From assembly GCA_020352645.1 (NCBI GenBank), contig CP070683.1:1647750-1681075 (forward strand): a stretch of DNA of 33,326 nucleotides. Direction: 5' to 3'. This document shows, piece after piece, positions 1 through 33,326 of the stretch. Each line of letters opens with the position of its first letter. Position 1 is the stretch's first letter. The DNA is from Candidatus Bathyarchaeota archaeon. GTDB taxonomy: Archaea > Thermoproteota > Bathyarchaeia > Bathyarchaeales > SOJC01. Below the pieces are notes generated by a model. It was not told the DNA's origin. It made no database searches and saw only the letters and a list, made by a program, of their open reading frames with translations. The position numbers and the translations under genes are program-made.

Positions 1-47
1 CATCTTCGTCGAACATCATATATCATCCACAAATATATTGTCTGCAG

Positions 48-62
48 ATATATTTAAATATT
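48..62 (+). promoter_or_regulatory. Archaeal TATA box upstream of the SHOCT gene
   Basis: A run of T/A matching the archaeal TATA consensus (ATATTTAAATATT) lies about 40 nt before the ATG at 97. With the usual 25-nt spacing, transcription would begin near 80 and give a short leader holding the purine-rich ribosome site GGATGAACAGGA. Assignment is by consensus and spacing only. Confidence 0.5.
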
Positions 63-96
63 ACCCATGTGCTACAATAAATAAGGATGAACAGGA

Positions 97-428
97 ATGT
101 CTGAAAAGAATCGAGATATACTCTGGATTTTCGTTTTTCTGATTGCTTTGATAAGTGTCGTGATAGTGATGATGTGGGGGCTAGGTGGCGGGTATATGTC
201 GGGGATGATGGGCATGATGGGATATGGGTGGAGCTCCATGGGTCTGATTCCTATTGCGTTTCTGGTGCTATAGCTGTCGGAGTATACTACCTCGTAACAG
301 GATCAATAAAGCGAGATAAATCAACATTAAATCGTGGTGGGAGAGCTCTTGAGATACTCAAAGAGCGATACGCGAGGGGCGAGATTACAAAAGATCAGTT
401 TTTGACTATGCGGAAGGAGCTGGAATAG
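97..428 (+). pseudogene. Met-rich membrane SHOCT-domain protein, split by a frameshift
   Basis: Reading from the ATG at 97 gives 58 residues: one strong membrane helix (about residues 9-28), then a Gly/Met-rich stretch (GGGYMSGMMGMMGYGW) and a second hydrophobic segment that hits TAG at 271. The remainder continues in the -1 frame from about 264: the rest of the second helix (AIAVGVYYLVTGSIKR), then a textbook SHOCT domain (ALEILKERYARGEITKDQF) ending at 428. The two halves together match the usual short 'two-helix plus SHOCT' protein, so one base seems to be missing around 262-272. This could be a real pseudogene, a sequencing error or programmed -1 slippage; I see no obvious slippery heptamer. 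An alternative start in the second frame at 174 is unlikely, because its N-terminus would be unrelated. The Met-rich loop and the partner gene, which overlaps by one base, suggest a metal (copper?) role; that is inference. Confidence 0.7.
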
Positions 429-1018
429 TGATTCGGAATCGGTGGATCTTAGGACTAGTGCTAGTCTCTGTGGGGATAATTGGCTTAACACTAGTCTTCT
501 TTCAACCCAAAGTTTACCGTATGGATGATACCTTTGCCATAAGTGAGAGGTATTTGATATCGCTGAACATGCGTGATTTAGCTATTGGAGAGATTATGGA
601 GTTCAAGCAGAATTTCTATGTGACATATCACGAAGAATCCACAGGAGTCGGGGCCTTTGAGATGCTCATCGACAAAGGTTCGGGACGTATCTTTCCCGAG
701 TACGGCCCAAATATGATGTGGAACGTGAAATATGGTCATGGAGGCATGATGGGAGGCTGGAGCCAAACTCCGTCAGGGCAAATGTCCTTTGATCATAATG
801 AAGCTATATTGATAGCGCAAGAGTTTCTTGACGTTTCTTACCCAGGAACAATAGCAGAGGATCTACATCAATTCTACGGATACTACACCATTCACGTCAT
901 TAAAGATGGAGAAATATATGGAATGCTCAGTGTCAATGGCTTCGATGGAGCCGTCTGGTACCATAACTGGCATGGTTCATACATCCAGAGTCGATCAGTT
1001 CATGAAGAGGGAGATTGA
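428..1018 (+). CDS. Membrane-anchored PepSY-like protein, His/Met-rich
   Basis: 196 residues starting with GTG, whose first base is the last base of the preceding TAG, so the two genes are translationally coupled. There is one N-terminal membrane anchor (about residues 7-25) and the rest should lie outside the membrane. The segment around residues 98-118 (MMWNVKYGHGGMMGGW) is rich in Met, His and Trp. The C-terminal part (about 120-185) has the pattern of a PepSY-type repeat: a helix with EAILIAQEFLD, then strands YGYYTIHVIKDGEIYGMLSVNG and a closing strand AVWYHNWHG. Together with the SHOCT partner this looks like a small extracytoplasmic metal-handling pair, often seen beside copper-transport genes in archaea. 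No metal transporter is in view, so the role is inferred. Confidence 0.6.
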   Translation: MIRNRWILGLVLVSVGIIGLTLVFFQPKVYRMDDTFAISERYLISLNMRDLAIGEIMEFKQNFYVTYHEESTGVGAFEMLIDKGSGRIFPEYGPNMMWNVKYGHGGMMGGWSQTPSGQMSFDHNEAILIAQEFLDVSYPGTIAEDLHQFYGYYTIHVIKDGEIYGMLSVNGFDGAVWYHNWHGSYIQSRSVHEEGD

Positions 1019-1135
1019 TGCGCGCGCGAAGCGGAATATCCCAAATGCCCACTTTCCGCCTTTAAATGCGAAAAAACTATCATTGTAGACTGTATTTATG
1101 AAAATAACTCAGATCTTGGTCTTAAATTGAAAAAG

Positions 1136-1210
1136 CGCCCTGGCCGGGATTTGAACCCGGGTCGAGCGGGCGACAGCCGCTTATACTAGACCGGACTATA
1201 CTACCAGGGC
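1136..1210 (-). tRNA. tRNA-Asp (GTC)
   Basis: Read on the minus strand, the 7-bp acceptor GCCCTGG/CCAGGGC closes a standard cloverleaf. The anticodon stem AGCGG/CCGCT encloses loop CTGTCGC with anticodon GTC, and the T arm CCGGG-TTCAAAT-CCCGG is canonical. The discriminator base is G (1136), as expected for tRNA-Asp. CCA is not encoded. No intron is seen. Confidence 0.95.
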
Positions 1211-1840
1211 TTTCGATTCCATAAGCAATGAGGGCTCTAATAAGTTTGTTCTTATGGTTTTTTCACAAGCAAATATGTGTGTTGTCGGAATTGCGTGTGC
1301 TTACATTCATAGAATTGATGATTTAGGCATGGAGAGAATTTTGTGTTTAAGGGGTGGGGAGCGATATCCCAAAATGCACCTAGAATAGCAGGAATCTACT
1401 GGCTTTCCTATAGGATACAGCTCTCATTCGTTTCATTTTGAGCGCCGGAGAGAGCGCATCCACAAGGTTCCCCAGATGATCATGAAAGATATGCTCGCCC
1501 AAAACATAACTATGACCATGTGGGCAGCAGAGACACTAACCTCTTCAAACATAGCTCATCAACAGAAATGTGAGCTTGGAGTCCTAAAAGCGAAATTCCT
1601 CTATTGAAATGCTAGCAACTCTGAGAATAATCCAAACAAGATATATTGTCGCTTCCGTAGCAACCGATTTATTGAAAGAAACAACCTAGTACTATTACCA
1701 CTCAGCAAATGAGAAAGGAGGAGGCGTTCTGGAGCTGAGAGGGAAGGTTCCTCTCCTATCCCTCCAACCCTCTCAGCGATGATCACCAGGCTTCTTATCC
1801 ACAGAAAGCTATTACATTTTTCCTGCCAGAAAAACCTTGG
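1211..1840. other. 630-bp stretch without a convincing gene, between two tRNAs
   Basis: No recognisable gene, repeat or RNA fold. On the plus strand a reading frame stays open from about 1390 to the TGA near 1606 with plausible protein character (FERRRERIHKVPQMIMKDML, then AQNITMTMWAAETL). It lacks an upstream start with a ribosome site; the first ATG is near 1475. It may be the tail of a decayed gene, but I do not recognise the family. A 61-codon minus-strand frame at 1601-1786 has no ribosome site and no familiar motif. Confidence 0.35.
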
Positions 1841-1929
1841 CGGGCCCGTCGGGAATTGAACCCGAGGCCCCCGGGTTAAAAGCCCGGTGCTTTAGACGTT
1901 TAGCGCTATCCTTGCTGAGCTACGGGCCC
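1841..1929 (-). tRNA. tRNA-Lys (TTT) with a 14-nt insertion in the D arm
   Basis: Minus strand. Acceptor GGGCCCG/CGGGCCC, anticodon stem CCGGG/CCCGG with loop CTTTTAA (anticodon TTT), T arm TCGGG-TTCAATT-CCCGA, discriminator G. Bases 1838-1840 encode the 3' CCA. The D arm begins GCTC-AGCAAGGATA, but the expected closing GAGC is interrupted: G, then 14 extra bases (CGCTAAACGTCTAA), then AGC. Removing those 14 bases restores a perfect 75-nt tRNA. The insert may be a very short non-canonical intron at position 22/23, or a disabling insertion. I could find only three pairs (GCT/AGC) of a possible bulge-helix-bulge, so splicing is unproven. Confidence 0.88.
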
Positions 1930-2088
1930 ACCTGAATTCACAGTTAAAAGCCAAAGTCAACGTTTTTTAAGTTTGTGTTCTTTCTCAGGAGCATCCTGTT
2001 TTTGTGAATAGAAGTTTTCCACGAATGTTCTATATTTCTGTCAAGAGAAAGAAAAAATCATGAATCGTGGAAACTCGAGTGCTATTGC

Positions 2089-2850
2089 TTAATATGTAAA
2101 TTTGTCTCCTCCAGCAAAGATGCGCTCCATAACCATATTTAGATTCGTCATCCCTTCGTTTGTTCTTGCTGAAACAGGCGTGAGGGGGAAACGGAGTCCG
2201 AGTCTATATACAGCCTGCATTATGTCACGGCTGAGCAAGCGCTTGGCGCCTTTCAGTTTCTCGTTGATAGCAGTCTCTAGGGTGTCAGGCTTCGAAGACC
2301 AGTCTACTATGCTGTCAACATCTTCTTGTGGCAAAACATCACACTTGGACAGTATATGAACTTGGGGGATGAGAAATCGGTTGTATACAGCAGCAGAAAG
2401 AAAAAGGTTAGATACATAGTTTAGGGGGTTGAGAGAAAAAATCGCGTCAAAAAGGTAGACAATGGATTTTAGCTCCTTGGTCAGTTCTGCTACAATGTAA
2501 GGTCCACTGGCTCTGAAGGCGAAAAGCTCCATTTGTCCTGGGGTGTCAACTAACACTAGATCCGCCTTCAAGTCTTGAATTTCGCTGCTTAGTGCTTCTG
2601 ATTGTTCAGCGATTAGATCAGCGGCCATGATCAGAGCCCCGTTCGGTCCTAATTGGTGTGTTTTCATCAGGGTGGAAATATCCACATAGTCTCTGACATC
2701 AAGGTCAGGTGTATATGGCAATACCACTACACCGGGATCCAAATTTATCGTTGCTACGTTTTGTTTTGAAGTTCTCAACCATTGTGAAAACGCGTATGTG
2801 AGGAAACTCTTTCCTGAACCTGCTGTACCTACAATGAAGGTGATGTACAT
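2089..2850 (-). CDS. GPN-loop GTPase (archaeal Gpn/PAB0955 type)
   Basis: 253 residues, the usual length for archaeal GPN-loop GTPases, which form homodimers and hydrolyse GTP. The P-loop GTAGSGKS is at 8-15, the diagnostic Gly-Pro-Asn insertion at 68-70 (HQLGPNGA), switch/Walker B DTPGQ at 102-106, and the guanine-specificity motif SKCD at 168-171. The eukaryotic relatives Gpn1-3 assist RNA polymerase II assembly and nuclear import; the archaeal role is not settled. The ATG at 2850 puts the P-loop at the normal distance from the N-terminus. It is a single gene: 81 bp separate it from the upstream CinA-like gene on the same strand, and the tRNA-Lys lies downstream. Confidence 0.93.
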   Translation of the reverse strand: MYITFIVGTAGSGKSFLTYAFSQWLRTSKQNVATINLDPGVVVLPYTPDLDVRDYVDISTLMKTHQLGPNGALIMAADLIAEQSEALSSEIQDLKADLVLVDTPGQMELFAFRASGPYIVAELTKELKSIVYLFDAIFSLNPLNYVSNLFLSAAVYNRFLIPQVHILSKCDVLPQEDVDSIVDWSSKPDTLETAINEKLKGAKRLLSRDIMQAVYRLGLRFPLTPVSARTNEGMTNLNMVMERIFAGGDKFTY

Positions 2851-2931
2851 TGCTATTCACAGCATATAGCTGATGTTAAGTGTGTTTCTTGCCTATTTCC
2901 TTTTAACGGAAGGCTACTACCTCTGCGTGAT

Positions 2932-3792
2932 TCAAGGGTCTGCTGCTTTACGTATTCTGGCTTTGCCGCCTTTTGCGTGGATCACTTCCGAAATCTGAAC
3001 GAGCGCTCTGCCGACCCGTCTTTTCGCGCTATTAGTCTCTTTTCCTATTGTAGAAATGTGCAATTCGACTTTTGGCCTTTTTTCCGAGCCCTTAGGGTGA
3101 GATTTAATGTATATGTAGGGATTATCGTGCATGACTTCATCGATGAGAGGAGCAATTTCTGACTCCATTATCCCCGAAACATAGAGGCTTGTTTCGAAGA
3201 AGAATCTGCTTCCCGCAGCTTTCAAAGACGGTGCGACCGAGTTTTCGAAGATCGCCTTCATTTCTGACGGGACACCAGGTAGTGCGAAAAGAAAAATCTT
3301 GCCTTTCTTAAGAGCAATTCCCGGAGCAGTGCCGACTGGGTTTGGCAAAGGCTCAGCTAGCTCTGGAATCATGGCCATCTTAGTTCTGGCCGGGGTCAGC
3401 TCAAGCTTTTCACGATCCATCTCCTCTGCATATTGACGGTACTTCTTCTCAACCATTTTCAAAGCGTCTTCATTTGTATGCAGCTTGGATTTGAATGCCT
3501 CTGCAATGCCTTCTAGCGTCTTATCATCAAATGTCGGTCCTAGTCCACCAGTGGTTATTATGAAATCTGCATTTCGAGCGATTGCCGCTTTGACTACCGC
3601 TGATATTTCATCAACTTCATCCTGAACTATTGTTATCAGGCTGACAGTCAGGCCAAGCGAGGTTATTCTTTTCGATATCCAATGTGCATTCGTGTTAGGA
3701 GTTTTTCCTATGAGCAATTCGTTGCCTATAGAGATTATCTCTACCCTCTTTTTCGGCTCGTTGTTTTCCGCTGACACAATTTTCTCTCTCAA
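2932..3792 (-). CDS. CinA N-terminal (MoCF-type) domain protein
   Basis: A MoCF_biosynth/molybdopterin-binding fold of the CinA family. The core starts VEIISIGNELLIGKTPNTNA and includes TTGGLGPTFDD, which binds the nucleotide/pterin-like ligand in the family, followed by NPVGTAPGIAL and ALPGVPSEM. Only the N-terminal CinA domain is present; the C-terminal NMN-deamidase domain of bacterial CinA is absent, as is usual in archaea. Relatives have been linked to ADP-ribose/NAD-derivative hydrolysis or molybdopterin chemistry, so the substrate here is open. The longest frame uses TTG at 3792; a GTG at 3777 with a purine-rich stretch upstream is an equally likely start. Confidence 0.85.
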   Translation of the reverse strand: MREKIVSAENNEPKKRVEIISIGNELLIGKTPNTNAHWISKRITSLGLTVSLITIVQDEVDEISAVVKAAIARNADFIITTGGLGPTFDDKTLEGIAEAFKSKLHTNEDALKMVEKKYRQYAEEMDREKLELTPARTKMAMIPELAEPLPNPVGTAPGIALKKGKIFLFALPGVPSEMKAIFENSVAPSLKAAGSRFFFETSLYVSGIMESEIAPLIDEVMHDNPYIYIKSHPKGSEKRPKVELHISTIGKETNSAKRRVGRALVQISEVIHAKGGKARIRKAADP

Positions 3793-3862
3793 GCTATAGT
3801 TGAAGAAAAAGAATAAAAAGCCAGTTATCTAGACCGCTGACCAAGGCTTCCATTTCGATGAA

Positions 3863-4069
3863 CTATTTCTTCTTGGCCAGCCACCATTTCAGGTATTCTT
3901 TTTGTGCCTTCTTGCGCTTTTCGCTTTCCGTGTCTCTCCCTGGACGCAATTGTTGTCTAAGCTCAAACAGCTCTTGTTGTGTCACTGAAAGTCCACAGCT
4001 CTTACATGCATAGTGTTTTGTCATGGAAATGTATTGCATTTGGCCGCCACATTCTGGACAGTAAGGCAT
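3863..4069 (-). CDS. Small zinc-ribbon protein
   Basis: 68 residues. The N-terminal half is a zinc ribbon with two CxxC knuckles, CPEC (4-7) and CKSC (22-25). The C-terminal half is highly charged and basic, rich in Lys/Arg/Glu/Gln and probably helical, ending WWLAKKK. This looks like a nucleic-acid- or ribosome-associated adaptor rather than an enzyme. It sits on the same strand as the flanking CinA-like and radical SAM genes, about 70-100 bp from each. The specific function is not recognised. Confidence 0.7.
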   Translation of the reverse strand: MPYCPECGGQMQYISMTKHYACKSCGLSVTQQELFELRQQLRPGRDTESEKRKKAQKEYLKWWLAKKK

Positions 4070-4172
4070 CTTCTTGATTTCTTCCTTGACATAAGGAGTT
4101 GATTCAAAGAAAAATAGCTTTTGGTTTGGAGATGATGGTTGAAATTCCAGGCTTCACCTGTTCCGCCATGCT

Positions 4173-5261
4173 TCATGTTATGAAGTTTACCAATCCAGCC
4201 TTTCTGGCTAATTCTGTTGCCTTACGCTTTTCTTCAGTGGTTAACCTTCTTCTCAACTCGGGGATTTCGTGTGCTCTCCACTCTGGTCTATATTGAAACA
4301 TGATATTTGTTCGCGTTGAGGGTCCGATCTCCTTGTTTATCCATTCTAATATCGGTTTGACACAGCAATCTAGGTGACTTGGCAATACTAGGATTCGAAC
4401 AAGCAATTCACCGAACCTCTTTGCATGCATGTGATTGGTGGTGCAGGTCTTCCAATAGTTGGGAGCTTCAGATATTCGCGTTGCGCACTTGTCGTTTCCA
4501 TACTTGAAATCAAGTAGATAGAGATCCACAAAGCCCGCAAGAAGTTTGCGTGTTGCGTCACTATAGTATGCGTTGGAGTTCCAAACAACTGGCACGTTTG
4601 TGTTTACGTGTTTGAATGTTTGAAGCCATTTTGGCAGCCAAGGAGTTGGATCTCCGCCAACCAAGTTAGCATTTCTGCATCCTTGTCTTCGGAGTTGTTC
4701 AATTTTCCCTGCTAGATGCTTTATAGAGCAAATCTCACCAGTTTCCATCCACTGAGAAATACTCCAGTTCTGGCAGTGACGGCACCGCATCGTGCAGCCT
4801 AACGTGAATATAGTTCCAGAAGGTACAAGTTCAGGTTCTTCACCCATGTGTTGGAAAATGGATGCCACAGCAAGATCTTTACCGCATTTGCAATAGCCAA
4901 GCTTTCCTTCGTTTCTGTTGATCTTACATTGTCTTCGGCACAGCTGACAGTTGCCTAGAATGCGATTGGCAATCTCGATTTTCAGGTCTAAGAAGGACTG
5001 AAGAGGAGTTTCTAGGTTATCGATGGGTTCCTGACGATTGTGGATCTTTTTCTCTAGCTGAGAGAAGTTGGTCAAGAGCTGTTTGTGTACTTTCCATAGT
5101 TCTTCAAGCGAATCTTGTTTGCTATATGATGAAGCGATTTTTCTTGCGATGGTGAACTTGGCTGGTCTGTCGTTTTGTACAACGGCGAAGTATCTGGGCA
5201 TGCTTCTGCGCACGGCTTTGTCCCTCAACACAGCAGTTGCGTCTGGCCTCAGGGTTGCCAC
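4173..5261 (-). CDS. Radical SAM protein, PflA-like (COG1313 type)
   Basis: 362 residues from a GTG start preceded by a strong AGAGGAG site 7-8 nt away. The 4Fe-4S/SAM motif CTMRCRHC (C156, C160, C163) is intact. Before it is the accessory Cys cluster typical of 'putative pyruvate-formate-lyase activating enzyme' relatives: CQLCRRQC, then GYCKC, around residues 105-126. The N-terminal ~100 residues are a charged, probably helical extension. Later family landmarks include GGDPTPWLPKWL, where SAM is contacted, and VWNSNAYY. Despite the family name no glycyl-radical enzyme is visible, so the substrate is unknown. It stands next to a second PflA-like radical SAM gene on the same strand. Confidence 0.85.
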   Translation of the reverse strand: MATLRPDATAVLRDKAVRRSMPRYFAVVQNDRPAKFTIARKIASSYSKQDSLEELWKVHKQLLTNFSQLEKKIHNRQEPIDNLETPLQSFLDLKIEIANRILGNCQLCRRQCKINRNEGKLGYCKCGKDLAVASIFQHMGEEPELVPSGTIFTLGCTMRCRHCQNWSISQWMETGEICSIKHLAGKIEQLRRQGCRNANLVGGDPTPWLPKWLQTFKHVNTNVPVVWNSNAYYSDATRKLLAGFVDLYLLDFKYGNDKCATRISEAPNYWKTCTTNHMHAKRFGELLVRILVLPSHLDCCVKPILEWINKEIGPSTRTNIMFQYRPEWRAHEIPELRRRLTTEEKRKATELARKAGLVNFIT

Positions 5262-5334
5262 AATGTTGCTCCTCTGAAAGAGTTATTGGCAAACGTGAAT
5301 TTATACGGTAGCTTCTCCGTGTGACTCTTTGGAA

Positions 5335-6390
5335 TCAGAACAAGGCATATGGGTAGGCAACGGTAGCTGAGTGCAGCTCGCCTTTTATGGCTATATTGTG
5401 TCCGCATGCGGGACAACGCATGTCTTTTGTAAGGTTCCATTTCGTAATTTCGAAGCTGAAACGTTTTATCAACAGCTCATGACAGTTTGGACAATAGGTG
5501 TTTTCAAACCTGTGACCCGGCACATTCCCCATATATACATAGTTCTGACCTACTTCGCTGACTATTCTGAATGCTTCTTCCATTGTTGAAACTGGGGTTG
5601 TCGTTGTTCCAGTCATCTTATAGTCTGGGTGGAATCTTAGTAGATGGAAGGGAGTGTCTTGGCCTAAATTGTCATGCACCCATCTGGCAAGCTCCTTGAT
5701 TCTTTCCATGGAATCACCGAGTTTTGGCACGATGAGGTTGGTGATTTCTATGTGGATGTTGTTTCTTTTCATCTCAAGTAGTGACTCAAAGATGGGTTCG
5801 ACTGAAGGGACTGAGGAAAACCTAAGATAAAACTCGGGGTCTGCGCCTCCTTTGAAGTCCACTGTCGCGGCATCTAGATATGGAGCGATTGTCTTAATGG
5901 ATTCGTGGGTCATGTACCCGTTGGTTACGTAGGTGTTGAAGAAGCCCACTGGATGAGCGATTTTTGCCGTGTCCAGTGAGTATTCAAAGAATATTGTAGG
6001 TTCAGTATAAGTGTAGCTTATTCCATGGCAGCCATTGTCTCTTGTAGCCTTGATTACTTCTTGGGGAGGGAAGTCATGTCCTGCAACTTCCTTCTCTTGG
6101 CTTATCATCCAATTATCGCAGAATTGACAGCGAAAGTTGCACCCTACGGTGGCTATTGACATGACAAGCGCTCCTGGATGGAAATGATAGAGAGGCTTCT
6201 TTGTTATAGGGTCAACGCAGGCAGATGACGCCTTTGCGTAGTTCAAGGTATAGAGTCTGCCTTGCAGATTTTTCCGGACTGAGCAAAACCCAACTTGACC
6301 GTCATTTATTTTGCAGTGACGGTTGCATAAATAGCAATGCACTTTATTCTCCTCAAGTGTCTCGTAAAGCATTGCTTCTTGAAGGGTCAA
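5335..6390 (-). CDS. amrS: AmmeMemoRadiSam-system radical SAM enzyme
   Basis: 351 residues. The radical SAM motif CNFRCQFC is at C84, C88, C91, preceded by the family's Cys-rich lead (CYLCNRHCKIND, then GQVGFC). Other hallmarks are GISYTYTEPTIFFEY, FNTYVTNGY, the FHLLRFHPDYKM block, and a C-terminal zinc ribbon (CPNC...CPACGHN). These are diagnostic of the radical SAM member of the AmmeMemoRadiSam trio (with AMMECR1 and Memo proteins), whose reaction is not established. Neither partner is in this window. The frame starts with TTG at 6390; an ATG at 6372 is an alternative, but TTG fits the usual N-terminus (xLQEAMLYE). It diverges from the regulator/Hsp20 operon. Confidence 0.88.
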   Translation of the reverse strand: MTLQEAMLYETLEENKVHCYLCNRHCKINDGQVGFCSVRKNLQGRLYTLNYAKASSACVDPITKKPLYHFHPGALVMSIATVGCNFRCQFCDNWMISQEKEVAGHDFPPQEVIKATRDNGCHGISYTYTEPTIFFEYSLDTAKIAHPVGFFNTYVTNGYMTHESIKTIAPYLDAATVDFKGGADPEFYLRFSSVPSVEPIFESLLEMKRNNIHIEITNLIVPKLGDSMERIKELARWVHDNLGQDTPFHLLRFHPDYKMTGTTTTPVSTMEEAFRIVSEVGQNYVYMGNVPGHRFENTYCPNCHELLIKRFSFEITKWNLTKDMRCPACGHNIAIKGELHSATVAYPYALF

Positions 6391-6446
6391 GTTGGTATCC
6401 TACGTTGGAGTTATTGCGATCTCTGTACTTATGGCTTTTCAGAAGG

Positions 6447-6458
6447 CTTAAATATTAC
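6447..6458 (+). promoter_or_regulatory. TATA box of the regulator-Hsp20 operon
   Basis: GCTTAAATATTA resembles a BRE/TATA element. Its centre is about 35 nt before the ATG at 6487, so the transcript would have a very short leader. It overlaps the first operator by four bases. Confidence 0.5.
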
Positions 6459-6482
6459 CATTTGGTAATTACCATTTGGTAA
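6455..6482 (+). repeat. Two abutting perfect 14-bp palindromes, probable operator
   Basis: The palindrome TTACCATTTGGTAA occurs at 6455-6468 and again, without any gap, at 6469-6482. The pair fills the space between the TATA box and the start codon of the ArsR-like gene, exactly where a repressor would block polymerase. A 14-bp period between centres (about 1.3 turns) suggests two dimers on offset faces of DNA. Autoregulation by the first gene product is inferred from position. Confidence 0.8.
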
Positions 6483-6486
6483 TAAC

Positions 6487-6909
6487 ATGACCTTGAAGCT
6501 GTTACTTGTCGAGAATGGCAATGTTCTAGTGGAGCTACCACTTTCCGCTGAGGCTTGGCCGCAGGATACTCTACAGAGAGAGCTTGATTTTTTCGAGAGC
6601 GAGTTTGACCGATTTACAAAGCTCTTTGATGCTCTCTCCCACAAAACTAGGCTGAGGATGGTGAAGAGATTGTGTGAACAGGATGACAACACGCTTGGCT
6701 TTACTGACTTCATCAAGGACTTGGGGCTGAACCCCAAGATTGTCTGGCAGAACACAAAGAAACTCTGCGCTAGCGGTTTAATGGCAAAGAGCGAAAATGG
6801 CAAGTACGGCTTCTCAGATTCAGGGAAGGCTGAGTTTCTAATGCTGAGCCTTGTTCTCAGACGTTTCCGAGAGGCTATTGAGACAATAGAAGGAGGTGAG
6901 AGACTTTGA
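6487..6909 (+). CDS. ArsR-like winged-helix regulator of the Hsp20 operon
   Basis: 140 residues. A central winged helix (about 38-120) contains the ArsR-family entry LFDALSHKTRLRMVKRL, a recognition-helix region around NPKIVWQNTKKLCASGLM and a wing ENGKYGFSDSGK. The N-terminal 35 residues (an acidic amphipathic stretch) are not typical of ArsR. No cysteine pair for metal sensing is seen. It overlaps the Hsp20 gene by 4 bp, and two abutting palindromes lie directly before its start. The layout parallels the archaeal heat-shock repressor Phr, which controls hsp20 and its own gene; orthology to Phr is not shown by the sequence. A stress-responsive autorepressor is the best inference. Confidence 0.8.
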   Translation: MTLKLLLVENGNVLVELPLSAEAWPQDTLQRELDFFESEFDRFTKLFDALSHKTRLRMVKRLCEQDDNTLGFTDFIKDLGLNPKIVWQNTKKLCASGLMAKSENGKYGFSDSGKAEFLMLSLVLRRFREAIETIEGGERL

Positions 6910-7424
6910 CGAAACATTATGAGGATGACGAGATTTTCCAAGACATAGACAGCTTCTACAAACGTATTGTCGAACGCATGTTCAAGGAAATGAAGGATTT
7001 CGAAACTGCTATTCAAGGCGGAAAACTGAAGGGACATTGGAAGGTCAATCAAATTGACAAGCCTGGAATGAAAGGATATGTGATGCGAGGTCGGTTTCAG
7101 ACTGGTAACGAACCGACGCAGATTCCCAAAAGTGCTCTGAACGAGAAACGCGAACCGCTTACAGATATCTTTGATGAGAAGGACAAAATAAGGATCTATA
7201 TCGAGTTGCCTGGCGTTGACAAGAAGGAGATCAAGCTTGATGTTACAGACCATGCAATTGAGGTGAAGGCCAAAGATTTCTTCAAACGCGTGCAGCTACC
7301 AGCTGAAAGTGTTGACCGGGAAAAGGCAAGCGCTACATGCAAGAATGGTGTTCTCGAGATCAGCGTTCCAAAGATCGAGAAGATTGGCAAGGATGCGGAA
7401 AGACGCAGCATTGCGATTGACTAG
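6906..7424 (+). CDS. Hsp20/alpha-crystallin small heat shock protein
   Basis: 172 residues beginning with TTG in the overlap TTGA with the upstream stop. A strong GGAGGTGA site at 6892-6899 decides this start. The N-terminal ~80 residues are charged and probably flexible. The alpha-crystallin domain covers about 82-157, with IYIELPGVDKKEIKLDV and the conserved GVLEISVPK at 148-156. There is no obvious C-terminal I-x-I/V tail beyond ERRSIAID. It is an ATP-independent holdase that keeps unfolding proteins soluble. It is co-transcribed with the regulator and probably with the TraB-like gene 18 bp downstream. Confidence 0.93.
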   Translation: MTKHYEDDEIFQDIDSFYKRIVERMFKEMKDFETAIQGGKLKGHWKVNQIDKPGMKGYVMRGRFQTGNEPTQIPKSALNEKREPLTDIFDEKDKIRIYIELPGVDKKEIKLDVTDHAIEVKAKDFFKRVQLPAESVDREKASATCKNGVLEISVPKIEKIGKDAERRSIAID

Positions 7425-7442
7425 AAGGAGCCTTGATGTGCC

Positions 7443-8147
7443 TTGCCGACTGAGATCTTGGATATCAACTACAACGATTACGTGAGCTTGCTTGGGACGG
7501 CCCACTTCACCCGAAGGAGCCTGTTAGAGGCATATGATGCTGTTGAGAGATTGAAACCCACTGATTTGGCTATTGAGCTTGACCTACAGCGATTTCAGCT
7601 CTTGAATCGAAGCTGTCTGTCCTGCGCGCAGCGTGAACGCTGCTCTGGAAGATGCGAGTTTATTGGAGCGACCGATGCACTTGGCAACGTAGATGCAAAC
7701 ATATGGCTTATTGACATGTCTGAAAGGCAGATTGCTGAGAGAATACAGCGTTTCTCGCCATCACCAGGATCGTGGTGGTTCTCCTTTGTGAGTTTTCCCA
7801 TCTGGGAGGCTAGAGATGACGAAGTGGATCTGTGGGAAAAAGGATTGAAGAACGAAGTCCTCAAGAGACATGATCAGAGATTGGAGATTCTGAAAATGAA
7901 AGCCCCCCATGTTTGGAGAGTTCTAATTGACGACAGAAATGCACTAATGGCTGCAAGGCTCTCATGGATCGTAACACAAGCACTGATAAAGAACAAGCAT
8001 ATTGCAATGTTAGCTCTAACCGGCGCTGCCCATGTGAATGGCATCAGCAAGCTGCTTAGCTCGCCAGCACATATCAAAGAGGAATTGCGAAGATCTGGAC
8101 TCAACTTCACACCTCCTCGATTAATCAGAAGAGTACGTGTAAACTAA
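7443..8147 (+). CDS. TraB/PrgY-like (TIKI superfamily) protein with a four-Cys insert
   Basis: 234 residues. Family landmarks are in order: GTAH (18-21) after the first strand, the acidic LAIELD segment at about 42-47, the central RVLIDDRNALMAARL helix and the C-terminal TGAAHVNGI. These conserved His/Asp/Glu/Arg residues form the presumed metal-dependent active site of TraB/PrgY/TIKI proteins. The C-terminal membrane helices found in many archaeal TraB proteins are missing, so this one should be cytosolic. An insertion holds four cysteines (C58, C61, C67, C71), a possible metal or Fe-S site. The start is TTG at 7443 with AAGGAG upstream at 7425-7430. It follows Hsp20 by 18 bp, which suggests a role in stress proteolysis; that is inference. 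Confidence 0.78.
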   Translation: MPTEILDINYNDYVSLLGTAHFTRRSLLEAYDAVERLKPTDLAIELDLQRFQLLNRSCLSCAQRERCSGRCEFIGATDALGNVDANIWLIDMSERQIAERIQRFSPSPGSWWFSFVSFPIWEARDDEVDLWEKGLKNEVLKRHDQRLEILKMKAPHVWRVLIDDRNALMAARLSWIVTQALIKNKHIAMLALTGAAHVNGISKLLSSPAHIKEELRRSGLNFTPPRLIRRVRVN

Positions 8148-8277
8148 GAATGCGCGCAAGACTAACAAGCCTATTATGGCCCAGCTAGGTATCACGCGAA
8201 TTCTCTGATTAACGACGCTTTACAGCAGCAAAGTATTTTAGTCCACTATTCTAATCATACACCTTGAGGAGACTAAA

Positions 8278-8520
8278 TTGCCAGTAGCATTTGTACTGAT
8301 AAACACAGAGATTGGCTCGGAAAGCGAAGTTCTCAAAACATTGAAAGGCGTCGAAGGAGTTGTAGAAGCCTATGCAGTATACGGCGTATACGACGTCGTT
8401 GCAAAGATTACGGCAGATACTATGGACAGGCTTAAGGAGATTGTCACTTGGCATGTTAGACGACTTGACAAAGTTCGCTCAACTCTAACAATGATCGTAG
8501 TTGAAGAACCTGGCACATAG
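8278..8520 (+). CDS. Stand-alone Lrp/AsnC ligand-binding (RAM) domain protein
   Basis: 80 residues, entirely the alpha-beta sandwich ligand-sensing domain of Lrp/AsnC regulators: AFVLINTEIGSE, then VEGVVEAYAVYGVYDVVAKI and a terminal strand STLTMIVVEE. There is no helix-turn-helix. Such 'SARP/RAM-only' proteins form dimeric rings that bind amino acids and can modulate full-length Lrp proteins; which ligand applies here cannot be read. It starts with TTG at 8278 after an AGGAG site. It lies 66 bp before TiaS on the same strand. Confidence 0.88.
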   Translation: MPVAFVLINTEIGSESEVLKTLKGVEGVVEAYAVYGVYDVVAKITADTMDRLKEIVTWHVRRLDKVRSTLTMIVVEEPGT

Positions 8521-8586
8521 CAAACCCTCCCTTTTTCACCTGCATAGCTTTTTAACAATGTGCGTGAAAAAGACCACTGACGCTCG

Positions 8587-9918
8587 ATGGCTACTATCCA
8601 TATTGGCTTCGACGATACTGATTCCCCAGCAGGTGGGTGCACAACATACATCGCAGCATTGCTAGTTGAGAAGCTTCAAAAGATGGGAGTGATCTTCAAG
8701 GACTACCCTAATCTTGTCCGGCTGAATCCTAATGTGCCTTGGAAAACTCGAGGCAACGGGGCTCTTTGCCTACGAATTGAATGCAATACAGATCTGGTTG
8801 AGGAAATATTCGACATAGTTACGGACACCGTGGAAAAAAACTCACAATTAGGAGTCAAGAATACAGATCCAGGTGTTGTGTTTCTGAGAGGAGATACTAT
8901 TCCAAGAGAGATCCGAATCTTTGCAAGAGAGACAATTCAAAGCATTGTTACACTGAAGCACGCCTTAAAACTCCTGAGAAGGTTTGGTGCAGAAGCGTTA
9001 GGTTATGGCAGCCGAGACGGCCTAATCGGTAGCCTAGCCGCGGTTGGCGAGACTCTTGAAGGTGATCACACTTTTGAGGTAATAGCATACCGAACGCCGA
9101 AATACCTGGGCACATTCAGACAAGTAGATCCTACCTCTGTCAGAGAGATGGACAAGAAAATGAGAGCCTTAACCTTCAACAATGTTGATCCTGAGCGCCG
9201 ACGAGTGTTAATCACACCGCGTGGCCCTGATCCTATCCTATACGGAATCAGAGGAGAAACTCCAGAGGCCGTTGTGAAAGCTCACGAGATGATCGAGTCT
9301 TCTGAGCCAGTGGAGCGATGGGCTGTGTTCCGCACGAATCACGGGACAGATGCTCACCTAAAGAGGGCTAAAGACATCAAAGAAATCAAGCCGTACAAGC
9401 CAGTTATTGCAAGAGGATTCGTGGCCTCAGCACCCAGACTGGTTCCGAAACGACACAGGATTTTCTCATTGAAAGACGAATCAGGAGAAATAGATTGTGC
9501 AGCATATGAGCCAACTGGTACATTGCGAAAGATTGCAAGAAATCTTATAGCGAGCGATCAGGTGGAGGTTTGTGGAGGGGTAAGACCAGCTTCAAAGGAT
9601 AATCCTATCACGGTCAACTTGGAGAAAATCAGAATACTGAAACTTGCACCCAAGCTAAAGCTACTCAACCCTGAATGCCCCAAATGCGGTAAACGGATGA
9701 AATCAAAGGGTGCGAAACAAGGCTTCAAATGCTGGAGCTGCGGCTTCAACTCCTCAGTCAGTAAAAAGATTGCGGTTGAAGAGGAAAGAGGGATCAGACC
9801 AGGACTCTATATTGCCTCTCCAAGATCACAGAGACACTTGACCAAGCCTACAATCCGTTACGGAAAAGAAAAAACCGGGAAGCTTGGAAGAATGATTGAT
9901 TATTGGCATTCTCTATAA
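8587..9918 (+). CDS. tiaS: tRNA(Ile2) 2-agmatinylcytidine synthetase TiaS
   Basis: 443 residues, full length. TiaS uses ATP and agmatine to modify C34 of tRNA-Ile(CAT) so that it reads AUA. The opening IHIGFDDTDSPAGGCTTY (about 4-21) is the family signature and belongs to the kinase-like catalytic domain. The middle has GYGSRDGLIGSLAAVG and TYRTP-like strands, followed by an OB-fold (about 265-345) and a zinc ribbon with C364, C367, C382, C385. This archaeal-only, essential enzyme is one of the clearest taxonomic markers in the window. The ATG is 66 bp after the Lrp-like gene; the stop is 2 bp from the convergent small membrane gene. Confidence 0.97.
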   Translation: MATIHIGFDDTDSPAGGCTTYIAALLVEKLQKMGVIFKDYPNLVRLNPNVPWKTRGNGALCLRIECNTDLVEEIFDIVTDTVEKNSQLGVKNTDPGVVFLRGDTIPREIRIFARETIQSIVTLKHALKLLRRFGAEALGYGSRDGLIGSLAAVGETLEGDHTFEVIAYRTPKYLGTFRQVDPTSVREMDKKMRALTFNNVDPERRRVLITPRGPDPILYGIRGETPEAVVKAHEMIESSEPVERWAVFRTNHGTDAHLKRAKDIKEIKPYKPVIARGFVASAPRLVPKRHRIFSLKDESGEIDCAAYEPTGTLRKIARNLIASDQVEVCGGVRPASKDNPITVNLEKIRILKLAPKLKLLNPECPKCGKRMKSKGAKQGFKCWSCGFNSSVSKKIAVEEERGIRPGLYIASPRSQRHLTKPTIRYGKEKTGKLGRMIDYWHSL

Positions 9919-9920
9919 AC

Positions 9921-10166
9921 TCATTCTTCTCTTGCCTTGAACATCTCAAGCAGCAGATTATACAGGTCCTCTCCCCCCTCGATCTTTGTGAAAAGTTCCT
10001 TCTCCGCTTTCAAAATGCGACCTACAGTACTATGAGTCTTACGCCATTCCAGTTCTTTCCACATCAACCTATAGTTCTTAAGCTCAACCCAAGCTCTGAA
10101 TGTGAGAATAAGAAACATACCAAGAGTCAAAACAAGATTCAGCAAATACACTTGAAGCAAATCCAT
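9921..10166 (-). CDS. Small membrane protein at the end of the pilus operon
   Basis: 81 residues: one N-terminal membrane helix (about 5-24), then a long charged, probably helical or coiled-coil tail (KELEWRKTHSTVGRILKAEKE). No family is recognised. It follows the last pilin-like gene by 98 bp on the same strand and ends 2 bp from TiaS, so it may be the final gene of the pilus operon. A pilus-assembly accessory role is only a guess from position. Confidence 0.5.
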   Translation of the reverse strand: MDLLQVYLLNLVLTLGMFLILTFRAWVELKNYRLMWKELEWRKTHSTVGRILKAEKELFTKIEGGEDLYNLLLEMFKAREE

Positions 10167-10264
10167 CGACCAGCACCACTTTCAAAAGCCTATGACATAC
10201 ACATTGGATTTAATCCTATCTCCGGAGTAGACACATTTAGTGCTCACGGCGGAAGTTTCCAGAT

Positions 10265-11029
10265 TCACGTTGAGTCCACACATGTACTATTGGCCTGAAC
10301 GTATATTTCTCTCAAATCAAACGCTTGAGCGGAAACACTGATGTTCGCTTGAGGGATGCTTGCCTCAAAGGATACCAGGTAGGTTCCGTTGCCATAGTCT
10401 GTCAACAGATAGTTATCTTGAGTTTCCGCGGGCAACCAGCTGCTGGAATTCTGAAAGAGAATACTAGTGTTCTTTGCCAGTGCAGGCTCTCCCTCGTTCA
10501 AAACTTTGCATGTGACATTGACTTGCTTCGTGTCACCTTCTACTGTTCTATATGTTCCGTTTAGTGTAATTGAGGTGCTCACGTTTGCTGCATAAGAGAG
10601 CTCAACATATACTTCGTTATCCAGAAGATACAAACTGAAATTTGCGGAGGAGCTTGAAGCTCCTACGCCTTCGTTGTTCCATGATAGACAAGTTCCGTTT
10701 GTATACGATGAGTTGTTTTCAAGCGTGAAATTGAGCATTGGCCTACCGAACTCGTACATACCTCTGATCAGAGCTATCCATTGTTCCAATTCATCGTTGA
10801 GAATTGTGTAGGCTTCTCCAACTGAAATTTCAGCTAGGCTTCCTGTAACTATGTGTTTGGAGCCCAGCTTGACAGCAAGCACAAAGTCAATTGCTCGCAG
10901 GGTTTGGGCTCCTGTAACTGATCTGCCTGCCTCAAGGATGTATAGCTGTGTTGATAGCATGATAAGACTTACGACTAGCACAGCGATCACAAGTATTTGG
11001 CCTCTATTACGATTCCGTAGCGCTCTCAT
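10265..11029 (-). CDS. Pilin-like secreted protein with class III signal
   Basis: 254 residues. The N-terminus MRALRNRNRGQILVIAVLVV fits a class III (prepilin-peptidase) signal: charged head, cleavage after R-G, then a hydrophobic helix to about residue 28. The rest is extracytoplasmic, beta-rich and holds many N-x-S/T sequons (NNSS, NGT, NFS, NVS, NIS), as in heavily glycosylated archaeal pilins. At 254 residues it is longer than a major pilin and likely a minor or tip subunit. A GGTGAAG ribosome site precedes the ATG, and the gap to the upstream gene is 7 bp, so the two are co-translated. Confidence 0.7.
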   Translation of the reverse strand: MRALRNRNRGQILVIAVLVVSLIMLSTQLYILEAGRSVTGAQTLRAIDFVLAVKLGSKHIVTGSLAEISVGEAYTILNDELEQWIALIRGMYEFGRPMLNFTLENNSSYTNGTCLSWNNEGVGASSSSANFSLYLLDNEVYVELSYAANVSTSITLNGTYRTVEGDTKQVNVTCKVLNEGEPALAKNTSILFQNSSSWLPAETQDNYLLTDYGNGTYLVSFEASIPQANISVSAQAFDLREIYVQANSTCVDST

Positions 11030-11036
11030 ACTGTCT

Positions 11037-11459
11037 TCACCTAGCAGTTGCCAACTGCAATCGAATGGAATAAATATCGCCTGATGGGCTTGGGCTGGCG
11101 CAAGGATACCGAGTTGAGACTAACCATAGATCGATAAGCGCGCCATTTGAAATACAAGCATCATTAAGAAGCTGCATGTTTTCATCATAGATTGAGAGGT
11201 TGTAACATATGCTAACTGGCAATAGTGCGCTTACAGTCTCAGTCAACCTAGTCCAATTCCTATCATCAATGAGTCTACCTAGCTCACCGTTACCATCCAA
11301 TGAAATTAGCGCCTGCATACCTACAGATGTCAATGAATCATCGGGTCTAGGATCGGTTGAAGGACTGATTGAAGTTGCCACTGCAAAAGCTGAGAACAGC
11401 AGGAGAATTGATAGAAACGCCTCGACAGTTCTCATCTGCCCACGTTCATTACTCATCAT
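11037..11459 (-). CDS. Minor pilin-like protein
   Basis: About 140 residues. The N-terminus MSNERGQMRTVEAFLSILLLFSAF (in two parts: NERGQMRT, then a hydrophobic helix) matches a class III signal with cleavage after R-G. The frame is open back to an ATG at 11471, but the double ATG at 11459/11456, which overlaps the upstream gene's stop, gives a signal peptide of normal length, so I prefer it. The remaining domain contains a few sequons and cysteines (ICYN, DACIS, YPCAS) that could form disulphides outside the cell. It lies between two other pilin-like genes. Confidence 0.65.
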   Translation of the reverse strand: MMSNERGQMRTVEAFLSILLLFSAFAVATSISPSTDPRPDDSLTSVGMQALISLDGNGELGRLIDDRNWTRLTETVSALLPVSICYNLSIYDENMQLLNDACISNGALIDLWLVSTRYPCASPSPSGDIYSIRLQLATAR

Positions 11460-12525
11460 AGTTTTCCGCATTCCTGCAGCTTATCACGGCCTCATATAAC
11501 ACAGCGTTTATGCTCACTATGTAGGTTAGAGCAATGGTTTTCGATCTTGCAGGCGAATCCCACATATCGGCCCCTATTTCTAGCGGTAACTGAGGGTACG
11601 AGGTCCATTCTGCGAATGAAGTTGATCCGTTGCTTCCTATGAGTACAAAGATCATAGGGCTCACGTCCAAAAGATATGGGATGTTGTACTCTTCCGTCTG
11701 GTTCCCGATGTCATTACGTGTGAGGTTGAAGCCATAGTTGTACGTGAAGATGTATACGTTCAGAATGTCTACTTGGGGATGACTGAGAGAAACATTCAGT
11801 ATGTGGTTTGCAGGGCTTAGTTTGAGAAAAGTCTTGTTCGGTTCTGGGGGATCAGAGTTATGACCTAAGCAATACGTGCTGAATGCCATCATCTGAGGAT
11901 TTGTACTAGCCTTTGCGAAGACGAGTAGTGAGGCAGCTGCTTCTATCGCATTCGGCAGACTGGCATTCATGATTCCTATGCCGCTGGAATTCGTTGAAGA
12001 TGAGACTTTGTCCACGTAGTTTTCGGTCACGAAATAGGATTGAAGTGAGGCAGAAATCGGAAATCCAGATTTATTTGTGATGATCTGAAAAGTGTAGATG
12101 GTTTCATTTTCTAAAGCCTCATACGAGATTAGACTTATGGATGCTTCAAAAAGGAAACGAATCTCTACGCTTGAAGGAACGAGTTCAATTCCTATTCCCT
12201 TAGCAATGTCCGAGTAGGAAATCGCGAACACATTCTCCGAATTCAGCCGTGAAACCTTGTCGATATCCAACGCATAAGGATGGCTACTTGTCGAGGCCAA
12301 ACCAAAAGCTTGTGGAACAACACTTACTATCTTACCCCAGTCTGGTGGATTTCCGGTGCTTAAGAGCAAATATTCTGTAAATCCTTCTGCGTAGTCAAGG
12401 CCTCCAAGGCTTGACATGTCCTTCAGGTGGGGCTGGACGACTTTGGCTGTGCCAACCATGGCTGATGCAATGAGAATTACCATGAGAGAGCAGGCAAAGA
12501 AGGTGTCAATTGAAGATGCTGGCAT
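11449..12525 (-). CDS. Large membrane-anchored surface protein of the pilus operon
   Basis: 358 residues. There is one N-terminal membrane helix (about 8-27, FFACSLMVILIASAMVGTAK) without the R-G processing site of the neighbours, so it may stay uncleaved. The large extracytoplasmic part is beta-rich with many N-x-S/T sequons (NET, NKS, NSS, NAS, NKT, NVS, NLT). It has the look of an adhesin or minor-pilin scaffold, but no named domain is recognised. It follows FlaJ by 12 bp and overlaps the next pilin-like gene by about 10 bp, so it belongs to the motor operon. Confidence 0.65.
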   Translation of the reverse strand: MPASSIDTFFACSLMVILIASAMVGTAKVVQPHLKDMSSLGGLDYAEGFTEYLLLSTGNPPDWGKIVSVVPQAFGLASTSSHPYALDIDKVSRLNSENVFAISYSDIAKGIGIELVPSSVEIRFLFEASISLISYEALENETIYTFQIITNKSGFPISASLQSYFVTENYVDKVSSSTNSSGIGIMNASLPNAIEAAASLLVFAKASTNPQMMAFSTYCLGHNSDPPEPNKTFLKLSPANHILNVSLSHPQVDILNVYIFTYNYGFNLTRNDIGNQTEEYNIPYLLDVSPMIFVLIGSNGSTSFAEWTSYPQLPLEIGADMWDSPARSKTIALTYIVSINAVLYEAVISCRNAENYDE

Positions 12526-12537
12526 TCAAGTAACTCC

Positions 12538-14046
12538 TTAAATCGGTGCAGCTCCAACCATTCCCAGCAGGTAGTTCTGCGAGAAGAAAAGCGAGATATA
12601 GCCAGTTACAGCCAACATTCCTGAATACTTGAAGCCCGCAGCAAAGGTTCCTTCGCTGATTTTTCCAATAAAGAATCCTGACATCCAGCATTGAAAAATG
12701 ATACCTATTGAGAACATCATAATTTGCTGCTCCATAGCGGCGAACATTGCTGGTGACGCTCCAGGAGCGGTGATTTGCGTAAGAACGAAGATAGTTATTG
12801 CCACTATGGAAGTTGTAAGAGCTATAAGTACGCTCCATACGAAAGCTAGCAAGACGTATGGTTTTAAGGTCGAACGTTTGTTTGCTTCGATATCTCTGTT
12901 CTTCTCACTGTATTCTGACAGAATCTCCAGTGCGTTTGCGTCTCCTCCGCCAAACTCTATTGTCTCGATCAGGATTAAGAAATAAACGAGCACGGGCCAG
13001 CTTCGGATTCGTCTTCTTACGTTGCTGAAAATTCTTCTGAGAGGAACTCCCCACTCGATTTGACTGCGAATGAGCTTCAGGATTTCACTGAATGATCCGT
13101 ATCCAGTTCTCTTAGTGGCATGTATGATGCTCTTGATTGGGGAAAGCCCAATCTTTCTGGACTCAGTTACATCTCTGAGGAAGCTAGGCATAGCCTCTTC
13201 TGCAGCAAGATTTGTCCTTGCTATTTTCCAATAGACAAATGCAGGAGCCAGTGATGCTGTCAGAAGAGAGAAGGCTACCAATCCTGGCAGAGTGAGGATT
13301 TCAATGACAACTCCTAATTGTGGGAGAAACATCACTGCTCCGAGAAAGCCCAATGAGGCTCCAGCGGAAAGCAACGCAATGCGATAAGCCTCCTTCACAG
13401 ATAGCAGGTTGCTTTGGCGGGCAAGGTTTGCTATCGCCATGAAGACAAATGTTATGAAAGGCGTTGCCAGGAACATGAGTGCGTACATGAGTGGCTCCGA
13501 AGCAGAAGTGGACAATCCAACGGACATATACTCAAAGGTTGAGGTCGTTCCGATAACGACGTACAAAATGTATACACACAACGTAACAATAAGCATTACA
13601 GCATATGCTTCGACCAATGTTCCTAGTCTCTCAATTGATCTAAGTGCAGCGGCGCTTTGGGTTTCCAGAACTGAACGGAGCTTAGTTCTCAAGAAGCTTA
13701 CCACGTTTATGCCGCTCTTGACTGAAGAGACGTATCCTCCGAGAAAATCACGGTAATTCTTTGAAGTAGCGTCTTCTGCTTTTTTTCGCATTACTGTCAA
13801 CGGATCTCGACCTAAAACTTCCACTTGCCTTACAACTTCTTTTGCTTCATTCTGTGTTTTCGGTAACAAGCTGATTCGACACATCTTCTTCCAAGCGTCA
13901 TAAACTGCAACTCCACTTGCAGCCATCAGAGTAAACAGCATCACGGTGAAAGGGAGTTCTTTGTCCACTTCTGTCGCTTTCTGTTTTCCGGACAATAATG
14001 AGAGTAGCGAGTTGAGTAGTCTCAAAGGATTCAGCGAAGATGCCAA
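12538..14046 (-). CDS. Type IV pilus platform protein, FlaJ/TadC family
   Basis: 502 residues, polytopic. It carries two T2SSF-type cytoplasmic domains separated by groups of membrane helices (around 140-165, 185-207, 218-270 and 390-415), with the conserved FlaJ-like stretch GLSPIKSIIHATKRTGYGSF and EFGGGDANALEILSEY near the second domain. It anchors the assembly ATPase in the membrane and drives pilin extrusion. The frame opens with TTG at 14046 behind a GGGTGAG site, 6 bp after the ATPase gene. Absence of flaH/flaF/flaG homologues argues for a pilus rather than an archaellum. Confidence 0.88.
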   Translation of the reverse strand: MASSLNPLRLLNSLLSLLSGKQKATEVDKELPFTVMLFTLMAASGVAVYDAWKKMCRISLLPKTQNEAKEVVRQVEVLGRDPLTVMRKKAEDATSKNYRDFLGGYVSSVKSGINVVSFLRTKLRSVLETQSAAALRSIERLGTLVEAYAVMLIVTLCVYILYVVIGTTSTFEYMSVGLSTSASEPLMYALMFLATPFITFVFMAIANLARQSNLLSVKEAYRIALLSAGASLGFLGAVMFLPQLGVVIEILTLPGLVAFSLLTASLAPAFVYWKIARTNLAAEEAMPSFLRDVTESRKIGLSPIKSIIHATKRTGYGSFSEILKLIRSQIEWGVPLRRIFSNVRRRIRSWPVLVYFLILIETIEFGGGDANALEILSEYSEKNRDIEANKRSTLKPYVLLAFVWSVLIALTTSIVAITIFVLTQITAPGASPAMFAAMEQQIMMFSIGIIFQCWMSGFFIGKISEGTFAAGFKYSGMLAVTGYISLFFSQNYLLGMVGAAPI

Positions 14047-14052
14047 CTTCTC

Positions 14053-15639
14053 TCACCCGTCTGACTTGCTTGGGGGCTCAGAACTGTAGTAGTATTTGCT
14101 CAGGGCATCGTTAACATCTCGATAGTCTCGAATGTTGTGCTCAGCCATGTGAAGTAGCATTTTCTTCCTCTTCGCGAGATCATCCAAAACTTGGTCTACA
14201 GTGACGTCAAGTTCTCTTGCGATCTTAGTCACTAGATAGCTATTGTTCAATTCCTCCTGAAATGTGTCTGTGGATGCACTCCAGGTGAAGACGTCTTTTG
14301 TCGAGTTGGCGTTTTTTATCTCTGTTACTCGCACGAATTTTCTGCTTGAAAGCCTTTTCTCACCACTTAAGAAGATGGGGGTTCTCACATGTTTCACGAT
14401 GATTGCACAGTTCATCAGTGGAATTATGGATGAGGGGATATTCATAGGAGGTTGAGTTAATCTTTTGATAGCAGTTTCAACGTCTTCTGAATGTATCGTA
14501 CATAGGCCTCCATGTCCTGTTGCGAGTGCTTGAAAGAGTACATACGCTTCTTCTCCCCGTACTTCTCCCACGATTATCAGATCTGGTCTATGTCTGACAG
14601 CAGATTTTATCAAGTCGTAGAGTGTGATTTCTCCTTCGCTCTCCACTCCGAAGCCTGATCTGGCAATCGTCGCAGTCCAGTTCTCATGGGGCAGGTTGAT
14701 TTCAGCTACCTCTTCCACTGAAATGATCTTGAAGTTTGGTCTCACAAGACAAGCAATAGCATTTAGTGCGGTTGTTTTCCCTGCGCCTGTTGCCCCCATT
14801 ATCATCACTGACATTTTGTTTTCCATGAGAAGCCACAGGTACGCCGCTATGTTTTCATCTATTGTCTCGTTTTCGATAAGATCTATTATTGTGAATGGGT
14901 CTTCACGAAACTTGCGTATTGTAAAGCTTGTTCCTGAAGGAGTAGTTTCTTTCCCGTACGAAACTGCTAGGCGGTGTTGTCCGGGCAAAGTCACGTCGAC
15001 GATAGGAAAGGCAATGCTGACGTGTTTTCCTGCTTTGTGGACCATTTTCATGACGAAGTCGTCGATTTCCTGCTCTTCTTTGAAGGAAATGTTTGTTCTG
15101 ATATTTTCGTATCTTCTGTGCCAAAGGAAGATATTCTTGTTGATTCCGCTACAGCTTATGTCCTCGACGTAGGGATCAAACATAAGTGGATCTATTTTTC
15201 CGTAACCAACAATGTCCCTTTCTAGATAGTATGATATTTTCCTCAAACTGATTGGAGAAACAAATCTGACCATTTTCCGATGCGAGTCAAGAATTTCAGG
15301 CATCTGTGAGTGAAAGGACTCGCCTAAGGTTTCATCTCCTTCTGGCGCTAGGAGTTCGTATTCCAGAATATTATTCATTCTCAGAAGGAGATCACGTTCG
15401 TCTTTGCTCAGGAGTAATTCGTCGACAATGTATAGGAATGTTCCAGTGTCCTCGTTCTGTACTATAGATGCATAGGAAAATGGGGCGTTGAGAGGATAAC
15501 TTTCTGCCTCTTCATATCCTTCAGGTACGGCGGCTCTCTTGAGGTTTAGGAACCCTGCTAGAGCCTCTTCTGATACGCTGAAATCAGATTCATCCTTTAA
15601 TGTGTCTCTTTTTCCTTTCTTCTTCAACTTCAGCTTCAT
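14053..15639 (-). CDS. Type IV pilus assembly ATPase, FlaI/TadA/VirB11 family
   Basis: 528 residues, full length. The hexameric secretion ATPase core has Walker A GATGAGKT (282-289), the Asp-box region around IISVEEVAEINLP, Walker B LIIVGEVRG (354-362) and the His box TGHGGLCTIHSED (374-386). The N-terminal ~120 residues are variable and likely bind the platform. It powers polymerisation of the pilins encoded around it. Its ATG overlaps the upstream stop (ATGA), and FlaJ follows 6 bp downstream, so ATPase and platform are tightly coupled. Confidence 0.93.
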   Translation of the reverse strand: MKLKLKKKGKRDTLKDESDFSVSEEALAGFLNLKRAAVPEGYEEAESYPLNAPFSYASIVQNEDTGTFLYIVDELLLSKDERDLLLRMNNILEYELLAPEGDETLGESFHSQMPEILDSHRKMVRFVSPISLRKISYYLERDIVGYGKIDPLMFDPYVEDISCSGINKNIFLWHRRYENIRTNISFKEEQEIDDFVMKMVHKAGKHVSIAFPIVDVTLPGQHRLAVSYGKETTPSGTSFTIRKFREDPFTIIDLIENETIDENIAAYLWLLMENKMSVMIMGATGAGKTTALNAIACLVRPNFKIISVEEVAEINLPHENWTATIARSGFGVESEGEITLYDLIKSAVRHRPDLIIVGEVRGEEAYVLFQALATGHGGLCTIHSEDVETAIKRLTQPPMNIPSSIIPLMNCAIIVKHVRTPIFLSGEKRLSSRKFVRVTEIKNANSTKDVFTWSASTDTFQEELNNSYLVTKIARELDVTVDQVLDDLAKRKKMLLHMAEHNIRDYRDVNDALSKYYYSSEPPSKSDG

Positions 15640-16094
15640 ATGTCTTCACTCCAGATCTTGAGCCTCAGGCTGACTGAAGAATCAATTATTGAGCACTCAA
15701 GAACCGCGCGAGAGTAGTCACACGTGTAGTTTCCAGAGGCGGAAACTTGGTTCGGCAAGTATTCTTTGACAGCTTTGCCTGCTCCGGCTGTTGGTCCTAG
15801 ACCTCCTTCCACCCAGGCTTTGGAGGCTTGATTGCGTAGTCGGATCCAGTATTGGTTGTTGCCGACAGCTGGAGGTAGGGACAGATAGATTGTGGAAGAT
15901 GAATCTGAAGCAGCCGCTAACGTGACAAGTTCGTAGGCTCTGGATGCCACCAAATCGACGATTTTTTCTAGCTGGATCCATTCAGGAATGGTTCGGAAAG
16001 TTGCGGTGTAAGCAGTAAAAGCAGAAATTAGGATGCTTGAAACAGCGATTAGGGCGAAGAAAGAATAGATGTGGCTCGGCGTTATTGAAGGCAC
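15636..16094 (-). CDS. Pilin-like small membrane protein
   Basis: 152 residues starting with GTG directly after the preceding stop (TAAGTG). There is one N-terminal membrane helix (about 10-28), followed by a short extracytoplasmic region with few sequons (NYT) and two cysteines near the C-terminus (TCDYSRAVLECS) placed to form a disulphide. It lacks an R-G cleavage site. Overlap with the FlaI-type ATPase gene supports a role in pilus assembly, perhaps as a minor pilin or inner-membrane adaptor. No named family is recognised. Confidence 0.65.
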   Translation of the reverse strand: MPSITPSHIYSFFALIAVSSILISAFTAYTATFRTIPEWIQLEKIVDLVASRAYELVTLAAASDSSSTIYLSLPPAVGNNQYWIRLRNQASKAWVEGGLGPTAGAGKAVKEYLPNQVSASGNYTCDYSRAVLECSIIDSSVSLRLKIWSEDI

Positions 16095-16952
16095 TTAAAC
16101 ATCTCCTTGAATCCTTTCGAGTGCTATGTTACAGACCAGAATCTCAACATCGATAATTGTCCCGTTTGCGTTGCTGGCAATTCTGAATTCGACTTGATCG
16201 CTTCTTTCGTCAAGAATCGCTCTCACGAAGAGGGTGTCAGTGGGGTTGGAAAGGTTGTAAGTTTGAAGGGCTGGGGTCACGCTTATACATTTGGCTTTGA
16301 TGCTTGCTTGGCCATTTGCGACTAGTTCGGATGATTCGTTTAGATTGATTATATATATCCTTAGGAGGTTCTGAGGTTTCCCTTGACTCACTCCGGTTTC
16401 GATTACTGTTGCCAACGGTCGATATGTGAGTGTAAGTTCAGGCGCAATCTCTCCCGCCGATAGATAAAGCTGGGTCATTGTGTGTATGCTCTCGTTTATT
16501 ATTGCTCTTCGGTCTCCTTTCATGTAAAAGGTGTAGGTGGCTGTATCAGCTGAGGGTAGCTGGTAAACCGCTTTTCCAATGCTGTTGTTGAAGACTGATG
16601 AGTGAAATGTATTGTTATCAGTGATATTGATCAATAGGGACCTTGCTGTTGGATAGATTCTGAATATTCCACCTGAATCGTCGAAGTTGTAGACGCTAGA
16701 TGATCCTGGAGACCATTTGATGAACTCAATCGCATTCTCGAATGACTGCATGTTCTGTTTTGACACAGTGAAATTAAGAAGCTTGCCTTTTGCTTGGATC
16801 TTCGTAACAGAGACATAGTAGGTAGCAGACACGATCAATGTTAGTGACACAAAGAGCATGAGAAATGAAACGGGCAGTGCCGCAGCTCTTAGAGATAGCA
16901 AGAATTGTAGCTTTTCTCTTTTATTCTCTCTACGCAAGCGAAGTGCCCTCAT
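16095..16952 (-). CDS. Membrane-anchored surface protein, first gene of the pilus motor operon
   Basis: 285 residues. A very basic N-terminus (MRALRLRRENKREK) precedes one strong membrane helix (about 25-48), giving an outside-facing domain rich in beta strands and sequons (NFT, NIT, NNS, NES, NLS, NGT). No processing motif or named domain is recognised. It opens the operon: the shared promoter box lies 54 nt upstream, and the next gene starts at the base after its stop codon. It is likely a minor pilin or pilus-base protein, by context. Confidence 0.62.
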   Translation of the reverse strand: MRALRLRRENKREKLQFLLSLRAAALPVSFLMLFVSLTLIVSATYYVSVTKIQAKGKLLNFTVSKQNMQSFENAIEFIKWSPGSSSVYNFDDSGGIFRIYPTARSLLINITDNNTFHSSVFNNSIGKAVYQLPSADTATYTFYMKGDRRAIINESIHTMTQLYLSAGEIAPELTLTYRPLATVIETGVSQGKPQNLLRIYIINLNESSELVANGQASIKAKCISVTPALQTYNLSNPTDTLFVRAILDERSDQVEFRIASNANGTIIDVEILVCNIALERIQGDV

Positions 16953-17005
16953 AACTTACCTTACGTGAAGTTTCAAGCATTGCTTCTCAGCGAAGTCATA
17001 ATACG

Positions 17006-17030
17006 ATTTGTGTGTAAAAGACTACTACAC
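17006..17030 (-). promoter_or_regulatory. Shared pilus promoter box, motor operon copy
   Basis: On the minus strand, TACACACAAAT (17016-17006) lies 54 nt before the ATG at 16952. A second element GTGTAGT (17030-17024) sits exactly 7 nt further upstream. The same two elements with the same spacing occur before the downstream pilin gene, and the first element also precedes the other pilin gene. Whether this is a core promoter variant or an activator site is open. Confidence 0.6.
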
Positions 17031-17071
17031 ATCAGAATGCAGCGTACATATTAGAGAACGCCGTATATTCG

Positions 17072-17089
17072 AAAAAAAAGGAAAAAAAG
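17072..17089 (-). terminator. Poly-T terminator after the second pilin gene
   Basis: On the minus strand the region just after the pilin stop runs into two T tracts of seven to eight T each, the typical archaeal intrinsic termination signal. It separates the abundant pilin transcript from the motor operon, which has its own promoter box. Confidence 0.65.
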
Positions 17090-17108
17090 AAAGAGTTTTG
17101 ATTTTTGT

Positions 17109-17660
17109 CTAAGCAGATGCTTGGACGTTGCTCTCTTTGTAGTATTGTGCGTTGGCTGTGAAGACGGTTATGCCTATTGTGACGCCGATGTCATTGACTG
17201 AGACGTGGTCTGGGTTGGCGATGTATACTATCATGGTCCAGCCTGATTTCAGGATTAGGTCGTCGCTGGCTTGTGTGAAAGTGAATGGTGTGGTGCCAAC
17301 GGTTATGCTGCCGCCATCGGCTAGTGTGGAATTGAACGGAAGATCGGCGTTGATGGTGTCTTGGGTCTTGTTGTAGTAGACGGTGGTCCATACGCATTCT
17401 TGTCCTCTAACAGTGATCTTGTCCATGACCAAGTCACGGCCGCCGGTGTTGATGATCAAGAAGGCTGTCTCGGCAAAAGTCGTTCCGTTATGCCATGTAT
17501 GAAGCTTGGTCACTTGTATGCTCTCTTCTTCGACTCTAGTTGTGGTTACGTTTATGGCGTAGAACGTAACAACAGTTGCTAGAAGCACTGAGACTACCAA
17601 GATAATCAGTGTCGTCACTACGGTGCTGAGTCCTCTCTTACTCTTCAAAAGACTTTTCAT
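17109..17660 (-). CDS. Major type IV pilin, copy 2
   Basis: 183 residues from the ATG at 17660, which has a GGAGAG site; a longer open frame upstream is non-coding leader. Class III signal: MKSLLKSKRG, cleavage expected after R-G, then LSTVVTTLIILVVSVLLATV, the hydrophobic helix that packs the pilus core. The head domain is beta-rich with sequons (NVT, NGT, NKT, NST) and a single cysteine (ECVW). It is a close paralogue of the gene 694 bp upstream: same length, no indels and about 85-90 percent identical by eye. Separate terminators and promoter boxes suggest independent, strong expression. Confidence 0.88.
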   Translation of the reverse strand: MKSLLKSKRGLSTVVTTLIILVVSVLLATVVTFYAINVTTTRVEEESIQVTKLHTWHNGTTFAETAFLIINTGGRDLVMDKITVRGQECVWTTVYYNKTQDTINADLPFNSTLADGGSITVGTTPFTFTQASDDLILKSGWTMIVYIANPDHVSVNDIGVTIGITVFTANAQYYKESNVQASA

Positions 17661-17709
17661 TGTTTTCTCTCCATTTTCGAAGGCAGTTTGCCCGCTATGA
17701 GATAAGATA

Positions 17710-17734
17710 ATTTGTGCGTAGGACAGAACTACAC
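17710..17734 (-). promoter_or_regulatory. Shared pilus promoter box, pilin copy 2
   Basis: Minus strand TACGCACAAAT (17720-17710) lies 50 nt before the pilin ATG, with GTGTAGT (17734-17728) 7 nt further upstream. This is the same pair and spacing as at 17006-17030. Confidence 0.6.
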
Positions 17735-17778
17735 ATATGTTGGCAGCGTAGTCGACTTTCAGGGAGTTGTTTATAGTG

Positions 17779-17785
17779 AAAAAAA
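17779..17785 (-). terminator. Poly-T terminator after the first pilin gene
   Basis: A seven-T run on the minus strand shortly after the stop of the upstream pilin gene, before the promoter box of the next pilin gene. It implies that the two pilins are separate transcription units. Confidence 0.55.
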
Positions 17786-17802
17786 TAAGGTGGGGTTTTT
17801 GG

Positions 17803-18354
17803 TTATGCTGATGCTTGTACATTGCATTCTTTGTAGTATTGTGCGTTGGCTGTGAAGATGGTTACGCCTATTGTGACGCCGATGTCGCTGACTGAGACGT
17901 GGTCTGGGTTGGCGATGTATACTATCATGGTCCAGCCTGATTTCAGGATTAGGTCGTCGCTGGCTTGTGTGATAGTGTATGTTGTGGTGCCGACGGTCAC
18001 GTTTCCGCCATCGGTTAGGGTTGGTTCATATGAAAGATCGGCGTTGATGGTATCTTGTGTTTTGTTATAGTAGATGGTGTTCCATACGCATTCTTGTCCT
18101 CTAACAGTGATCTTATCCATGACTATGTCTCTTCCGCCTGTGTTTATTATGAGAAAACCTGCCTCTGCGAATGATGTGCCGTTGTGCCAAATATGCTGCT
18201 TGTACAATTGTATGCTCTCTTCTTGAACCCTTGTAGTCGTGACATTGATGGCATAGAAGGTAACCACCGTAGCGAGCAAAACGGATACCACAAGAATGAT
18301 CAGCGTTGTAACAACTGTGCTAAGTCCCCTTTTGCTTGCAAGAAGCGATTTCAT
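17803..18354 (-). CDS. Major type IV pilin, copy 1
   Basis: 183 residues from the ATG at 18354, with GGGAAG upstream. The class III signal MKSLLASKRG is followed by the same LSTVVTTLIILVVSVLLATV helix as the neighbour. The first 49 residues differ from copy 2 at only two positions, and the C-terminal ~50 residues are almost identical. The middle differs more (YKQHIWHNGT versus VTKLHTWHNGT; DLSYEPTLTDGGN versus DLPFNSTLADGGS). The last residues change ESNVQASA to ECNVQASA, adding a second cysteine here. It may form a heteropolymer with copy 2 or be expressed alternately; neither can be decided from sequence. Confidence 0.88.
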   Translation of the reverse strand: MKSLLASKRGLSTVVTTLIILVVSVLLATVVTFYAINVTTTRVQEESIQLYKQHIWHNGTSFAEAGFLIINTGGRDIVMDKITVRGQECVWNTIYYNKTQDTINADLSYEPTLTDGGNVTVGTTTYTITQASDDLILKSGWTMIVYIANPDHVSVSDIGVTIGVTIFTANAQYYKECNVQASA

Positions 18355-18406
18355 TGTCTTCCCTCGACAATCATTGATAAGATATATGCCTCTCTGAAGT
18401 ATGTTC

Positions 18407-18417
18407 ATTTGTGTGTA
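18407..18417 (-). promoter_or_regulatory. Shared pilus promoter box, pilin copy 1
   Basis: TACACACAAAT on the minus strand, 53 nt before the pilin ATG. The GTGTAGT element found upstream of the other two copies is absent here. Confidence 0.55.
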
Positions 18418-18488
18418 GCAAAATGAGACGCGTTTCTGCGATTAGAACCGACACTTATTCTTTCCAATACTATCGCAAGATGTGGTTT

Positions 18489-19406
18489 TTAAGACCTAAG
18501 ACTGATCTCCAAAGGCTTCTCAGCTTTCCATAATTCAAAGAAGAGTTTGGAGAAGGCATTGACGAACGCTTCATAGTTTGTCCATAGAGCAGCAAGCTTC
18601 ATACGTTTTTCCTTATCATTAGAATGCTCGCTTCTCTTTCTAATGAAAAGGAGAAGCTCGTCTTGATCTGTTAAGATGAAGGTTGGCACACCCTTGATAT
18701 CCGAAAGTGAATACCGAACATCAGGAAGCCTAATTTTCTGCACAAAGAACTGGCTCTTCCGACAATTCTTAGTGAGAAGCTTTACTTCAAGTTTCTTTTT
18801 AGATAGTTTCTCAAGTCTATCTATAAGGCCTGAATGATACAATCTTGCAAGATCGTCTTCAGAAGCGAAAATGCTTGTTTTTGTTTCAGCTTTTTGCACA
18901 ATCTCATTTGCCTTAAAGTCTACCTGTTCCTCACCCTCAAGTATTTGGAAAACCTCTTTCCTTTGATGCACAATTTCAGGGTGCGGGAGGGAGAGCCAGA
19001 TTTCGATTAGATCCTTCTTCTTACGTTCCAGCTGCCTTATCCTAAGCTTCTTGGCTTCGATCAGAGCTTCAATCGCCTTTTCGAAAGGTGTGGCAATGAA
19101 TTTGAGAGGTTTCTCGAAGACTGATGAGACTAAACCTCTTTTTTCTAAGTCTCGCAATATTCGATAAGTCTCAGTTCTGTGAAGGCTGAGTGCTTCGGAA
19201 ATCTCGCTAGCCTTCCTCTCCCTTGAGCGGGCAAGATAAACATAAACTCGTATCTCATTCTTTGATAGACCGAGTTTCTGAAGCATGCTCTCAACAAGCT
19301 CTATGGATTTGATCGGACCCGTATCTTTTCTGATATATTTCCAGGTCCCCGCATTATCGTCATAAACCTTAACAACCTTTTGAGGTTTTTCCACAATCGT
19401 CTCCAA
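18489..19406 (-). CDS. TrmB-family transcriptional regulator
   Basis: 305 residues. The N-terminal winged helix (about 38-105) has the TrmB hallmarks: LGLSKNEIRVYVYLARSRERKASEISEALSLHR (in two blocks) and TYRILRDLEKRGLV. A charged coiled coil (about 112-140, KKLRIRQLERKKKDLIE) is followed by a C-terminal effector-type domain with IFASEDDLARLY and a PLD-like fold. TrmB proteins usually respond to sugars. The specific sugar-binding extension is missing, so the ligand is unknown. The frame begins with TTG at 19406; GTG at 19394 with GGAG upstream is a likely alternative. It faces LonB across a 242-bp intergenic region with repeats, and pilins lie downstream, so it may control either. Confidence 0.83.
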   Translation of the reverse strand: METIVEKPQKVVKVYDDNAGTWKYIRKDTGPIKSIELVESMLQKLGLSKNEIRVYVYLARSRERKASEISEALSLHRTETYRILRDLEKRGLVSSVFEKPLKFIATPFEKAIEALIEAKKLRIRQLERKKKDLIEIWLSLPHPEIVHQRKEVFQILEGEEQVDFKANEIVQKAETKTSIFASEDDLARLYHSGLIDRLEKLSKKKLEVKLLTKNCRKSQFFVQKIRLPDVRYSLSDIKGVPTFILTDQDELLLFIRKRSEHSNDKEKRMKLAALWTNYEAFVNAFSKLFFELWKAEKPLEISLRS

Positions 19407-19430
19407 ACTAAGCCACTCTCAAACATTCTA

Positions 19431-19507
19431 AATCTGAATCTTAGCGATAGTGATTCTGAATGTCTGTTCACCCTCTATTTTATACTTCTGAACTCACAAT
19501 CTGAATC
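19431..19507. repeat. Repeated AATCTGAATC elements between TrmB-type and LonB genes
   Basis: The 10-mer AATCTGAATC occurs at 19431-19440 and 19498-19507. Between them lie ATTCTGAAT (19453-19461) and the half-match TTCTGAA (19486-19492). All share (T/A)TCTGAA in the same orientation, at irregular steps. The cluster sits in the divergent promoter region and may be a regulator binding array. The rest of the region holds a TATA-like TATATTAA near 19575 and a GAGGGAGA ribosome site for LonB. Confidence 0.5.
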
Positions 19508-19648
19508 GAAAATCAACGTTACAGAACCTTATAGACATATTACCGAAGGGGACATAATAACAGATGTAAAATAAGCCGTATATTAAGACTGGAGACATAT
19601 TTTTCATAGTTACCATCCGTTGCTGATGGCTAACCCAGAGGGAGAATC

Positions 19649-21865
19649 ATGGCTTATTTCGGAGAAGAAACAGAAATCATACGCGGGAAAAAGTGGAACT
19701 GGCGAAATTTCAGATCCACAGAGACGTATCCTGTATCCAATAATCTCCTCGACTGGGTAATAGGGCAAGAACGGGCTTTGAACGAGTGTTATCTGTGCCT
19801 TGAAGAGTGGGTTCATAAACTTAAGAATCTAGAAAAAGAGAATTGGTATGAAGCGTGGAAAGATGCGAAAGGAGAAAAGCCAAACACCACTAAAGCACCC
19901 CCTCCGGGACCTTATCTTCTGCTGCTGGGTGATCCAGGCACTGGGAAATCTCTGATCGGGAGAGCTCTCGCAGCCCACCTCACGGAATTGTATGAGCAGC
20001 ACAAGATTCAGCTCAAAGATGTCATTTGCTGGCAAAATGATATTGTACCTAGTGAGCCCAGAATCTCCTCTCACCCAGCAGGGGAAGCAAAGAAAATCAT
20101 TTTCAAAGAAAAACTGAAAGAAACTAAGAAACTGTTTCTCCAAAGAGCCGGAATAAAGGCTCTAACCTATCTGATGATTGTTGTCGCTTCCGTATTCATG
20201 TTTGCAGGCTTCTATTACCTGTGGCAACAGCAGCTACAGTGGGATGCTAATATTTTGACGGCGTTCGGACAACCAGTACAAGAGTTCTATGGAGGAGACT
20301 TCACCAAGTACATGCTAGACGCGTTCGTTTCGATAGGCACAACCACCTTCTTACCTGCAGGCATGATGCTGATGTTCCTAATTCTAGTCGTTGTGCTTGG
20401 ACGCTTTGGGATCATGGGAGGAGCAAAGGGTGTTGGCGGAGCGAAGGCGACAAACGTTCCTAAACTAATAGTTGACAACACACAAAGAGTGGCTCCCTTC
20501 ATTGATGCAACAGGCCATGGCTCAGCTCAGCTGTTTGGTAGCATTGCTTGGGATCCACTGCAGACTGGAGGTTTGGGAACCCCTGAACATCAAAGAGTGT
20601 CCGCAGGCGACGTTCATAGAGCTCATTCCGGCATACTTTTCATTGACGAAATCAAAAATCTAAAACCATCTGAAGCGGTCACTTTGCTGACCGTGCTGGA
20701 AGATGGACAGCTGCCGATTACCTTGAGAAGCCGATGGGATGAAGGAAATACAGCTGCAATGGCTGTGGCAACTGAATCAGTGCCATGCATGTGCTTCCTA
20801 GTAGGAGCAGGCAACTTCGACAGCATAGGACAGGTTCATCCAGCTCTTATGGACAGGATTTATGGTTATGGCAAAGTCGTGAGAATGAATAACGACATGC
20901 CAAATACTGTAGAGAATCGCAGGAGATATGTTCAGTTTATTGCCCAAGAAGTTTCACGATTCCATCTACTACCATTCAGCAGAGAAGCTTGTGAGGAAGT
21001 GCTGGATGAAGGACGTAGGCGAAGCAACAAGAGGGATGGGCTGACAACAAGATTCAGACCGATGATATCGATAGTAAAAACAGCCGCAACCTTGGCTATC
21101 AAAGAAAGCTGTAAAATGGTTGAGAGAAGACACGTAAAGGAGGCAATCGAGAAGCACTGTAAAACAATTCAGAAGCAGATTCTTGAACATCAGATAAGCG
21201 AAAGAGGTAAGCTTCTTGACATCAGACCTGAAGGTGTCAGACTCGGCCAGATTTATGGCCTAGCAGTGGTTTCTGATCCCTTTAGCGGTGAAATGACTGG
21301 TAATGTGTTAACCGTTAAAGGGTTTCTGGACAAGAGGGACAACGGAAACAACAATCATCTGAAAGGATACTACAAAGTAACGGGAATCGCAAAAGGCAGG
21401 AAAGAACGGTTCATAACAGATAGCGTCGCGAAAGTACGAAGTGTAATTCTGCAGAAATATGGTGTAGATATCGCCCAAGACTACTTCACTCACATAGATT
21501 TTGCTCAAGCGTATGGAGTGGACGGGCCGAGTGCAGGTGTTACGATGGCCATTCTTCTGTGCTCATTGATAGAAGGCAAATCACTCAGACAAGACGTAGC
21601 AGTGACTGGTGAGATTAATGTCGGAGTTGACGGCGACGTTCCGGTTACTGCAATCGGTGGTCTTCATGAGAAGATCAGAGCTGCTGAAGCGTGGGGTTTC
21701 AAGAAGGTGGTAATTCCCGCGAAGAACTACAAGCACTCGATAGATCCAAGAGACTATGACATAAGCGTGGTTCCAGGCGAGACTTTGAGAGACTATCTCA
21801 AAGAATGCTTGGTTGACTATATTGCACCGTTCAGCACAACAGGAAATACAGATCAACCTAAATGA
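19649..21865 (+). CDS. lonB: ATP-dependent protease LonB, membrane-anchored
   Basis: 738 residues, long for archaeal LonB (about 620-700). Order: N-terminal AAA+ entry, Walker A GDPGTGKS (94-101), two membrane helices (about 171-191 and 236-251) inserted in the ATPase domain as typical for archaeal LonB, Walker B ILFIDE (329-334), sensor N389, helical domain, then the Lon protease domain with catalytic Ser628 in DGPSAG and Lys675 in GGLHEK. It degrades misfolded and regulatory proteins at the membrane. The ATG is well placed after GAGGGAGAATC. The N-terminal 90 residues carry an insertion rich in Trp/Lys (VHKLKNLEKENWYEAWKDAK) before Walker A that is longer than usual. The repeats upstream and the chaperone-like cluster downstream hint at a stress or quality-control neighbourhood. 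Confidence 0.95.
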   Translation: MAYFGEETEIIRGKKWNWRNFRSTETYPVSNNLLDWVIGQERALNECYLCLEEWVHKLKNLEKENWYEAWKDAKGEKPNTTKAPPPGPYLLLLGDPGTGKSLIGRALAAHLTELYEQHKIQLKDVICWQNDIVPSEPRISSHPAGEAKKIIFKEKLKETKKLFLQRAGIKALTYLMIVVASVFMFAGFYYLWQQQLQWDANILTAFGQPVQEFYGGDFTKYMLDAFVSIGTTTFLPAGMMLMFLILVVVLGRFGIMGGAKGVGGAKATNVPKLIVDNTQRVAPFIDATGHGSAQLFGSIAWDPLQTGGLGTPEHQRVSAGDVHRAHSGILFIDEIKNLKPSEAVTLLTVLEDGQLPITLRSRWDEGNTAAMAVATESVPCMCFLVGAGNFDSIGQVHPALMDRIYGYGKVVRMNNDMPNTVENRRRYVQFIAQEVSRFHLLPFSREACEEVLDEGRRRSNKRDGLTTRFRPMISIVKTAATLAIKESCKMVERRHVKEAIEKHCKTIQKQILEHQISERGKLLDIRPEGVRLGQIYGLAVVSDPFSGEMTGNVLTVKGFLDKRDNGNNNHLKGYYKVTGIAKGRKERFITDSVAKVRSVILQKYGVDIAQDYFTHIDFAQAYGVDGPSAGVTMAILLCSLIEGKSLRQDVAVTGEINVGVDGDVPVTAIGGLHEKIRAAEAWGFKKVVIPAKNYKHSIDPRDYDISVVPGETLRDYLKECLVDYIAPFSTTGNTDQPK

Positions 21866-21871
21866 GGCTCA

Positions 21872-22059
21872 CATCTCTACGTGCCTAGACTCTTTCTTTA
21901 TGCAAGTTCCAATGCGCGCACTGATTCCCAACCATATAGGCCACGGAGCTTAGCGACCTATCGAGCAGCTCCAGCTAGACAATACTGACAGACATCTCCG
22001 GGTGCGTAAGACTCTGTAACGTACAAATTCTCTTATCTCCCGGAATGAACGTAGAGATG
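21872..22059. repeat. Perfect 11-bp inverted repeat spanning the LonB downstream intergenic region
   Basis: CATCTCTACGT at 21872-21882 and its exact complement ACGTAGAGATG at 22049-22059 bracket 166 bp. The right copy lies directly before the start of the next gene and could bury its ribosome site if paired in RNA. A second, small hairpin (GGAGCT 21945-21950 / AGCTCC 21967-21972) lies inside. No gene is seen in between. It may be a leader structure, or chance. Confidence 0.45.
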
Positions 22060-22067
22060 GGCAACAA

Positions 22068-22742
22068 GTGGTGAATTATACCATGGTTGATGGAGTAGAA
22101 GAAAGACCGCAGGTTCATAACGTTCTGCAGCACCAGCATTCAGAAAATGGCATTGGTGCTTCCATCGCCAGCGAGTCACCGAACACTGACGAAACTCAAA
22201 TAGAGTATAAAGAGGATGAGAACGAACTCAACAACTCTCTAAGAGCGATTGGAGAAGAGACGACTAAGCTGGCCGAATACATACAGCAAGAAAGAAATCT
22301 AACACAGGACCTAAGCAACCTCCTGGTTCACGTGTTAAGAAGACTCAAGACTTCTTTCAATATTCCCCCCAGTGATTTGACCGTAGTCGGCCCGGCGAAA
22401 AAGATCGAGCTCACCGCAGAAGGATACTTGAGAATAACTAGGCGGGATGATAGTGTGAACTCAAGATTTCTAGCAGAACACTCTCCAGATACAGTCCTGA
22501 GCGTTATGATCACTGTCGTTCCGGAACTCGAGAAAGCAGTTGAATCATATCGCGAAAACATCACTAGAAGAGTCACACTCCTAGAAAAAATAAAAAGTGA
22601 GCTAAAGAGTCTACAGAAAGCGGTCTCATATGGGGAGAAAGAGAAGCTTAAACAAACCGAAAGCAACGGAGTACAGAGTTCGTCGATATCAAACAAAGTT
22701 AAAGATCAAACCGATAAGGGGTCGGAAAGTTGGGAAATGTAG
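22068..22742 (+). CDS. Helical protein A of the MoxR/VWA neighbourhood, paralogue of the gene at 26956
   Basis: 224 residues from GTG 22068 (GTG 22071 or ATG 22083 also possible). No known family is recognised. Layout: an acidic, low-complexity N-terminus (1-60); a helical segment NSLRAIGEETTKLAEYIQQE-RNL; a short beta-like centre (KKIELTAEGYLRITRRDD); a long helix or coiled coil (TVLSVMITVVPELEKAVESY, RENITRRVTLLEKIKSELKS); and a polar C-terminus. The same order and many identical residues occur in the protein at 26956 (SLR...EERNL; LMISVAEDVLPKLGEL; RAYRQTLENRISFLSSITKE), so the two are paralogues. It is soluble, with no membrane segment. It overlaps the next gene by 13 bp. Confidence 0.65.
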   Translation: MVNYTMVDGVEERPQVHNVLQHQHSENGIGASIASESPNTDETQIEYKEDENELNNSLRAIGEETTKLAEYIQQERNLTQDLSNLLVHVLRRLKTSFNIPPSDLTVVGPAKKIELTAEGYLRITRRDDSVNSRFLAEHSPDTVLSVMITVVPELEKAVESYRENITRRVTLLEKIKSELKSLQKAVSYGEKEKLKQTESNGVQSSSISNKVKDQTDKGSESWEM

Positions 22743-23278
22743 CGACAGAAATCCGCAGCTTCTATTCGATAAGAGAAATGTGCGAAGCACTCGAGGAGGA
22801 TATCCTGCAAAACAAAGGGATAGTGGAAGAATACAGCCAATGGCTTGGCTCATTCTTGCGAGATTCAGATGTGGCTCAGGAAAATGAAGAATGGAGAAAA
22901 ACGTTAGAGAAGCTAGGAAAAGCGAAATCCAGAAGGAAGACCAAGAAAGCAAAGAAGAGGGGCAAGTCGGGAAGCAAGCAATGGTCGAGTGACCATTGGA
23001 TTCAATTCAAAGAAATCATGTTGAGTGCGTCTGAACAGGGCGAAGCTGAAATACTTTTCGACGCCATAGAAAGCCTCAGTAATAAGGTAGATCGATTAGA
23101 AAAGGCCAAGGATTCTCTGTTAGAGCTAGAGAGGTCTAGACTCGGTGGCGACATAACATATATAGCATATTTCTGTGACGGAATACCTGAGAAAGTGGTT
23201 CTTCGCCATAGAAAAGACCAAGAATTCGAAAAGAAATTTCAGTACATGGCTGACTTCTCTATTGTGAAAGATGCGTAG
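22730..23278 (+). CDS. Unrecognised basic/coiled-coil protein B
   Basis: 182 residues from TTG 22730, overlapping the stop of protein A, so the two are co-translated. The N-terminal helical part (REMCEALEEDILQNKGIVEEY) is followed by a strongly basic linker (about 66-84: KSRRKTKKAKKRGKSGSK), a coiled coil (about 105-138, SLSNKVDRLEKAKDSLLELE) and a small C-terminal domain (GGDITYIAYFCDGIPEKVVL, then RHRKDQEFEKKF). The basic linker could contact nucleic acid or an acidic partner such as the N-terminus of protein A. No family is recognised; the function is inferred only from its place between protein A and the SecB-like gene. Confidence 0.6.
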   Translation: MGNVATEIRSFYSIREMCEALEEDILQNKGIVEEYSQWLGSFLRDSDVAQENEEWRKTLEKLGKAKSRRKTKKAKKRGKSGSKQWSSDHWIQFKEIMLSASEQGEAEILFDAIESLSNKVDRLEKAKDSLLELERSRLGGDITYIAYFCDGIPEKVVLRHRKDQEFEKKFQYMADFSIVKDA

Positions 23279-23320
23279 TATGTGTGAGAGTGCTACTGCA
23301 TATTGTCTGTAGCAAGTGTT

Positions 23321-23331
23321 TACACACAAAC
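23321..23331 (+). promoter_or_regulatory. TACACACAAAC box upstream of the SecB-like gene
   Basis: Matches the shared pilus promoter box at 10 of 11 bases. It lies 27 nt before GTG 23358 and 57 nt before ATG 23388; the latter spacing resembles the 50-54 nt seen at the pilus genes. This is a possible common regulatory link, or chance in an AC-rich stretch. Confidence 0.35.
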
Positions 23332-23357
23332 TGAAAATTGTCAACGCCTAGTCGTGA

Positions 23358-23960
23358 GTGGTTATTAGACTCGATAGAACTTATCATATGGGTGAAAATG
23401 GGGAATCAGAAATCAGCCCTTCAAATGCTTCATCAAGCGTTTCGGTCAACGTCAGAGTGAAAAGCCTGCTGGGGACTAAACTGGATGAAAACCAAGGGGA
23501 AGGAAGGGCCATCAATTTTGATGTAAAGGCGCAAATGGAAGAGCAACAACGGCGAAGTGGGCACATAAGCGTGGCTTTCGAATTGAATGTGGGAACCAAG
23601 CCGAGTGCTGTTAAATATTCGGTGCAGGGTGCCGCGATTATCGAAGGCAAGGATGAAGAGATAAGGAAAATGCTGGAAGTCAATCCTGAGACTCAAATCC
23701 CTTTTGTCTTCACAAAGGTGTATCAGCATGTGTTCATGTCAGTCTATCTGCTCGCCACTCTGATTGACGCTCCATATCCTCCTCCAAACTTACTCTCTTC
23801 GAGCGAGCAATCTGCTGAGCAGCCAGCAGCACAAATGGTGGCAGGCTATGAATCCAGGAAGCGGGAGGATTCTCCGCAACCAGTGCCTACTCCAGCATCG
23901 CAAGAAGGCGCTCCCCCACAGCCAGCAAACGTATCCGCAGAAAAGGCAAGCGGCCTTTAG
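23358..23960 (+). CDS. SecB-like chaperone domain protein
   Basis: 200 residues from GTG 23358; ATG 23388 is a likely alternative start (190 residues). Residues about 28-140 follow the SecB pattern: antiparallel strands (VSVNVRVKSLLGTKL; GHISVAFELNVG; AVKYSVQGAAIIEG), then P-x-x-x-IPFVFTKVYQHVFMSVYLL, equivalent to the FPYAREC helix of SecB, ending PYPPPNL, equivalent to FPQLNLAPV. SecB tetramers hold unfolded client proteins. The C-terminal ~45 residues are Pro/Gln/Ala/Ser-rich and disordered. The match is by pattern and not by strong identity, so I rate it moderate. It ends 26 bp from the convergent VWA gene. Confidence 0.55.
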   Translation: MVIRLDRTYHMGENGESEISPSNASSSVSVNVRVKSLLGTKLDENQGEGRAINFDVKAQMEEQQRRSGHISVAFELNVGTKPSAVKYSVQGAAIIEGKDEEIRKMLEVNPETQIPFVFTKVYQHVFMSVYLLATLIDAPYPPPNLLSSSEQSAEQPAAQMVAGYESRKREDSPQPVPTPASQEGAPPQPANVSAEKASGL

Positions 23961-23986
23961 AATATTATAGTGTTTGATGAAGACCT

Positions 23987-25696
23987 CTAATTCTCTAATG
24001 CAGCTGCTGACGTATTAATGAAAATTCTAGCAAACTTCTTTATCAAGTCCCTTTGGCTATAGACAGCACAGCCTTCTCTGAAGAACTCGTTCATCCTTTC
24101 GCTTTCAATACCCACCCCAATCACCTGAACACCTCGTTTCTTCATCGCGTCCACAGTCTCCCTAAGTTCGGCTGATATATTCGGGTAACCGTAGGGCCAT
24201 CCATCGGAGAGAACAATCAGAAATTTCTGTTCATCAAATCGTTGATTGAGAATCCTTCCTGCGACTCGAATAGCATCAGGCATATATGTTAACCCTTGGA
24301 ATTCTAATCCGCCTATTCTGGCACGAACTCTTGCCGAATACGCCTCCGATGAATCTTTCAACACATATAGGCAATCATTAAATGCATAGAAGGACCATGA
24401 ACCCGGGTCCATCAACAATTCCTTTGTTGCTTCAGCCACGCAAATTGCCAAAGCTCGCCCCAAATCACCTGTGATTCTCATACTTGCACTTGCATCGAAT
24501 AGGAGGCCCCAAGCATAGCTTCTGCTCAGATACTCATTCTCCATAAAAACATCTGTTCGTGGACTTCTACTAGCGATTTTTTGCACAACCTCTGTGAGAT
24601 CTAACTGCCCTCTTTCCTTTCTCGGATCTTCGTCTAACGCATCTTGAGCTACCCTCAAACTGTCCAGAAGACGCCTGCTTCCTCCCCTCAACAAAGTTCT
24701 AGCTCTCAGATACTGAGTATAATCTTCTTCAGGGAAAAGAACAGATTCAAACCTTGTGCCTTTGAGATGCCTGCGAATCTTGCTCAGGATTTTTTGCCTC
24801 CGCGCTTTCTTGTGGAGCCAAGAATCAAAAGCTTGAATGGCTTCCGCATCTACCTCTCTCCCCCAACAAGATTCAATATTTCCTCTCGGCACATTCCCGC
24901 CTAAGGTTTTCATCGATTCTCTGAAAATCTCTTCAACGCCACTATCATGTGGCTCGAATTCCTGAATGAAAACACTGGAAGGGCCAATCAATTCAGTGTG
25001 GGGTAAGGAAGGAGCTTCTAAGACTGGGCCATTAGATTCAAGAGTATGGATTAGACTCGCCGTAGTGTCACTAGCCTTTTCGTCAAGGCGCTTTTCCTTA
25101 CCGTTGAGTGCTTCAGCAAATTCTTGCCTGAGCGAAAACACCATTGCTGCCAACCTGGATACTACGGCCTCTTCAGTTCGCTCAAGTTTTCCCTTTGCGA
25201 TGCCTACGTTGATCTTTGCTAACAAGGACGCCATAATTCTAGTAGCAGGATTAAGGATGCGCTTACTAGGTTTCATCCTCAGAAAAGCCAGAGAATCTGC
25301 AAAAGCCAAATCCTGAAGCTTATCAGGTTGGTTTACCAGAATGTAAGCATTGGCCAATGCATCAGTAACCAAGGTTTGACAGAACCTCTCCACAAATGGG
25401 GGCTCTCCTTTAAGATCACAATGCATTTCATCATGGATCAAGGTGTGCGTGGTCAGATGCAAGACGCAGGCTCGAAATAGTTTGCCGACTTCAGCCTTCC
25501 CGGACTCTTCTTGAAGTAGGTATCCCAGAAAAGATATCTGCTTATCCGCTTGCATCTTGGGCAATGGTAGGATGATCTCGAAGCCACTGTTTTCTCGCCT
25601 GAGGATTGGTTGCTGTATATCGGGGTTCAGACGAATCTTGGTATTCCTGTTATCTTTCTGAAGCGAGACAGCCCAGGCATAGTCGAGAAATCCCAT
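23987..25696 (-). CDS. NorD/CbbO-type VWA-domain protein
   Basis: 569 residues. The C-terminal VWA domain (about 393-560) has a complete MIDAS: DASAS (401-405), T470 in QGLTYMPDA and D498 in VLSDGWP. The stretch VRARIGGLEFQGLTYMPDAI is very close to NorD proteins, the partners of NorQ ATPases. The N-terminal part is helical with a His-rich segment (H80, H84, H88, H92: HLTTHTLIHDEMHCD), of unknown role. NorD/CbbO proteins bridge a MoxR ATPase to its client (nitric oxide reductase, Rubisco). Neither client is nearby. It starts 5 bp after the MoxR gene, so the two form an operon. Confidence 0.83.
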   Translation of the reverse strand: MGFLDYAWAVSLQKDNRNTKIRLNPDIQQPILRRENSGFEIILPLPKMQADKQISFLGYLLQEESGKAEVGKLFRACVLHLTTHTLIHDEMHCDLKGEPPFVERFCQTLVTDALANAYILVNQPDKLQDLAFADSLAFLRMKPSKRILNPATRIMASLLAKINVGIAKGKLERTEEAVVSRLAAMVFSLRQEFAEALNGKEKRLDEKASDTTASLIHTLESNGPVLEAPSLPHTELIGPSSVFIQEFEPHDSGVEEIFRESMKTLGGNVPRGNIESCWGREVDAEAIQAFDSWLHKKARRQKILSKIRRHLKGTRFESVLFPEEDYTQYLRARTLLRGGSRRLLDSLRVAQDALDEDPRKERGQLDLTEVVQKIASRSPRTDVFMENEYLSRSYAWGLLFDASASMRITGDLGRALAICVAEATKELLMDPGSWSFYAFNDCLYVLKDSSEAYSARVRARIGGLEFQGLTYMPDAIRVAGRILNQRFDEQKFLIVLSDGWPYGYPNISAELRETVDAMKKRGVQVIGVGIESERMNEFFREGCAVYSQRDLIKKFARIFINTSAAALEN

Positions 25697-25701
25697 TTGA
25701 G

Positions 25702-26745
25702 CTACCGCATGCTTTGGTTTCCTTCGGGCTTGGGGAAGATGGATTCGATGATGCGCCTAACGTCATCTTGCACTTCGGAATTGTCACTCGTCAAAGCAAT
25801 TATCGTCTCTTCAGCAGCGACATTGGCTGTGTTGCCATCATGGATTAGAGTAGCCCAATTTATGAGATCCCCTAGTGAAGGTCCATAAGGTATGTCCCCT
25901 GATTTATACTGCCTTCTGAGCTCAGCGCCTGCTTGAACGATTTTGTAGGCAACGTCTTCATTTACCTTTGCGCGATTCCTTAGCATTTCAACCTCGACTG
26001 ATGAGATTTTGTCTCCAACACTCGTGTAATCGAAGTTTATCCATACCGCCATTCGCCTTCGCATTGCCGCGTTCAGCGGCTTCGTGCCAGCAAACTCGGC
26101 TGAATAAGGGTTCATGCTGATAACTAGATAACCATACTTGTGTCTCTCAACAACCTCATTGTCTTTCTCGTTCAGCACCAAATGACCACGAGTGTCGAGG
26201 ACTGGATTAAGCCTTGTGGCTACGTCCTGCTTCATCATATTGGCTTCATCTAAATACATTATACCGCCTTGTCTGAGCCACCTAGTAACCATCCCGTCAA
26301 TCCAATTCTCTTTCCCGAGTCCGATGAAGCGTCCAATCAGATCATATGAAGATGTCTGAAGTCCACAGTTGACTTCCCAAACAGGCAGTCCGCAGAGCTC
26401 CGCTACAAGATAAACAATATGGGTTTTTCCAGTTCCTGAAGGGCCTATCAGAGAACACTGTTTGAAGTAATAAAGCGCTCGGACTATCCGCTCGACATAG
26501 TGTTGTCCACTATCAATGTATTTTGGAGTGCTCTTGGGAATCATGTCCGCAAGGTGTGCGAAACTGTAGTTTGGATGAAGATCATATTTCCCAATGTCAT
26601 ACTGATTGTAGAGGGGAGATTGAGACATCGGGCGTTCCTTGTTTATGGACACCGTTATTTTGTAGTTATCTCTTCGAATTGAGGTGACCTTTCGGATTCT
26701 GCTATCTTCTTCCTTTTCTCTTAACCCTTGGTGTCCATAACTCAA
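25702..26745 (-). CDS. MoxR AAA+ ATPase, NorQ/CbbQ/GvpN type
   Basis: 347 residues from TTG 26745; an ATG at 26628 with AAGGAA upstream gives 308 residues and a more usual N-terminus. In the shorter numbering: Walker A GPSGTGKT (62-69), SYDLIGRFIG with W-x-DG-x-VTRW (about 94-117), Walker B IMYLDE (123-128), sensor 1 SMNP (171-174) and Arg finger region AMRRRMAVW (about 188-196). The DLIGRF block and the NPYSAE-x-x-GTKPLN loop place it with the NorQ/NirQ/CbbQ/GvpN group, ring ATPases that remodel metalloenzyme or gas-vesicle complexes. A TATA-like AAATATAAATATT (26783-26795) upstream gives a 15-20 nt leader to the TTG start, which favours the longer form. Confidence 0.88.
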   Translation of the reverse strand: MSYGHQGLREKEEDSRIRKVTSIRRDNYKITVSINKERPMSQSPLYNQYDIGKYDLHPNYSFAHLADMIPKSTPKYIDSGQHYVERIVRALYYFKQCSLIGPSGTGKTHIVYLVAELCGLPVWEVNCGLQTSSYDLIGRFIGLGKENWIDGMVTRWLRQGGIMYLDEANMMKQDVATRLNPVLDTRGHLVLNEKDNEVVERHKYGYLVISMNPYSAEFAGTKPLNAAMRRRMAVWINFDYTSVGDKISSVEVEMLRNRAKVNEDVAYKIVQAGAELRRQYKSGDIPYGPSLGDLINWATLIHDGNTANVAAEETIIALTSDNSEVQDDVRRIIESIFPKPEGNQSMR

Positions 26746-26782
26746 AATCTGAGGCCTCTATTCGTATATTGACTGATGGAGA

Positions 26783-26795
26783 AAATATAAATATT
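26783..26795 (-). promoter_or_regulatory. TATA box for the MoxR-VWA operon
   Basis: An A/T-only 13-mer about 40-50 nt before the TTG at 26745. Because it reads similarly on both strands, its direction is assigned from distance alone. Confidence 0.45.
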
Positions 26796-26842
26796 GCGTA
26801 CTACGACTTGCGATACGCTATTCTTATCTGGGAACTCCACCG

Positions 26843-26873
26843 TCAAAGACTGTTTGTCTTCCACAGTCATTGA
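26843..26873. promoter_or_regulatory. Imperfect inverted repeat in the divergent MoxR / protein D promoter region
   Basis: TCAAAGACTGT (26843-26853) and ACAGTCATTGA (26863-26873) pair at 10 of 11 positions around a 9-nt spacer. It sits between the MoxR-VWA operon and the divergent protein D gene, placed as an operator for either. No regulator is assigned. Confidence 0.45.
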
Positions 26874-26955
26874 ATGGGTAATGTGTGTAAGGGGCTGCAA
26901 CATACAAGAGTTTTTAGTTCCGCGACATTGAAGACTAGGCAAAGGAATGCTCCTT

Positions 26956-27483
26956 ATGAGTGAAGAAGCTAGTACTCAAGGGAAGGTGCAGTTTCCCGTT
27001 GAAGGTAGCTTGGTAAACACTAAGGAAACTCAAGAGACCCTTCAAAACCTTGTCACGTCACTAAGAATGATGCACGGTGACATTGGACAGATTTGCGAAC
27101 TAGCTTCTGAGGAGAGAAATCTGGTAGCAGCATTTATCGAATCGCTCTCAAAAGTCATGAGGCCTCTCACCAAAACGTTACCAGTTTCATCTCAAGTATT
27201 TCCAAGAAACGGGGGGAAAGTGATCAAAGCGTGCATTGATCATCATGGACACCTACTAATTCTCGATGAAAATGGACAAATGGAACTCAAAGATCTTGGA
27301 CATCCAGAGAACCTTAATCTCATGATCAGCGTTGCTGAAGATGTGTTGCCGAAGCTCGGCGAGCTCACAAGAGCTTATAGACAGACGCTGGAAAATCGAA
27401 TCAGTTTTCTTTCAAGCATCACGAAGGAAATGCAGAAAATATCTAAGGCATTGGCCACGGCCTTGTCAGGTGCAAACACTTGA
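26956..27483 (+). CDS. Helical protein D, paralogue of protein A
   Basis: About 175 residues. The frame opens with ATG 26947, but ATG 26956 has the AAAGGA site at a proper 9-nt distance, so I start there. Architecture parallels protein A: helix ending in SEERNL, central strand-like segment (VIKACIDHHGHLLILDENGQ), then a long helix (LMISVAEDVLPKLGELTRAY, RQTLENRISFLSSITKEMQK). The acidic N-terminus and polar C-terminus of A are much shorter here. It is unrecognised and has no membrane segment. It diverges from the MoxR-VWA operon, while A lies on the other side of that operon, so the pair flanks the ATPase module. Confidence 0.65.
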   Translation: MSEEASTQGKVQFPVEGSLVNTKETQETLQNLVTSLRMMHGDIGQICELASEERNLVAAFIESLSKVMRPLTKTLPVSSQVFPRNGGKVIKACIDHHGHLLILDENGQMELKDLGHPENLNLMISVAEDVLPKLGELTRAYRQTLENRISFLSSITKEMQKISKALATALSGANT

Positions 27484-27500
27484 ATATGTCAAGACAGTAG

Positions 27501-28289
27501 TCAGCTACCCCTTCTCCAAATCGCAAGCAGGAATCTGAGTTTCTCTTCAAATGATGTATCTTCAGTCCAGAATTTCACAAGCATCATAAGCATGACTCCC
27601 ATGAGTAAGAACAGAATCTGAATGATGGAATTTCTAATATCCGTCTCTTTGTGAAGTTCCGGGATTAGATCTGTTGTAGCCACGTATATGAAACCGCCCG
27701 CTGTGAAAGCCAAAATGTAGCCTAGACTTGGCAGATAAGGGAGAAAGAGATAGGTGAGCAAAGCACCGGCTAAGGCCAAGAGTGCAGTGAAGAAGTTGAA
27801 CATGAGAGCCTTTGCCTTTTCAAAGCCTCCGTAGACAAGAACTCCAAAGTCGCCAAGCTCCTGTGGCACTTCATGCAGAAAAACTGCTGCGGTGGTGACT
27901 ATTCCTAGAGAGTGCGAAGAAAGGAAGCTTGCAGCTATAGCGATGCCATCGATAAGATTGTGTATACCATCACCTAGAAGGTTGAGATATGCGAAGGCGT
28001 GAACAGGGCACTCTCTTTGATGACAATGACGCCAGATGCTCTTTTCAAGGATGAAAAACACAACTAAGCCGAGCACAACTGTTATGGAGACACTTTCATC
28101 AAGCATTGAGTAAGACTCCGGGATCAAGTGGAAGAAGGCTCCCCCAAGCAGTCCCCCAGATGCGAAGCTGACGAGCATAATTAGTATCCTCTTTAGGAGC
28201 CGCTCTTTCAGAGCCAGAAGCAAGGCTCCGGCAAGTGAAATGGCACTCACTGCAATCGTTGACACCAATATCCACGTTAAGGTCTGCAC
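27501..28289 (-). CDS. ZIP family divalent metal transporter
   Basis: 262 residues, GTG start, about seven to eight membrane helices. The two signature metal-site helices are present: HNLIDGIAIAASF (H and D/N ligands) and HEVPQELGDFGVL. The cytoplasmic loop between helices 3 and 4 has a short His/Cys cluster (HCHQRECPVHAF), a likely metal-sensing or relay site. It imports Zn2+ or Fe2+/Mn2+ down its gradient; selectivity cannot be read. A TATA-like CTTATAAG lies upstream on the minus strand near 28345. It is convergent with protein D. Confidence 0.92.
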   Translation of the reverse strand: MQTLTWILVSTIAVSAISLAGALLLALKERLLKRILIMLVSFASGGLLGGAFFHLIPESYSMLDESVSITVVLGLVVFFILEKSIWRHCHQRECPVHAFAYLNLLGDGIHNLIDGIAIAASFLSSHSLGIVTTAAVFLHEVPQELGDFGVLVYGGFEKAKALMFNFFTALLALAGALLTYLFLPYLPSLGYILAFTAGGFIYVATTDLIPELHKETDIRNSIIQILFLLMGVMLMMLVKFWTEDTSFEEKLRFLLAIWRRGS

Positions 28290-28409
28290 GCCACATCAAC
28301 CACCAGCATTGTTACTTGAGCTATTAAAAATGTCCCTAGTCTTATAAGGCGGGACCAAGTGCTGTGTCGTTCGCGAGGTTGCGGCTTTCATAGCAGTTAG
28401 CACATGTTG

Positions 28410-29807
28410 TTACAGGCCAACCATTTTGACTTGTTCGACTTGAAGTGATGGTACAACTGAGCTTGAGAACTGTTTGGCGTCATTGCCTACTTGTGAAATT
28501 TGTCTGAACCAGTCAAATGCGTTTCCAGAAATCATGCCGTTCTTTATGGGATGTTCAATCTGACCATTCTTCACGTAGAATGCACGAGAAAGCTGCGCAC
28601 TCACCAGTCCAGAGCCTGCTTGAGGAAATCCAGACATCGATTCTACAAGTACTCCATTCTGCAATTCACTTGTCAATTCTTCTTTGCATTTGCGACCCCC
28701 CTCAATCAAGAGGTTTGAGGGGTAAATTTCTGGCTTTGCTCTATATCCGCTTCCAATAATCATCTTAACTAAATCAAATCCTCCAGCAGAACGAGACGCG
28801 TTCGCAGTATTCTCAGCCTTCAGCGTGTTTGCAGAGGTTGTGTCGTGAAGGAAGCTTCTCAATCTGCCTCTGTCCACCAACACTGTGGCTCTGGAAGAAG
28901 ACCCTTCATCATCGAAACTTCGAGAAGAAAAGCCACCGCTAAGTGTTGAGTTGTCTATAATTGTCAGATTCGAAGAGGCGACAAGATTCCCGACTTCCTT
29001 CGTCCAAGGTGATCTTCCAGCCATTACGGAGCTGGCTTTCAACGCATCAATCAAAACATGGACTGGTTGATAAGAAACAGCCTCTGGACTGAAGATGGCC
29101 GTTCCTTCAAAACTCTTTAGAGGCTTCGGCTTGAGCATCTCTATAACCATTTTTCCAACATTTCGACCAACTTTCTCTGGAGTTAGCTTCGACGAGCGGC
29201 TGAAAACTGAGTCGCTACAGCCTGGAGTCACTTCACAATTCTGCTTTCCGCTTCCAACAAGATAAAGAATGCATTTTGATTCTCGCTCTTCAAAGTCTAC
29301 TCCTGAGGTGTTATGAATCCCACGCCACCTAGATTGGAAAATCACATGACCATCTTTTGCGATAACTCTCTTGTCCACGTCTTCAGCAGCTATCATTGCT
29401 CTTCTGGCTATGTCCACTGCGTCCTCGACAGTGACCTCGTTAACCCGCTTGTCGAACAATCCAGCAACGCTTGGCAACTTTCGACGACCTGCGAAGGCAA
29501 AGTTCTCTATCTCTGAACTGGTTTTGGAGGCATCATATGCTTTTTCTGCAGCTACTCGTACTGCTTTTTCTTCCATGGCGTTTGTGCAGGCGAAACCAAC
29601 TTTGCCCTTGGAAGTCGCCACTCGAAAACCAACGCCGGAATCATCCATCAAGTTCTGAGTTAGAATGTCGCCATTTCTAATGGTGACCTCTGTCTTTGTT
29701 GTGCTTGTGTAAAATGCCTCAACCTGAGCGTTTCTCTTGGCTTCAATATGATGGACAGCCTTGCCAACGAAATCTTTGAGGATTGCCCAGTTTTTGTCTA
29801 AATTCAT
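28410..29807 (-). CDS. TldE/PmbA family metalloprotease subunit
   Basis: 465 residues. The N-terminal oligomerisation and substrate-channel domain shows VEAFYTSTTKTEVTIRNGDI and GVGFRVATSKGKVGFACTN. The C-terminal half has the TldE pattern (FSSRSFDDEGSSSRATVLVD, NTANASRSAGG) and lacks the HExxxH zinc motif, as expected for the non-catalytic subunit. TldE pairs with TldD to make a heterodimeric protease that trims unfolded peptides or leader peptides. Its ATG lies 3 bp after the TldD stop, which fits equal production of both subunits. Confidence 0.92.
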   Translation of the reverse strand: MNLDKNWAILKDFVGKAVHHIEAKRNAQVEAFYTSTTKTEVTIRNGDILTQNLMDDSGVGFRVATSKGKVGFACTNAMEEKAVRVAAEKAYDASKTSSEIENFAFAGRRKLPSVAGLFDKRVNEVTVEDAVDIARRAMIAAEDVDKRVIAKDGHVIFQSRWRGIHNTSGVDFEERESKCILYLVGSGKQNCEVTPGCSDSVFSRSSKLTPEKVGRNVGKMVIEMLKPKPLKSFEGTAIFSPEAVSYQPVHVLIDALKASSVMAGRSPWTKEVGNLVASSNLTIIDNSTLSGGFSSRSFDDEGSSSRATVLVDRGRLRSFLHDTTSANTLKAENTANASRSAGGFDLVKMIIGSGYRAKPEIYPSNLLIEGGRKCKEELTSELQNGVLVESMSGFPQAGSGLVSAQLSRAFYVKNGQIEHPIKNGMISGNAFDWFRQISQVGNDAKQFSSSVVPSLQVEQVKMVGL

Positions 29808-29810
29808 TGT

Positions 29811-31193
29811 TCAGCCACCCGATCCTCCGACCAAGATCTCGCAGCGAATAGAAGGAACGATACGACCTTGCACAGCAAACTGATATTTCCCACAGGCTCC
29901 AGGGCGGAGAACTGCCTCTTTGCCAACGGCGTCAACCGTCTTGAAAACGTCTACAGCATTTCCAGCGACATTTGCGCCTCGAAACTCCTCACCTAATTCT
30001 CCATGCTTGATACTTTGAGCTTTCTGGAATCCGAAGGTGAAATCCGCATTGGAATCTGCTTGACCGCCGAAAGTTCCTTCGAGAAATATCCCTTCTTTCA
30101 CCTCTTCCAACATTTCCTCTTCCGAATAGTCCCCTTCTTCGATTCCGATGTTAGTTTGTCTGATCAAAGGTTCCACACTATAATCCCACGCATGAGAGTT
30201 ACCGCTTGGTGTGGATCCAGATAGGGCAGCGCTTGTTCTATCATGCATAAATGATTCGAGAACACCCTTTTCGATGAGGACTGTACGTTTCGACTCAACT
30301 CCTTCATCATCGAAAGGAAGGTAACCTAGACCATTCTTTACACGCCCGTCGTCGTAGATCGTTATAAGTTTCGAAGAAACAAGCTGGCCGATTCTTTCGC
30401 CAAATCCGCCGCCTGTCATTGCCAAGTCTGCTTCTAATGGATGTCCTATTGCTTCATGTAGCAAAGTAGCACATAAAGTGGGATGGATGACTACTTGGAA
30501 TTTGCCTGATGGTGGAGCTTTTGCCTTCAGGAGTCTGGCAGCGTCTTGCGCGACACTTCTGCCTAGGTGAAAAGGTGGAACTGTGTCGAAAATCTCGAGG
30601 CCACCTGTATGGCCAATGTTTTCTGAAGCTGGGCACATCTGACCATTCTCTTTAGCAATTACGTCGACGAACAATTGAACTCGATTAGTTTTTTGATGGA
30701 TCTGGACTTCTTCAGAATCTAGGAAGTACTTGTCATCTTCTATGCTTACATAAGTGGCCTTTACGTCAACAACTTGCTTGACTTCGTTTGCGCCTCGGTA
30801 GGCTTCTAATGGAATCTCAGCTATTTCGTCAGGCGACATCTTTAGCGGTGGTCTCTTGCCAGTCGCGGACACGTCTGCCACTCTTGCTTTGGCAGGCTCA
30901 AGATGAATCTCTTCGTTCCTTGCGTTTGCTGATGCTTTAGCGAGTTTCAGAGAAATCTTCAGAGCATTTCTTAGGCTTTCAGAATCAATGATGTTTGTCG
31001 AGCTGAAGCCCCAAGATTTGCTGTCGACAAGAGTCCTTATGCCGACACCTCGCAGAGACATACTAGAGAAATCTTCCACGATTCCATTCCTCACAGTACA
31101 GGTTGTGATCGTCCTGCTTTGCCTTCGAAGCTGCACTAGGTCTGCTTCGCTGGCGACAGTGGTTTGCAGGCATTCCTCAAGAATCCTAGACAT
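29811..31193 (-). CDS. tldD: TldD family zinc metalloprotease subunit
   Basis: 460 residues from the ATG at 31193, chosen because a GAGGAG site sits about 9 nt upstream and the length then matches TldE; the frame is open back to 31307, but ATGs there lack a ribosome site. The zinc motif HEAIGH is intact, followed by LEADLAMTGG, and the family blocks YLPFDDEGVESKRTVLIEKG and TPSGNSHAW are present. It is the catalytic half of the TldD/TldE protease, digesting small unfolded polypeptides in the cytosol. It is first in a two-gene operon. Confidence 0.93.
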   Translation of the reverse strand: MSRILEECLQTTVASEADLVQLRRQSRTITTCTVRNGIVEDFSSMSLRGVGIRTLVDSKSWGFSSTNIIDSESLRNALKISLKLAKASANARNEEIHLEPAKARVADVSATGKRPPLKMSPDEIAEIPLEAYRGANEVKQVVDVKATYVSIEDDKYFLDSEEVQIHQKTNRVQLFVDVIAKENGQMCPASENIGHTGGLEIFDTVPPFHLGRSVAQDAARLLKAKAPPSGKFQVVIHPTLCATLLHEAIGHPLEADLAMTGGGFGERIGQLVSSKLITIYDDGRVKNGLGYLPFDDEGVESKRTVLIEKGVLESFMHDRTSAALSGSTPSGNSHAWDYSVEPLIRQTNIGIEEGDYSEEEMLEEVKEGIFLEGTFGGQADSNADFTFGFQKAQSIKHGELGEEFRGANVAGNAVDVFKTVDAVGKEAVLRPGACGKYQFAVQGRIVPSIRCEILVGGSGG

Positions 31194-31479
31194 AAGTGTC
31201 AACTCCTCAGTTAGATTCTGAACGTAACTATAGCCTGTGTTGGTAAATCTCTTTTGTGTATTCATAGGAAGAATAAGAGAAGAGGAATCGGTGCCGATCT
31301 TGCCCAACCAGTCTTTAGCTAGGTTCTACTCTAGCTAAGAGCAATGATCACTCTTTTGTCACTTTTCATCTCTCCGCAGAAGAAAGAGGGAAACTGCCAC
31401 TGCACAATCAGGTTTTTTGAAGACGTAGACAAGTTTCTAATCTTAATAAGCTGTAATGTAAAGATATTCGGGAAAACTC

Positions 31480-32430
31480 ATGGTTTTAACTGCCGTAGAG
31501 ATTCTGAAGGCAAGGAAAAATCTGGAAGGGCTGATCTATCACACGCCCTTAACACATTCCAAGAATCTCAGCGCACTATGTGGTGCTGAAATTCACATGA
31601 AATGGGAAAGTCTTCAAAAGACTGGATCCTTCAAGCCACGTGGGGCCTTTAACAAGATAACTTCTCTGACGACAGAGGAGCTTAGCAGGGGAATCATCAC
31701 TGCATCATCTGGAAATCACGCTATGGCGGTAGCCTTTGTGGGGCGAAAGGTGGGCTCAAGGACCACAGTGATAATGCCCGAGAATACGCCTAGGGTCAAG
31801 GTGGAAAGATGCAAAGCTTTTGGAGCAAAAGTGATTCTACGAGGGGCCAACTATGATGAATCCCTTGCTTACTGTGAGACCCTGTGTTCAACGATTGATT
31901 CAATCTATGTATCCGCCTTCGACGACGACAAAGTAATTGCTGGCCAAGGGACCATTGGCTGTGAAATACTGGAGGAAATGCCCGAAGCAGATACTATCAT
32001 TGTACCTGTTGGTGGAGGAGGGCTTATTTCAGGAATATCTCTGTGGACTAAAACAGTCGCTCCGAACGTAAAGGTAATTGGTGCCCAGTCAACATCTGCT
32101 TCTACGATGTATGAATGCTTCAAAGCAAAAGAAATAGTCGATGTTCCAGTCCCATTTACCCTAGCTGATGGTCTTGCTGGAGGAATCTCTCAAAAAACAC
32201 TGGATCTTTCAATTAGATATGTCGACGAGATAGTGCTTGCTGAGGAGAAAAAGCTGAAGAGTGCAATCCTGTGGGTCTTAAAGAATGAGAGTCAACTGCT
32301 TGAGGGCGCAGGAGTTGTTGGCGTAGCAGCAGTAATGAATGGAAAGATCGACCTTACACCGGATGAAAAAGTTGTCATAGTCAATTCCGGTCGAAACCTT
32401 GATCTAGAAACTCTAAATCTAGTGGAATGA
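31480..32430 (+). CDS. Threonine dehydratase / serine racemase family, PLP enzyme
   Basis: 316 residues. The Schiff-base lysine K52 is in SFKPRGAFNK. The phosphate-binding loop VPVGGGGLISG and the SSGNHAMA substrate loop are intact, matching fold type II PLP enzymes of the TdcB/IlvA catalytic-domain type. There is no C-terminal ACT regulatory domain, so it resembles catabolic threonine deaminase (threonine to 2-oxobutanoate plus ammonia) or serine racemase; sequence alone does not separate them. A TATA-like TCTTAATAAG lies about 40 nt before the ATG. Confidence 0.88.
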   Translation: MVLTAVEILKARKNLEGLIYHTPLTHSKNLSALCGAEIHMKWESLQKTGSFKPRGAFNKITSLTTEELSRGIITASSGNHAMAVAFVGRKVGSRTTVIMPENTPRVKVERCKAFGAKVILRGANYDESLAYCETLCSTIDSIYVSAFDDDKVIAGQGTIGCEILEEMPEADTIIVPVGGGGLISGISLWTKTVAPNVKVIGAQSTSASTMYECFKAKEIVDVPVPFTLADGLAGGISQKTLDLSIRYVDEIVLAEEKKLKSAILWVLKNESQLLEGAGVVGVAAVMNGKIDLTPDEKVVIVNSGRNLDLETLNLVE

Positions 32431-32526
32431 GATATTGAGTGAAGTAGCAGTTTACTTCATTAGAAGGCTAGTAGAGAATTCAGCATATCTTTATGAGTTT
32501 GATGTTGTGTAGTTTTAATGTTTCAC

Positions 32527-32913
32527 ATGAATGATGCTGAGTTGGAGGCCATACGACGAAACAAAATGAGGGAACTCCAGAGGAGATTAGCATCAAAACC
32601 TAGAAAAACCGAATTGGGCGGCGTTGATCAGATCAACGCTGATGGAGTATTAGACACGATTTTTAGAGGCAGGGCATGGGAAATCTTCAACAACGCAAGG
32701 TCTCAATATCCTGACATAATGAGCAAGTTAACACCTATACTGATCAAATTGGCGCTCTCTGGTAGACTCAAGGAAGTAACAGGAGAACAACTCTACCTTT
32801 TCTTTAGAAAGCTAGGCATAAGAGTGAGCCTAGACACGAAGATCAGATTCACAGAACATGGAAAGCTGAAATCATTGTCCGACAAGATAAAGGAAGATCT
32901 TTTGAAAGAGTGA
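32527..32913 (+). CDS. PDCD5 family (TFAR19-related) DNA-binding protein
   Basis: About 128 residues. The N-terminal helix DAELEAIRRNKMRELQRRL and the core QINADGVLDTIFRGRAWEIFNN, ALSGRLKEVTGEQLYLFFRKLG are typical of archaeal PDCD5 homologues: a compact three-helix bundle with a basic N-terminal helix reported to bind DNA weakly. The family usually begins like the ATG at 32527; an ATG nine bases earlier (32518) is in frame, and it lies about 25 nt after a TATA-like CTTTATGAG, so a leaderless transcript from 32518 is possible. The cellular role in archaea is not established. Confidence 0.85.
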   Translation: MNDAELEAIRRNKMRELQRRLASKPRKTELGGVDQINADGVLDTIFRGRAWEIFNNARSQYPDIMSKLTPILIKLALSGRLKEVTGEQLYLFFRKLGIRVSLDTKIRFTEHGKLKSLSDKIKEDLLKE

Positions 32914-32949
32914 TCGCTGCAACTCACATCTGAAAATAGTGGATATTCC

Positions 32950-33326
32950 ATGATTGTAAAAGAAATCACTGCAAAAAGCATCCTATCAACGTCGAAAGTC
33001 ATGGATTACAGTCTTAACCCCTATATCGGATGTGAGCATGGCTGCACCTACTGCTATGCACGGTACATGAAGCGTTTCACTGGTCACACCGAACAATGGG
33101 GCGAATTTGTGGATGTGAAGATAAACGCGCCAGAATTACTACAGCATGAAATTAGAAAGAAGAAAACCGGCCGAGTGTGGGTAAGCGGAACATGCGATCC
33201 ATATCAACCTCTTGAAAAGCAGTATCGACTCACACAACAATGTCTTGAGACATTGTCAGCACACAGTTGGCCTGTGACAATCCAAACGAAATCTCCTCTT
33301 GTAAGCCGAGACTTGGAATTGCTCAA
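32950..33326 (+). CDS. SPL-like radical SAM protein (COG1533 type), cut by the window end
   Basis: The first 125 residues of a radical SAM protein; no stop before the window ends. The SAM cluster motif CEHGCTYC (CxxxCxxC) follows DYSLNPYIG, the exact lead-in seen in the spore-photoproduct-lyase-like/Rv2578c group. Downstream, VWVSGTCDPYQPLEKQYRLT and TIQTKSPLVSRD are also family blocks. The substrate of these non-sporulating relatives is unknown. The ATG at 32950 is 37 bp after the PDCD5 stop. No frameshift is seen in the visible part. Confidence 0.87.
   Translation, partial: MIVKEITAKSILSTSKVMDYSLNPYIGCEHGCTYCYARYMKRFTGHTEQWGEFVDVKINAPELLQHEIRKKKTGRVWVSGTCDPYQPLEKQYRLTQQCLETLSAHSWPVTIQTKSPLVSRDLELL

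Follow-up and report, generated by a model that had tools for sequence, protein, structure and literature searches.

The window analysed here is a stretch of 33,326 nucleotides from a 1.68 Mb contig (CP070683.1) of a Candidatus Bathyarchaeota archaeon. It carries a module of six genes and, next to it, a type IV pilus locus (Table 1). The six open reading frames are confirmed. The gene for a CbbQ/NorQ-type ATPase precedes that for a VWA protein with a gap of 5 bp, an operon-like arrangement, and the four small genes A, B, SECB, and D all lie on the + strand, with A and B overlapping by 13 bp. All six proteins look soluble from their sequences, which contain no transmembrane candidates, so that the MoxR ATPase-VWA operon surrounded by four small soluble genes of the original prediction stands. 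A pilus-specific domain is not found in any member of the module.

Table 1. Genes of the six-gene module and of the adjacent pilus locus (window coordinates)
Feature	Position	Strand	Remarks
Candidate minor pilins, three	10265-11029, 11037-11471, 11449-12525	-	N-terminal hydrophobic segments; same operon
Type IV pilus platform protein (T2SSF/TadC family)	12538..14046	-	Pfam 4.3e-16; co-occurrence
Type IV pilus assembly ATPase (T2SSE family)	14053..15639	-	Pfam 5.1e-35; module-linked clade, tree support 100/100
Candidate minor pilins, two	15636-16094, 16095-16952	-	Single hydrophobic segment each
Type IV pilin-like protein	17109..17822	-	Pilin_N weak (0.0027); listed start likely too far upstream
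Type IV pilin-like protein	17803..18408	-	Hydrophobic segment at the N-terminus; weak Pilin_N match under the cut-off (0.0023); conserved neighbour
TrmB-family transcription regulator	18489..19406	-	Pfam TrmB 5.8e-17; travels with module and pilus
A	22068..22742	+	224 aa; member of the A/D family of helix-beta-helix hairpin proteins; termini of low complexity; family fold taken from the D model
B	22730..23278	+	Helical protein, 182 aa; Lys/Arg-rich linker, residues 59-90; conserved C-terminal end
SECB	23358..23960	+	SecB-fold protein, 200 aa; C-terminal tail low-confidence, probably disordered; AlphaFold2 and Foldseek
VWA protein	23987..25696	-	569 aa; complete MIDAS in the VWA domain at the C-terminus
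CbbQ/NorQ-type (MoxR) AAA+ ATPase	25702..26745	-	347 aa; first gene of ATPase-VWA operon
D	26947..27483	+	Second A/D-family protein, 178 aa; fold from structure prediction

The ATPase matches the Pfam families AAA_5 (8e-21) and CbbQ_C (9e-13), has Walker A (GPSGTGKT), Walker B (IMYLDE), and MRRR motifs, and shows the arginine-finger motif of the AAA+/VWA pairs. Midasin was rejected as its nearest relative: the high whole-sequence scores add up over the repeated AAA domains of midasin, none of which scores more than about 43 bits by itself, while NorQ reaches 81. GvpN was rejected likewise (39.5 bits, against a curated cut-off of 266.8). The VWA protein scores slightly under the curated cut-off of PF00092 (1.3e-4), and its best PDB match is NorD (7e-7). 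In alignments of its MIDAS (DxSxS...T...D), D401, S403, S405, and D498 are invariant and T470 nearly so, being S in some sequences. No relative is detectable for the N-terminal region of about 370 residues. The CbbQ-CbbO and CobS-CobT systems (PDB 6l1q, 9uka) resemble the pair in combining an ATPase of this AAA+ clade with a VWA partner, but the similarity is lower and their client genes (Rubisco, chelatase) are not seen in the vicinity of the module.

In Foldseek searches, the AlphaFold2 model of SECB best matches the SecB-like protein Rv1957 and SecB of E. coli and H. influenzae (E 2.9e-5 to 6e-4, probability 1.00, TM (target) 0.43-0.59). The model thus confirms the SecB monomer fold, and the earlier SecB-like call was right. 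The fold shared with the bacterial proteins (PDB 1qyn, 1fx3, 5mtw) is a four-stranded sheet with two helices. SECB differs from them in its long flexible tail and is only 8-14% identical; neither Pfam or NCBIfam nor a PDB sequence search gives a SecB family match. A and D, which had been proposed to be paralogous, indeed converge on a single profile family and are 21% identical. The D model (mean pLDDT 90) consists of a helix (23-74), beta strands (77-116), and a second helix (120-175). Prefoldin has a similar helix-beta-helix topology, yet the best prefoldin matches are poor (E 0.77-1.2, low TM); response-regulator matches (E 0.014) are at chance level and contradicted by the model. Fusions of A/D (loci L074-L081) offer no functional clue, the partner being an unnamed coiled coil encoded among unrelated genes. 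B, originally described as basic, is so only locally, with 13 K/R in residues 59-90 and an overall pI of 6.2.

The five families recur in Bathyarchaeia and Nitrososphaeria, including Nitrosopumilus and Nitrosotalea. Among the loci compared, the ATPase is present in 80, VWA in 78, A/D in 59, SECB in 58, and B in 51, many of the contigs being short. The ATPase and VWA genes adjoin in both classes. Co-occurrence was scored per genome as both, first only, second only, or neither, with p-values that ignore relatedness. In 151 Bathyarchaeia genomes the counts are 70/1/6/74 for VWA and A/D, 66/5/3/77 for VWA and B, and 65/6/10/70 for VWA and SECB. VWA is therefore approximately 1:1 with each of its small partners, including in genomes where SECB has been relocated. 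In 101 Nitrosopumilaceae, VWA and SECB give 29/0/1/71. The gene set is conserved and not a local accident, and its recurrence in dozens of genomes of two classes is more than chance. The proposal that the ATPase-VWA pair has its own accessory set is borne out, since A/D, B, and SECB accompany it repeatedly in both classes, and a scattering of the small-protein homologues away from MoxR-VWA genes was looked for and not seen. The suggested link to LonB did not survive: LonB adjoins the module only in the window's own family (f1, L052-L056), is not found beside it in other Bathyarchaeia families or Nitrososphaeria loci, and was dropped as a partner. Structurally, SECB comes closest to the SecB-like Rv1957 as bound to an antitoxin peptide, and it might by analogy be a toxin-antitoxin chaperone that stabilises one small protein outside the pilus machine. 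This is scarcely credible: a toxin-like gene is not recognised in the set, and SECB is inherited strictly together with VWA and the pilus.

The original prediction ended the module at 22068 and named no client. Co-occurrence and the pilus ATPase tree instead place it with the pilus locus at 10265-18408 and the TrmB-type regulator, and make this pilus its strong candidate client. In the Bathyarchaeia genomes, VWA and the TadC orthologue give 65/6/6/74. In the Nitrosopumilaceae, VWA and the module-linked pilus ATPase give 27/2/1/71, whereas VWA and another pilus ATPase clade give 15/14/24/48, which shows no link (p=0.11, relatedness ignored). Where a locus extends at least 7 kb to either side, the pilus ATPase is near the module in 9 of 15 loci in Bathyarchaeia and 12 of 16 in Nitrososphaeria, about 0.2 being expected in each class. 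In Nitrosopumilaceae the two lie within 5 kb in 24 of 25 same-contig pairs. In the tree, the module-linked pilus ATPases from Bathyarchaeia and Nitrososphaeria group in a single clade with 100/100 support, separate from the paralogues of the same genomes. The module thus tracks one pilus lineage and no other that was tested.

The correspondence has exceptions. The pilus orthologue is present without a detected VWA in G043, G074, G142, and G060 (the last retaining B and SECB), and reverse cases also occur; several of the discordant genomes are incomplete. In some Bathyarchaeia loci (L082-L084, L089) module and pilus are not neighbours. Some deep Nitrososphaeria loci adjoin a different pilus ATPase clade or none, and at L145, L148, L155, and L166 the fetched flanks contain no pilus gene. 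Such loci could indicate a system for general remodelling or quality control in the cytosol, with a proximity to the pilus that reflects ancestral synteny without a functional tie. However, where unlinked, the module still tracks the pilus orthologue (G079, G098, G106, G113, G115, G130), and since the two stay together there, synteny alone is insufficient. Module and pilus are also jointly present or absent among species within five genera (g20, g21, g25, g36, g41), and the other pilus ATPase is not tracked. We consider a general system improbable.

The module, then, probably helps build or control the type IV pilus. We lean, with some reserve, towards a five-family accessory module (AAA+ ATPase, VWA protein, SecB-fold chaperone, A/D hairpin protein, and B) dedicated to one type IV pilus lineage and acting by remodelling, for which NorQD provides the mechanistic precedent (PMC9976466). 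The contacts, client, and remodelling step that we infer would be as follows. The ATPase would form a NorQ-like hexamer on which the VWA protein docks as adaptor. The MIDAS of the latter, aided by the protein's own N-terminal domain, would grip a component of the pilus, be it a pilin not yet assembled, TadC, the pilus ATPase, or another, and ATP hydrolysis would remodel it, so that the pilus is assembled or activated. The SecB-fold protein may keep pilin-type clients in solution in the cytosol before their assembly, with A/D and B serving as scaffold or adaptors. The earlier label of a chaperone-type machine may fit such a scheme. A more specific version, in which the SecB-like holdase and its A/D hairpin and B coiled-coil cofactors feed or retrieve pilus subunits for the NorQD-like remodeller, is possible but doubtful.

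The likeness to NorQ-NorD of Paracoccus denitrificans (PMC9976466; PDB 9qhd, 9qh4) extends to the ATPase family, the C-terminal VWA domain with MIDAS, and the two-gene operon logic. Papers on ammonia oxidisers accordingly name the pair NorQ/NorD (PMC4084955, PMC6790972) and assume cofactor insertion into a respiratory enzyme. This role is strongly disfavoured and in our estimate very improbable. The original prediction saw no NorB/C near the module, and the COX1/NorB family (PF00115) proves absent genome-wide from the window genome and nine other module-positive Bathyarchaeia (10/10), the control genomes being positive. The PDB NorD matches are confined to the VWA domain (profile positions 375-541 and 365-534), with no NorD-type N-terminal domain. 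Unlike NorQ-NorD, moreover, the module has three extra partner families and follows the pilus.

The main rival to remodelling is a regulatory role: the VWA-MoxR pair, together with its partners, would govern how far the pilus is expressed or active and would not assemble it, much as the VWA protein ArnB, with ArnA, regulates the archaellum of Sulfolobus. Makarova, Koonin, and Albers (2016; PMC4858521) linked a thaumarchaeal VWA protein (arCOG02900) and a GvpN-like ATPase (arCOG00441) to type IV pilus subclade 4A. That pair, which likewise lies beside the pilus ATPase and TadC in Nitrosopumilales, is very probably the one described here, so that the module is only partly as uncharacterised as had been claimed: the pair was already known to be pilus-linked. 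The main text of that paper places the VWA protein in the ArnB subfamily and suggests an alternative regulatory pathway. ArnB, of the same arCOG there, serves a related surface filament, but it is paired with the FHA protein ArnA and described as never found in pilus loci, while the module VWA has an AAA+ ATPase as partner and lies inside or beside the pilus locus. Regulation would also agree with the co-travelling TrmB-type regulator and the partly basic B. On the other hand, a separate DNA-binding regulator is then already there, the profile libraries give no recognised DNA-binding or phospho-binding domain in any of the six proteins, and a SecB fold with a NorQ-type ATPase would be unusual in a pure regulator. 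We regard a regulatory role as unlikely, if still a serious contender. The main text of PMC4858521, where the pair is treated as regulatory, contains no mention of SecB and no Bathyarchaeia coverage that we found; the three partner families, SecB-fold, A/D, and B, appear to be new, as does the occurrence of the system in Bathyarchaeia.

The clients of MoxR-VWA systems are usually unknown; here there is a strong candidate in the type IV pilus, and a SecB-fold protein and two unnamed families are added to such a system. The 'NorQ/NorD' label in ammonia-oxidising archaea is likely a misreading, and since the pair without NorB is pilus-linked in the loci seen, it should not be read as a sign of nitric oxide reduction. 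The module occurs in ammonia oxidisers that are in culture, which makes the idea testable. These archaea are not known to possess SecA. If the version with a SecB-like holdase that feeds or retrieves pilus subunits is correct, a SecB-type step would operate in organisms without SecA, and these archaea would handle pilins by a SecB-fold route of type IV pilus biogenesis that has no known bacterial counterpart.

The window lies at the end of a genome of 1.68 Mb in one contig, whose close relatives among named genomes are 'Candidatus Bathyarchaeota', and all six open reading frames of the original prediction were found in it where they had been placed (see the table). The ATPase matches AAA_5 and CbbQ_C and has intact motifs. 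The VWA domain of its partner is C-terminal, with MIDAS residues kept across all aligned relatives; in the PDB it is most similar to NorD and CobT, with a further match to a collagen VI VWA, and all of these matches are confined to the VWA domain. Searches with A, B, SECB and D gave nothing above cut-off in Pfam or NCBIfam. A- and D-seeded profiles converge on the identical set of 28 sequences, so A and D form one family (A/D), as their description as paralogues had implied. The AlphaFold2 model of D (49 relatives, mean pLDDT 90) has a helix at 23-74, a small beta region and a helix at 120-175, with no significant match among solved folds. Its likeness to prefoldin is one of topology alone. 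B begins with a helical part at its N-terminus, which a linker rich in Lys and Arg joins to a conserved C-terminal end. The SECB model (57 relatives) is built of four strands and two helices and ends in a low-confidence tail; its sole Foldseek matches below 1e-3 are Rv1957 and the SecB proteins of E. coli and H. influenzae. These matches support the SecB-like assignment at the level of the predicted fold, a relationship missed by sequence searches alone.

Locations of the module genes and of related or neighboring features
Feature	Location	Remark
A	window 22068-22742	
B	window 22730-23278	
SECB	window 23358-23960	
VWA	window 23987-25696 (-)	
ATPase	window 25702-26745 (-)	CbbQ/NorQ-type MoxR AAA+
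D	window 26947-27483	
Pilus operon	window 10265-18408	
LonB protease gene	window 19649-21865	two candidate transmembrane segments
TldE-TldD-like pair	window 28410-31307	named by eye; short way downstream of module
Second type IV pilus locus	L182 (G000:C1:64000-74000)	window's genome; ATPase outside module-linked clade
A/D fusions	L076 5369-7093; L077 5690-7381	amino-acid biosynthesis-type genes around (by eye)
Distant B relative	L072 2589-3014 (G000:C1 about 396085-396507)	141 aa; widespread in order
SECB relative	L073 2259-2756 (G000:C1 about 179836-180303)	second, short, SecB-like; many genomes of order
Second VWA paralogue	L189 7355-8926	stand-alone; Nitrosopumilus genome G151

The set is conserved. 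In the window's order, A/D, B, SECB, VWA and ATPase occur together, with varying completeness, at 40 loci around SECB matches (families f1, f2, f4, f5, f6, f7 and f9). In some f7 genomes SECB is located elsewhere, with ATPase-VWA-B-A still present at another site (L082-L084, L089). Across 151 genomes of the order, VWA co-occurs (both/first only/second only/neither) with A/D at 70/1/6/74, with B at 66/5/3/77 and with SECB at 65/6/10/70. The ATPase profile reached 80 named loci, and in those of Nitrosopumilus, Nitrosotalea and Nitrososphaera SECB, VWA, A and B adjoin the ATPase; A/D, B and the SecB-like protein, proposed as accessories of the ATPase-VWA pair, thus recur beside it in both classes. 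In a phylum sample of 300 genomes, VWA is confined to the Bathyarchaeia order and a few other families, chiefly that of Nitrosopumilus; the assignment of these families to Nitrososphaeria is based on the named loci because the family labels are anonymous. LonB, put forward as a module neighbor, adjoins it in the window's own family only, and the TldE-TldD-like pair stands beside the module at none of the 40 loci.

Relatives of the module families also occur apart from it. The loci L074-L081, from some Bathyarchaeia, carry a 530-600 aa Pro-rich and coiled-coil protein with an A/D domain fused to its N-terminus. The distant B relative adjoins a gene that has no Pfam match but whose start, judged by eye, resembles a roadblock/LC7-type domain, and the second SecB-like gene is flanked by apparent ribosomal protein genes (by eye). 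The stand-alone VWA paralogue has no ATPase or other module member near. At L086 and L087 (genomes G069 and G019) the ATPase-VWA pair is divergent, and a weak SecB-like gene is nearby; A/D-like genes lie on separate contigs, and B was not found in these two genomes.

The original prediction, whose interval began at 22068, left the client unnamed; a pilus operon sits just beyond that interval. When gene families are ranked by frequency over the 80 loci, the five module families are followed by a TrmB-type regulator, a pilus ATPase, a TadC-type protein and pilins. Among loci with enough flank, a pilus ATPase lies near the module at 9 of 15 in Bathyarchaeia and 12 of 16 in Nitrososphaeria (about 0.2 expected in each), and of the 25 pairs in Nitrosopumilaceae that share a contig, 24 are at most 5 kb apart. 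In Nitrosopumilales the module genes are interleaved with pilin-like proteins and a LamG-domain surface protein, and at L161 and its relatives with a prepilin peptidase also.

Among the pili compared, the link is specific to one lineage. In Bathyarchaeia VWA follows the orthologous TadC (65/6/6/74, p=5e-28, genomes treated as independent) and not a second TadC paralogue present in most of those genomes. In Nitrosopumilaceae, where only about 28% of sampled genomes carry VWA or the linked pilus ATPase, VWA tracks that ATPase (27/2/1/71, p=4e-21) and shows no such association with a further clade of pilus ATPases (15/14/24/48, p=0.11), both p values again taking genomes as independent; SECB in turn goes with VWA (29/0/1/71). 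Within genera g20, g21, g25, g36 and g41, module and pilus orthologue are both present in some species and both absent in others, and both are absent from two f1 genomes (G037, G041), which counts against a pure effect of relatedness. In a tree of 43 pilus ATPases, module-linked copies from both classes form one clade (100/100), with second copies from the same genomes outside it. At five deeper Nitrososphaeria-type loci (L119, L128, L138, L164, L167) a pilus ATPase that belongs to another clade lies about 9 kb or less from the module. The module-pilus link is well supported.

NorQD serves as the precedent: the ring of its NorQ hexamer is plugged by the VWA domain of a single NorD, MIDAS contacts the client and the N-terminal domain gives specificity (PMC9976466). 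Both parts are present in the module, but its VWA N-terminal region differs and it adds a SecB-fold protein, a fold that would suit the holding of unfolded or unassembled clients. From these parts we infer an ATP-driven remodelling, chemistry included, of a pilus component by ATPase and VWA, with SECB as a putative holder of pilin-type subunits. The main rival is that the VWA-MoxR pair is regulatory, as already proposed by Makarova et al. (PMC4858521), who describe a strong link of the pair to thaumarchaeal pilus loci (subclade 4A). Neither a SecB-fold partner nor the extension to Bathyarchaeia was found in the literature searched, which for that paper was its main text. Genome papers on ammonia oxidisers name a NorQ/NorD pair without NorB (PMC4084955, PMC6790972), likely the pair seen here given the shared lineages, and the N. 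evergladensis paper reports it close to nirK. The core pilus link of the pair was previously published for one class; the module is a real, conserved, pilus-specific MoxR-VWA type with a SecB-fold component.
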